This document shows positions 1-64,000 of a DNA stretch of 64,000 nucleotides, piece by piece (position 1 is the stretch's first letter; the number at the start of each line of letters is the position of its first letter). The stretch comes from Isoetes taiwanensis (Eukaryota > Streptophyta > Lycopodiopsida > Isoetales > Isoetaceae): assembly GCA_021234155.1 (NCBI GenBank), contig JAJEKV010000053.1:8199424-8263423 (forward strand), written 5' to 3'. The position numbers and the translations under genes are program-made. The notes under the pieces were generated by a model. That model was not told the origin of the DNA. It saw only the letters and a list, made by a program, of their open reading frames with translations, and did no database searches.

Positions 1-2673
1 TGCCCTGAGAAAACATTAACAAGAAAAGAAGGGCGAAAATCTTGAATATCACGCGTGGAGTAAACTCAAATCGAAGTTTAAACAACCATATTAGGTCAAA
101 TGTGCTAAAAAGAGCACATCTAAATAATCGATATTAAAGCATATAGTCCAAAGTAGCTTCATATTCCAGAAAAAACATAAACAAATATAAGTGTTATCAT
201 AGGACACAACATGTATTTCCTGTCAAGGCTATTGTTTCTAGCCAAAAAAGATAAGTATAACTCCTATCTCAGTGGTCAAACACCCCTTGGATAATAGGGT
301 ATGTCCAGCATAATGTTTAATTCAGTATGTTATCACACAGCAAAATCATAGTCTTGTAAAAGAACAATCATAGTTTCAACACTCAACTCTTTATGCCTCA
401 ATACTAACAAAAAGAATTGTGTTCACCGCTTTCAGATAAATATTCAGCAGCATAAATAGTGTAGACAAAGTTTGAAGAGAGACAAACTTAAAATTTTAAG
501 ATCATTTTGATTCACAAAGCAGACGAGTAAATAAGCAATTTAAAATAAGCAAGAACCTGAATTGTTTAGCCTCCGTGATTCTATGGATATTTTTTTGCGG
601 AGAGTCATTAGAGCCCCTCCTCAGTAAGATCGTACATTCTGTTCCAAATCCTTAGACTCAGCTTAGAGCTAGCTTAGAGCATAAACCCATCAGTAATCAG
701 CATTTTTGAGGCAAATAGGTGCCTATTTCATTTGCATATCGTGGCAGGCAACAAGTATTGTTGCCTCGTCGCTGGTGTCCCAAACATATCCAGAACCTGG
801 TCGATTTTGGTACAGGAAAATATAATATAACAGAGCTTGTCTCTTATGCATATTTCTAGAAAATTTTAAAGTGTAAACAGATGCTAACCTGTAGACATGT
901 AAAATCTTGTTGGGTGACTTCTAGTTTATAGCCCCCGGTCCGCAGAAAGCGAGCAGCAGCCGAGTGAATAAGACAAAGCGACCTAAAGAAGACAAAAACA
1001 CATTTTGACAAATCATCTAAAGAAGACAAAAAACACGGTTATTGATTCCGCCGGAAAAGCATGATTTCGTTATTTTTAAACAACAAAACCACCAATCAAC
1101 CCCAACAACCCGATCAATCCAAAATTGAGACTGTCATGTTTTACCGACGGACAAAATAGAAACTAGCCATCTTGTTTTTGCCTGGTTGGAGTCAAGCAAG
1201 CTAAATGTCATTTTGCTTGTCCATTCTGTGCCATAAAACTCAGCCACAGAGCTCAGACAAAATCGAATTCCCCTTTGTATCATGGTATCACCAATTTCGC
1301 CAAGATCAAACGGCCAAGAATCAGCTCTGTCTATTTTTTGTGTTATAGCAGGGGCTACAATCCGTCCCATTCCGGCCATGCTTTTTAAGCTGGATATGGC
1401 TTCAAAGGTCAAAGCTTGCCAAATCTGGCTATGTCATATCCGAAAACTTGGAGTTTGCTATCTGCCATTTAAAAGCGAACTAGCTGGCTCTGTGCAACAT
1501 CCGAAAATGGAATCGCCCGGTGTGTCTCTCGCAGACCGGCCAACACAGTCTTCAAAAATAGGGTTCGTAAGCCCTAAGACCATTTCCTTAAGTGAGCATA
1601 AAATTTTCCACAAGTCTAATATTCACAAACATTAATATTCGTATGAATGTAAAAAAACCTTTTATGGACCAACATTTTGGCAAGTCCATATCCCCCTTTC
1701 AAGATAAACGACGTCAAACCAACATGCAATAAAATCTTTTTTTAAAGTTTCATGCATCCCTTTTTCCTAAAGGGTTGCATGTGGCAAACATGCATGCTTT
1801 AAAGAATTCTTTTATAATAAAAGTCATGTAAGCATATGCTCATGATATTATGTAAAGGTCATACTATGAAACCAAATTGACCTTTAAGCATTTTATGCAA
1901 CCATATTGCACTCATAGTTTTTCTCTCCTCCCATATTGTGTAAGAGCAAAATCCCATACTAAAGTCGCAACACATTAGGTGGTGCCCAATTGTGGTAATT
2001 CATAAATTAAACCTATGTCTTTCCCTAGAAAGCCATGTTTATGATCTCCAACATTTTTACTAATGTGGCTACATGCACCGTCCATAAAACCTAAAGGGCA
2101 ATTGGCTTATAATAGCAAAGTATTTCCCCGTAACCAACCTTAGGGATGAAATACATATTTATTTTGCACTACCAAACAATAATAGATGTAGATGCAAAAA
2201 TAAACACCATAAATGGCATCAAGTCAAAGTTATGGGAAAGTGAGCTTTTCACTTATGTTCCCATTAAATGCTATAAGGCATGTCATAAGCCAATAAATAT
2301 GAAAAATAATTAAGAGTGTCATACCTATCATTCCAACCTTCATTGTATCATTTTGCATGTTAAATAGATAACCATGACAACCTTGGAATAAATCAAGGTC
2401 ACATTTGGACCACTTTCCTTTACTCCAATGAAGTATGAAACATTTGTAACCTTGGCCAAATTGAATCTAAGGTCAAATAGATCTTAGACATATTCTGCAA
2501 CCAAATTGCACTCAAAGTTTTAGTCTCTCATATTTTGTAAGAATATGAAAAAAGCCTATGCCTAGGCAGTGGCAATTGGCAACTTGCATAAGGAGCTTCC
2601 CATCGATGAAAAGTGGAGCTGGGGAGCTTCCCACTATTCTAGGCTATGAAAGTACAACCCTTAGACAGCCAAT
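1..2673. other. AT-rich intergenic DNA, no gene recognised
   Basis: Only short open frames without recognisable motifs occur here. Two stretches (about 1897-1960 and 2486-2555) are imperfect direct copies of each other, both built on 'GCAACCAnATTGCACTCA' followed by a pyrimidine-rich run and 'TTGTAAGA'. This suggests an old dispersed repeat. I see no splice-like gene structure, tRNA or rRNA. Confidence 0.6.
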
Positions 2674-2674
2674 T

Positions 2675-2743
<69 letters not shown>
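2674..2743. repeat. (TA)n microsatellite
   Basis: About 70 bp of almost pure TA dinucleotides with one TG interruption. It directly precedes the telomere-type repeats. A similar (TA)n also marks the far end of the same retroelement near 10380. Confidence 0.95.
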
Positions 2744-2745
<2 letters not shown>

Positions 2746-2746
<1 letters not shown>

Positions 2747-2803
2747 GGTTTAGGGTTTAGGGTTTGTTTACAACCCTAAACCCTAAACCCTAAACCCTAA
2801 ACC
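2746..2803. repeat. head-to-head interstitial telomere repeats
   Basis: About 2.9 copies of GGGTTTA (2746-2765) are followed by an 8-bp spacer and then 4.3 copies of CCCTAAA (2774-2803). The two arrays face each other, the orientation expected when two chromosome ends are joined, and they can fold into a hairpin of about 19 bp. The C-rich array runs straight into a 5'-truncated retroelement copy at 2804. The retroelement shares AACC with the last repeat, so the junction has microhomology. TTTAGGG is the usual plant telomere unit. Confidence 0.9.
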
Positions 2804-3222
2804 AATTATTCCCGGAATATGAGGCCACACTCCCTAGATGTAACTTTTTAAACTTGCATATTCAAGTTATTAATCAAGCAGAAGGTTTGTATGTTACGAC
2901 GAGGTTTGATAAGAGAAGATTGCTTCCGTTTAAGCATATTCAGTTTATACAATTAGCATCTAACAGGAAAATTAGCCAGTGCTACAACCTTGTGATTGCA
3001 CAAGTGATTATTTTATTATATTTATGTAATCGGCCTGAAGAATTTTTGGTGGAACTAGGGAGAACACTGGATGTGTTCGTGGCCAATGGTTTTTGCCTGC
3101 ATAGGCTTAAGACCATGGTTAGAAAAACTATTCAAAATGCTTGCACCCCTGGTGCACCGATGGAGAAACAACTTGAATATAAATATCGAATCATGGAGAA
3201 CATATGGCAAGTAGACAGGTAA
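2804..3222 (+). pseudogene. RT C-terminal fragment (truncated PLE copy)
   Basis: This encodes only the last part of the reverse transcriptase: the FLNLHIQ segment, the conserved 'RFDKR..LPFK' motif and a helical tail ending at 3222. Reading runs in the frame containing position 2854, whose first listed codon is TTG rather than ATG, so no independent start is implied. The rest of the RT is missing because the copy is 5'-truncated at the telomere junction. The sequence duplicates 8379-8797. Confidence 0.85.
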
Positions 3223-3418
3223 ATATTTGGAGCTTAACTCTTCTCCATAATTGTATGGTTTTCCCATATCCAAAGGATTATACTTAAGGATATCTTGTAG
3301 AAGAAGGATCTAGAGATTATTACCATTACTAATATGGGAACTTTTTCTTAAAAAAAAGGATGGAATTGGAATCGTAAAGGTTTATTGGAATTGGAAAAGC
3401 CAAAGAAAAGAAAAAAAC

Positions 3419-3453
3419 ATATAAAAGTGGTCGGGCCTGTACAGGCCGCGACC
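3419..3453 (+). promoter_or_regulatory. TATA box and downstream palindrome, PLE A promoter
   Basis: TATAAAAG lies at 3420-3427. It is followed at once by the perfect palindrome GGCCTGTACAGGCC (3434-3447), extended by GGTCG/CGACC arms with one bulged G. This is about 750 bp upstream of the ORF1 start codon and after the predicted end of the previous tandem copy, so it fits a core promoter for the full-length unit. The palindrome could be a dimeric factor site or an RNA hairpin at the transcript 5' end. Confidence 0.5.
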
Positions 3454-4179
3454 TGTGAGTTCCGGATCCACATGATCCGCCCAAACAGCTGATTAATCTG
3501 TGGGCATGGCCGGATTTGCCCTGTACATGGCCGATTTGCTCATATTTGCTCAATCTTGAGCAGTTGCAGGTGAAAAAAGGCTGTTACTTGTACTCTGGCT
3601 TTACGGATCAGTGAAGGATTCTGATACCCTGGGTTTCTATCAGAGCTGTAATAAGGTAGAATCTGAACATATGTTCATTGTCTATCTGAAATACTGGATT
3701 TAGATGCTTATATTGGATGTTGTATGCTACAGGGTAAAGCAAACCCACTGGGAAGGATTCGCCATATTTGATTGAATAAAAAAGCTTCTGTTCCGAAAGA
3801 CATTCTGATAGACTATAATCAGCATTGCTATAACGTAGAAATTTCGTTTTCAATCTATCTGTAGCTTGTGGTTGTCTGATTAAACTTGGATCACAGTTTC
3901 CTTCATGGAACAGTGCACAGTTAGATCATGGCAATACTGCCAGCATGGTGGTGATGGCTTTTTCATGACTGTCCATATTATTCTGAGGCATATTCGATTC
4001 CAAATCCAGCCGTCAAATAGGTAATTTTTAAGACCATTCAATATTTATTCCTTTCTACATTCTATCCTGGTTTACCCTTTTGAGGTTTATTTGTTCATAG
4101 CATATTGGCGGTTCTTCATGTTTAGTATACACTAAATAATGAGTAATTTGCCTTGCTAGAGCATAGAAATATCGTTGTA

Positions 4180-6588
4180 ATGTCGGAAGATGTGGGAGAA
4201 TCCAACTATATGGGGTTTGAAGAGGAGCCCGAAGCACAACTCAACGATAACCAGGTTGGAATGATGTATTTTGATCATGTTTTTTTGCCTCTTTAAGAAA
4301 TTTTCAATTAGTTCAAGGGCCTTATTATTTGTGCTTTATAATAAAAGAGGGAAATAGATTGTTGGTATTTTGGAAATTTGGGGCTATATGTGCATAATAT
4401 GATTAACTGTATGACATACGAGTATACATTTTATTTTCATTTTGTCTTAAATACTAGTATTGGGGAATTAGTAGTTATGTTGCATGCATGATCAAGGCTA
4501 GCTCATTACTTTCTTGATTCCTCGACACCGATAGCAAGGGGGGTTGTATAAAAAGCATTGACACCTGTCTTCCACATGCTGGCACCTGTACTAACACGTG
4601 TTCTGTCTTGTGACGGTGGCAGGTTAGCTTTTCCCACTTGGATTCGAGATTTTTTATGTGAATGACTAGACCGGAAATTCATCATGCAACAAAATATTGG
4701 TTATTATATGGGTTTTTTATCAATGCAAATTATAAATTCCTAGATTTATTGCATTTATCATGAGTATGGATCCCTTTAAGGGAAGGTTGCTTGTTAAAGC
4801 ATAATATATATATACATATTTATCTGACCTTAGAGGTTACCACCTGAATGCTTCATAAATAATATTATTATGAGCATTATCCATACATGATTTATGCATA
4901 TTTATCTAGGTCTTCATTTATTCTATAACTAATTTGATTGATTCTTTTTTTAGAATCCAAATGGTGAAGGAGATGGGATTCTCGTATGGAATGCTGACCT
5001 CAAGAAAATTGGTTATGATGAAAATCTTTGGGTGCCCAGTCCGATTATCCAAACTATTATGGTTATTATGATTGATGCTCCTGGATTGCATGAATACATC
5101 ATTAATAGGGAAAACTCCCTTACTGAACATGATTTCTCTATTTTAAGCAATTTGGATACTTCACACTGGTTCCAGTTGTTCCACACATATCGTAACGGTG
5201 GTAATGTACTTCAACATTTGAAGTCATTAGAAACCAAATTATTTGATATGGTGGAAAATGATAAAAGAGAGCTGGAAATGTGCAAACAGGTGCTTGAACA
5301 GTTTAAGGATATTAAACTTGCCAATGGTGAAGTATACCCTATGCTCAGGGCTGATGATAGGACTTCCAATATTGCGCCAGATGGGTCAAACCCAAAATTG
5401 AAAGGTATCAAATTGGATGATGAAGCTAATGCTATTTCTAAGGAATATGCAGAAGAACAGCTTCAAAAACAAAGCAATCCTCTTTTATTCTTTAAGAGGT
5501 TCCCTACCCCACTTGTGCCAAGACGGCTAGTTGAGCAATGGGCCAGTGAGAAGGACAACCAAATGTGGAAGCTCTATTCATTCAACCTACTTGCCCCAAT
5601 TCCCATTGAGGCTTATTGTTATCTTGGTGGAATAGAAGCTGATAAGTCGTCTTACGCAACTTGGATGGATAAATATGCAAAATTTGCTCACATGGGTACG
5701 GTGGTTTGTGATAGGAAGACTTCTATACAAAAGTTTTCTTTGGCTCTTTTTGATCCTTTCAAATGTGTAGAGGAGCCTATGATTGCTATGGTAAAAAAGG
5801 ACTTACCTACAGGTGGAAAAAGGGGGAATGACTATGAAACTAAGTGGCCTAATTGGAAAAGGCCTTACTGCCGTTGTCCACACCCCCAAAATCAGAATGC
5901 ACAGAATGCATGTAATGCAAAAGGAATCTTGTGGTTTGACCAAATATTATGGTATATGATGAATCATTTGGAAGCATTTTTCAAGGGAGATTCCATAGTC
6001 TCTACATGGAGTCAGTTCATTATATGGACCTCCAATCCTGGTATTGAGGCCTTGATCCAACAATGCTTGATTTTCCACTTCATTAGAAAATCTATGATGG
6101 AAGGACTCATGGAATATGTTAATAATCCAGAAGCTAAATTATTTGGGGACCGCAATGAAAATGGACTGAGGTATATTGAAAGGTTGATTAAACCTCCCAG
6201 ATTCTCTGATTTTAACACTCCTATGATGAAGAGACCAAGAGATCTGGAAGATGCCCCTCGTGCACCAGACAGAAGGAATAGGGGAAGAGGTAGAAATGAG
6301 AATAGAGGTGCACATCGGGGTGGTGGCAGAAATAATAGAGGAAGGGAGAGGTATGAGCAACCTTATAGAGGTGGCTATGTGGATAGAGCCCCCCCTATGC
6401 CAAGAGGTGGTAGACACCAATTTGGAAGAGGGGGGAGAGTGCCTAATGATGGAAGGAGAGCTGGGGCTAGTAGCACATCGGAAAGTGTGCAAATTGTTGA
6501 GAGTACCCCTACTTCAGTGGGCCAACAACAAGCCCAAACTTATTCACCTTTGAAGCCCAATAATCTGAACTATACTTGGGGCAATTAG
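4180..6588 (+). CDS. PLE A ORF1: spliced Cys-motif and RGG-tail protein
   Basis: Exon 1 (4180-4254) encodes a 25-residue acidic N-terminus and ends CAG|GT. Exon 2 begins after a TTTTTTAG acceptor at 4954 and runs to 6588. The intron is 699 nt and phase 0, and the product is about 569 aa. Exon 2 starts 26 codons before the first in-frame alternative start, and those codons align with the equivalent exon in PLE B (IGYD.. versus LGYGG..), which supports the splice. A Cys cluster CRCPHPQNQNAQNAC sits near residue 331, followed by a W-x-D-x-x-LWY motif also found in PLE B. Residues about 460-530 are RG/RGG-rich, as in RNA-binding proteins. A gag-like role in packaging element RNA is inference. I recognise no known family. 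Confidence 0.75.
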
Positions 6589-6668
6589 TCAAAACATGAC
6601 TTTGTTCGTCTACTTTTTCAAATAAAAAGGTTTATTCCTCTTTTTTAAGAGAATGTTTTCTTTACTTC

Positions 6669-8797
6669 ATGCAGGAAATAAATGCTGTTTCTAAATCTCT
6701 AGTACTATCTATGGGCAGATTCAAAATTATCAAAGATAAAACTAGTGATTCCTCTTACATACACTTATTGTATGTTAATAGGATTACGGAACTAGTTAAT
6801 GTGAAAAAATTATTTATCACTTGTTGCATGGATAACCTTGGTATTGAGGATCCAAATGTATTGGATACAATAGTATATGGTTGGAAATATCTTCCAAGTA
6901 TCAAAACCTCTTGGTATAAACCAAAAGATACGTTTTGCAATTTCTCATGCTTGAGTAATTTAAGTTGCTATTGTGAATACATAACATGGTTTGAACCATT
7001 CCTGGAAGTTGGGGAAGATGGTTGTAAACATGTTACAACACTCTCCATAGACATTTGTCATTTTACAAGGGATGATATAAAATATGGTTTAAACCATATC
7101 CATCTTAAGGAACCTAATACGGGCCTTGTTATTATGGAGATTCTTAAAGCATGGGAACAAACCATTCAATTTCTGGAATACCAATTTGGAGAATTCCATA
7201 CATCCAAGATTGATGATGCTAAAGCATTTATTAAAATGAAGATCAAACAATTGGTAAATGAGGCAAAAAGGGACAAAAGAAAAAGAATTAGGGTTCCTAA
7301 AAGGAACTACACGGTGGAATATAATATGGAAAAAGAATGGCTTAAAGAACATTTGTATATTTCTGGTGCAGATAAGGCAGAGAATACTCCTGTCTTTATT
7401 TGCAAAAATTATATTCGGAAAGAAGCCATTAGAAGAGTCCAAAGTACGGACTTTGCTATGTGTTATGATGAGGATGGTTACCCCAGTTCACCTATAGCAA
7501 TCAAGTATGCTTGTTTGTATAAAATGAAAGAGATTGCTAAGGTGAAAGTTGATAATAAACTAGGGTTACCCTATTTAATGGCAACATACAAAGTCCATAA
7601 AAAGAAATTCAGATGGTTGACTAATGCATCGTGTTGTATTTTTTCGGATATGGCTAGGTGTATAACTTCTGTTATACAAGCAATGGTCCCAATATTCAAA
7701 GAGATGTGTTGGACATTAGACTCTAAGATTAAAAGGTTTATGGGGGTGCATACTAGATCATTTTGGTGGATTGATTCCACTATAGACCTAGTGATTAATT
7801 TGCCCCAAAGAATAAGTAATACATGGGTTGCTGATATTACGCGATGTTATGAGTCTATACCTCTTTTTGGAGAAGATGGGATCACTACTATTTGTGAAAC
7901 ACTATTTTATAAGGCATTCCATCTGAAGCATCCTCTAAAGTTATGCGTTCACTATGGGGAAACAAAGTATAAAGTTTCATGGAGAAAGAATATTCCAAAA
8001 CTGGATTCTTACTTTGAACTTATACCCCAAGATCTCATTGCCATGAATAATTATTTACTTGCTAATTGTTGTATACAAGTGGGGGATAGAGTATGGAAAC
8101 AAATTAGAGGAATCCCTATGGGGTTCTCTTGTTCTCCTTTATGGTGTAACATGTATCTTATGTATTACGAATATAAATTTATAGGGAGACTGGCAAAACT
8201 GGGGAAAACGGAATTCCTGGCATTGTTTATAGGAAATTATAGATATATGGATGACTTGGGGGCAATAAATAATCCAATAATGGACCTATTTATTGATCCG
8301 TTACAACCAAGAGTTGTTGATAATCCGTTTTGGATCTATCCACTGGAGTTCCTAGATATTAAAAAGGAGATAGTAACCAATTATTCCCGGAATATGAGGC
8401 CACACTCCCTAGATGTAACTTTTTAAACTTGCATATTCAAGTTATTAATCAAGCAGAAGGTTTGTATGTTACGACGAGGTTTGATAAGAGAAGATTGCTT
8501 CCGTTTAAGCATATTCAGTTTATACAATTAGCATCTAACAGGAAAATTAGCCAGTGCTACAACCTTGTGATTGCACAAGTGATTATTTTATTATATTTAT
8601 GTAATCGGCCTGAAGAATTTTTGGTGGAACTAGGGAGAACACTGGATGTGTTCGTGGCCAATGGTTTTTGCCTGCATAGGCTTAAGACCATGGTTAGAAA
8701 AACTATTCAAAATGCTTGCACCCCTGGTGCACCGATGGAGAAACAACTTGAATATAAATATCGAATCATGGAGAACATATGGCAAGTAGACAGGTAA
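6669..8797 (+). CDS. PLE A ORF2: Penelope-like reverse transcriptase (one frameshift)
   Basis: The frame is open from ATG 6669 to a stop at 8426; ATG 6711 matches the start region of PLE B better. Motifs in order: 'YKVHK..FRWL.N' near residue 305, catalytic 'VADITRCYESIP' (Asp389), 'GIPMGFSCSP' (481-490), 'YRYMDDLGAIN' (Asp528/529), then 'INNP' and 'IYP.EFLDIK'. After the AAAAAGG run at 8361-8367 the homologous C-terminus ('FLNLHI', 'RFDKR..LPFK', 'VANGF') continues one frame back to 8797. A single-base loss in the A run is the likely cause. No GIY-YIG or other endonuclease domain is visible at either end. It would make cDNA of the element RNA, priming perhaps at exposed chromosome ends. Confidence 0.8.
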
Positions 8798-8994
8798 ATA
8801 TTTGGAGCTTAACTCTTCTCCATAATTGTATGGTTTTCCCATATCCAAAGGATTATACTTAAGGATATCTTGTAGAAGAAGGATCTAGAGATTATTACCA
8901 TTACTAATATGGGAACTTTTTCTTAAAAAAAAGGATGGAATTGGAATCGTAAAGGTTTATTGGAATTGGAAAAGCCAAAGAAAAGAAAAAAACA

Positions 8995-9028
8995 TATAAA
9001 AGTGGTCGGGCCTGTACAGGCCGCGACC
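8995..9028 (+). promoter_or_regulatory. duplicate TATA box and palindrome
   Basis: TATAAAAG (8995-9002) and the GGCCTGTACAGGCC palindrome (9009-9022) repeat the promoter at 3420-3453 exactly. A transcript from here would run out of the element into the (TA)n and element C. Confidence 0.5.
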
Positions 9029-9754
9029 TGTGAGTTCCGGATCCACATGATCCGCCCAAACAGCTGATTAATCTGTGGGCATGGCCGGATTTGCCCTGTA
9101 CATGGCCGATTTGCTCATATTTGCTCAATCTTGAGCAGTTGCAGGTGAAAAAAGGCTGTTACTTGTACTCTGGCTTTACGGATCAGTGAAGGATTCTGAT
9201 ACCCTGGGTTTCTATCAGAGCTGTAATAAGGTAGAATCTGAACATATGTTCATTGTCTATCTGAAATACTGGATTTAGATGCTTATATTGGATGTTGTAT
9301 GCTACAGGGTAAAGCAAACCCACTGGGAAGGATTCGCCATATTTGATTGAATAAAAAAGCACACGTTCCGAAAGACATTCTGATAGACTATAATCAGCAT
9401 TGCTATAACGTAGAAATTTCGTTTTCAATCTATCTGTAGCTTGTGGTTGTCTGATTAAACTTGGATCACAGTTTCCTTCATGGAACAGTGCACAGTTAGA
9501 TCATGGCAATACTGCCAGCATGGTGGTGATGGCTTTTTCATGACTGTCCATATTATTCTGAGGCATATTCGATTCCAAATCCAGCCGTCAAATAGGTAAT
9601 TTTTAAGACCATTCAATATTTATTCCTTTCTACATTCTATCCTGGTTTACCCTTTTGAGGTTTATTTGTTCATAGCATATTGGCGGTTCTTCATGTTTAG
9701 TATACACTAAATAATGAGTAATTTGCCTTGCTAGAGCATAGAAATATCGTTGTA

Positions 9755-9829
9755 ATGTCGGAAGATGTGGGAGAATCCAACTATATGGGGTTTGAAGAGG
9801 AGCCCGAAGCACAACTCAACGATAACCAA
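9755..9829 (+). pseudogene. orphan copy of ORF1 exon 1 with damaged splice donor
   Basis: The 25-codon exon 1 is repeated, but the donor CAG|GTTGG of the upstream copy reads CAAAGTTGG here, so correct splicing looks lost. No exon 2 follows before the element ends at about 10393. Confidence 0.7.
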
Positions 9830-10378
9830 AGTTGGAATGATGTATTTTGATCATGTTTTTTGCCTCTTTAAGAAATTTTCAATTAGTTCAAGGGCCTTAT
9901 TATTTGTGCTTTATAATAAAAGAGGGAAATAGATTGTTGGTATTTTGGAAATTTGGGGCTATATGTGCATAATATGATTAACTGTATGACATACGAGTAT
10001 ACATTTTATTTTCATTTTGTCTTAAATACTAGTATTGGGGAATTAGTAGTTATGTTGCATGCATGATCAAGGCTAGCTCATTACTTTCTTGATTCCTCGA
10101 CACCGATAGCAAGGGGGGTTGTATAAAAAGCATTGACACTGTCTTCCACATCTTGGCTTTTTGTACTAACACGTGTTCTGTCTTGTGACGGTGGCAGGTT
10201 AGCTTTTCCCACTTGGATTCGAGATTTTTTATGTGAATGACTAGACCGGAAATTCATCATGCAACAAAATATTGGTTATTATATGGGTTTTTTATCAATG
10301 CAAATTATAAATTCCTAGATTTATTGCATTTATCATGAGTATGGATCCCTTTAAGGGAAGGTTGCTTGTTAAAGCATA

Positions 10379-10410
<32 letters not shown>
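10379..10410. repeat. (TA)n microsatellite between two retroelements
   Basis: TA repeats separate the end of PLE A (+ strand) from the 3' end of element C (- strand). The two elements thus meet tail to tail at this tract. Confidence 0.9.
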
Positions 10411-10464
10411 CCTTCCTCCTACCGGAAGGCAAAGAAGATCCCAATACTGATAGCACAGAGACAG

Positions 10465-10494
10465 GAGGGTCCCTATGCTATCATAGGGACCCTC
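10465..10494 (-). other. perfect 13-bp hairpin at the RT stop codon
   Basis: GAGGGTCCCTATG and CATAGGGACCCTC are exact reverse complements separated by CTAT. The hairpin spans the stop codon and start of the 3' UTR of element C. It may be an RNA structure recognised by the reverse transcriptase, since a comparable 3' hairpin exists in PLE B. Confidence 0.8.
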
Positions 10495-11333
10495 TTGCCA
10501 ACTGCATTGTTTTTGCCAAAACCAAACATCCTGAATAACAGAATATTTATGTCATATCTTAAACCAGGGAAATCCTCCTCAGTTAGTACCTTACGCACCT
10601 TATGTACTAGATCTTTTTTTCTGAATCCTTTCTCCACAAATGCATTGATGAGCCCTGTCAAACTTTCAGCCGCCTTTAATGGATTAGAGTACACATACAA
10701 ATATGGTAATATCTGTGAAATAATGATGTTGCATGCCATAAGATAAGGTCTACAGCTGCATGCGTGCACAAATTTACTTGCCTTGAAGGGCAACTTATCC
10801 CTTTTATCAAATCGACATGTTTCATAAGAACCATACTGCGGAAACTTAATCGAAATACTCATATTAAGGAAATCAGCCTGTCTGCCATTATTCTTCAAAT
10901 TGTTGTCCCAATAAACTGTTTCATCCTTTACCACAAGATGTTCCAGGTCATAAATCAGTGGCTCCGAGCAATCATCACCCAACAGCCTTAAACACTTCCT
11001 GATCATAGGATTATTAATGGCTAACAAATCATCTATATACCTGAAGGTATGACTAAAATATTTGGCTTCTTGCAGCCTTCCAACCTGTATCATTTTGCAC
11101 ATGAACATCATCTCAAAATAAGCTAAATAAAGGTTACACCAGTTGGGACTACAAGCGAATCCCATCGGTATGCCCTTGGCTTGCTTCCAGACATTACTCC
11201 CCATAAGCAAATAACAATTACATAATAGCCATTTATTAAGTTTGACAAAGCACTCTTTGCCCATCAACACCCATTTACTGGTCACAACAGGTTTGCTATG
11301 TTTCCATTCCATGTTAATAGATCCATTTTCCAT
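10473..11333 (-). pseudogene. Penelope-like RT, C-terminal half (element C)
   Basis: This is 286 codons open without interruption. Motifs: 'VWKQAKGIPMGFACSP', 'FRYIDDLLAINNP', 'ADFLNMSI', 'RFDKRDKLPFKA', 'ACNIIISQILPY' and a C-terminal 'FVEKGFRKKDLV'. These align with ORF2 of PLEs A and B; the first catalytic Asp motif and all N-terminal sequence are missing. The protein ends 60 bp before the element terminus, leaving no room for an endonuclease. The first listed Met is probably internal to the original protein. Confidence 0.8.
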
Positions 11334-11336
11334 GTT

Positions 11337-11612
11337 AATTAGGAGTGGCTTCCGGAAGCTTCTTTATATTCACCCCCCTCAGATCTTGGCCGTCGGTTTG
11401 CTCCCTTGCAATCTCGTCCGTCGGATCTGGTGGCTTCTAGAAGCTTCCTGGCGGCCCTCTGGTGGCCCATCTCGACCGTCCATTTGTTTGGGGATCTCCC
11501 AACTTTTACCCAAAATTTTTTTGCGTTAGGGGGGAATTGAACCCCTAACCCCTTCACCCCCACAAGGGGGGTTTGGGGGGAACCCCTTAACCAACTTTCC
11601 ACACTTCCATTC
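11337..11612 (-). mobile_element. tRNA-derived SINE-like sequence
   Basis: On the - strand an A-box-like TGGTTAAGGGG (11583-11593) and a B-box GGTTCAATTCC (11533-11543) lie about 50 bp apart with a C/G-rich variable region. This recalls tRNA-Ser/Leu. About 190 bp of unrelated body follows toward 11340. The sequence lies at the truncated 5' edge of element C. A decayed tRNA or organellar insertion is the alternative. No clear target duplication was found. Confidence 0.45.
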
Positions 11613-11639
11613 AGGAATATAAGTGTGCTTTTTTCTTGT

Positions 11640-12350
11640 TAAGGTTACCTCCAACCCTAATAATTCTAGAATATCTAGGATGGTTCTAGAATTTAGGGTT
11701 TGCACATATATCCCACATGCATAGATGCAAAAAAGAGCCTTTTTTCAGTATATAAAGAGGCCATCCAGATGGGAATAAGCATTCTGGTTTTTTGCTAGAA
11801 AATTCTAGATTGGAGTTCTAGAATGCTCTAGGAAGATCTAGGATGTTCCAAAAATTATGGAATGTACTGGAAAATTCAGGGGGGGTTCTGGAACATAGAA
11901 CCTTCTAGAACAATAAAAAAAAAGTTGTAAAATTTTGTAAAAAGTAAAAAAAAAAGTTACGAAGTTTGAACCTTATTGTACAAGAACCTATTCTAGAATA
12001 TAGAACCTTCTAGAACAATAATAAAAAGTTGTAAAATTTTGTAAAAAGTAAAAAAAGTTACGAAATTTGAACCTTATTCTAGAAAAAACTATTCTAGAAT
12101 TTAGGGTTTGCACATATATCCCACATGCATAGATGCAAAAAATAGCCTCTTTTTCAGTATATAAAGAAGCTATCCAGATGAGAATAAGCATTCTGGTTTT
12201 TGGGTGGGGGTTCTAGAACATAGAACCTTCTAAACATGCTAAAATTGGAACTTGCTCCGTAGGAACATGCACCGTAGGACGTATTAAATTCTTGTATATA
12301 TATATATATAATTATACTGGGATTTTAATTCATCCACTTTTCTAATTTAT
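11640..12350. promoter_or_regulatory. TTCTAGAA-rich region with two TATA boxes
   Basis: Many TTCTAGAA dyads (nTTCnnGAAn, the form of a heat-shock element) occur, with one dense cluster at about 11895-11913. A unit of about 115 bp containing ATATCCCACATGCAT and GTATATAAAG occurs twice (about 11685-11815 and 12092-12215). A further AT-rich unit of about 110 bp is tandemly doubled (about 11895-12090). No coding frame is convincing. It may be the promoter region of a decayed element. Confidence 0.45.
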
Positions 12351-12452
12351 AGAAGAGCATATGCTTAATTGTGTATACTTCTTTAGGATTTTCCTTCCTC
12401 CAATCACGTTTGATTCTTCGGTTTTGCTGCATCTTCCTCGTTCTGCTTGACT

Positions 12453-12548
12453 CCGGGGTTCCTTAGGGTGTTGTGACTGTAGTTGACCTTCGTGTGTGAT
12501 CCGGGGTTCCTTAGGGTGTTGTGACTGTAGTTGACCTTCGTGTGTGAT
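12453..12548. repeat. 48-bp tandem repeat, two copies
   Basis: Two exact copies, each starting CCGGGGTTCCTTAGGGTG, lie at 12453-12500 and 12501-12548. The length is a multiple of three, and on the - strand both copies read through as a 16-residue repeat, so this may be an in-frame duplication in a coding part of element G1. Confidence 0.85.
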
Positions 12549-12561
12549 CTGAGGTCGGTAT

Positions 12562-12897
12562 TGTTTGGATTCTTGGCATGCACCCTGCAGCAGCAGTCCA
12601 TGACTGCCGGATGCTACAAGGCTGCCATGCTCATGATCACAAAACAAGAACAAGACAAGAAAATATGTACAAAGAATGAAGGGGAACGTGGCCAAATGAG
12701 GCTCTCCAAATATGAGATCAAACCTGAGTACATCTGAAGAGGCTCTGGTCTAATATAGTGTAGACCGCAAATCTGAGCCGTACATCTAACTAAATCTAAT
12801 CCCTACACTTATGTTAACCTAATCATGCTACGTGTCAATCTGCCACCATTGACACCTAACATATGCATGCACAATGTTAACCACTAGGTGGTTAACA
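12562..12897 (-). repeat. G2 3' LTR
   Basis: A 336-bp LTR whose end contains the near-palindrome GTTAACCACTAGGTGGTTAAC. It is the 3' LTR because the adjacent CTGCCTCCCCCTAAAAAG (12898-12915) reads on the - strand as a polypurine tract. Confidence 0.92.
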
Positions 12898-14978
12898 CTG
12901 CCTCCCCCTAAAAAGTTTTAGCACAAAAACATGTACAGACTTTTATAAGACAAGTCTGTCAATTACAACAAGGTGCCAAAAATTTAGGGGTGAAAATGAT
13001 GGTACTGGTAATGGTTTGTTGTGTCGCCGAAAGATCTTCGTGAAGGCATTGATGTGAATAAGATCAGGAAGGAATGTCGATCTGAGAACATGGATCATAG
13101 GAACATGGGCCAAAAACATAAAGACCATCCCCTTATATTATGGGTAAGTCTATTTTATCATATAGTGCCCCAAAAGTTCACTTGAAAAAATAATTAGGGG
13201 GTCTTAAAAATGTAAGCACCAAAAAAGCTTCCCCCGTGATCAGCCATAGAAGAGCGTGGCTAGGTGTGACAATATTTTTGGAGAGCGTGGATCTAGAGCA
13301 CAAAGCGTGGCTGGAGCGTGGACTTGGCGTGGGCGTGTGGGAGGTTGGCTCTACTAGCGTGGCGCGTGGAAAAAAGAGGGAGCGTGGGCGTGGCGGGTGG
13401 GGCGTGGGGCGTGACCCCGTGACCCGTGAGTCCCGTGAGCAGTTTGAGCGTGGGCAATAGGGTTTGACCCACGGCGTGACCCGTGATCAGCCTGCAAAAG
13501 AAGAGCTTGAACCCTAAGAATATCAAACTAAATTAGAATGTTTTGCGGCAGCGGCATGGCGGTGATCTGAACCTGGGCCTCTTAAGTTGCCGAAAGATAC
13601 GGTTGCTTCTATTTCCAGAGAAGATGATGGCAAATAGGGCTGAAAATGGGGCTGGAAATGCGCGCTGAAGATAGATCGGCAGAAGGAAAATGCTGATTGT
13701 AGCTTCGATAGATAGGGCTGGCCGGATTTGCTGGAACAGGGCCATTTGTTTGCATGAAGTGGTGCTGCTGCTTGCTATGTCGAGAAGAAAACATGGCCAC
13801 TGAGATCGCAGAGGACAAAGCCGATTTTTACGTAATAGAGAAGTGAGTGATTGATTCCTTTGCCTAGGATGCAGATAGAAGACTCTACTTGCTGAGCAAA
13901 ATCTGCTTGCTGAATGGAATTTGAATAGGCATTTGTTAGATAAACTCGAATAGCCGGTAGAATCTGTGCGGAAATAGAGAAAATATCTGACTCTGCTTAA
14001 CAAAGACAGAGGTTTATGACAGTCGGTATGTGAACAGATGGATATGATATGCTAACTGAGTGTACGTGATGCGATGGGTAGGTGAAGGTGATTTCTCTGC
14101 GGTGAATATGGATGGGGGCTAGCCATGAGCTGGCCCTCTTGAAAAACGCAGAAGAAGAACGATTGGAAGTTTGCAGATCCAGATACGTGAAAAACATGAA
14201 ATAGCCGATACTCTGTGCTGTCCATTTTAGATAGAGGAAAAATGTTCTTCTTGATCGATTTTGTGCAGATACCCAGCTTGAAAAATTAAGACAAGAAGCC
14301 TGCTTCAAAGAAAACTCCTCTGTAAGGCCGAATAGATTAAGCCTGCAATAAAGAGGCGGACCAAAAACTGTTCTCGATGAAGAATTGCAGAAGAAGCCTT
14401 GAATCAGCAAGTAACGGAAACCTATGAGCACAAAGGGGGCTAGCCAAGTGCTGGCCCTCTACAAATATTCTGAATAAGAAGTCCGTGATCAAAACCTTAG
14501 AATACCCGGCCGAGGTCTTTTTGACGAGAATCATAATCTTTGTTTACATTGCAAAAAGCACAAATTTTCTGATAAAACTGAAATAAAACAGAAGAAAGAG
14601 GTACAAGATTTGTGACAAATTTCCAGCAGATAAAAAAGGGGTCAAACTTTAGATTTTTCTGAAAGTCTTGAAGAGAGGAGTGCTGTCACCACTCCATAAT
14701 TCCTTGGCTGTAAAACTGCGTTTCTTTGCACCATAAAAACAGAGTGTTGAAAACTCTTTCCATGACAAGACTAATTGCTAAGGCCTCCAGACAAATTTCA
14801 TGAACATCTGGTTGGGCAAACAAATTAGTGGACAAAAGGGCCTCCAGCCGGACCATTTCAACGGCTGGTTGGGCCAAATAAGGGTGTTTGATACAAGGAG
14901 TATTCAAGAACAGATGACTAAGGGCAGCAAGGACAACAGCAAAACAACAAGGCTGAAGAAGGTGATCACGAGCGAACC

Positions 14979-14995
14979 CGGCATAACGGCGCCAA
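14979..14995 (-). other. G2 primer-binding site
   Basis: The - strand reads TTGGCGCCGTTATGCC immediately inside the right LTR. The TGGCGCCGTT core matches the tRNA-type primer site seen in several plant Ty3/gypsy groups. This fixes the element on the - strand. Confidence 0.7.
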
Positions 14996-15331
14996 TGTTT
15001 GGATTCTTGGCATGCACCCTGCAGCAGCAGTCCATGACTGCCGGATGCTACAAGGCTGCCATGCTCATGATCACAAAACAAGAACAAGACAAGAAAATAT
15101 GTACAAAGAATGAAGGGGAACGTGGCCAAATGAGGCTCTCCAAATATGAGATCAAACCTGAGTACATCTGAAGAGGCTCTGGTCTAATATAGTGTAGACC
15201 GCAAATCTGAGCCGTACATCTAACTAAATCTAATCCCTACACTTATGTTAACCTAATCATGCTACGTGTCAATCTGCCACCATTGACACCTAACATATGC
15301 ATGCACAATGTTAACCACTAGGTGGTTAACA
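14996..15331 (-). repeat. G2 5' LTR
   Basis: This copy matches the left LTR base for base as far as I can read and is followed by the second GGTAT target duplication. Lack of divergence points to recent insertion. Confidence 0.92.
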
Positions 15332-15599
15332 GGTATCCCAAGTCGCGGAGAACGTTGCTCGATGTGAACCCTTGAGTTGAAAATGCTCCTCCTTAATGTG
15401 TTTACCTGTCATGTGGAGTGTCGTTTGGAGATGTGTAGTGCCATTGATCGCTTGAGTACGATCACTTGGTTGTTGCAGTCGGGCATTTTTGCATGTCTTT
15501 GAAGCTTCGTTGTGAGATGCTTCCCTTATGCCTAGAATTGTTGTCATCTCTATTGAACATGCCATCACTCCTTTGAGTTGCGTTTGAGTGGTCTGTGGT

Positions 15600-16752
15600 T
15601 GTTGGCTAGGTCGGTTCCTTCGTCCTTTGCCGTGCTTTGCCTCCCCCGCCTCCTCTCTGGTTCTGATTGCAGCCCTATGTCTTCCGGGTTATTCGTCCAC
15701 CGGTACTGCTATCATCTCCCTGTAGTCGCCGAACATGAACTTAGGAGATGTTACGTTGATACTGCCTCTATCCTGTTCGACTGGTGCTGCTGCCGAGGTG
15801 CTGGGTAGGAGCGCACTCGTTGTTTTCCCTCTGATTCCCATCCGCTCGTGGATCGCTATGAACTCCTCCTCTGTGGTTAACTCCTATTGTGCCATCATCT
15901 GCCTGATGCCGGTGTAGGCTTCTATGTCCGTCGATGTCTGGCCAGTGTATGTCTGGGCCTCCCTTGTGCTGATGTGGAAGTCCTGTGTCTCCCAGTCGAT
16001 GAAGTCGTCAAGGTCCGATTGTTGACGTAGGAGATGTAGGAGCTTGTCTATCCTGTAGCCCATGTCCCTGCACTTTGGGAGGTTCTTGATGTCGTGCAGG
16101 CTCAGGTACGCTTCCTTGGATGATTATCGGGATTAGTCTTGTGATGCCTAGCCCAAGTGGTGGAGTTGTCCTTGTAGTTCTCAGCCCCTCTTCAAAACTT
16201 TGAAGTTCCTCCTTAGCTTGCTGCGTCTCTTGTGCTGGGTCGACGTCACTGATGTCCTCCCTGTCCGACCCACGTCCTTCATCTTCCTCCTGCTCTTCCC
16301 TCTCGTACTCCCGAAGCATCGGCTCTTCGTCACCTGCTGCCATGGCCATAGGCTCAATATCTAGGGGTTGGACAGATGGTTCTCCTATCTGGGTTTGGGC
16401 TCTATGGGATAGGAAAATTGCTACAGCTGCGGTGTATGAGGAGTATCTCCTCCTATTTACAGCTATGGACATGTAATTGGGTAAGCGGCTGGCCTTGTTT
16501 TCTAGGTACTTGTCTATGTTGGGTATGTCGGGCCATATTTGGTGCAAGGTATCCTATGCAAGGTGGGAGCTCTACTAGAGGAGGTCCTATCTTGGCATGG
16601 AACTCAGACATAATGTCTTGGTAGAAGGGGGTGGCATTGATGGTGGCCTCCACATCGATCTGCTTCTGAAAGAGATTGAAAACGGAGTTGATGTCGGCCT
16701 CGGCCACATGAGCTGTGGCGCTGTACCATCGCCTAAATGCAGTGGTTGCCAT
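15600..16752 (-). pseudogene. G1 gag-like protein, frameshifted
   Basis: It starts at ATG 16752 (MATTAFRRWYSATAHV). The frame breaks near 16548 and continues to 16008 through 'KASRLPNYM' and an acidic Glu/Asp-rich stretch, then appears to carry on with more damage to about 15600. I recognise no zinc knuckle. The position after the leader of an LTR element suggests gag; sequence similarity was not established. Confidence 0.4.
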
Positions 16753-17048
16753 GGAGTATGAGCAGTTGGGGATGACAGACAGATGGGAAAGCGCCCTAGG
16801 GGCCTGAAAAAATCGGCTTGGAGTGAGGAGCAAGGGTGTAGGATGCAAATGACACCTGTGGTCCTATTTATAGGCAAAACCCTAAATTTGGAAAAATTCG
16901 AAGTTGGGAAATATCTATGATTCTAAGGTCTAGGTGTACAATTTACAGGCTAACTATGCTAAAGACTGCATTCTAAGGATCCTATAGCAACAAATTTTAT
17001 TCACTTTGGGGAAAGTGTGGACAAATTGGGGCAATTTTGGTGTGACCA

Positions 17049-18211
17049 CTCACATAGTGCGCGAGAGGCAGTTAGGAATATGATCCTAAGTGGCCTGGGC
17101 GCACTCTGTGAGGGGTGGGGTCCTGTTTGGGTTGAGGATGATGCCAAACATGCAAACTAAGGGTAAAATCCTGCATATCTCGTCGAGATAGGTCAGATTG
17201 AGCCCTTACTTGCTTCATTTGGATAAGTTTTGGCCCAGTTTAGGGGTCGACCACTCACACAGTGCGCGAGATGCAGTTAGGAATATGATCCTAAGTGGCC
17301 TAGGCACACTCTGTGAGGGGTGGGGCTCCATTTGAGTTAGGGTTGGCCAATTCTACAAACTAAGGATCAAATCCTACTAATTAAGGTGAGCTGAGTCGAA
17401 TGGTGTGCTTACTTTCTGTATTTGCACAAGTTTTGGCATAGATCAGTGCTCGACCACTCACACAGTGCGCGAGAGGCAGTTAGGAATATAATCCTAAGTG
17501 GCCTCGGCGCACTCTGTGAGGGGTGGGGCCAAAAACACTGAGTTTTGCTCCAATTTGTTGATTCCAAATGCAGAGCTTAGTAATACACCCTAATTAAGCA
17601 TGATTTACACATTAACATGATCAAAAAAACATAAATTTGTATTTACAATAAACTAGCAATCTTCTTTCTGCTGAGAGCTTGTGGATGTTGCACCCGAGTT
17701 CTTGATAGTCGAGAAGGTTCTTCATGCAGATGATTAACGTATGTCTTCCATTCGATGAAGATTGTTGATAGGCCGGTTGTGCATTGTACTGCTCGCTTCG
17801 TTTGTAGAGGTATTTGCCATAGTGCTTCCTCTCTTGGGTCTGCCTTTTTCACTCTCCTCCTTTTTGTTGTCAGTACGTCGCCTGGGTCTTCAATGTTGTC
17901 AAAAAGTCGTGCTCTTTGCTCTTCTGTGGCTCTAGCCTTGTACCCTAAAAGCTATTGCTTCTATTTCTAATTAAACTGTAGTTTGGAAGACAGAATTTAG
18001 GGTTTGAGCTATTTTGGTTATTTTAAGGTTGAGTATCATACTTTTAGCCATAAATGGATTCTAGACTCCTTAATGGTCCTAACGCAACAAATTTCAGGTG
18101 ATTTGGAGCTATATAACTCAAGTTATGAAGGTTCAAAGTTTTGACCACTCACACAGTGTGCGAGGAGCAGTTAGGAACATGGTCCTAAGTGGTCTGGGCG
18201 CACTCTGTGAG
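17049..18211. repeat. four copies of a 64-nt stem-loop in the G1 leader
   Basis: Copies lie at 17049-17112, 17254-17317, 17457-17520 and 18148-18211. Each has outer arms of CTCACACAGTGCGC and GCGCACTCTGTGAG type and an inner TTAGGA/TCCTAA stem. All are exactly 64 nt. The first three are spaced about 204 bp apart. The flanking 140 bp is less conserved than the hairpin itself, which suggests selection on, or recent spread of, the structured part. Confidence 0.85.
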
Positions 18212-18415
18212 GGGTCACCTCTTTTTGGACAATTTAGGTTGGGTTTTTGCCAAAACTTATCACTACTCTTAGCATTAACCTATTGCTGCACTACAATTGG
18301 GAAAAAATTTCCCAATTTTTGAGGTTCTTGCTTGGGAGGTTGTTCCCAAGACTGGAAGTCTACTGTTAGTCCTAAGGAAAATGGTCAGTGCTTGATCCTG
18401 GTCTACCAAGATCAT

Positions 18416-18427
18416 GCTCTGATACCA
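18416..18427 (-). other. G1 primer-binding site (initiator tRNA-Met type)
   Basis: The - strand reads TGGTATCAGAGC, the standard plant retrotransposon site complementary to the tRNA-iMet 3' end. It is one base from the TG...CA-type LTR edge at 18429. A short hairpin (TGATCTTGGT/ACCAGGATCA) follows it. Confidence 0.8.
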
Positions 18428-18428
18428 C

Positions 18429-18800
18429 TGTGACGTCCCCTACTCCTTATACGATGCACACATCGTATCCGAAGGAGGAGCATTCTCCCTGGCAGCTACA
18501 CTGACAGGGGCCATCCACCTGACTCCACTCCCAGTGGAATGAGCCAGCAAGGGAAGAATGGATGTGTCATTCACCCGTCTTCCATCGGGTTGACCTATCT
18601 GCGGAAGCGCGAATAAACAAACATGAGCACAAACTAACAGTATATATAAGGGTAGAAGCATGAAAGGGTGGGCAAAAAAAGTGCCCGTATTTTACATTTA
18701 CAAATTCAAAATGTAAGGAAATCCCCCCGGAAATTATTATTCTTGGAATGAATCATTAATAGGACAAATAATTTTGAACTCTCCTCCCGCGCTCTGTTCA
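18429..18800 (-). repeat. G1 5' LTR (outer edge uncertain)
   Basis: It begins TGTGACGTCC on the + strand. It contains GTATATATAAG and then the 21-bp string at about 18649-18669, part of which (GGGTAGAAGCATGAAAGG) recurs near 37340 in another LTR-like region. The distal end could not be fixed because no partner LTR or target duplication was found. Confidence 0.55.
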
Positions 18801-18813
18801 ACCTTCCTCTCGC

Positions 18814-18935
18814 TCGAACCTCCATAGCCGAAAGCTTGACATCCATATTCGAACCTCCATAGCCGAAAGCTTGACATCCGTATTCGAACCTCCATAGCCA
18901 AGATCAGGACCTCCATAGTCAAAAGCTTGCATTTT
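18814..18935. repeat. 35-bp tandem repeat, about 3.5 copies
   Basis: Units starting TCGAACCTCCATAGCCGAAA lie at 18814, 18849 and 18884, with a degraded copy following. It lies just upstream of the next gene. Confidence 0.8.
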
Positions 18936-18964
18936 CAGAGAGCTGAAGCACCAGGGAAGAGATC

Positions 18965-20202
18965 ATGACGAAGCAGCTTGAAACAAAGACATCTCCAAGG
19001 AAATCTCCTCGCAACAAACCTGTAAAGCCCATGCCAAGGTCTCCCACTAGAACTGCCGCCCGAAAACTCAAGAGTGGGTCTTCTTCAGATCGGGAGGACT
19101 TGCCGCCCGAGTTTGACAAGGTAAGCATCAGGCAGCTTAGGAGCAACAATTTTGATAGCATGTTTCGAGGGCTAGTGCAAATAGTGCAGGATGTTTGGGG
19201 TTCTGAAGCCCCTGCTGTTAGGGGTTATCAAGAGTGCAGGATTAAGCCTGGTTGGATGGCAAATTTTTTTTTCTGTGTATGAGCACGTTTTTTGTAGGAA
19301 GGACATTGCAAATCATCACATTCCATTGTATTTTGCCCGAGCATATGCACTTCATTACAAAGGAGTAAGCATTGATTGGGATGAGGTGAAAGCAAGTGCA
19401 AGTCTTCATTCAAAAGGCTCTCAAAAAGAATCTGACCTGACAGAATTAGCTACAGTAAAGTCTTCCAATGTTAAAGCTATTAAATGTATGCCTCAGGTAG
19501 AATTGGGGCAGCAGTTGGAAATGATGAAAAGGTGGAGGGAAACAAGAGCATTAGATTCTGCCTCCATGCTTGATGAAATACAGACTTTAAAAGAGAAAAG
19601 GAAAACAATGGAAATTGAACTGTTGAAGCATGAGAGTGATAAGAGCTTCTTGACAAGAATTGTGCAGAGTAAAGATGCAAAAATATGTGAGCAGTTCAGC
19701 ATTATGGCAGGTTTAAAAGCAAGCGGGAAGCCAACTGATGTGCAAATGGCTTTGGCATCCCATTTAGAGGAGGAGAAATCAAGTTATATTGCTGACTTAG
19801 ATACTCTAATGATTCCCATTGATTGTTTAAAGGCTAATTTGCAAGAATTAGAAGCTGCCATTAGATTTGGAAGTTAATTCCAACTGTAAGAATAGAATAA
19901 AGGAGATGACTAAGCATTTGGAAAGATCAGACCCGATAGGCCTGCAGCCCGCTCCCATACTCGCAGCAAGACAGAGCGCTTCATTCTCACATATAAGCCA
20001 TACTTGCAGCAGCTGCAATGATTGCCTTGACTCGACCATGGTAATATCTCCACTTTGTGGTCATACATATTGTCTATTTTGTCTTGTATTCAGGGTTTCA
20101 ACGACGAATACATGTGTACATGATTGTTCATGGTCCGAGGACCTGCGACACTGCTTAGAAATCCCTTTCGAAGGTACATCTATTTCTATTTTGATTACAT
20201 AA
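18965..20202 (+). pseudogene. coiled-coil/RING protein gene, damaged
   Basis: ATG 18965 opens a basic Pro/Ser/Lys-rich N-terminus. A consensus donor AAG|GTAAGC lies at 19120/19121, but the open frame also continues in a protein-like way. Frames change at the T run near 19265 and again near 19868. The middle (about 19440-19870) is a Glu/Lys-rich coiled coil, and the end carries a RING-like set: CSSCNDC, CGHTYCLFC and CVHDC. RING proteins usually act as E3 ubiquitin or SUMO ligases. It lies 570 bp upstream of the Ulp1-like gene on the same strand, so a shared ubiquitin-like pathway is a tempting but unproved idea. Unrecorded introns could explain some frame changes. Confidence 0.45.
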
Positions 20203-20774
20203 GTAGTTTGAATGTACTTAGATGTAGTTAGTTTCCATCATGTACATAACTGTATTAACATTTGATTTGGCGTGGTTTTGTCTTTATTGTAAAGAGGAAA
20301 TGTACTTGCTTCTGTACTTTACATTTACATGTGCCATGAAGTGCTTTTCTGGAATTCCTTTACCGGGTGTATTAATAGGGTGTATTGCATTGACTGTACT
20401 TTGCATTTACATGTGATCAGAAATGCATATGAATTTGGTATTTGACTTTCCTTTACATTCAATGCTGAATGATGTATTTGATAGGGTGTATTGATAAAAT
20501 ATTTTGTTCTGAAATGCATTTGAATTTAGTATTTGGTTTTCCTTTACATTGTGATATCTATGTACACTAATGTACTTCTATTTTGTCGTTACATTATCAG
20601 CAGAAAGTTTGCCTGTAGTAAAAACTTACTTGCATGTAATTAACATCTGCTCTGTTTTGATTTGCATCTGATTGTTTTTTCTTCAGATTTTGCTTCTATC
20701 TACTCTACATCTCCCCTTGATTCTGAATCAAGTGTTTACATTTCTTATTGACACCCAATTGTGTCAATGCAGAC

Positions 20775-23700
20775 ATGGGTAGTATCAAGAAAGGAAGAAG
20801 TAAAACTAAAGGTAAACTAAACAATTCATGTTTCGTGCACTATGCTTAAGTTCTGAATATAGCAAAATCTCATGTTGTAGGTGAAAAGAAGAATGTTATT
20901 GGGAAGGGGTTGCATTTACCATTCTCGGACATCCCAATTTTGAAACGGCACAAAAGATGCCTGCTGCTATCGATGTTGGAAGTCCATCCACATCTACATC
21001 ACCTTTGAGAATTGCAACAACTCATAAGCAATCGGTCAAGCGAGGATTTGGAGAGAGAGGGTATGTGGAAGGTAGGGTGATTACATTTCGATTACATTAA
21101 GATTGCATCTGTTTGTAGTTAGAGTTCACTAATGTTCAATATTTTTTGCGCAGAGGTTGTTTTCCAAAAAAGAGATCCCACTGTTGAAGCCGAGCCGCTA
21201 TTATTAGAGCAACTAGTAAGTGAAAGCCCGAAAGTAATTCTCTCTCCTTTTCGGGGTTTCTATTTTTTTTTTTTTTGTATTTTGAAACTTACGTTGGCGT
21301 GTTTACGAGATAAAAATTGCGAAGATGTTGGTGGCGACATTGAAAAGAAATTCTTTGTTGAAGTTCAAGTTGAGGAAAAGGCTTGTTCTTTGGCAGGTAC
21401 GTGTTTCTTTTTTTGTCTTGCTTTCAAAACATTAGAATGAAGCACTTTCTTGTCTTCAGAGACTTGCGACAATTCAAAGGAGCTAGATGATGTTGAAGAA
21501 GCCTTGGAGATTGCAGCCAAGGCAACGACTAAATTTATGGTCAAAGCTGATGCCAAAACAACTAAAAAAAAGAGAGTGCAAACGGAGCGAGGGACATCCA
21601 TTTGCAAAACGGTAATTGCTAGCTTACATTGACTTACTTATACTTCAGTAGCTTATTATATTTTACTCGTTTTGCAGGTCTAAACCACTGGAAACAGAGA
21701 TTGGAAGGTATCAATTTATGCTTTATTGTCATGGATCAATTGTTAATATGACACTAACATCTTGGATCTGACAACAGAAATGATGACAAGGATAAACTTA
21801 TGGAATTCACGCCATTCACGCCATTCAAGAACTGTCCGCCGGCTGAAATGAAAGTGGTTGCATCTGACATAGCAATTTTATGTGCAACTAACTCTAAAAT
21901 GAGTAGCCGCTTAGTGGATCTTTATGGCAGGTAATAACCTGGTTGTAACCGAGCTGTATTTGTTGCTATTCCTTGTCTCTAATGTTAATCTTAATCTAAT
22001 CCAGGTGCTTGTATGAGACATTGCCTTCGAAAGTGGAAGAGCAAAATCTTTTTTTTATCCTGCTTACAACTATATAAGGTTTAGAGAAGCTACCAGCAGC
22101 AAAAGAAAGGGTGAATCAGCTGAAGGATCACTGAATGTCATTGAAATAGTGAAATCAGGGATGAAGGGGATTGTGGTAGCTAAATGCCATCATATCCTTG
22201 CATCTATCCTTGAGAATGACCATTTTGTGCTGGCTGTTTTTACGCTCGCACCATCTGATTCCAAGATCCTACCTGCACCAGGAATTCACGTCTTGAATCC
22301 TCTTACAGGTTATGCGACGAACGAGAAAGCAATCAAAGGGTATGTAATACTTTAAGTTGTTGCTTTACTTTTCTTCGCTAATTCGGTCTGCTAAATTTCG
22401 TGATATGTAGGCTGCACACACAAATGTTAACCACATCGATCGGTCAAGTATCTAGAGGCGTCGATTTCATGAAGAGAAATAATGTTAATCGGATTCAGCA
22501 AGTAGAGGTGCCACAGCAGCCCGATTTAACATCATGTGGGTTGTATGTGATGGGATTTATGCACAAATATGTTGAAGCTCTTGTCTCTGGTAGAGATATG
22601 GAAGTAAGTTGTATGCCTTCCCTTGTATGTCTTGCATCTCATGTTCCTTTAAATATTTCTAACCTTATTTATGGATGTCACTGATTACATCTAAATGGTT
22701 CTCTCATGAATACATACATCCACGATGACAATTTCTAATAGATGCTTTGGTCATGCATTGTGATGCCAATCCGAAAGAACGTATCAGCTAGCAGTCCTCT
22801 GATGAGTCTGAGTATCTGATTTTGCAAGATGAACTATGTAACAGGCTTATATATATCTTTTGTTCACATTTGTGTTCACATTTCCTATCATAAGGAATGT
22901 GTAAATGACACTATGCTGAATAGTATACTATTGATAGTATACTTTATGACTATGTAAGTTTTTTTTTTTTTGAAGAAAAAAGATTTCTGATTTAAAGAAG
23001 CCTTGTACCCTTTTTGGTCAATCAAAACAATTACTTGATTGTTTCGACTGATATATTTTGTGACCTTGTACCACACCACACCCCTCCACCACACTTCACC
23101 ACCACCACCACACTCCACTACACCACATCACACCACAATCCACAACACCACACCACACCACACCACCACCCCCACCACCACCCCCACCACCACACACCAC
23201 ACCACCCCCCCCCCCACCACCACACTCCACCACCGCTCCACACTCCACCATTTGGTGTATGGTGTATGGTGTGTGGTGAATGGTGTGGTGTGTGGTGGGG
23301 AGTGTGGTGAATGGTGTGGTGTGTGGTGGGATGTGCTCGTTCTGGTGAATATGATAGTTGGTGTATGGTCTATGGTGTATGGTGTGTGGTGAATGGTGTG
23401 GTGTGTGGTGAATGGTGTGGTGTGTGGTGGGATGTGCTCGTTCTGGTGAATATGATAGTTGGTGTATGGTGTATGGTGTGTGGTGTGTGGTGTGTGGTGA
23501 ATGGTGTGGTGTGTGGTGGGGTGTGTGGTGAATGGTGTGGTGTGTGGTGGGATGTGCTCGTTCTAGTGAATATGATAGTGTGGGGCGGTATGGTGCATGG
23601 TTTGGTGTGGTATACACACCCTAACAGTTTAGTGTTCATTTCATGCAGATGGTATTGTTCAAGAGGTTTCTGGACCAACATCCAGAAATTTTTGGCAGAT

Positions 23701-23790
23701 GCTTCAGATGCTTCAAGATGCATTTAAAGAAAAATACTCTGAACATATTTTCCTATTGGCTGCTGGTTACCATATTTTGTTAGTGTGCAG
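20775..23790 (+). CDS. Ulp1-like (C48) cysteine protease, multi-exon
   Basis: At least nine exons can be read from GT-AG sites: donors at 20812 (AAAG|GTAAAC), 21213 (CTA|GTAAGT), 21397, 21610, 21930 and 22602 (GAA|GTAAGT), with matching CAG/TAG acceptors. The N-terminal exons are Lys/Glu-rich. The protease part has 'DHFVLAVF' (His at 22221), 'VLNPLTG' where Ulp1 enzymes normally have Asp, and 'VPQQPDLTSCGLYV' with the nucleophile Cys at 22535 and the oxyanion Gln. Such proteases remove SUMO-like proteins and are often carried by plant DNA transposons. The last exon (from about 23650) follows an intron filled by a minisatellite. A run of Ts at 22050 may break one exon. Confidence 0.6.
23085..23600. 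repeat. CCACC/TGGTG fold-back minisatellite
   Basis: About 23085-23250 is a C/A-rich CCACCACA-type array, and about 23250-23600 is its G/T-rich complement, so the two halves can pair. The right half has a higher-order unit of 100-120 bp marked by GATGTGCTCGTTCTGGTGAA at about 23331 and 23432, with a near copy at about 23552. The long open frames seen here are low-complexity artefacts. Confidence 0.9.
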
Positions 23791-24447
23791 ATCATAAATT
23801 CTGCACCTTGAAATTCCTTGTTGGCTTTAATGTTTGTTTTGGTATACTATTTCAGTAATTGTACTTTGCATTTTATAATTAATGACAAAAACTGTCATTA
23901 ACTTGAGTTGCACCAAAAACTTGAGTTGCAAACTAAGTACCAAGCATGTTTCTTATATCTATACAGAAAAGGATAGAAATAGTTCAGTTAACTAAAAGAA
24001 CAGTGGAAACTCAGAGAACAGTTAAAGCAAAAAAAATAGTCACAACAGCTGTAGAGAAGAGGAGTTCTGTCATTAATGAAAAAGCTTTACAAAAAATGGA
24101 GTCACAAGGACTATTGCAAAACAAGTTCTGTATTTAATTAAAAAGCTTTACAAAGAATAGTCACAAGGACTATTGCCAAAAAAATTGAAACCAGGGATTA
24201 CAAAAAACAAGGCTTGATCTTCAGGCCATCTTCAGCTCTATATGAAGGTCGTCCTCCATGGCATACGGGTATGTTTTTACTTAACCTACCCAACTTTTAG
24301 GAGTTCCAGCACCTTGTTAGCACCTTTATTAGCGAACACGAACGGGCGCTGACGGGTACTGACGGGCGGGTACTGACGGGTTATTCATTTCTCACGGCAA
24401 ATCATTCCCTCTCTGATTCAAGGAATCATGAGCTTCGATTTTCGCGC

Positions 24448-24454
24448 TATAAAC
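24448..24454 (+). promoter_or_regulatory. TATA box of second RING-like gene
   Basis: TATAAAC lies 96 bp upstream of the ATG at 24544, a typical plant spacing for a short leader. GACGGGTACT-type tandem units precede it at about 24350-24380. Confidence 0.4.
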
Positions 24455-24543
24455 CTTTCTCTTGCACTCCGGCAATCGACCGAACAATTTTTGGAGTAGT
24501 AACCCAGCTCTGTTTTTTTCTTGCACAATTCGAGGTCGCTACC

Positions 24544-26128
24544 ATGAGTTCTACGCCTGTGGCAGAGGTACTCACATTACTTTTTTTTCCTTTGATCAGA
24601 AAAGTTTGTTTTTCTTTGTGCTCAGTTCTTTTTTCCTTTGTTCAGAAATCTTGTTTGTGCTTATTTTTTTATTGTTTTTTACTTTTTCAGCTGAAGCCTG
24701 CAAGAACACAATATGAATTTGCTGAGTTTAGGAATGTGGAGTGTGAAGGAAGGAAACCGAGTCAAATCAAGTCACATGAGGTATCAGTTCTTTGAGTTTT
24801 GTCCGTTTTTCAGGTACCACTAAGGTCAGGGAAGATAAATGTGAAAGAGATCAAGCCGGCTTTTGAGCAGAAGTTCAATGATCTGCTTCGAAGAGTTTAC
24901 CAGAATGGCCCTACTAATAATGAAGTTAGGACATGATTTGCAAGGGCATTTGTATGGCGAACACCCCCAAAGCTTTGGCTGATCGAGGAAAATTATAAGG
25001 TGAATTGGGCATCTTTGGTGCTTGATTCTCATAGATATTCTATAGTTCACAAAAGTAAGGAAGAAGTTAAGCTGTTTTGATGTTAACTTGAATGTAATTA
25101 TGAATCACATTAGAAGTCTTTCAGCTATGAGTAAGAAAAGTGAAGAAGATATAACTACAAAAAAGCGACTTTGTTAAGGCTAGAAGGAGCTATGAACTGT
25201 CTTTGATGCTACATGCAAGTTTGTTATACACACGGATATCCGAGAAGAAAAAAAGCTATTAAGCTTTACGGTCTTTGATTTACCTAACAATTCGGCTTTG
25301 GTGGAGTATTTGAAGAAGGAGGAAGAAAAAAATCGATGGCCATGCTTTACGCCACCATTGGGAGTGCTAGTATATAAAAGCGAAGTTGAAGGAGGAAATA
25401 ACGCGTCTTTGGAAGTTAATATAGAAGCTTATGGTCATAGGATGACTTTTCGGCATGCAAAGTGCAAACATATTACCGCTTGCTGCGGTTTGCTCATCGA
25501 GGTAAGAAGGTTTTGAATGTTCATATGGGTATTTATGATCACTTTTGTAGATCGGTTTTTGAAAAGATGTGAAGGTTGTGGTTTATCGTTTAGCTCAGAT
25601 TATAGTTTTCTTATCAAGTTATCATGTGACCATAAGTTCCATGTGTGTTGCTTTGGTTCTGTTTTGGACACTATGCATTGTACAGTGGCAGGTTGTGGCA
25701 TAGAAGTACCAGAGAAGCTACAAGAAGAACTTGGCTACTTCAAGTCAGATGAACATGAAATATCGAGGAGAATGAATCTTGATTCAGGATGTGAAAGTGA
25801 CAAAGGTTAAGAAAAAAACACATGTGAAGGTTGAGAAATTTGAGGATTCTAATTCGATTCAACCGAGTATGCAAAACCTATGGCTACAAATTTTGTTGCC
25901 AAGAGGAAAGGTAAGAAGAAGATTCTTAGGAGCAGCAAGAAAGCAAGACCTGGTCCACCAAGTCTTAAAAAAGTGGTGGATCCTGAACATGAGATCCCAG
26001 CAAGTTCTGTGCCAACTGTTAGTGATGATGTTATTCCTACCCCTGTGAAGTCACCTGTGGATTCAGATATTCAATCTGAGGAGGAAGGTCTTACTCTTGC
26101 ACAGAAGTTCATAAAGAAATTTGGATAA
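24544..26128 (+). pseudogene. second RING-like protein gene, damaged
   Basis: Exon 1 (MSSTPVAE, donor at 24568), exon 2 and exon 3 join in phase 0 at good GT-AG sites. Exon 3 contains an in-frame TGA near 24937, and later sequence needs frame changes. A RING-type set lies at 25567-25730: CEGCGL, CDHKFHVCC and CTVAGC. The last part (25880-26128) is a Lys/Pro/Ser-rich tail ending 'FIKKFG'. It is on the same strand as the Ulp1-like gene and convergent with the transposase. Its function is not known. Confidence 0.45.
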
Positions 26129-26439
26129 GGAATTATTAAAGGATTTGCAGGTTTGAAAGATCCTCAGGTCTGAAGTTTGAAGCTTGTTTATATTTTGTTA
26201 TGTTTCGGCTGATCCAAGTATGTACTTATATTAAGTATGAACTTTTGAAGGCATGTAACTTTTTGTAACTTTTTGAAGGCATGTAACTTTTTTACATGTA
26301 AGATACTGATATTAAGTATGAACTTTTTTGAAGGCATGTAAGTTTCCACATTTATGGTACCGGTTCGTTTTATGCAATCTGCAAATGAATGTTGTATATG
26401 ATTGATTGTTTGGTAAGGGATTAACTTCACAATTATGCC

Positions 26440-26900
26440 AATTCATATCTGCAAATATGAATACAATCTGCAAATATGAATACAATCTGCAAATATGAAT
26501 ACAATTATGAATCTGCAAATATGAATATGAATCTGCAAATATGAATATGGTAAGGGATTAACTATACAATTATGCCAATTCATATCTGCAATCTGCAAAT
26601 GAATGAGAACCATAATTCATTTGAATATACTACAATGTTTTATATGATTTCATTATCAAATGAATGTGTACATATGAATACAACAATGCAATCGCAATGC
26701 AAATATGAATACAATCTGCAATATGCAATCTGAATATACTACAATGTTGTATATGATTTCATTATATGAATGTGTATATATGAATACAATCTGCAATCTG
26801 CAATCTGCAAATATGATATACAATCTGCAAATATGAATACAATCTGCAAATATGAATACAATCTGCAATCTGCAATCTGAATATACTACAAAGTTGTATA
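26440..26900. repeat. ATCTGCAAATATGAATACA-type tandem array
   Basis: Irregular repeats of about 19 bp built on AATCTGCAAATATGAATAC are mixed with a larger unit carrying TACTACAATGTTGTATATGA. The array lies between the convergent RING-like and transposase genes. No coding value. Confidence 0.85.
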
Positions 26901-26969
26901 TGATTTCATTATCAAATGAATGTACTCTTTCTGCAGCAACTTGGTGCAGCCTTATCATCATCAATTATG

Positions 26970-29900
26970 CTATTCAGCATATAGACTACTCTTGTACTCC
27001 AAAACTCGGTCCAGAAGATGATCATGAACATCCATTGGAAGTTCATATGTGTTATCATTTGCATGTAACATATCAAAACAACATGACATGACCAAGTGGC
27101 TATATGCATGGCATTCGGGTGCATCCTCAAGCAATTCATATTGATTTCCTCCCATGAACTTGTAATACTTGCCTGACAGAACCACTTCTCTTCTTGCAAA
27201 TTTAGCACCCCATGCATCTTTAAATGCCTTTTCCACAATGTGCTTAGGTTTAGTGCATCGGATAATATAAAAGTCCACTTTTTCTTTGTTGTTGGCCTCA
27301 GATGGTACTGCAAAATTATCCCCAACATCAACTACATCAGATACCCATTCATGATCCCCTTCATAGATAGGACCCTGCAGAGTTTCCAGCACCTCTTCAA
27401 CACCAGGACTTAGTTCAGAATAAACCCAAGATCCTATTCTGCTTTTGTTTATGCACTTCCCATACTTTCACGCCTTGTGATGGTGACGACAAAAAGCAAC
27501 TGAAATCCATATGAGCTACGAGTAGGGTCATTGGCATGAACAGCCTGATACAATGGAACTTTCTTGATCCTGTTAATGTCTTACAATCATGGCTATCACT
27601 CCTATCAACATCATTGATAGTTATCTCCCAAAAAAACCTGTAAAAAATAATGTTCAATATTGTTTTAAACACAACTAATTTCCATACTAGCACCATACCT
27701 ATATTTTTCCTCTCCTTCTATCTCACAATCTGATTTAAAATGTGAAATGCAAAACACAACTACATCATGTGCATTCCTTAGTGGTACTGAATTCCTCTTC
27801 AACATCTCATGTGTGAGTGCTCTTTTTATTACAGCTCCAGCACCATCATGTTCACCTGCATTTGTTCATTACAAAAATCTAAAGAACAAAAAAAGCAAAG
27901 ATAAAACAATAGAGTAAAGTTGAAGTATTTACCTTTGCCATGATATGATGCAAAGAAGTTCGGTTTATTGGTATTCTGTTTTTTTTTGAAAGAATCGCCA
28001 AGGAAGTAGAACATCCTTGCACCTTTAAATTGATGGGAACAACCATCAGACCACATGACATGATTCTTGTAGTTGACACCTCTATCAACAAGAAAAATAG
28101 CATGTTTCTGCAAGCAATGTTGAACAAACAGAACATCATGTTCTCTGTCATCACTTATATAGAAATGTGTTTCCTTAACGATCTTTCTTTCTTGCTCTGT
28201 AGAATTGGTAGCATGCCTATAAGTGATATGCACCAAAATGGTGCATTGGTCATTCCTCCAATGCAGGCTTTGTATTTCTTGTTGAATTTTGAAGGTATAG
28301 TTCTCTGCAAAGTCAATGACTGAAACTATAGTGTCCTTTGGAAAGGTTGCCAAGCACTCCCTGAACTGTTTTGCTTGCCATCTTGCTTCATAATTATGAG
28401 GAATAAAAGCATTAAGAAAGGTGTCACCAAATTTGAATAACTCTGGTACTGGTGTTTTCTTGTACACAAGCTTGTTGACGGGTTTGGGAGCTTCTTTGTA
28501 AATGACAATAAACACATGTCATTACCACCTTCTTGGAATAAGCAATTCATTAGCAGTATAGTACCTTCTTAGTAGCTATTGAAACTTCTTTCTGACCAGG
28601 CTGCTCAACAACAGTTTGCTTACCAATTCTCTTTGCGGTCTTCAAAGGAATCGCTATTCTTTGCACTTTTCTTCTTCACATTTTTCACCTTCTCTGAGCC
28701 TTAACGGGTTCTTCAACTATGTTTACGCCCCCATAATAACTATTTCTATAAGAATGGCAATTGTTCTTAGTTGATTATAAATGTGCAAAATGTTACCTTG
28801 TCGTCATAAACTGTCATATAAGAAAACAGTTTCAATTCATGTACATTTCACAAGAGCGTGTCAAGAACATGTGCATCACCTTAACAAATGTCTTCCACTC
28901 TACTTGATGGTCCAACTTGTAATCTCTTTCTTGTGGACAAGTTGGGATCTTTTTGTTCCACATGTTTTGCATTTCATGTGCTTGACGGTTATGTTGATGC
29001 CACTCTTCCGAATCATCCTTAGAACATACCATAGCTCTCCAAAGCTCGGAGGTTGAAGTGTATGTAAATATACACGCATTGCAAGTCGGTCTGGACCACA
29101 TAAATCACAATTGCATGTGCAATTGGTACCATGAATGTTACGATCTAGTCTTACTTTGTTTATGGCGGTCTCACAAAGTCAATTCTCAAATGATAGATCT
29201 GGCTGACAAGTTTCTCTATCTTTTACCTTCCTCACATATGGAGGTTTTGAGCATGGAATGCTGAAAATGATATTTGAAATTCGGATATTGTTTTACAAAG
29301 CGTTGGTAAAAACTACACTGAGAAGCGACAAAGATGACATGTCGTGATATTAAAACTTTTCATCATTGTAACAATTTTCTTAAGAATTACCTGGGTCTCC
29401 TCAAGAAAGTGAAGTGCATGCAAGATCTTCTTTCCTGATGAGGCTTTAATCTTGATGACATGCTTCTTACATGGAGAAACCCTTGTGTTGTACCTCCAAA
29501 AGTCAACAACTAGTTTTCTCTCATTGTAAGATAGTTTGTCACATCTAATCTTATTCTTGAACATAGACCATGGTCCATCACCATGTTCAGCACATACTCT
29601 CCTTCTTCGGGTAGGTTGTAACAATCTTTCTGTTCAAGCATAGAGTTCTAGAGAATGCTGATTTGTTGATGTCACTATTGACAGCATAAACCATGGCAGC
29701 ATTTCTTGCCCTCCTAATATCTGTTTTCTTCTCATTCTTATGAGCTGCAAAAGATTTTTTTAAATTTTCTACAATACTCTTCAATACAAACTCTTCCTTC
29801 TTTGCTTGGAGCGACAAGTTCGGGAAGCTTTCACTTTTGCTTTTGATTGAAGTATCTCCTTTCTATCTTTAAAATTTGCACTTTGAAGAACCTTTTTTAC

Positions 29901-30692
29901 CTTGAGTGCAACTCTTTTTGATAACCTTCTCTTTTTCCATGTGCTGAGATCTCCTTGTAGTAAGGCTTCTTCATCTGCTGCAAGCTCTCTTTCCCTTTTA
30001 AGACTCCTCTCCTTTCTCCTTAACTCAGCTCTATACCTTCTAAAAGCATCACCATCTGCAAAATATTTTTGAAGTTCAATATTAGAGAAATCTTTCAGGT
30101 TCGAGTAAATTGCTAAACTTACTTACCTTCAAAACAAGGTTCTTCATGACATTGGGTTTCTTGAGTGCTTTGTTGGCGCCAACCTTCATAATCTTCAAAG
30201 TCTTGGGGAAAAGAATCTAAAAATGGATAAGAAATAAAATTACTTAAATTAAGTAAAAAGATTGAAAGAAAAGAAAAAGACTTGGAAATTACCTTGGAAA
30301 CAAGGCTGCAAAACTTCGTGACATTCATTGCCTTCAGGTAATTGCGCATTTGATTCAATTTGTTCATAAGGTTCGGGAAAAGATTCTAAACATGAAAGCA
30401 GTTCATCAAAACAACCAACACCAACAAATTAGGAGAGCAGTTCCCAACAACTATGAAGTAAATTAGTACACGGATGTATGGGATGCATTTGTAGCGAGTG
30501 TGGATCTCTTGTTCTGCATCTTGATTCACAAATAAGTTGCTTATCATTCAAATTGTGTATATTTTGCTTGTCAGCACCAAATAATATGTAATGAATTATG
30601 AGTATCAGTTACCATGCTGCAATTCTTGCACAAATTCGCTTGTATTTATCAGGAAATGGAATCTTCAATTGCGATTCTTTGAGAAATTGCAT
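26970..30692 (-). CDS. DDE-type transposase, intron-containing (E1)
   Basis: Exon 1 runs 30692-30613 (MQFLKESQLK.., donor at 30612). Two similar acidic exons follow (about 30390-30294 and 30215-30126), then basic exons (30060-29320), a core exon (28515-27829) and C-terminal exons (27700-26970). Core motifs: 'VIDFAENY' (first Asp), 'HITYRH', 'YISDD..HD', 'WSDGCSHQFKG' (second Asp) and 'HGKG' before a third acidic position. 'DFWRYNTRVSP' lies upstream. The C-terminal exon has 'VGDNFAV..' and 'SGKYY'. The set matches a widespread eukaryotic transposase type with DxxENY/SDG/HGKG motifs whose superfamily name I cannot give with certainty. At least one frame change near 29820 suggests damage. A diverged copy is at 33.4-37.1 kb. 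Confidence 0.6.
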
Positions 30693-30925
30693 CAACAATT
30701 CGAGAACAAATGGCGAGAAGTTTTCACCCCTGTTCACGAAAAAAATTGAAGGCTAGATAGCGGTTTGTCCACATCAAAATTAACATGTGTCTTGCACCAC
30801 GGATGCACAAAATGCCTCTCTGCGCCATAGCGAGGCGGAGAAAATTAGCAAACAAAGAAACTCATGAAATTATTGCGTGGGCCGGTACCAAAACCGCCAA
30901 ATCTAATTTTAAAATTCATTTTGCA

Positions 30926-31441
30926 TCAGCGGTCACAACCTCGGATCAGAAGACGGCCGCGGATTAAGCGGCACCACGGATTCTTTGAAGTGGCAAATTC
31001 CGGTGCCGGATCGACCAACGAAATTTGGCCAAGAGAAAAAATGGCAGCGTGAAGGCCTTTGACGTGCGGCGAAAATGTAATGTGACGGGTCCAGCACTCA
31101 ACCAGCACATGCGTCGCCCACACTAGAGATTGAGTATGTAAATAAAAAACACACCCATACATCTTCATTTTGAGGAGTCGCTCCTCGTCGAGGTAAGCCT
31201 CATGCACCCACTCGATCACCCTCAACGAAGCGACAGCCTGATGATCCATGATGAGCTTCTCCACCTCTGGTGGAGTGAACTTCGCCCTGACTGTAACCGG
31301 GTGGCCTCCGGAGGAAGACACAGATTCTCCGGAGGAAGACACGGATCCTCCGGAGGAAGAGGAGGACCGTGCTGGCAGGGGCAGAGCAGGCACAATGGCC
31401 GGGATAGTGTTCCTGCAGAGTGTGGTCTTGAACTTGGCCAT
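30926..31441 (-). CDS. hypothetical protein with Ser/Gly repeats
   Basis: This is 171 codons from ATG 31441. An N-terminal Ala/Pro stretch is followed by three 7-residue SSSGGSV-type repeats (DNA period 21 bp, about 31306-31368) and then a folded-looking part with 'FTPPEVEKLIMDH'. It lies divergent from nothing obvious and upstream of the transposase on the same strand. I do not recognise the family. It may be another gene of the same element or a gag fragment. Confidence 0.35.
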   Translation of the reverse strand: MAKFKTTLCRNTIPAIVPALPLPARSSSSSGGSVSSSGESVSSSGGHPVTVRAKFTPPEVEKLIMDHQAVASLRVIEWVHEAYLDEERLLKMKMYGCVFYLHTQSLVWATHVLVECWTRHITFSPHVKGLHAAIFSLGQISLVDPAPEFATSKNPWCRLIRGRLLIRGCDR

Positions 31442-31744
31442 GGCGGAAGTGAAGGAGATGGACGGAATGGGGAAGGAGTGAAGGAGATGGTGGAATAGAC
31501 GATGGGGACGGAATGAAGCTGCAGGGCAGAATTTTGGGAATAAAAGGGATGTTTGCTTGCATACGATTTTGTTTTGGGAATTAGGCAGAAGAGGAAAGGG
31601 ATGTATCCATGCATACGATTTCACACCTCGGGAGCCGATCCACCCACCTCAATATTTTTGCAAATGTAAAATGTATAGGTTGAACCATATTATGAGACCA
31701 ATTGCTTGGTATGCAGTTAACACAACCCTAACACAAAGTTAGCA

Positions 31745-31791
31745 ATATCCCACATGCATATATCACGAAAATCGTGCGCATATATAAATAG
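31745..31791 (+). promoter_or_regulatory. TATA box with ATATCCCACATGCAT motif
   Basis: ATATCCCACATGCAT (31745-31759) is followed by a CACGA/TCGTG hairpin and TATATAAATAG (31781-31791). The same 15-mer stands near TATA boxes at 11708 and 12116 and recurs without one at 31939. No gene obviously follows within 1 kb, and the stretch 31442-32085 otherwise holds nothing I recognise. Confidence 0.35.
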
Positions 31792-32085
31792 GGTTTTGCT
31801 GCTTCATTGATAAGTGTGGATAGAGATTAGATGTTGAAAAGTTATGGCTCATTTGGCTTGTAATCTTGATTCTGAGGGGCGGTCATAACCTTGCCCAAGA
31901 TGTAATCCTAGTCCACCCTTTTTTAGTAATGGGCTCAAATATCCCACATGCATTCAATGTTCCACATGTTACCAAATCAACAATTGCCAAATCAACAAAT
32001 GCCAAATGAATGGATTATGTTAAGGCATATTGTGTACCTATGCATATTGTGTTTGGTAAAGCGTGAGTCAACAATATAGAGATAA

Positions 32086-32405
32086 CAAGGAATATTCCTT
32101 ATTACCTTGAAAGGAATATTCCTTATTGCATTGAAAGGAATATTCCTTAGCGCCTAGTTATCAGGAATATTCCTTATTACCTTCAAAGGAATATTCTTTA
32201 GTTTGTTTAAGTGCACCCATAGTTACAAGGAATATTCCTATTACCTTGAAAGGAATATTCCTTTTTGCATTGAAAGGAATATTCCTTAGTGCCTAGTTAT
32301 CAAGAATATTCCTTATTACCTTCAAAGGAATATTCTTTAGTTTATTTAAGTGCACCCAAAGTTACAAGGAATATTCCTTATTACATTGAAAGGAATATTC
32401 CTCAT
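32086..32405. repeat. GGAATATTCC palindrome array
   Basis: Twelve copies of the AAGGAATATTCCTT-type palindrome lie in a higher-order unit of about 140 bp (starts near 32086, 32226 and 32365). Most are perfect; several carry AGAATATTCT-type changes at the same place in each unit. Each palindrome is also an nGAAnnTTCn dyad, the half-form of a heat-shock element. Confidence 0.9.
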
Positions 32406-32844
32406 TGAGTATAGCCCTTTCATTTGAGCTAGGCTTGTGGGATATATGCCAGCATCAACCATTGGCCAATTGGGTCAGAAAAAGAGGACAGTGGGAAAGG
32501 TTTTGAGAAAAGGATGTTGAACAAATCATTGGCACAAATCATTGGTTAAGGAACAAATCATTGGCCTGGTACGAGCCATATCGTAAAAGCAGGGGAGAAG
32601 GGAATAGCGGGGATAAAAATTCCTTTTTACCTGTGGTGACTGGTTGATTCCGATGGCGGGAGGAGATCGAACGACTAGATCACAATCCATATCCCCAATT
32701 CAAATGCAAACTCACCTGGCGCACCGATTCTTGAGGAGATCAATGCCGAACAGGGAAACCAATTGAACAAAATCAAACGGAGAGGCAGTCACGAGTTCAG
32801 AGGTACTCCTATTCTTAAACATGCTTTTGTTCCTAATCTAACAA

Positions 32845-33237
32845 TTGCTTATGATGTTCTACACAGATGCACAGAGGAGACTTAACAATGTTGGAAGCAT
32901 GGATCGAGCTATGGGAGTAGCAGCGGACAAGGGGGGTGAGGAATCCCAATTATCTAAAGCAGAACTAGGGAGTATTCTCATTCAACTTAAACAGGAAGTT
33001 GTGCATACAAAAGCAATCAATAAAGTGCTGAAAAGGGCTGAGGTTTGGAGATTCAATAGCCTCAAACCATACTTTACCAATCTCTATCATAAATGGCAAC
33101 AGAAGCGAGAAGCACATGTCTTGCTTCTGTTAGACTTCACCAACTTCCAAACAGCTGTCTTGGACACTCTTCTCACAATTTTCGGGAACAGGACCATTGC
33201 TGATCTCACACTGCAGGACCTTCTGGATGAATCTTGA
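32845..33237 (+). CDS. hypothetical Leu-rich protein exon
   Basis: An acceptor TTCTACACAG lies directly before the ATG codon at 32866, and an upstream open stretch ending at a GAG|GTACTC donor near 32801 joins in frame, so this is probably a last exon. The sequence is helical with 'SLKPYFTNLYHKWQQKREAH' and a Leu-rich end. The true start was not found. It is convergent with the second transposase copy. I do not recognise it. Confidence 0.4.
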   Translation: MLMMFYTDAQRRLNNVGSMDRAMGVAADKGGEESQLSKAELGSILIQLKQEVVHTKAINKVLKRAEVWRFNSLKPYFTNLYHKWQQKREAHVLLLLDFTNFQTAVLDTLLTIFGNRTIADLTLQDLLDES

Positions 33238-33405
33238 GTCTTGAATCTTGAATCTTGAGACCTTACGCTACATGGTGTTTTTACAACTTACACTAAGTAT
33301 AACAGTCTTGGAACTATATAAACAATATATTAATGTTTGTGTTTTAATCGGTTCACATTACGATTACATTAGGTTTGCAAGTCCATGCCTTAATGCATAG
33401 AAAAG

Positions 33406-36400
33406 TTACTTCAACAACAGGTTAGCGATTATGAGAGATTCTACAATCTCTCGGCAAATTTCAAAGAACATTTCATGCCAATAGTTAGTCAGTTCATATG
33501 CATAAGATGTACCTCTAATCTTATGTTTGACTGGCTCCAATGGAAATCTCACCCCAATTACTGACTCGAGATGGACAAGAACTTTCTTTCCTTGAATAAG
33601 CCTGTACTTTTGATGGCAACCAGGAATCAATTCAAAGTAGTTACCAGCTATAAATTCATTTCCATAGTCATCCTTGGTGTCTTCTTCGAGGGCATGTTTC
33701 ATACATTACCTTGGATGAGATAATAAGGGACCCTTTCATAATTGTGCGGGGATGTGAATGATGCAAAATAATCTCCAACCTGCCTTTGTCTCATCCACAT
33801 TGTCCACGTCATTTGCCCACAAGTCCTCGCCTCTCGTACCCATCTTCTTCAACATTGTCCCTGTTTGTAGGCTCTAGTTTTCTCAACTCCCCACCGCCAC
33901 AATGATCAAGCATTCTCACAAGCGGGCCAATCAAAATTGATGCATGCCTTACAAAAACATGAAAGAGATCTACACATTAACTTTGTTGGATCATTTGGAT
34001 CTATGGATGATACGCAATGAAGAGATTAGACACCTTCCAAAATACCCTTTCCACATCAGAAATTTTCTCTTCAAGAACCTCACATGCAGTTTCTGCATTT
34101 TTTATCACTTTCCCATCCTTTTTTCTTTGTTCTGCCTCGAGCCATAGTTTGGCTATGGCTCCTTCTCCGTCATGTGTGCCCTTCCCATGTCCTGAGCCAA
34201 AGAAATTCCAGTGCATTCTGATCTTATGCTCTTGATGATACCTAGTTACATGATAGAAAGCTCTTCTCGACTTGAATTGGGCTGCACACCCGTCAGACCA
34301 AACTAAGTGGTATTTCATACAGGGAAAAAATTAAGGAACTTTTATGTTCAAAGTGGTGAAATAGACTTGGCTAAAGTATGCCAAAAGTTGAGGTGAAACC
34401 TTCTAATGTTTAGCTAAACTTTCTAAATTTTGCCACCCGTACTTTCTTATGTTTGGCTAAACTTTTATTTAGAAAAAAAAATCTTCTATCTTTTGACTAT
34501 TTTGCACTAATTCAAGACATAAATATTAACTGACCATAATAAATATAAGGGCTATAGCATAATTTAGCTAAAGTACACTAAAATTTGACGTAAAAGCTTC
34601 TAAGTTTTGGCTAAACTTTCCAAATTTTGGCAGTTACACTTTCTTGTGATTAGCTAAAGTCGGATGAAATCGAGGTGGGGCATGAAATAGACTTGGCTAA
34701 AATTTTATTTTTTTAAGCCCAAAAAGGGCCATAGTTTAGCCAATTTTTTTCCAACCAAGGCCAAAATTTCGCCATTTAGCTAAGTTTAGCCACTAATTTT
34801 TTCCATGTTTCATATGGCCAGCACCATTTTCTTTCAGCCAATTGAGGTGCATCTTGAATGCTTTTTGTACAAAGTGAGTGTCATGTGTTTTGTCATCTGA
34901 AATAAAGAAGTGCACACATTTCCTAATTTTAACCTGTACCTTGAACATCGTGATGTGGACCAATATGCTGATTTGTTCATTGTACCAATGTTGTGCTTGA
35001 ATCTCGTTGAATGGCTTCAAAGTATAATTCTCCGAGAAATCAACAACTGATAATACGGTATCATCATGAAGACTCTTCATGGATTCCTTGAATTGTTTGC
35101 TCTGCCAATGTGCCACAAAGTTATGATATACAAACTTCGACATATGATCAAACATGTTATCCAACATATTACTGGAGCTGCCTTTCTTGTCAATTAGCTT
35201 TAGTCTTCGTGAAGTTTCTTTCTTCGAGGGCTCATTAATGTAACCATAAACTTGCCAATCAAGCGTTTGATCAATCTGCTCCTTGTATTCTCTTGGACAC
35301 AACTCAATTAATTGTTTCCCACAATTTCCACAATCCGATTTGATACATTGTAGCTTATGCCACTCGTTGCCTGCTGCTCTATCACATACCATAGCCCTCC
35401 AAAATGTGCTAACATTATCAAATGTCTTGTTCTTGGCTTGACATATTCCAAAGATGAGCTTGGATCGCACACACCACAATTGCACGAACAATTTTCATGG
35501 AGTCTTGACCTCATCAAATTAAATGCACGCTTGTATGCAGATCGATTGCTCATGTTTCACGAAATAACATGTGTTTCTTTCCTTTAGCTTTCTAATGCAA
35601 GAAGGTTTTAAGTATTCAAATTGCCTAAGCCCAATCCGAACCTCTGGATACTGATCCACAAAATTCTGGAATAATTCAGCCTGTAAAATTACAGTGAAAT
35701 AAAATTAGTCACCTCATTACATTACATTACATACAAATCTTTTACATATTCAAGACCCTAAACTCACATAATTTTTTGACAATTAATACATCTCCACACT
35801 AATTTCTTCTTAGTTACTGCCTACATCTACAATACATCCAGAATATACATGTAAACAAATATACATCCAGAATATACATGTAAACAAATATACATGTACG
35901 TGTTGCCATGAAATAATTTGACATTTCCATGTAGAACAACTAGGGCAGACTGCATCTACATTACATTCAAAAAGTAAAGAAATCTTTTACAAACTTTACA
36001 TCAGTGTTACAAAATAAAAGACATCTTTATTCTGCCAAAAAGTAAAGAAATCTACAAACTTTACATCAGTGTTACAAAATAAAAAACATCTTTATTCTGA
36101 AAAACAAGATGCAATTACAGCTAAATTACAGTCGTACCTGTGTAATGTCAATATATTGAATTGGTTGTGTCCTCTTCTTCATGACATCTCTAATTTTTGG
36201 TGAAACCTTTGAGTTATCTAACCAAAACTGAGCAACCATATCCTTCATAGCCCGATCTATCGTATTTGTTCTTGGATTTCGACCGCTAATGCCCACTGAT
36301 TTGTTCCACCTAGTGACATTCTTTTCCTTCTCTCCACTGCTAGTTTCATATTTCTAGGATGTATTTTCAGCAACTTAGCTACTAGTGAAGTCTTCTGTAA

Positions 36401-37076
36401 TTCTCCTTCCTCTCCAACCACCATAGATAGTACAGAATGCTTTGCGGCAAAGTCTGTCATTGCTATTTGCATTTTTGACGTCTTGGAGGCCATCCTTTAA
36501 ATTCTTTACCAGATCTGTTTTCACGATAGCCTCTTGAGGCCTTCCAATGACTGGCTCAAATAGGAATTGCAATCTTTTGTCCTGCAATAATCTTCTTGCA
36601 AATATACTTTTTGCTTTTGGAGTCAAATTAGATACCTCATTCATTATGAGATTTCTGAAGCATTCACCTTTCTTCTAATTGGCTTTGTCACGTATCCACC
36701 CCTACAAACCCTCTGTTTTGATTTTCTTTTGCTCGCTTGTACTTGAGTGCTTTCGAAACTTCATCAACAGGAGGATTGAAATCTGAACCCGATGCTGACC
36801 TCGAAGTGCTTGCATGAGAGTCCAATCCTTCTTCCATAGTTTCTTCTTCAACTGGTGCTTTAAGACATCGATCCATTCGCAGAAAGGGGATACAACATCA
36901 CAAAAAATCAGATTATTAACCAGATTTGTATTACTGCTTGAAGGGATTTGTATTACTACTTGAAGGAAAGAGATTTCAATTTCTTCAAGATACATTTGTT
37001 TCTTGAAATGCATTCGATTTAAGAGCAGCTATAATCGATTCCGGCCAAGTTTTCGTTGAGGTAGAATCCAGAGCCA
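33406..37076 (-). pseudogene. second DDE-type transposase (E2), MITE-interrupted
   Basis: The start is probably at ATG 37076. Basic N-terminal exons (36.9-36.2 kb) show a frame change near 36480. An exon with 'FWLDNSKVSP' (about 36247-36140) ends at TACACAG|GTACGA. The core exon (35491-34815) has 'CGNCGKQL', 'VVDFSENYTL', 'HITMF' and 'FISDDKTHD'; the next part (34319-34001) has 'WSDGCAAQFKS' and 'GSGHGKGTHDGEG'. The C-terminal exon (33702-33406) matches that of E1. All three acidic positions are visible, but a 488-bp insertion splits the core just before the second Asp. Introns carry small direct repeats (for example 35832-35889). Confidence 0.6.
34320..34807. mobile_element. hAT-like MITE inside the E2 transposase
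   Basis: The ends are CAGGGAAAAAATTA and, inverted, CATGGAAAAAATTA. TTTCATA flanks both sides (34313-34319, 34808-34814). Removing the insert and one TTTCATA rejoins the transposase reading frame before 'WSDG'. The inside is AT-rich with several TTAGCTAAA-type short repeats and has no ORF. The 7-bp duplication, perhaps 8 with one mismatch, suggests hAT. Confidence 0.8.
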
Positions 37077-37109
37077 TGTTTAATCGATTGAGGAAAGTTC
37101 AAAATGTGC

Positions 37110-38640
37110 GCTAAAGTTTTTTTTTTTTTTTTCGCAGGCAAGATATTTAGATTTTATTGATAGAGAAGCTAGTACAAGATTTCGGGAGGATTTGGTATAA
37201 TCATGGAGAATATTGTACGTCAACCGCCTTTATTAATGATAGGCAACTCCATGTAAAATTCAAAATGTACAAATAAACACTTTAACCCAGTTCAAATTTT
37301 TACATCAATATATAAAAAAATTCAATCACCCTTTCATGCTTCTACCCATAAATACAACCACCTCGAAGGGTGAACATATCATAACATCACAGAGATAACA
37401 ACATCAACATAAACAATAACAGAAAAGGGGGAAATCCTACCCAAGGCTCAGACTCAAGGGGGTACGACTGACGGCTTGGGCCTCTAGAAGTCGTTGCAGA
37501 CAGAATTCATGGCAAATGGATTTGGCTGGCATAAGAACATGGCTGAGGGTAGTCCACTCCATCTGCCCCTCCCATGCACACTTTGCAGAATAGGTTGAAA
37601 GATATTGGGATCTGACCGTAGCCTGCCGGGTGAATAGCCAGAGGGGCTACTACTACTGGGTTGCATCTCCCCAGCCCCGATGAGGCAGGAGGGAAGTCGC
37701 CTCCCCTCCGGAAGCATCCATGCCCTTCACAGGCGGCTAGAGAGCCACTGCTCTTATTCGACTTGAACTCACTGGAAGGTGACGCATCACCCCACGAGTG
37801 TCGAGCTCATGCCTTGCCCACACGCAGTGGCAAGCCATTAAGCCTAGCCCGCATAGACCCCCGGTAGGCCTTACACACCAGAGGAGTCAGTCTGTGTAGG
37901 GACAAGTTCTTCCTTGTCATCCGGTCTGACAACCAGGCGAGCTCCTGTGCATGGGCCGCATATAATTGGGAACTAATGGTGCTACCTAGGATCATTTACT
38001 ACACAGCTTTAGGTCTCTACCCCCCTTCCCAATACATGGAGGTCACAGAGTGAAATACATCCATCATCATAGAACTTGAAATAGAGAATATCATCTAATC
38101 TATCTATCTACAAAACAGAGTTAGGTTCATTGGTTAGGGCTTATGATCTCGGGATCTATAAGGCCTCTAGAGTTGATCTAGCATAGTTACTAAACCAGCC
38201 TAATGCCTTGCCCAAAGACGGCTTTGCACAACAGAATGACTAGGTACCTACTCCTTGACCTGCTTCGGATCCTCGGAAGGCGTCCATGCTCCTGATCTTG
38301 CTGAAGATGGCTGCTAATCGATAATCTGTTCTGCAAATCCAGCTTCCCGGAGCTCAGCAATGCGGATTGAAGTCCAGACTTGGCCGAAATGGCTCAAGAA
38401 ACCCTAAATGCGAAAACGGAAAAGGAGCTCTAGGAAACCCTAAATGTAAGAGAGAAAAAGGGTTTAGGGTTTAAGGGGAAAGCCCTTTTATAGAAACCCT
38501 TAGGGTTAGGTTAGACATTGGCCAAATGGGATTTAGCCATTTGGCAATGGGGTCCATCTTATATTATAATGTTTTAGCGTGTTGTATCAAGCCCTAATTT
38601 GAATGGCTAAGATCATTTAAGTGCATCCAAAGGCCTAGAT
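37110..38640 (-). other. LTR-like region and LINE 3' remnant
   Basis: On the - strand a poly(A) run (37118-37134 on the + strand as T) follows a CAATAAAATCTAAATATCTT-type LINE tail. Further right, GGGTAGAAGCATGAAAGGGTG and a TGTGACCTCC edge near 38052 resemble the G1 LTR, so this may be a solo or decayed LTR. A - strand TATAAAAGGG box lies near 38490 and short GGGTTTAGGGTTT (telobox-like) near 38460. No coding frame was supported. Confidence 0.35.
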
Positions 38641-38689
38641 TTATCGCACAAATTCCCAGACTTGTGAATGGTCAAGCTTTAATCTCTTA

Positions 38690-39985
38690 CGGGGAAAGGG
38701 AAAAAGAAAAGGAGGAAAAGGAAAGGGAGAATGTGAAGCGTAAAAAGGCAAGGGAAAAAAAGGAAAAAACAGAAAAGGGAAAAGGGAAGGGGAAAAGGGC
38801 AAAAAAAAGGAATGAGGGAAAAGATGAAAAAAGGGAAAAATAAAGGGAAAAATGGCATGGAAAAAGGGAAAGGAAAAAAAATGAAAAAGGGGGGGGGGGG
38901 GGAATGGGAAGGGAAAAAGGGCATGGGGAAAAGGCGAAGAGGGAAAAGGTGGGCAAAGGAGGAAAAGAGAATAGAAGAAGAGGAATAGTAAAAGGGTGGG
39001 GAGAAGAGAAGCGAAAAAGTGCATGGAAAAAGGAAAAGGAAAAAGATAAGGGGACGAGGAAAGGTAGAAAGGGAACCTGGGGAAAAGGGCATGAGGAAAA
39101 AGGGAGAGGGAAAGGGGAAAAAGGAAGGGGAAAATGACGCATAAAAAGGGGAAAAAGGGTGAGGAAGGAAAAAAAGGAAGCAAAAAAAAGCATGTAAAAA
39201 GATAAAAAAGGGCACGTGGAAAAGGAGAAGAGGGAAAGGGTAAGGAAAGGGAAAAAGACATGGGAAATGAAAAAGGAAAAGTAAAGGGAAAAAAAGGTTG
39301 GGGGAAAAGGAAGGGAAATGGGCACTGGGAAAGGGGAAGAGAAAAGGATGGAGAGAGGAGAAAAAGGGAAGGGAAGAAGGGGAACATGGAAAGAATAAGG
39401 AGAAAGGAAGGGAAAAAGGGGAATAAGAAAAGGACGGAGAGAATGCAAGGAAAAAATAGCATGGGAAAAAGGATAGGGAAAGGCAAAAGAAAAGGAGAGA
39501 CGAGAAGGGTGGAAGGGAATCTAGGAAAAAAGGGATGAGGAAACGGGAAGAGGGAAGGAAGAAAGGGCACGGGGAAGAGGGAATTGGAAAAAGGGAAGGG
39601 GGAAAGGACAGGGAAAAAAGGGGGGAAGAGAAAAGGTAAAGAAAAGGGAAGCAAAAAAGAGAATAGAAAAAGGGAAAGGGAAAAAAGGGGGGGAGGGGAG
39701 AAGGGTGCGAAAAAGACGGCAAGGGTACAGGGAAAAAGGGAAGAGGAAGAATGTGTTGAAAAGGGCATGGGAAAGGGAAAAGTCAAAAGAAGGGGAACGG
39801 GGGGAAGAAAGGGAAAAGGGTGGAAAAAGTTCATTGAGAAAAATGAAGGTGAAAAAAGAAAAAAGAGAGAAAAGGAAATGTTTAAGAAAAACAAGAAAAA
39901 AGGAAAAGGAAAATATGGAAAAGGAGGAAAAGGAGGAAGAAAAAAAGGGTGAAAGTGGGGTAGAGAAAATGGCAGAGGGAAAGAG
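38690..39985. repeat. 1.3-kb homopurine (GA-rich) tract
   Basis: The + strand is almost only A and G, with occasional GGCATGG and GCAAAA interruptions. It contains many GGGAAAAGG-like words but no fixed unit, plus a G14 run near 38889. Long open frames on both strands (Phe/Pro/Leu/Ser-rich on -, Lys/Gly/Glu-rich on +) are composition artefacts. Such tracts can form triplex DNA. Confidence 0.9.
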
Positions 39986-40159
39986 AAATGGCATCGAATA
40001 CTTTAACAATGGAGTACTTTTAGATTATTCATATGCATTTCTCTCATTACTACAGTGTATCATTTACATGTTCTCAACTTATGCCCAGCATCGCTGGGTA
40101 CCATTCCTAGTGGGGTTATAATTGTGTATGTTTATTTAACATGCACAACATTCAATGTT

Positions 40160-40285
40160 GCCCCCTAGGTGCAACCCTTGCCCCCTAGGTGCAACCCTAT
40201 ACGGCCACCAAGTACATGTCATCCGTGACATGTACGGGTGATGTGGCAGTATAATATACGTATTCGGGGCGTATATTATGCTGGA
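40160..40285. repeat. 20-bp doublet and AT hairpin upstream of LINE D
   Basis: TTGCCCCCTAGGTGCAACCC-type units occur twice in tandem (about 40160-40199). Next, CAGTATAATATACG and CGTATATTATGCTG (about 40248-40285) form a 14-bp stem with one mismatch. They sit at the 5' edge of the truncated LINE. Confidence 0.6.
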
Positions 40286-40329
40286 ACGTCACATGGATGG
40301 TTTGACATGGAATGTAAATAGCAGAGGCA

Positions 40330-42630
40330 AAAATTTAGAGCAGCACAAGGGGCAGCTAAAGTACAGGAAAGGAGAGTGTATACCAAGTTGGTCAAAAATA
40401 AGAAGAAGGCATATTTACATTGTAAACATAGGCGAATGGTGGAAGAACTGCTGGTTGATCCAAAGAAATTTTGGAATAGGCTTAAACCCTTGAAGCATGG
40501 GGGTAATGTGTTGCAAGCGGAGGCACTAATGGAGCATGTACGCAATTTATACCATGTCCATGGAGTTGAGGATAAGATGGCCGAAGAGACATGTGCGATG
40601 GATGATATGCTTACCTTTACTCTGGAGGATGTTCAGGTGGGACTCAAGAGACTTGCTAATGGCAAAGCGGCAGATGCTTGTGGCCTTAAGGCCGAAATGC
40701 TTAAATGGGCTAGAGAGATGGTTACGAATAGGATGGTCGATATGTTCAATATGGCTTTGAGAGATGGGTTTCCTAGGTCCTGGCAGGTTAATAGGGTTGT
40801 GCCATTGCACAAATCAGGGGATGCATCTGATCCGGGTAACTACCGTACCATTATAGTTGGCAGCCTTTACGCAAAACTGTATGCCTCTATACTTGAGGGC
40901 AAGATAAGCAACTGGACAGAGGATCACAATGCTAGAGCAATAGGCCAAGCGGGCTTTAGACCTAAAAAGTCTACAACTGACCATTTGGTCACCCTTCGTG
41001 CTATGATGGATTCAGTGGTGGGAAAAAGGAAACCTTTGTATGCTGTGTTTGTGGATTTCAGCAAGGCCTTTGACATAGTGAATAGGCAAAATCTGTGGCA
41101 TAGGATGGTAGATTTGGACATCCCGATGGGGCTTAGGCATGCGGTAAGTGTTCTTTATAAAAAAGTACTCGTGCAACTCTCTTTCCCTTTTGTTGGAATG
41201 TGTGATGATGTAGTAGAGAGTAATATGGGAGTTAAACAGGGGTGTCCTTTGTCGCCTACCTTGTTTGGATTGTTCATAGATCAGCTGGAGGGGTGGATAA
41301 GAGCACATGGAGGGGATGGTACATCCTTGAATGGGTATGTACTTATGCTCTTGCTATATGCTGATGATATTGTGTTGCTATCTCGGAGCATACAGGGGAT
41401 GCAAAGACATTTGGATGTGCTTGCCGGTTTTTGTGATGCTAAAAGTATGCAGGTGAATCTGGAAAAGACTAAGGCTGTTGTTTTTGGAGCAAATAAAACA
41501 GATCATGTGCGGCTACTTTACAAGGGTAAGCAAGTTGAGGTCGTTGAAAGCTATAAGTATCTGGGTTTGACTGTAGACAAAAGTCCGAATTGGAATCAGG
41601 CCGTCGAACATAGAGTGAGTGCAGGCTTAAAGGCACTATATGCAATGCAGAGAAGGTGTGTGAATGCTGACATTTGGAACTTTGAAATGAAACGCATGCT
41701 CTTTAAAGTATTGGTACAAATGGTTATACTATATGGTTGTGAAGCCTGGGGGCCAGGCCTCGCTAATGATGGGTGGAAAAAGGTGGAAAAAATACAAAAG
41801 AAATTTTTTCACATGGAACTGGACACTAAAATGCAAACGCCATATGATATGATGTTAGGAGAGTGCGGGATGATACCCCTTGAAGCTGAAGCTCTTTGCA
41901 AAACCTTACGTTATCTGCATAAGGTTCTATATGATATGCCCAGGAATAGCTTGCCAAGAATTGCTGCTGCAGAGAGTAGTGACAAAGGTTGGTATGCGGA
42001 TATTAGTAGATGGCTGGTGAAATGGGGGATGGATATTCACGAATTGCAGATGAATCATGAAGATATTGAGGGATGGGTTCGGAAGAGTGTTCTCACTAAG
42101 ACATGGAGTACGCCAGTTGTGAAGAAAGAGTACTATCGGACTCAGATGAATCCCACATTGAAGGCAGCGCAGTATCTTAGTGAACCCATATCTATGAAGG
42201 ATAGGCAAGCAATTGCGAGGATCCTGTTAAGCTCGCACCATCTTGGTGTGGAGGTAGGGAGATGGGCAGACATCGCTCATGATCTTAGACACTGTAACTT
42301 GTGTAGTGATGGTGTGGTGGAGGATGAGGCTCATATCTTACTTTGTTGCCGTGCTTATTTAGACTTAAGAGTCATACATGAGATCAGTGCTACCTCCCTT
42401 GAGGAGTTCTTTCGGTACCCAGGGGCATCCATTGGGGGATATATTGTTGACATTCTTAAACATAGAGATGCTTGTTTGAAAAATCAGAAGGTACGAGAGA
42501 TTGAGATAGAGGAGCCCAGTGTGTGTTACTCTCGTAAGACTTTCGATGACTTGTTTTATAATTTTGAATGTAACTTGTAAACGTCTCATAGACCTGGTGG
42601 TCTCGAAGACGGAATAATAGATTTCATTTC

Positions 42631-42633
<3 letters not shown>
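40330..42633 (+). mobile_element. non-LTR retrotransposon D, 5'-truncated
   Basis: A LINE fragment that begins inside the RT linker region and ends with a (CATTT)-type tail at about 42620-42633, directly before a (CT)n array. No apurinic endonuclease or ORF1 is present, so it is 5'-truncated near 40330. Confidence 0.85.
40376..42580 (+). CDS. LINE D reverse transcriptase
   Basis: The frame is open for 734 codons. RT motifs are complete: 'NYRTIIVGSLYAKLY' near residue 155, 'FVDFSKAFDIVNR' (first Asp), 'GVKQGCPLSPTLFGLF' and 'LLYADDIVLLS' (Asp330/331). A C-terminal zinc-finger-like 'CNLCSDGVVEDEAHILLCC' lies near residue 641. This layout is that of plant LINE ORF2 proteins, minus the N-terminal endonuclease. 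The listed start is internal to the original protein, because upstream codons also look coding although broken by stops. Confidence 0.85.
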   Translation: MYTKLVKNKKKAYLHCKHRRMVEELLVDPKKFWNRLKPLKHGGNVLQAEALMEHVRNLYHVHGVEDKMAEETCAMDDMLTFTLEDVQVGLKRLANGKAADACGLKAEMLKWAREMVTNRMVDMFNMALRDGFPRSWQVNRVVPLHKSGDASDPGNYRTIIVGSLYAKLYASILEGKISNWTEDHNARAIGQAGFRPKKSTTDHLVTLRAMMDSVVGKRKPLYAVFVDFSKAFDIVNRQNLWHRMVDLDIPMGLRHAVSVLYKKVLVQLSFPFVGMCDDVVESNMGVKQGCPLSPTLFGLFIDQLEGWIRAHGGDGTSLNGYVLMLLLYADDIVLLSRSIQGMQRHLDVLAGFCDAKSMQVNLEKTKAVVFGANKTDHVRLLYKGKQVEVVESYKYLGLTVDKSPNWNQAVEHRVSAGLKALYAMQRRCVNADIWNFEMKRMLFKVLVQMVILYGCEAWGPGLANDGWKKVEKIQKKFFHMELDTKMQTPYDMMLGECGMIPLEAEALCKTLRYLHKVLYDMPRNSLPRIAAAESSDKGWYADISRWLVKWGMDIHELQMNHEDIEGWVRKSVLTKTWSTPVVKKEYYRTQMNPTLKAAQYLSEPISMKDRQAIARILLSSHHLGVEVGRWADIAHDLRHCNLCSDGVVEDEAHILLCCRAYLDLRVIHEISATSLEEFFRYPGASIGGYIVDILKHRDACLKNQKVREIEIEEPSVCYSRKTFDDLFYNFECNL

Positions 42634-42719
<86 letters not shown>
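42634..42719. repeat. (CT)n microsatellite, left
   Basis: About 43 CT dinucleotides lie between the LINE D tail and the start of the Harbinger-like element. Confidence 0.95.
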
Positions 42720-42721
<2 letters not shown>

Positions 42722-42876
42722 GTCGGCCACATGCTTGAAGATGAGCTTCTCTCGAGCCTTAACAGTAGCCGTTTCAGGAAGTTTTCTTCCTCCCCGCCGG
42801 ATTTTTTCCCTCCAATTTAATTCCGGCTGGCCATCCCATATGGGATAATTCTTTCTTCATTCAATCTTCAAAATGA

Positions 42877-44323
42877 ATGATATGGGATATTTCGAGTTCG
42901 CCCACACAGACTTCTCGCGTCTCATTTCAAGCTGATTTCTGTAAAAAATCCATTCCCTACACCATTGAGGCAGGAAATCATCACCGACAGCGTCATTCAA
43001 GCATGGATCCGGTCATTTTAGGTATGATTGCAATGCTTCTTAGGGCTATTGTGCTAGGTTTAGCAATGCAGAAATTTTGCTTGGATCTCATCCAAGAAAA
43101 CGAGCTCGAGGATCCTATGGCAATAGTGGAGGAAGACGATTTTCAAGAAGACAACACTAGTTTTCCATGTGCATCTTCCATCTTACTCTTGGCTGCAACA
43201 TCTCGATTAAGAAGACTGCCGAGAAGATTCTGGGTTTGTCCGAGACAGACCTCTCAATGGGATAACATTGACAATCATGCTTGGAATTACCTTCCCTCAT
43301 TCGAAGATGATATGTGGCATCAGTTTTACAGAATGAAGAGAGGGTCATTTGAAAAACTGGTTGGCCTTATTGTGCCATATCTGATCAGACCAGGCCAGAA
43401 GGTCAACCCCCCTGTAAATCCTAGGAAAGCAGTAGCTATGGTACTCTATTTTCTTGCTCATGGTGAGATGCCATTGCATGTTGGTCAAAAGTTTTATGTT
43501 GGAAAAGCCACAGTCCAAAAATACACCAAGAAAGTGACTTTAATTTTAGCATCCAAGACCATGCTTTACAAAAAATTTATTGCCTTACCCTCGGGTCAGA
43601 GACTCCTTGATATCATGAAGGAATTTGAAGATGCCACAGGTTTGCCTAGTATTTGTAGTGCTGTTGATGGTTCTCACATTTTCTTGTACAGAAAGCCTTG
43701 GAGGAAAGACAAAGGGGATGATTACTACAGCAGACACAAGGGGCATTCCTACCTCATGCAAGGTGTAGTAACACACTCTAGATTTTTTATCAATGTGTGT
43801 GTTAGTAGAACAGGATCTATGCATGATTTTAATCAATTCAAGAAGAGTCTATTGTACAAGAGGCTAGCATCAAAGCAGATTTTGCAGGAGAGGTGAAATA
43901 CTGGATGCAGATGTGACAGTTACTATTCCACCAATGCTTTTAGGAAATTCAGCATATCCAAGCAGAAGGTATTTAATGAAGCTATTTCCAGATGGCACAG
44001 GAACTTCTGGCAGGTTCAACAAGAGGATTTGCAAGGGCAGAGCTTGTGTAGAGAATAGATTTGGCATAGTGAAAGAAAAGTTCAGGATCCTCAAGGCTTT
44101 GCCTATTCATGTTGGCAGGGCAGCCAAGATCATTCATGCAGCATGTGTTTTGTGGAATTTTTGCATTATGGAGGACTTAGAATTGGAAATGTTGCCCTTA
44201 AAAGCAGAATTGCCAGATATAAACTATTATGAAACTGAAGACATGAACAAGAACTTGAAGAACGAAGGAGACTTGATAAGACATGTCATCTTCCAAAATA
44301 GAGATGAAAAAAACTTAGTTTGA
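42877..44323 (+). pseudogene. PIF/Harbinger transposase, one frameshift
   Basis: ATG 43003 is the better start than 42877. The region 'LPSFEDDMWHQFYRMKRGSFE' type and a helix-turn-helix part precede the catalytic core: 'SAVDGSHIFL' (Asp264 from 42877), 'YYSRHKGHSYLMQGVV', 'GSMHDFNQF' (Asp317) and, after a frame change near 43885, 'GNSAYP' and 'GRACVENRFGIVKEKFRIL' with the third acidic residue (codon near 44051). This order is diagnostic of HARBI1-type transposases. The frameshift removes the Glu from the first frame, so the gene is inactive unless this is a sequencing error. Confidence 0.88.
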
Positions 44324-44739
44324 TTCTTTCATTTATTTCAGGGAATTACTTACATCTGTACTCAATGTAAATGTTGTTCCATTTGTTGACGTTAATAGAT
44401 TTCCGACATCCCAATTTGTGGTCCAATTTTGTGTTCAGTTCCGTGATGTCTTTTACATAATGCAGTTCAAATTTAAGATTGCAAAACAGAGCAGAAGTTT
44501 TAAGTACAATGAATGTGTTAATTCTGTCAATGAACAACTACAGCAGTCCAGATTTAAGATTGCAGAACAGAGCAAAAGTTTAAAGCACCAAGGTCTTGAG
44601 GTCATATAAACTAAACCATGAATGAATAACTAAACAATGAAAGTGTTAATTATGTCAATGAACAACTACAGTAGTTCACATGTTTTCCTCTCACAGTAAT
44701 AACATAACAGTGGCAGACATTAGCAATAAACAACCATTA

Positions 44740-45987
44740 AGTAACATAGCTAGTGCGAACTAGGATCGAATGAGGTTTCTTGGCGCCTGCGCCACCGTTA
44801 GCGGCTAGGGCGGCCGTGGGAGAGGGACCGCCCTTCTCTTCCACAATCCGGCACTGCCACTGCTCCATTGGTGAAGATTCTTCTGCATAAGGCTAGCAGG
44901 GCATGACAGAATTCTTAGTTTCGAGAAATCAGGGATTCAAGGTCTGCTTTGGAGGCACATTCTTTCTTCTTTCTGGCGGCACAATCTGAGTCTTGGTTTG
45001 TTGTAACAGGTAACCACAAACGTGGTTCTTCTCTTTGATGCTTGCACAAACGTCTCTTTGATGCCTGCATTATGCCCATTTTCCTTTCTTGGTTATGGTC
45101 ACGCTGAAAGGGTTTGCCCGAATAGGGACACTGGCATATAAGGCGAAGAGAAGAAGAAGTTTCTCAGTCAGATCCAGGTTATGGAAAGATGCATCAGAAT
45201 ATGTAATTCTTGCAGTGAAAATGGTCTGATAGATCCAGGCTCTGTTATAGAGGATAAGAAAGATTCAGTTTGCTTTGGAAAATTGTGCAGTTAATCAGAA
45301 TTATTGGCTTATATTGAAGAGGGAAGGATAACAGGATATATAACAGTAGCCAGATTGAGCACAGAAGCACTCAGGTTGCTTTTTAAGCACTGCAAAGCTT
45401 GATAAGCCACGCAAATTTTGAAGTTTGAGTGAAACTTTGGTACTGATGCCGAAGTACCTTGGCTTTCCATATGGAATTAGCATGCCATGCCAGATACTGC
45501 CAAGTCTGAGCTTGTGCACTCAAATACTGAAATTTGGGTGAAACTTTGGTACTGATGCCAAAGTACCTTGGCTTTCCATATGGAATTAGCATGCTATGCC
45601 AGATACTACCAAGTCTGTGCGTGTGCTTCCTCAGGTACTAATATGCCTGTTTGTGTTATATTTGGCTGTTGTCTTATAATCTCAGGTCGCACATCTTCGT
45701 ATTACTTCAGCAATTCTGGTTATTTGTGTGTTTCTCAGAACAAGAGGAGTTATTTCGAGAGCCATTGGCTCTTCTTGATCATCTTGCAGTTTCTGGTTCA
45801 GATGTGGAGAGACATTTCTATGCTTTAATATAGATCTGCTATTAGAGCTTCTAATAAGCTTCTGCAGTTAAGGGAATGAAGACGTTGAGTCTACTCCTGT
45901 AGTAGTTCTCTTGCTGTAATGAGGCATTGTATTTCTATTCTATATAATATAAAAAAAAACACCTCCGTTCCTTAAAAAAAAAAAAAA
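44740..45987 (+). mobile_element. retroposon with poly(A) and 12-bp target duplication
   Basis: AAACAACCATTA occurs at 44728-44739 and again at 45988-45999, just after a run of about 17 A. The insert has no RT ORF. Its first 120 bp are GC-rich. It contains a 108-bp-spaced duplicate (about 45432-45510 and 45540-45615, around ACTTTGGTACTGATGCC). It may be a non-autonomous LINE derivative or a processed transcript. Confidence 0.75.
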
Positions 45988-45999
45988 AAACAACCATTA

Positions 46000-47404
46000 G
46001 AGATCACGGATTATTAGCATTACAGAGTAGAGAAGTGCAGAAGATAATAAACAGATTATTCTTTATTAATATGAAATGTGTTACATGAACTCATTTCCAA
46101 TAGAAGAGTACAAACTTCTTGACTAGAGTCTGTCACAAAAATGTCTGTGATCCCTGAAATGCTAAAAATTAAGATCTAGACACTGCATGTCATCATAACC
46201 TTCATCTTTCTCGTCTTCTTAACCTGTAAGAATAGTATTCAGACAACCATGAGAACCTAAACTACGTTTTAATTAAAATGAAAGACAATTTAAGTCAGGA
46301 TTATCCATTTCAGAGAAAAAACAAAATGTATTCATATGTCAAGGTTTACAAAAAGACCATTTCTTCATGGTCTGAGTACACAAAAGGCCTGTGGCCGGTT
46401 CCATATCATACATCGCTACAAAAACTTTCAACAAACAAAAAAGAAAAAAAAATCGGCTGAGTTTTAGTGTGCTTCTTCACATGAAAAGGCAGTTTTCACA
46501 AGTTACAGATGGGATTCAGACCTCCCAAAGACACCACCTTCCATGATGTTTCACATGGATGTGCTCCACATGTGCTCTCTGTCGGAAAGGAGCTTGCTCA
46601 GCCCATGCAATCAACTCGGCCTCCACAAAAACTTCCTCCATAGACATGTAGCCAAGAATAACTCTTTGGCTCACACTAGCATGGAGGCTCCTGTGCTGGA
46701 GCTCCACAGTCTCGACCGATTCGACGGTCAGGTTGCTTGAAGCCGAACTTACTGCCACGGCCATAGCACAATCTTCACTAGAAGAAGAGTAAACAGGGAA
46801 ATGGCGCTGGACCAGAACCTTGAGCCCCTGGGGGATCCACCTTCTTTATAAGGGATATGCCACCTGCGTACATAGGGTAGCCGAAAAACCCCTAGTATAC
46901 GTGTTTCTGATAGGCAAATTTGACCCCTTTCCGTATGGTTTTACAACTAGAAGAACATTCCAAAACCCCTATGACCCCTAGTATACATATGGAAAAGGGT
47001 AAAAAATCGCCCCCTCCCATTGATGCACGTGGTTTTGACAGGTTCCACAAGGTGACGCCCCCTTGCTTGAGCCTTGCCATCTTCGAGCAGCTTACAATAA
47101 ATTGGAGTGCGCAGGAATCGAGACATGCATTATGAATTTTAAGGGACATCGTACGAAACCTTTATGAAGTTATACTATTTATGTAGTCAGGATCAGGAAT
47201 ATTATATCATACTAGATTTAAATTCAATATGAGATCCCCATAGCACATGAAAGTTAGGTTCCAATCATTCACAAACTTGAAACTGAACTTGAACAGAACA
47301 TACTGTTCTAATTACCTTGCAGAAGCTCAAAAAAGTAACAAAAAGAAAAAAAAATGAAAATTTAGTACATGACAAAAATAAGAAGAATACCTCTGAAATT
47401 GATA
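46000..47404. other. Harbinger interior, no clear gene
   Basis: This stretch holds an 82-codon frame on - (46764-46516) with 'MEEVFVEAELIAWAEQ' and GT-AG-like borders that might be an exon, and a CCCCTAGTATAC doublet (about 46891 and 46975). I do not recognise a family. Confidence 0.3.
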
Positions 47405-48400
47405 TTAATTTGTCTGCTTCAATGCAGCAAGTTTAGCAATCTCCAATAGAGTATCCTTTGTCATTTGGCATATGCTTTCTGTCATTGTAGCCATTAATTG
47501 AGCAATCTTCAAAGTATTAGCTGATCTCATGGACTCCAACTCCCTAATCAATTCATGTTTTTTAACAGATTCTTCCTTCATGAAATCAAGCTTCCTTTTT
47601 TCATTCTCTCCAAAGCTATTTGCCATGTTCGATATCCCAGCTGCAATTTCTTCATCAATGTGAACCCGAGATCTCTTTTTTGTTGTTGGCTTACCACTAA
47701 CCCCAGGCTGATTGCATGCAGCAGACCGAGGACTGGTGTCAGAAGGATTGAAAGTACTTGGAGTATCTTTGCTGGAATTTTTCTCCTGAGCACTTGAATT
47801 ATCTTTGCTATCATTTCCTTCATTTGCAATAGGGTTGACAAGGTTATCAACTGCAATGTTTATGAATTCTTCTTCCACAGAAAATGCATTTGTTCTAATT
47901 GTCTCATAGAAGGTATCAAACATGAATGTGTTTGGGAACATACCAGCATCCTCAAATGCCTCGGCCCCAAATTCCCCATCATCCCCTGCACCTGGAGTGT
48001 CCCTTTTATTTGTCACACCATGTTTAAGATCTTCCATAGCTTCAAACCATGGCTAACTAGATGGCTCAGAGCCTGTTCTTTCGGATGCTTCTTTCTCATC
48101 CCTGAATTTTATTTGCAATTTATCCCATTTGTTTCTTAACTATCTCAAGTCTTCAAGACCATGAACTGTGGGTTGCAATTTCACCATAATCTCTCTCCAT
48201 TGGCTTGAAGAAAGATTGATACTTCCATTATTATGCACCTTGTACTCCATCAAAGCAAGCATGGTGGAGATTGCATTGTCCGACCAATCTACAGGAGTTT
48301 TTCTTTTCTTGGCCTGGTTAAGAATTCCCCTTAGATCGCAAGTGGAAGCCCTTGCAGGCTCAGAATTTATCTCAATGGCTAGGAAACTGATCCAATCATC
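47405..48400 (-). pseudogene. Myb/SANT-like DNA-binding protein of Harbinger
   Basis: On the - strand the frame runs from about 48400 through a three-Trp domain ('VDWSDNAI', 'SQWREIMVKLQP', 'NKWDKLQIKF'), as in the Myb/SANT-like second protein of PIF/Harbinger elements that helps the transposase bind DNA. It continues to a Lys-rich coiled coil ending at 47405. Two in-frame TAG codons (near 48139 and 48059) interrupt it. The longest uninterrupted part is 210 codons from ATG 48037. The N-terminus further upstream was not resolved. Confidence 0.75.
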
Positions 48401-48918
48401 CTCTTAGTTCTTCTTGGAGCCAATTTCTCGGTCCAGGGGGAAACAAATGGCTTCTTAGCATTCAACAAAGACGATCTGATTGCATTCGTCATGTTCTTGA
48501 GACAATTTATGCCTGTTTTATCAAGCAGGCAGTTGCTAAGAATGTGGCTATCACCAAAGCATTTCACAAATGGAAGTAAAGAAATGCAAGAAATGCTTAC
48601 TGGATTGACAATTGGCGCTGAATGCGATGCTAGGAGGGAAGAATTTTGGAGCTTCGATTCTTGGAGCCCACCCACCTTGAACAGAGGTCGGAATTAAGGT
48701 CGAAAATTTCAGCCTCCAAAAATTGGCTCCATAATTTTTTTGGGACGTTATCCTTAACGGACATTTTATTAATGGAAACACCCCTAACAGCAGTTAGGGG
48801 CGAATTATCTCTAAATGCGAGAGTCCACTAAGTGGACTTGCCTCTCTCTCATAATCTCTCCTCCCATTTTGTCTCTCAAATCATCTCTCATCATCTCTCG
48901 GCTCACATGTGGCCGAGG

Positions 48919-48921
<3 letters not shown>

Positions 48922-49001
<80 letters not shown>
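48922..49001. repeat. (CT)n microsatellite, right
   Basis: About 40 CT dinucleotides on the same strand as the left array at 42634. The stretch 49002-49350 beyond it holds no feature I can support. Confidence 0.95.
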
Positions 49002-49003
<2 letters not shown>

Positions 49004-49349
49004 TTTATTCTCACCCTTTGAATAATATAGTAATATTTTTGGCAAAACAAGCTGAAATAACTACAATTTCATTATATATGGACTGTCCACAAGTCAAAAA
49101 GTCCATATATATCTCAAATAATAGCTACTGTCTAGAATACATGGTCTTGATGAGTAAAACAGTGAAATACATTAGTGTGATTCTATTCTGAGAAAAGAAA
49201 TGCTTTTTTGGGTTTGTAGCTGAGTCAAATTCGAGAGATGAATGACTGAATGGGGTCCATGCAGGTAGGTGAGATTTCAGGCCACATGTCAGGGGTGCAT
49301 TAAAGCCCAACCCAAATCATATAGGACATGAAGCACTCTGCTACTGAAT

Positions 49350-52300
49350 CGGTTGGATTGGTGGATACCAGGACACCATCAGAAAGGCGCTTTGCGACTG
49401 AAGGTGGAGTTGTACAAATCCATGGTTTCCTGGATCATCTCTAAGCTCCAAAAATGGTTGGAACTAGGCGTCAAGAGGGTCATATATTATCAGAAATGTA
49501 GTGCCAGATTTCTGAACCCATTCTGGCCCATGCCAATAGTTGCAACAGGGGATGCAAAGGGAAATCAACTAGCATGGAAAGAAGGAGATCAGAGCTCATC
49601 TTAGGAAACTTTGAGAGGAGGGATCGGGTCGAGTGTACAATGAAGCAGAACCGGCTCGACAGGATGCAGCTGGGCGATTACCTGGTATCTCTGAAATTCC
49701 TTATTACGGGGCAAAGGCACTGAAGAGACTGCTGAAAAGGGAGGATGTCTGAATTCGTAACTCATTTAAACCAATTTTCAAGACTCCTTATGAGGGGCAT
49801 CAAAGACAGTGTGAAGCTTTGGCAATCATCCTCTTGGACAACACTATTTACTCTGTCAATGACTTGGATAGCTAGTTGGATCTGCACAGCCAAAATGCTA
49901 TTAAGGAATTCACCCTTGGAGATCTTATTCGGGCAGAAATGGATCTCGCCAAAACATGGTTGACGACTCTATTTCAGGTCACAATTCGTAGTATTTCTTT
50001 TGTTCTCAGGATGGGATGCATAGCAGGACCAAGATTTATTTCAAGTTAAACACTTCATACTTGAAGGATGAGGAGTTTAAGAATGGATGCAAGCAAGCTT
50101 GATCCTCTACATTTGTGAGAAGGAATGCCGTGAAGTCCTTGCTAAGAATTGGGGTTGTCAGCGAGTTGCTACTAATCGAGGGATTTTGATTGCTCTATAC
50201 CAACAATTAGTGGCTTGCAGGTCTGTTGTACCATCAGATGCCCAGGAGGAGAAGCAGATTCTAGCCAGCATTAGACAGATGGAACTTGAGCAAGTTCATC
50301 ATGCTCGAGTTAAAGCGGGCCTGCAATGGTTCAAAGAGGGGCATCGCTACACAGGCTTCTTTTTTAGAGCTGCAAAAATTCAGAGACAAACTTCTGCGAT
50401 AGTGTCTCTCCAAGTTCAAGAGGGGCCTCTTATTTCTGATCCTGAGCAACTTAAGTTCTTTCTGCATGGCCACTTTTTTTCCCTTTTTGCTTCTCGTTGC
50501 CTTCCCTTCCAATCAGATTTTCAGGGCATTACTTGCAAAGATACATCCTATTATATCTGAGGAGCAAAGAGCTACTCTAGAAGCAGAGATTATGGGGAAT
50601 GATTTAGCAGATGCTACCTTCCTTTAGAAGAAAGGAAAGTACCCTGGAATTGATGGTATTCCTATAGAGTTCTTTCATGAGTTATGGGATTGAGTTGGCG
50701 ATGATGTGCACGATGCATTTCAAGATTTCAAGAGTCAAAGGCATCTAGATAAAATTCTTAACTCGGCTGCATTTCTCTCATTCCCAAATGTAAGGAGCCT
50801 TCATCAATTTCGGACTAGCACCCTATCACCTTGCTATCTTCTGTCTAAAGGATCTTTGCCAAAGCTTATGCACAAAAGCTTTGAGATATTCTTCCTGATT
50901 CCATATCCTCTACACAGTCAGGATTTCTGCCACGAGGATGCATATTAAACAATGTAGTTGCTGCTTTTGAAAATTTTACTGGACTCGACTTTAGGGCCAT
51001 GAAATTGTATATTTGAAGCTGGACTTTGCAAAAGCGTATGACAGTGTTGACTGGGCCTTCTTAGAGAGATGTCTCTTACGCTTTGGTTTTGGTGCACAAT
51101 TCACAGCTGATGTCATGAGGCTTCATTATCTCACTCTTCTATTCTCTTCTAAGGGGAACCCTCAGCACTCTTTCAGGTGGGTCGTGGGCATCTGTCAGGA
51201 CTGTCCATTAGCTCCATTGTTATTTATAGTTGTGGCAGAGGTCCTTGCCCAGGTCTTCTCTCTTGCCGCTCAGGAGAGAATCTTGCATGGACTTCCTATG
51301 AACAATGAGTCACAGAAGATTTGTAATCAATATACAGATGACACTTTCCTTTTTTTTAGGGCAGATGAGCAAAATTTGTAGAATGCCATTTCCTTGTTAG
51401 ATTCTTTTTCCCTAGCATCTGGTATTTTTGTGGGTTGGCAGAAGTGCACAGCACTATAGGCATTGGACTCTCCAGTTCCACCATGCGTAACTGCCTATCC
51501 ACGGAAGATCCTTCCCCATGGTAAAGCAACCAAACTTCTTGGTATCCCTGTAGGTGTTCATATCTCAACAGGAGATGCTTGGGAGGCAGTGATTAAGGGA
51601 TTGGAAAAGCACCTTTTCTGGTGGTCCACAGCTAAGCTTTCCATGGCGAGACGAATCGTTATGGCTAAGTCAGTTTTAAGTAGCACCCATGTGTATATGG
51701 CTTCGTTCATGTTGGCTCCACAGTCAAAAGTACTACTTATCGTCGGGGTTGTCGGGAACTTCATTGGGGGGAGGGAGGGGGGGGGACAGAGGAGGATTTC
51801 TGTTGTCAAAGTCAGTTGAAAAAAGTGCATGTTGTCAAAGCATTTTGGCAGTCTTTGGATGATCAATTTTCTTTTGGAGAGAAAGGTGATGATATCTAAG
51901 TTTATTTGAAGAATTTTGGATAATGTGGATGAGTCCCCGGGTTTCCATCTTGTTTATCAGTCTTTGCAAATGTGCATTTCTTTTGGGTCTCCATCTGTTA
52001 GACTACTTTTCCCTTGGGCTCTGTTTTATCCACTGTCCGCATACCCTAATGCGTCTCCATTTCTTAGAGGATTGCTAATTGCGTGGGAGACTGTACAATC
52101 TCTGTTTCATTTTCACCATCTTGCGCACACTAGCACTACTGCAAGTTGTTCGTCAATTCCATTAGATGGTGGTCCTCTGGTATCTTCAGTTCACCCATTG
52201 ACGCAACGTCGATGGAGATCAGCAGGTGTGTATATGACATCTGATTGGTATAATAATCAAAGGCAGTTGCTGACATGGGAAGAGTTTAGAGCTAAGTTCC

Positions 52301-53135
52301 TCCTTTTAAAGTGGGATCGGACTATTTGGCAGAAGGTGTCTTCAGTTCTTCCTCCAATAGCACAAGTGGATGACCCCCTTCCTTGGGTAATTCATGAGCG
52401 TGTCAAAGCAGATAAGTTGGTGAATTCCATGTACAAAGTCTTGCTTGTTGCAGACGTCTTACCTTTTTCATCCAAGTGGCCTTTGGCCATTCCTAGGGAC
52501 TGGCAAAAGGCAGTATGGAAATGGTATCTGTTTTATAGTGGCAAGTCATTCATCGTTGTCTGCCTGTTGATATTCTGGTGCACAGATTTCGTCCAAAGGT
52601 ATCTGCACTTTGTCCCTTATGTGCACAGAGGGACGAGACAATTGAGCATTGCTTCTTCCTGTGTAGACATGTCAGGCATGCTTGGTTGTGGCTTCAAGGC
52701 CTCTTTCATTGCAATTTGAATAGCCAGCAGGTGTTATTAGCAGTCTATCTAAGTGGTTGAGAAAATTTGACAAAGAGGGCATTTCATTTGGCTTCTGCAT
52801 GGATCATCTGGTCCATTTGGAAAAGAAGGAATCTTCTCATATTCAAAGGTCTTGCTTGTTCAGATGCACAGGTCCTTCTTGATGCCCAACAACGAATTGT
52901 CAAAGCATTCAGGTGCTCATCAATTGCTAATGAGGTGAAGAGCCGTATTTGGGAGCACTATCTTCAGATTCACACTTACCCATGAGATTTTGCTTGCTCC
53001 TCATACTGTTTAGATGCTCTGTATTTGAGTGGGGAGGATTTGCTTTGGTAGACATTCTCTCACTGAGTTTTTAGTCCCCATTGTACTTTGTAACTTTCTC
53101 TGGATAATAATGGCTCAAGTCCATCAAAAAAAAAA
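49350..53135 (+). pseudogene. degenerate L1-type LINE F
   Basis: Pieces of one ORF2 are recognisable in order but in changing frames: 'LNTSYLKDEEF' (about 50050), 'GIDGIPIEFFHELWD' (50650), 'KLDFAKAYDSVDWAFLERCL' (51013 on), 'CPLAPLLFIVVAEVL', a mutated catalytic box YTDD (about 51332), 'LGIPVGV' (51540), 'LSMARRIVMAKSV', and a zf-RVT-like 'CPLCAQRDETIEHCFFLC' (52610). It ends in a poly(A) run at 53124-53135. Many stops and shifts make it inactive. The poly(A) abuts the end of PLE B, so F probably inserted into it. Confidence 0.85.
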
Positions 53136-54827
53136 ACCAGCCAAAACTAAATGCCTTTAGAATTGCATCTGCTTCGGTCAATCCCTAAGCAGTCTTATCA
53201 ATCCAGGCCTAGCCTTTGGCTTTGCCAGTCTGGTACTTAATGCCTTTGATCAATGTTTAGAACAATTACAATAGCAAATAATAGACTGGGAAACAATCCA
53301 AAGTATTAACTCGTCTAATAATAACCTGAACTTAAACATTTTGTCACTGGCCTTTACTTTTATGATCAGTTATCAAAGGGCTGGAATACACACCATTAGC
53401 CTAATGTTACTTTACATGTAGTACTCCACTGGATCCAAAAACGAGTCCTTGCTTCATATTAAATATTGACTATTTTACTCCCTTTAAAATGTTGAAGGAT
53501 ATTTTTAAGTCTGCCTTGTTGTTATTCAAATAATAAATTTCGTTCTGCTAGTACATAGTTCCAGCTGCATTTAAATCGATATTGATTACTCAAAGTGTTC
53601 TCCTTTCCTTTTTAATAAGGCTGCTCGTTTATAACTGTAAATCCATTTTACATTATTTGACATAAGCAGGATACGCTATGTTATTTCATACATCTATTAT
53701 TTTCTACCTCACAATCGTTTGCAACCAGATATACGTTTATACTCAGATAAATTTAGACCAGATAGTTATTTGGGCTATCAAATATGATGCAAATATCTTC
53801 ATATATTCAAAAACTAGCCTGTAGCTATTGAAGAACAGCACATGTTTATAATATACTGAAAATTGGAGAGTGATATACCTCGTATGATTATGTCTTAAGC
53901 AGCCAAAATTTTAAAGTATAAGGTTCATACCAGTGATGGTTCAATAAAACATTATAACAGTCAGCATGCTACTATATCAGCAGATTGTATAACCCATTAG
54001 GCGTCCTTTCAAAATTGATCTTCAAAGTTTTGTATTGTAGCACAGTTTCCCCAAAATCCCATTCGAACATTTGACTAAAAAGAGCAATGAGAAGAGAGAC
54101 GTTCGTACCTGCAGCCAACCAAGAATTTGTTAGCATGAAAATGGTTACAAATCCAGGGCCAGAAGGTACATAGAGTCTCTCGGTTTATCACCGGTCACTC
54201 ATTGCACCTTCTTAGCCTTATGTTTTAAAAGGAACAGAGGATTCAATCTATGCTAAAGATGGAGAATCATTTTTATTTTACTGTCCAGATACATCATTGT
54301 TAGTATTCATTCCGTAGAATGATTTGTATTCTAATAGACTTTAATAAACTGAAGATCCAGTCTTAGGGTGCACCCATTCTTATGCTGTGGTCACTAATTG
54401 CTTATCCACATCTGTCACTCAAATGTATCAGATATACAACTCAAGCCTGGTATTCAACGAACAATAATACTACTTGCTTAGATTTTTCAAAACATTAGAG
54501 AGAATATTGTTAATGTAGCAATGTTGCACCTGTTTTTCATTATACCATAACATTTTTAAACAAGTCCTGCCGTTAGTGCTAAGGTCCTCCATGTATACGA
54601 AATCGAAGCTTATCAGAAATTATCTGTTACTAGCAGTTTACATTATCAATCATAGGTAATCTAGAGATACGGTTACTGATATGTTAGAAACAAGCTTGTC
54701 TTACCGTCTTATATTTTGTAAAAACCTAGAAACACAACTATCAGCCTTGCTATTAGGTTTTACCATCCGCGTTCGTATCATCTAACTGTGAATATAATGT
54801 AGAACTTTTGGTTCCAGTTCGAAATAC
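53136..54827 (-). repeat. downstream pseudo-LTR of PLE B, intron part
   Basis: Intron sequence of an incomplete downstream unit, matching 59806-61540. It contains no gene. Its end at 53136 falls about 120 bp short of the ORF1 exon 2 position in the full copy. Confidence 0.8.
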
Positions 54828-55136
54828 CTGATAGTCTTCCTGGTCTGAGCAATACTCCTCATCTAGTTGTGTTTCAGGAATAGATGAGTTATGATCCATT
54901 GCAGTATAACAATCCCTGCCGGAATCACCAGTATAGCTTTTCTTGTTACTTTTGCCTGCTGCACTTTCACTTGCTCCACGTTTTGGGTTAACCATATCTA
55001 TATGATCATAAGCAAGCCCAGCCGCCTTATCGTTGACGCTCAAATAGCTCTGCACTTCTTTTTCCAGGATGATTTCATTTAGCTGTTCTTCAATATCACT
55101 ATTAGGTCTGCCATCGGAATCCTATTCCCACTCCAT
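54828..55136 (-). pseudogene. PLE B ORF1 exon 1, downstream copy
   Basis: It reads from ATG 55136 (MEWE, then a TAG codon, then DSDGRPNSDIEEQLNEIIL..) to the donor CAG|GTATTT at 54828/54827, 103 codons. It is acidic at the end ('LDEEYCSDQEDYQ'), like exon 1 of PLE A. The TAG is probably a mutated CAG. No exon 2 follows. Confidence 0.7.
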
Positions 55137-55625
55137 AGTTTTGGTGGGGGGAAAAAAAACCCAATATTAAAGACTATCTGTCTACTCTGACATCCAAAGC
55201 GTGTATTGGTCTTAGAATATGCTGGATTCATATTGATATTTTCACTGGACCTATAACCCCTAGTGTTTTACACGTATATCCGTTAATGCAAGTTAGTGAG
55301 ACTGAAGATCTCCTGCTCTAAATATTTGGGACAGTGCCATATGCAAATCTTCCTATCATTTTCATAGTGCCAGCTTCGGCTTAATAATCAGCATTGCCCT
55401 TAGCTGTTTTATGAAACCCTTATTATCATTGTATAAACATAGTTCAATGGTACACTATTGACTTTTCACGTTTATTTTATTGAGTACGTGTTCTTGATAA
55501 TACACCATATAAGGTATGTTAATAGCCAGTGTAAGAGTAGCTAGCGTGTTACAAAGGTAGTTCATTAGGTCAATCAGTAGTGGTAAACTCCATTAGCCAC
55601 ACATGTTTGTCTTGCATAAAAAAAA
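55137..55625 (-). other. PLE B 5' UTR of downstream partial unit
   Basis: Non-coding sequence between the terminal motif of the full unit and exon 1 of the next. It should hold the promoter by analogy with PLE A, but I see no convincing TATA box. Confidence 0.4.
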
Positions 55626-55726
55626 TCCTCCCTCCTACCGTAAGGTAGGGCTGGCCTATCTATTTACACACTGCAACAGTAAGGGTGGGTTGGCCCTTAC
55701 TTTGCAGTAAGGCCAACCCATCCTTA
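55626..55726 (-). other. PLE B 3' UTR hairpin and terminal motif
   Basis: A stem of about 20 bp (55680-55726: TAAGGGTGGGTTGGCCCTTAC against GTAAGGCCAACCCATCCTTA, one mismatch and one bulge) lies 100 bp after the RT stop. The motif CCTTACGGTAGGAGGGAGGA follows at 55645-55626 and nearly equals the 3' end of element C. Together they look like an RT recognition signal. Confidence 0.6.
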
Positions 55727-55823
55727 TATTTTAAATCAACCCATTTTTACTATTGAAATATATGTACTAAGAAATTGGAAATGACATACCATATTTGTCA
55801 TTCTAGAAAGTACTGTTGATCTC

Positions 55824-57819
55824 CTAAATCAGTGTGCACGTATCATATTTAAGTCCTGGAAATGCACCAGTCTTTATGTATTGTATCACTTTCCGTTTGA
55901 TCCCAAATTTATCAAATCCATTGTAACGAAATGTATTCATAATCTCAACGATATCTCTTGCTGCTCTGACCGGTTGAATTAATATACATGTAAGGCATAA
56001 TGGGAGATAATCACATTCCTGGCATTTTGATACGGTCTACAGCTATCAGCATGTATAAACTTTAAAGCCTTGAAAGGGAGTACATCTCGTTTGTCATACT
56101 TGAGTGTCTGAAAAATACCTAGAGTCTTATTGACCACGTCAATTGTCATGTTAAGGAAATTGGCCCTGAATCCATGCACTATATGATTATCCTTGTCCCT
56201 TATAACACTTGTCTCCTCCTTGATACCTAGTTTGTTCATATCATAGATTTGTAGATCAACTTGGCTACATTTGAACACATCACCAAGGAATGTTCTGATA
56301 ATGGGGCAGTTTATTGCCAATAAGTCATCCATGTACCTAAAGAGGTGCTTGAATAATTCAATGTCCTTATACCTCCCTTGAGCGGCTAAATTGTTAATGA
56401 AGCATAGTTCAAACCAGGCCAAATATAGATTGCACCAGTTTGGGCTACAGGAGAGACCCATTGGGATTCCACTTACTTGTTGCCATGTATTATTCCCCAT
56501 ACTTATGAAGCAGTGTAGTTATTGATTTTCACAAATTTAGCACAAGTTACAAGTGCCCAACATTTAGCTTGTGGTACATTTTTAAACCATTTGGCTAAGA
56601 ATTTCTCATCTTTATCTTTTTTGTACCACAGTTTATAGTGTGAATTCTTGCTGGTCATTAACTTCCAAGCGGCTTCACTTACTAATTCCATTATTCTACA
56701 TATGCCTGTATCACCTTCTAATGGAATATTCTCGTAACATCTCGTGATATCTGCCACAAATACTTCTGTAATTTTATCAGGTAAATTTAACACTACATCA
56801 TATATTGATCCAATCACCCAATTGGGGTTAACTTTTCTGGGTAGTATTGTGACCAGCTTGGCACTCATCATCCTGGCTATTTCAGGCCATATACTTAGGA
56901 TGTTATTGAGTACTGCTGTGACTATCAATGATATTTCAGAATAGATAGTGCCGTGTGCATTACTTATCCACTGGAAGTCATTCTTATGTGCTTTATATAT
57001 TCTGAGTAAATATGGTAATTTATCAGACTCAATCATGATATTTCCAATAATGCTGCCAATATCTTTTTGGATCGTAACCTTTATCTGTTCTGCTGTACAT
57101 CCAGTATTAGAGAAGTCTTTGCTATTGATCCTTACGTATGCAAGCTCCTTGATGTATTTTGGGCAAATGTATGCTGGGTTATTTACTGCCTTATCCACCC
57201 CGGATATATATAGGTTTTTATTCAACCAGTCTAGGTTGCTTGTAGCATTCGTGCCATTTAATATGAACCTTTGAGGTTTTCCCATTTTGATAGCCTCTGT
57301 TACTTGGTAACTGGCCTCCTTCATTATGCTTTCCTTAATAAACTGCTTGTCGATCTCGTTAATGTGTGGATATGTATAGAAATGTTGATCAAATATGGCA
57401 TCACAAACCTTGGAAATGTCTTCTTGAAAATCTTCCATAATCAACATTCTGTTTGGGATGTGATTGAGGCCTTTTTGGAAAATGCCTCTTAGTGCCTTAT
57501 TGTACACAATATTAGCATCCGTAGTAACTACATGTCCTACATTTTTATCAACAAACTTGTTGATATATGGCTTGCTGCAAGGGCAGATATTTTCCTTGTC
57601 AGCTGCAAATACTTGATAAGGCTTATAGCACAGGTCCCTAAGACTTTCGATATATCTCCAGCTGAACATTGTGTTGTTCATTATGTCAGCACCAATATCA
57701 TTGAGAACTTCAACAAATATTGCATTAAATATCTTGGGGAGACATATTTTGTCAAGGATCTTAGACAGGAAAGTGATGTGTACTATTTTCAGCTTATTTT
57801 TTTGAGTTACACTCTCCAT
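55824..57819 (-). pseudogene. PLE B ORF2: reverse transcriptase, two frameshifts
   Basis: Start ATG 57819 (MESVTQKN), which aligns with ATG 6711 of PLE A. Motifs: 'LPYLLRIYKAHKNDFQWISN', 'VFVADITRCYENIP' (first Asp), then a frame change near 56515, 'GIPMGLSCSP', 'FRYMDDLLAIN' (catalytic pair), 'ANFLNMTI', 'KYDKRDVLPFKA', and a second frame change near 55985 followed by 'GAFPGLKY' and the stop at 55824. The exon appears to begin at 57861 after a CAACACAG acceptor. No endonuclease domain is present. Confidence 0.8.
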
Positions 57820-57861
57820 ATGCCACCGTCCCAGCACATCTTTTGTGATCACCTTCTCGAT

Positions 57862-58155
57862 CTGTGTTGACAGCAAGAATAAGTATTAATTATATGACTA
57901 ACTTATCGTGTCCGATAAGTTTTATGAAGAGAACTTGCTTATAAGTCTCTTGCTGAATCAAGTTTCTGGGCCAAGTGGCATATTTGGTGCACTGCACCAT
58001 TTTCAGTCTTTTATTCCGAATGGTCGTAATAAGTTAACTTTTATTCTGATTTAAGGAACTACTAGGTCAGTCTTAACCATATTTTACTGCTACTGCAACC
58101 ATCGTACAGAAATAAAGTAATAAGGAGTTTAATAAATACATCAAAGTAAACATAC
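57862..58155 (-). other. intron between PLE B ORF1 and ORF2
   Basis: An ideal donor AAG|GTATGT lies 8 bp after the ORF1 stop, and an acceptor GTCAACACAG ends at 57862. Splicing would shorten the inter-ORF leader from about 345 to about 50 nt. PLE A has only an 80-bp spacer with a CATGCAG acceptor-like site at the same place. Confidence 0.5.
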
Positions 58156-58163
58156 CTTGTGAT

Positions 58164-59672
58164 TTAATAGTTGAGTTTCTGTCCCATATAGTCTTTACCC
58201 TTTGGTATCTTGTTGTTGGAGTCCTTAGTTACTGAATGTCCGATGTTTGAACTTGGTGTACCAATACCTTCAATGGAGATACTTTCAGATTGAACCAAAT
58301 CACCTCCGTGCGGATCCATTGTAATTCTGGGAGGTTGAGTGACCTTGCTCAGAGATGTACTTGCTGCTCGACTTTTTGTCATTCTGGTTTTTCTGTTAAA
58401 GTTTGAACCCTTGTTGCCCTGACTCTTAGTCATAAAGGAGGCATGTTTGATCATTTTCTCACATATATCTACCATTTTACATCTTATCCTATTCAGCTTG
58501 AAATCCCCCCATGGATCTGCTGCCAAGTCACTTACCATTTCAATCATTGTTTGCCTAATCTCTAGATATGAGATATAGGCCAAAATGCTTTTCTTTAGAG
58601 TAGTTTTGAGGCAATTTCTAAAGGCTACAAACTGTCCAGCCACAGAAATATTAGGATAAACCATATGTAAATTGTTCAGTACATACCAGAGTGCATGATC
58701 CAGCCAGGTCATGTTGTCTCTACATTTCTTATTTCTTCCTTGTGCTTCACAATAGCATTTGAAGTATGGGCACATTGTTCGCCAGATCCTTTTAAGATAG
58801 AAATCATCCCTGTCTATTGTGGGGTACGCCATATGCCCCTTTTGGCTAATATAGATAAAGTCATCCCTAGTACAAACCTTATCAAAGAACCTAGTGGTAA
58901 AGTTGAGCTTGACCTTGTCTTTTTTCACAAACTTCTCCATTTTTAAAGCAGATGCCTTGGCTGCGTCTATTTGCGCTGGTGTAATGTTGCCAAGTGTAAT
59001 CCAAGCATCCTGGCTGATGGGTGCCAATGCTCCAAAATTTTTTGTCCTCCATATACCCTGGTTACAAAGTATACCATGGCTTTCAACCAAACGTTCAGGT
59101 ATAATTGGGAAACGTGAACAGTTGCTAAGTGTAAAGCTAAAGCTTTCCTTGCTGCCATCATCAGTAACACCACGATTGGAGTTGAGTGTTTCCTTGTCTT
59201 TTTAAGAAAGACTATCTTGTACGTTTAACCAGTCTGCATCTCTGTTTTCATCATCATCTTGTGATTTTTTAATATCATTGGCTGTTTCAAGTGGACCTAT
59301 CCCAGAAAAGTAGAGACCTTTTCTTTGATCTTCCTCGGTTGTCCATGCGAAGATTTTACTTGGAATTTCAGCATATGCTTTGTTGACTATGCTTACTATT
59401 TCATCATAGTTGTCACCTGCTTTGTTGATTGCTGGTACTAGCTGAAGCCATTCACTGAATCCTAGATGCTCTATAATTGAGAATTCACCATCCTTTTTAG
59501 TGATTTCCTTTTCCAGTAAATATTCATGCACTTTGCCTTCTTTTATACAGCACATTAAGGTTTGTACCGCAGCATTTGGGACTTCAATTTTACTGCCTCC
59601 ATATCCAAGGGCTATCAGCTCATGGTTCCATGTGGGGGGTATGACCTCAAATTGATTATCATCATATTGCTT
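58164..59672 (-). pseudogene. PLE B ORF1 exon 2, one in-frame stop
   Basis: It starts after the TTTTACAG acceptor (exon base 59672) in phase 0 with exon 1. The intron 61540-59673 is 1868 nt. One TAA (59202-59204) interrupts an otherwise continuous frame. Shared with PLE A: 'LGYGG', 'FSEWLQLV', 'PERLVE', 'GALAPI', the Cys cluster 'CPYFKCYC..C' near 58750 and 'WLDHALWYVLNNL'. The tail is basic but not RGG-rich. I recognise no known family; a gag-like role is inferred. Confidence 0.7.
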
Positions 59673-59805
59673 CTGTAAAAGTAAGAAAACAGTGAGAACC
59701 ATCAAGATAAGTAGTTTGTATTTTAGTCTGCCAAGTAAAACCACAGTGTACCAAAGACATAAGCAACACCAGTTAAACTAGTGAATTGAAATGTCTAAAA
59801 AAAAC

Positions 59806-61789
59806 CCAGCCAAAACTAAATGCCTTTAGAATTGCATCTGCTTCGGTCAATCCCTAAGCAGTCTTATCAATCCAGGCCTAGCCTTTGGCTTTGCCAGTCT
59901 GGTACTTAATGCCTTTGATCAATGTTTAGAACAATTACAATAGTAAATAATAGACTGGGAAACAATCCAAAGTATTAACTCGTCTAATAATAACCTGAAC
60001 TTAAACATTTTGTCACTGGCCTTTACTTTTATGATCAGTTATCAAAGGGCTGGAATACACACCATTAGCCTAATGTTACTTTACATGTAGTACTCCACTG
60101 GATCCAAAAACGAGTCCTCGCTTCATATTAAATATTGACTATTTTACTCCCTTTAAAATGTTGAAGGATATTTTTAAGTCTGCCTTGTTGTTATTCAAAT
60201 AATAAATTTCGTTCTGCTAGTACATAGTTCCAGCTGCATTTAAATCGATATTGATTACTCAATTTACTTATCTTTTTATATCTATCATTGTCAAAGTGTT
60301 CTCCTTTCCTTTTTAATAAGGCTGCTCGTTTATAACTGTAAATCCATTTTACATTATTTGACATAAGCAGGATACGCTATGTTATTTCATACATCTATTA
60401 TTTTCTACCTCACAATCGTTTGCAACCAGATATACGTTTATACTCAGATAAATTTAGACCAGCTAGTTATTTGGGCTATCAAATATGATGCAAATATCTT
60501 CATATATTCAAAATCCAGCCTGTAGCTATTGGAGAACAGCACATGTTTATAATATACTGAAAATTGGAGAGTGATATACCTCGTATGATTATGTCTTAAG
60601 CAGCCAAAATTTTAAAGTATAAGGTTCATACTAGTGATGGTTCAATAAAACATTATAACAGTCAGCATGCTACTATATCAGCAGATTGTATAACCCATTA
60701 GGCGTCCTTTCAAAATTGATCTTCAAAGTTTTGTATTGTAGCACATTTCCCCCAAAGTCCCATTCGAACATTTGACTAAAAAGAGCAATGAGAAGAGAGA
60801 CGTTCGTACCTGCAGCCAACCAAGAATTTGTTAGCATGAAAATGGTAACAAATCCAGGGCCAGAAGGTACATAGAGTCTCTCGGTTTATCACCGGTCACT
60901 CATTGCACCTTCTTAGCCTTATGTTTTAAAAGGAACAGAGGATTCAATCTATGCTAAAGATGGAGAATCATTTTTATTTTACTGTCCAGATACCTCATTG
61001 TTAGTATTCATTCCATAGAATGATTTGTATTTTAATAGACTTTAAACAGAAGATCCAGTCTTAGGGTGCACCCATTCTTATGATGTGGTCACTAAATGCT
61101 TATCCGCATCTGTCACTCAAATGTATCAGATATATAACTTAAGCCTGGTATTCAACAAACAATAATACTACTTGCTTAGATTTTTCAAAACATTAGAGAG
61201 AATACTGTTAATGTAGTAATGCTGAACCTGTTTTTCATTAAACCATAACATTTTTAAACAAGTCCTGCTATTAGTGCTAAGGTCATCCATGTATACGAAA
61301 TCGAAGCTTATCAGAAATTATCTGTTACTAGCAGTTTACGTTATCAATCATAAGTAATCATATGGTCTTCTAACTAGAGATACGGTTACTGATATGTTAG
61401 AAACAAGCTTGTCTTACCGTCTTATATTTTGTAAAAACCTATAAACACAACTATCAGCCTTGCTATTAGGTTTTACCATCCGCGTTCGTATCATCTAACT
61501 GTGAATATAATGTAGAACTTTTGGTTCCAGTTCGAAATACCTGATAGTCTTCCTGGTCTGAGCAATACTCCTCATCTAGTTGTGTTTCAGGAATAGATGA
61601 GTTATAATCCATTGCAGTATAACAATCCCTGCCGGAATCACCAGTATAGCTTTTCTTGTTACTTTTGCCTGTTGCACTTTCACTTGCTCCACGTTTTGGG
61701 TTAACCATATCTATATGATCATAAGCAAGCCCAACCGCCTTATCGTTGACGCTCAAATAGCTCTGCACTTCTTTTTCCAGGATGATTTC
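59806..61789 (-). repeat. upstream pseudo-LTR of PLE B
   Basis: This copy matches 53136-55075. It includes the exon 1 donor (CAG|GTATTT at 61541/61540). Compared with the downstream copy it has insertions near 60262 and 61358 and scattered substitutions. Confidence 0.9.
61541..61789 (-). pseudogene. PLE B ORF1 exon 1, disrupted by LINE H
   Basis: The last 83 or so codons of exon 1 are intact up to the donor. The first 20 codons are replaced by the poly(A) end of LINE H at about 61789. The rest of the exon should lie beyond the LINE, outside this window. Confidence 0.75.
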
Positions 61790-61992
61790 TTTTTTTTAAT
61801 TGAAGGCAGTGTATATTAAATATGTATAATAAAGGTACAAAAGGGAGCAATGAGAGCTCTTAACTTTTAGGAGGTAACCTTTAGGAAAGGGTAGGTTATT
61901 GACCCTGAAAAAACCAACTATCCCAAATCAAACAACAGTTAAAAGTTTATGGAAGTTGCAGGTGTAAACTGGTAGTAGTTAAAGCCGGAGGC

Positions 61993-62301
61993 TTAGTGAT
62001 CACCCGAGAACCGTCTTTTCTTGGGCTCTCTCTTGGAGTGGTCTTTTCTTCCCATTCCCTTGTTGGCTACAATGAAAAGGCAGTAGGGGCATTTGCATAA
62101 ATGAGCCTTTCCTGGGTTGAATCTGTCCTTCTTATCTTTTGCACTGCATAAGATGTATCTTTTTTCGTCATAGTAAGAGAGGCAGGCGCAGTTGCAACTA
62201 CAGTCTTCGCCATGTCCATTTGGTACTTCAACTCCAAATTGTGTCAACCAGAGCGCATTTGCATGGAGATTCATTCTCTTCCACCTTAGTCTTTTGAACA
62301 T
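61993..62301 (-). CDS. LINE H downstream Cys-rich ORF
   Basis: This is 102 codons from ATG 62301. A central cluster CSCNCAC, then C after 11 residues, then CKCPYC after 16 more, is followed by a very basic tail. It lies just after the RT ORF. The intervening 55 bp has a donor-like AAG|GTACAT directly at the RT stop and a TTATTTTCAG acceptor before the ORF. It may be a nucleic-acid-binding accessory protein or captured exon. I do not recognise it. Confidence 0.4.
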   Translation of the reverse strand: MFKRLRWKRMNLHANALWLTQFGVEVPNGHGEDCSCNCACLSYYDEKRYILCSAKDKKDRFNPGKAHLCKCPYCLFIVANKGMGRKDHSKREPKKRRFSGDH

Positions 62302-62355
62302 AATCAAAGTATTACCTGAAAATAAGGAAAAAACCAACATAAGTAATTATGTACC

Positions 62356-64000
62356 TTATTGCTGATTTCCATATACCTCAAGGACCCAGTTAATATCATA
62401 TTGGGTCTGCTTAATGATGGCAGTAGGCCATATAATTTCCTCCTTAAAGATTAAGGAGTTTCTACCCTTCCACATTCTCCACATGAGAATATATCTTCTC
62501 CACTCAATAGGGTTTTCAGGGAAGAAGAATTCTGTGATATGCATATTAGAAAGGCCTGGAATGTTCAGTTCAGATTCAGCCAGCTCCAGAACCCATTCTG
62601 CCCATAGGCACTCTTTAAAAAGGTGTGCTTCATCTTCTTGATCCTGCAAGCATCTAACACAGATATCAGAGTTAGACATATTAAGCCTCCATCTCTTACT
62701 GTTCGTGGCAAGGGCTTTATGCCAAAGTTGCCACATAAAAGCTTTGATTTTAGGATGAATTGGGCTCTTCCACATAAATTTCAGGTTTCTGAGAACCCTG
62801 TCAGGTTCAATGGTCCATTTCGAATGAATGGTAACTTCTTGGTCTCTATTGAGGTACCTGTAAGCTAAGCTGACTTTATAACCACAAAACCCATTAATGT
62901 GCCAGAAAACATTAGTATCATGCCAATCTCCATAAGCCAATCTTTGAGTAATACTATTGAAAAGCTGCCTGGAGTCATCTCCTAGATCTGCAAGACTGGA
63001 ATCTTGGTAAACAAATTCATCAATAATATCACTTATGTAGATAACTCCCCGTTGAGTCCATTGCTTGGCTAACTTAGGAAAGTTAGTGGCAAGACAAATG
63101 TTAGGGTCATCCAGAATCAGAGAGGGGCTCCAAAATATAGGCTGGTCCTGTGAAAGTCCTTCTTTCCAAGTATACATACCTCTAACCTTCAACCATGCCC
63201 TAATCCACTTCTTAATAATTAAAGGCATAGTGGTAGGGATAGTAAAGTCGAAGTAGATACTATGAGGAAGCTGCATATTAAGATTTCTCCAGCCAAAGGG
63301 GTGGCATTTCTTAATGTAATAGGAGATGAGAGTACTCACAGGGTGATTAATCTGGTTATTATAGGCCCTAAAGAAGTACTTTGCAGCCAAAGCAGTGGCC
63401 TGCTTCTCAATGTTTATGACCCCCAGACCCCCCATTCTTTTGTGCTTGCAGCATTCTTCCATAGAAATAGGAATCCAACATCTTCTGCTTGATCCACCTG
63501 CTATAAACCTTCCAATGATGCTCTGCATTTTTGTCAAGACTTTCTTAGGGGCCATAATGATGGAGGATTGATAGACCTGAGAGGAAGAGATGACCAAGTT
63601 TGCCAGAATAGCTCTCCCATTTTTGGATAGAAACTTGGAATTAAGGGAGTCAACTTTTTTATAAAATTTATCAATTAAATCCTCCAAAAGATCACAAGCA
63701 TTAACTCTAATAGCAAAGGGGATACCTAGAATTTTAGTTTTAGTATTAGGGGAGAGATACATACAACCCAGTCTTGCTGCAGCAAGCTCACCCTCCTCTT
63801 GATGCCTAGAAATCAACTTGGTCTTGACAGGATTGATTCTACATCCCGAGCATTTGCCAAATTCTTCCAGAGTGGCCAGAGTATTCTGGATGGATTGGTC
63901 CTCCAAATGTAGAAATAAGAATGTGTCATCTGCAAAGTGGACATTAAGAATCTCACCATCCTCCTGAGAGGGAAGCCTGAGACCCTTGATTAGGTGAAGA
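62356..64000 (-). CDS. LINE H reverse transcriptase, C-terminal part
   Basis: The frame is open from the right edge to a stop at 62356. It enters the window just before the catalytic box 'VHFADDTFLFLH' (about 63920). 'KTKILGIPFAI', 'KNGRAILANLV', 'GGLGVINIEKQATALAAKYFF' and a zf-RVT domain follow ('WKSPIHPKIKAFMWQLWHKAL', 'CVRCLQDQEDEAHLFKEC'). It ends with 'RRYILMWRMWKGRNSLIF', all typical of plant L1 ORF2. No damage is visible in this part, so the element may be recent. Confidence 0.9.
   Translation of the reverse strand, partial: LHLIKGLRLPSQEDGEILNVHFADDTFLFLHLEDQSIQNTLATLEEFGKCSGCRINPVKTKLISRHQEEGELAAARLGCMYLSPNTKTKILGIPFAIRVNACDLLEDLIDKFYKKVDSLNSKFLSKNGRAILANLVISSSQVYQSSIIMAPKKVLTKMQSIIGRFIAGGSSRRCWIPISMEECCKHKRMGGLGVINIEKQATALAAKYFFRAYNNQINHPVSTLISYYIKKCHPFGWRNLNMQLPHSIYFDFTIPTTMPLIIKKWIRAWLKVRGMYTWKEGLSQDQPIFWSPSLILDDPNICLATNFPKLAKQWTQRGVIYISDIIDEFVYQDSSLADLGDDSRQLFNSITQRLAYGDWHDTNVFWHINGFCGYKVSLAYRYLNRDQEVTIHSKWTIEPDRVLRNLKFMWKSPIHPKIKAFMWQLWHKALATNSKRWRLNMSNSDICVRCLQDQEDEAHLFKECLWAEWVLELAESELNIPGLSNMHITEFFFPENPIEWRRYILMWRMWKGRNSLIFKEEIIWPTAIIKQTQYDINWVLEVYGNQQ

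What the first reader, a model, noticed from the sequence alone, without database searches (positions are those of the whole stretch)
2746..2803. Head-to-head telomere repeats joined to a 5'-truncated Penelope-like element
TTTAGGG-type repeats point right, CCCTAAA repeats point left, and the C-rich array is fused to the truncated 5' edge of a PLE with AACC microhomology. The element orientation is what endonuclease-deficient PLEs show when they attach to a chromosome end and are then re-capped by telomerase. The opposing array would fit a later end-to-end fusion. A second reading is repair of a break by telomerase. The arrays are short, so simple microsatellite origin cannot be excluded.
Basis: partly seen in the sequence, partly recalled or inferred. 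Interest (0 to 1): 0.82.

Follow-up and report, generated by a model that had tools for sequence, protein, structure and literature searches.

The report
Telomere-capped retroelement at a repaired break
A copy of a telomerase-related jumping gene sits in a break-prone TA repeat of a plant chromosome, and short telomere repeats facing each other at its broken end suggest the cell sealed an internal DNA break with telomere sequence rather than fusing two chromosomes.

Summary
At 2745-2803 three TTTAGGG-type units face 4.6 CCCTAAA units across a 6-base spacer. The C-rich array is fused, with AACC shared, to a 5'-truncated arm (2800-4823) of a tandem Penelope-like element (family A, 2800-10398). 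The genome matches the Isoetes taiwanensis assembly in size (inferred identity).

Terminal attachment plus fusion is not supported for the family. Of 9 5' edges judged independent, only this one carries telomere repeats; 0 of 17 examined 3' ends join a telomere array. The 3' ends carry a (TA)n-like tail, and 5 of the 9 sites have a TA tract near the 5' edge. Exact head-to-head pairs occur at three places in the genome. The other two have no detected element beside them and are flanked by 30-bp and 15-bp direct repeats; for one, all 40 scored relatives are uninterrupted.

Best reading: the element was copied into a broken (TA)n tract. Both broken ends, including its cDNA end (GGTT-3'), received TTTAGGG repeats, probably from telomerase, and were joined. 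The chemistry is known; the combination with a (TA)n-tailed Penelope-like element inside a chromosome is a new variant. Telomerase, event order and absence of a fusion at this locus are inferred.

The parts
1500..2650 (+). Left flank: part of dispersed repeat D (second copy 4151 bp upstream on the scaffold); the query ended at 2650, D's true end is not determined; the TA tract follows 25 bp on
   Evidence: genome search; sequence
2675..2743 (.). (TA)34.5 microsatellite at the left side of the insertion
2745..2765 (+). TTTAGGG-type array, 21 bases (3 units), pointing right
2766..2771 (.). Spacer GTTTAC between the two arrays
2772..2803 (+). CCCTAAA array, 4.6 perfect units; last 4 bases (AACC) shared with the element
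2800..4823 (+). 5'-truncated upstream arm of element A (equals 8375-10398 at 99.26%), pseudo-LTR-like
4824..10398 (+). Full unit of element A (5575 bp); the junction 10398|4824 recurs exactly in 8 other loci (L024, L027, L029, L031, L032, L033, L038, L042) and within a few bases in L020 and L023
4180..4254 (+). Predicted first exon of ORF1 (ATG, 25 codons), inside the upstream arm; predicted intron 4255-4953 (GT...AG)
   Evidence: read by eye; no RNA evidence; the scripted check used slightly wrong bounds and did not confirm the frame
4954..6588 (+). ORF1, rest (0 Pfam families at E<=0.1)
6600..8426 (+). Reverse transcriptase ORF, first part (weak RVT_1; YMDD read by eye)
8363..8797 (+). Reverse transcriptase ORF, C-terminal part in another frame (interrupted reading frame)
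10376..10410 (+). AT-rich 3' tail ending in (TA)n
10412..11332 (-). Right flank: 3' part of another PLE-like element (B), its 3' side against the TA tract; 97% copy at C1060:8188098-8189006

Best explanation
An internal break opened in a (TA)n microsatellite. On the right side the 3' end of the broken strand primed reverse transcription of family-A PLE RNA, whose 3' end is itself (UA)n-rich. The cDNA stopped inside the upstream arm of a tandem copy, exposing ...GGTT-3'. That end, in register with the telomere repeat, was extended with TTTAGGG repeats (read as CCCTAAA on the + strand). The 3' end of the left side, ending in (TA)n, was extended with TTTAGGG too. The two capped ends were then joined through a short filler. 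SHOWN: the arrays, the 4-nt register, the truncated tandem element, TA tracts on both sides, (TA)n-type tails in the family, and head-to-head insertions without a detected PLE, flanked by direct repeats, in the same genome. INFERRED: that telomerase made the repeats, the order of events, and that both flanks were one locus before the break.
For: Head-to-head arrays are rare and directional: exact search 3 places; relaxed search 4 places, one of which (C919) I read as a degenerate palindrome, against 1 tail-to-tail place, inside a locus full of similar short repeats. The two other exact cases lie between direct repeats: 30 bp at C974 and 15 bp at C1050. Control: direct repeats of 15 or more between 60-bp flanks at 176 of 20,000 random positions of fetched loci, 30 or more at 13 of 20,000. 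For C974 the joined flanks match 40 of 40 scored relatives across the join (40 of 4937 first-look candidates were scored). At the window locus GGTT of the cDNA end is in register with the repeat; in mammals 4 or more nt in register was seen at 17% of mouse and of rat loci against 0.39% or less expected and is read as pointing to telomerase (PMC2246262, passages). Family A: 17 3' ends examined (window included, two of them copies of one duplicated event); 15 have an AT tail of 14 nt or more, two have 7 and 11; none is next to a telomere array. TA runs of 10 or more within 60 bp of the 5' edge at 3 of 8 other edges judged independent (a fourth has 9; the remaining four have 0, 0, 0 and 6), against 332 of 20,000 random stretches; the window's own (TA)34.5 lies just beyond the arrays. 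TA tracts as break sites patched by captured DNA are proposed for plants, with empty sites in Oryza (PMC4241990, passages). EN-deficient PLEs are described as priming at deprotected telomeres or double-strand breaks (PMC3846280, passages).
Against: Only 1 of 9 family-A 5' edges has telomere repeats, so capping is not a habit of the family. No empty site was found for the window locus, and flanks D and B could have come together otherwise. A (TA)n target duplication cannot be told from a tail. C1050 is weaker than C974: no relative spans its join, its right flank (from about base 177 of the query) is a separate repeat in 38 of 41 rows, and the one relative of its left flank (C1083) stops at base 168, right at the insertion point, so there two different sequences may have been joined. 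The exact TA-tract-to-array join I searched for occurs only at the window, so there is no replicate. Four shared nucleotides also suit microhomology end joining.
Confidence: 0.52

Rival explanations
1. The head-to-head arrays were already in the (TA)n tract (an insertion like C974 and C1050) and element A was later joined to the C-rich array by AACC microhomology, or the arrays entered later at the element/TA border.
For: Head-to-head insertions without a detected PLE exist in this genome. Eight other family-A 5' edges lack telomere arrays.
Against: Needs two independent rare events within 60 bp; the array/element border shows no remnant between them.
Confidence: 0.2
2. A preformed telomeric fragment and the PLE cDNA were captured as filler DNA by end joining, without telomerase acting at the break.
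For: AACC microhomology and a filler-like spacer; complex rearrangements with head-to-head telomere stretches are reported in horse (PMC7215372, passages).
Against: At all three exact loci the repeats point away from each broken end, as telomerase would leave them; a single captured fragment would be expected to run through in one direction (inference).
Confidence: 0.14
3. Element A attached to a chromosome end, was capped by telomerase, and that end later fused with another capped end.
For: The array orientation is that of an end-to-end fusion; EN-deficient PLEs are known at chromosome ends, with telomeric repeats added to the truncated 5' end (PMC3846280, passages). At C1050 the two flanks may come from different sequences.
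Against: 0 of 17 family-A 3' ends join telomere arrays; 8 of 8 other edges judged independent lack them; TA tracts on both sides; both other exact head-to-head loci have flanking direct repeats and one has uninterrupted relatives; 8.2 Mb into a 10-Mb scaffold.
Confidence: 0.1
4. The arrays are an ordinary microsatellite or part of an unrelated dispersed repeat.
For: Of 34 array-bearing loci fetched, 28 belong to one dispersed repeat (15 of 20, 13 of 14).
Against: The window arrays lack that repeat's flanks, and the searched TA-tract-to-array join occurs nowhere else.
Confidence: 0.03

Closest known systems
Telomere-associated endonuclease-deficient PLEs (Athena; Coprina recalled; reported from Selaginella, section 7 of PMC12477314)
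   Same: No GIY-YIG nuclease found, truncated tandem copies, telomere repeats at a truncated 5' edge in the expected orientation.
   Different: Interstitial on a scaffold; the 3' end has a (TA)n-type tail instead of telomere repeats; telomere repeats at only 1 of 9 edges; no hammerhead match. PLEs are in any case said to prefer AT-rich targets (same section).
Short interstitial telomeric sequences made during break repair (primates, rodents, horse)
   Same: Few units, in-register nucleotides; for the sister loci flanking duplications and, for one, empty relatives.
   Different: Here head-to-head, and in one case combined with a retroelement insertion.
Human 2q13-type fusion of telomeres (PMC7215372, passage)
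   Same: Head-to-head arrays.
   Different: No evidence here that two chromosomes were involved.
Florendovirus capture in (TA)n tracts of plants (PMC4241990, passages)
   Same: Insertions in TA tracts thought to be break-prone.
   Different: Here a PLE, with telomere repeats at one junction.

Membership tests
Penelope-like element | Reverse transcriptase related to PLE/TERT | tested here: inconclusive
   RVT_1 below the gathering score (A E=0.046, B E=0.00094, C E=0.0069); no PDB sequence match for A at E<=1; structure model unusable, mean pLDDT 35.5. PLE-like motif order is recalled, not tested.
Penelope-like element | Partial tandem copies / pseudo-LTRs | tested here: met
   2800-4823 = 8375-10398; the same unit junction in other copies.
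Penelope-like element | Intron in the 5' region | not testable with these tools
   GT-AG intron 4255-4953 predicted by eye; no RNA.
EN-deficient telomere-associated PLE | No GIY-YIG endonuclease | tested here: met
   Three main ORFs: no endonuclease family at E<=0.1, RVT_1 the only match; no GIY...YIG-like string in six frames of 2800-10410.
EN-deficient telomere-associated PLE | Telomere repeats added at truncated 5' ends | tested here: inconclusive
   This copy yes; 0 of 8 other edges judged independent.
EN-deficient telomere-associated PLE | 3' end attached to telomere repeats | tested here: not met
   0 of 17 3' ends.
EN-deficient telomere-associated PLE | Position at chromosome ends | tested here: inconclusive
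   8.20 of 10.05 Mb on a scaffold; no chromosome map.
Athena terminon | Telomere-complementary 3' RNA tail next to a hammerhead ribozyme | tested here: not met
   Tail is (TA)n-like; no hammerhead among Rfam matches (at E<=1, 2800-10460, at E<=10).
Break-repair interstitial telomere sequence | Nucleotides in register at the break | tested here: met
   GGTT on the extended strand at the element side; the TA side cannot be judged.
Break-repair interstitial telomere sequence | Empty site without the repeats | tested here: inconclusive
   Met for C974, 40 of 40 scored; not found for C1050; none for the window locus.
Chromosome-fusion telomere site | Head-to-head arrays | tested here: met
Chromosome-fusion telomere site | Flanks on different ancestral chromosomes | not testable with these tools
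   The tool states that this genome has no relatives held.

The most novel reading that the evidence does not exclude
Family A is an endonuclease-less PLE whose RNA tail has shifted from telomere complementarity to (UA)n. It finds its primer at broken (TA)n tracts inside chromosomes, as bdelloid terminons find telomere ends, and telomerase can finish the 5' side. The window would be a fossil of telomerase and its retroelement relative acting at the same internal break.
Probability: 0.3. Interest if true: 0.72.

Novelty: new variant of a known kind. Interest (0 to 1): 0.5.

Why it matters
How retroelements without an endonuclease find a primer away from telomeres, and whether plant telomerase acts at internal breaks, are open questions as far as I know. 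This locus may join both in one readable scar, and the genome holds two relatives of it without a detected element. If the (TA)n tail is a targeting device, it shows how a telomere-attaching kind of element can be re-aimed at fragile sites.

Tried and rejected
Chromosome-end fusion as the default: set aside for the family on 3' and 5' edge evidence. Telomere arrays as a PLE hallmark in this genome: none of the 20 long array loci (L044-L063) and 9 shorter ones (L004-L012, some of them the same places, with C974 and C1050 among them) gave a tblastn match at E<=0.001 to the window's PLE proteins (no positive control was in that run); the 14 short loci (L065-L078) were read by eye and tested only for the dispersed repeat. 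All 34 array loci come from the first 100 of 689 listed places and lean to small contigs. Palindrome as a general break cause: C1050 lies at a 12-bp stem, stems of 10 or more being found in 35 of 3000 random 60-mers of the window, but C974 has only a 7-bp stem, stems of 7 or more being found in 253 of 3000, so this is not claimed. Structure prediction failed and no fold search was run. Dating by arm divergence (K2P 0.0055) was not used because the differences are clustered. Edge rows dropped: of 15 5' rows, L018 and L030 look like nested insertions and L040 and L043 continue upstream (judged), and L037 is cut; the 10 kept rows are 9 events, L035 and L036 being one duplicated event; L038 (87% identity) and L042 (poly-A at the edge) are less certain edges. 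Of 18 3' rows, L025 is 3'-truncated and was dropped. Searches scored 40 of 174 and 40 of 233 candidates. only waited.

Full report
WHAT IS THERE. Position 2675-2743 is a (TA)34.5 tract. After one G it runs into AGGGTTTAGGGTTTAGGGTTT (2745-2765), a 6-base spacer, and 4.6 perfect CCCTAAA units (2772-2803). The last four bases, AACC, are also the first four of a sequence that recurs 5575 bp downstream: 2800-4823 equals 8375-10398 at 99.26%.

THE ELEMENT. Between and including these arms lies a partial tandem: a 5'-truncated arm followed by one full unit. The full unit holds ORF1 (4954-6588, with a first exon at 4180-4254 and an intron predicted by eye) and a reverse transcriptase ORF (6600-8426, continued in another frame at 8363-8797). 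Pfam gives a sub-threshold RVT_1 match as its only match in the three ORFs, and no GIY-YIG-like string appears in six frames. I call it Penelope-like because of the tandem arms, the predicted intron and RT motifs recalled from memory. Sequence and structure tests were inconclusive.

THE GENOME. The window is G000:C1060:8199424-8263423; G000 has 1,658,258,908 bases in 1110 contigs. The Isoetes taiwanensis paper reports 1658.30 Mb in 204 scaffolds plus 909 contigs (PMC8566536, passages), three pieces more. The identity is inferred from that match.

OTHER COPIES. DNA searches gave 47 matches to the 3' region and 46 to the interior, with 40 of 174 and 40 of 233 candidates scored. I judged 9 5' edges independent and clear enough. 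Only the window edge has a telomere array; one other has a single hexamer 84 bp away. Of 17 3' ends examined (window included, two from one duplicated event), 15 have an AT-rich tail of 14 nt or more, most of them ATAATATATATATACATATATA-like, and two have 7 and 11; then flanks differ. Two have a single CCCTAA/TTAGGG hexamer within 300 bp and none has an array. TA runs of 10 or more lie within 60 bp of the 5' edge at 3 of the 8 other edges, with a fourth at 9 and four at 0 to 6, against 332 of 20,000 random stretches of the same loci. Family A therefore looks tied to (TA)n tracts, not to telomeres.

THE ARRAYS ELSEWHERE. The 21-mer (CCCTAAA)3 occurs 340 times forward and 349 times reverse, overlapping words counted. 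Of 34 array-bearing loci fetched from the first 100 listed places, 28 belong to one dispersed repeat with constant flanks. None of the 20 long loci gave a PLE match in the stretch held, about 3 kb each side in 19 and less in L063. Exact head-to-head pairs occur at C974, C1050 and the window. A relaxed pattern adds only C919, which I read as a degenerate palindrome, against one tail-to-tail place.

THE DECISIVE COMPARISON. C974 reads target-(TTTAGGG)n-filler-(CCCTAAA)n-target with a 30-bp exact direct repeat, and C1050 the same with 15 bp. The joined C974 flanks match 40 of 40 scored relatives across the join, so the C974 insertion is local and no chromosome fusion is needed. C1050 is weaker: no relative spans its join, its right flank is a separate repeat, and the only relative of its left flank stops at the insertion point. 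There only the 15-bp repeat speaks, and repeats of that length or more turn up at 176 of 20,000 random positions.

MECHANISM. On the strand that telomerase would extend, the element's cDNA ends in GGTT and continues as TAGGGTTTAGGG: four nucleotides in register. In mammals such register is read as pointing to telomerase at break-repair insertions (PMC2246262, passages), and direct target duplications as repair of staggered breaks (PMC7215372, passages). TA tracts are proposed in plants as break-prone places where foreign DNA is captured (PMC4241990, passages). I therefore favour an internal break in (TA)n, patched by PLE reverse transcription from one side, capped with telomere repeats on both sides, and joined. 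The enzyme and order are inferred.

LIMITS. The window locus itself has no empty relative. Its left flank is repeat D and its right flank the 3' part of another PLE-like element, B, of which a 97% copy lies 21.7 kb to the left on the same scaffold. Both lie next to TA tracts, so a target duplication cannot be recognised. The exact join searched for, (TA)5 within 10 bases of a 13-base telomere string, occurs only here. A fusion, or an older array to which the element was joined later, remains possible. Letters from the genome were limited, so several further 5' edges could not be read.

LITERATURE. Telomere capping of EN-deficient PLEs (PMC3846280, passages) and telomeric insertions at breaks (PMC2246262, PMC7215372, passages) are in print. 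Terminons attach to telomere overhangs helped by a complementary 3' RNA tail, and PLEs are said to prefer AT-rich targets (section 7 of PMC12477314), so a TA preference as such is not new. A search for Penelope with Isoetes gave two listings, unrelated by title. One for PLEs with TA-repeat terms gave 27 papers, of which 12 were listed; by title and start of abstract none is about a TA-tailed PLE. The original PLE telomere paper and the terminon paper were not held.

Noticed in passing
L044-L049, L051-L055, L058, L059, L061, L063, L066-L078: A dispersed repeat with a built-in telomere box, roughly ATGGTAGTAT-(CCCTAAA)n-TCCTAAATGG, accounts for 28 of 34 array loci fetched; several copies show TATATAAG and AATAAA strings downstream.
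   Followed up: partly
window 53128-61793 (-): A second PLE-like tandem (C) with about 2-kb arms at 95.65% identity; its 5' edge near 61793 has no telomere repeats.
   Followed up: partly
window 3786-4822 versus the right arm: The 11 substitutions and 4 gaps between the two arms of A sit mostly in tight clusters (e.g. 3786-3789, 4579-4588) instead of being scattered.
   Followed up: no
L016, L026, L041, L043 and 5' flanks L020, L025, L032: Several A copies sit in or beside the (TA)n core of a repeat whose arms look palindromic by eye (GTACAAA..CTTG-(TA)n-CAAG..TTTGTAC).
   Followed up: partly
L021 and window 10398-10430: Two different A copies abut the same kind of B-like 3' end, tail to tail across TA (by eye).
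   Followed up: no
window 12562-12897 and 14996-15331: A 336-bp direct repeat with 100% identity, like the terminal repeats of a recent element.
   Followed up: no
L011, C1050:11130077-11130114: The target of this head-to-head insertion, with the insert taken out, is a palindrome with a 12-bp stem and 6-base loop.
   Followed up: partly
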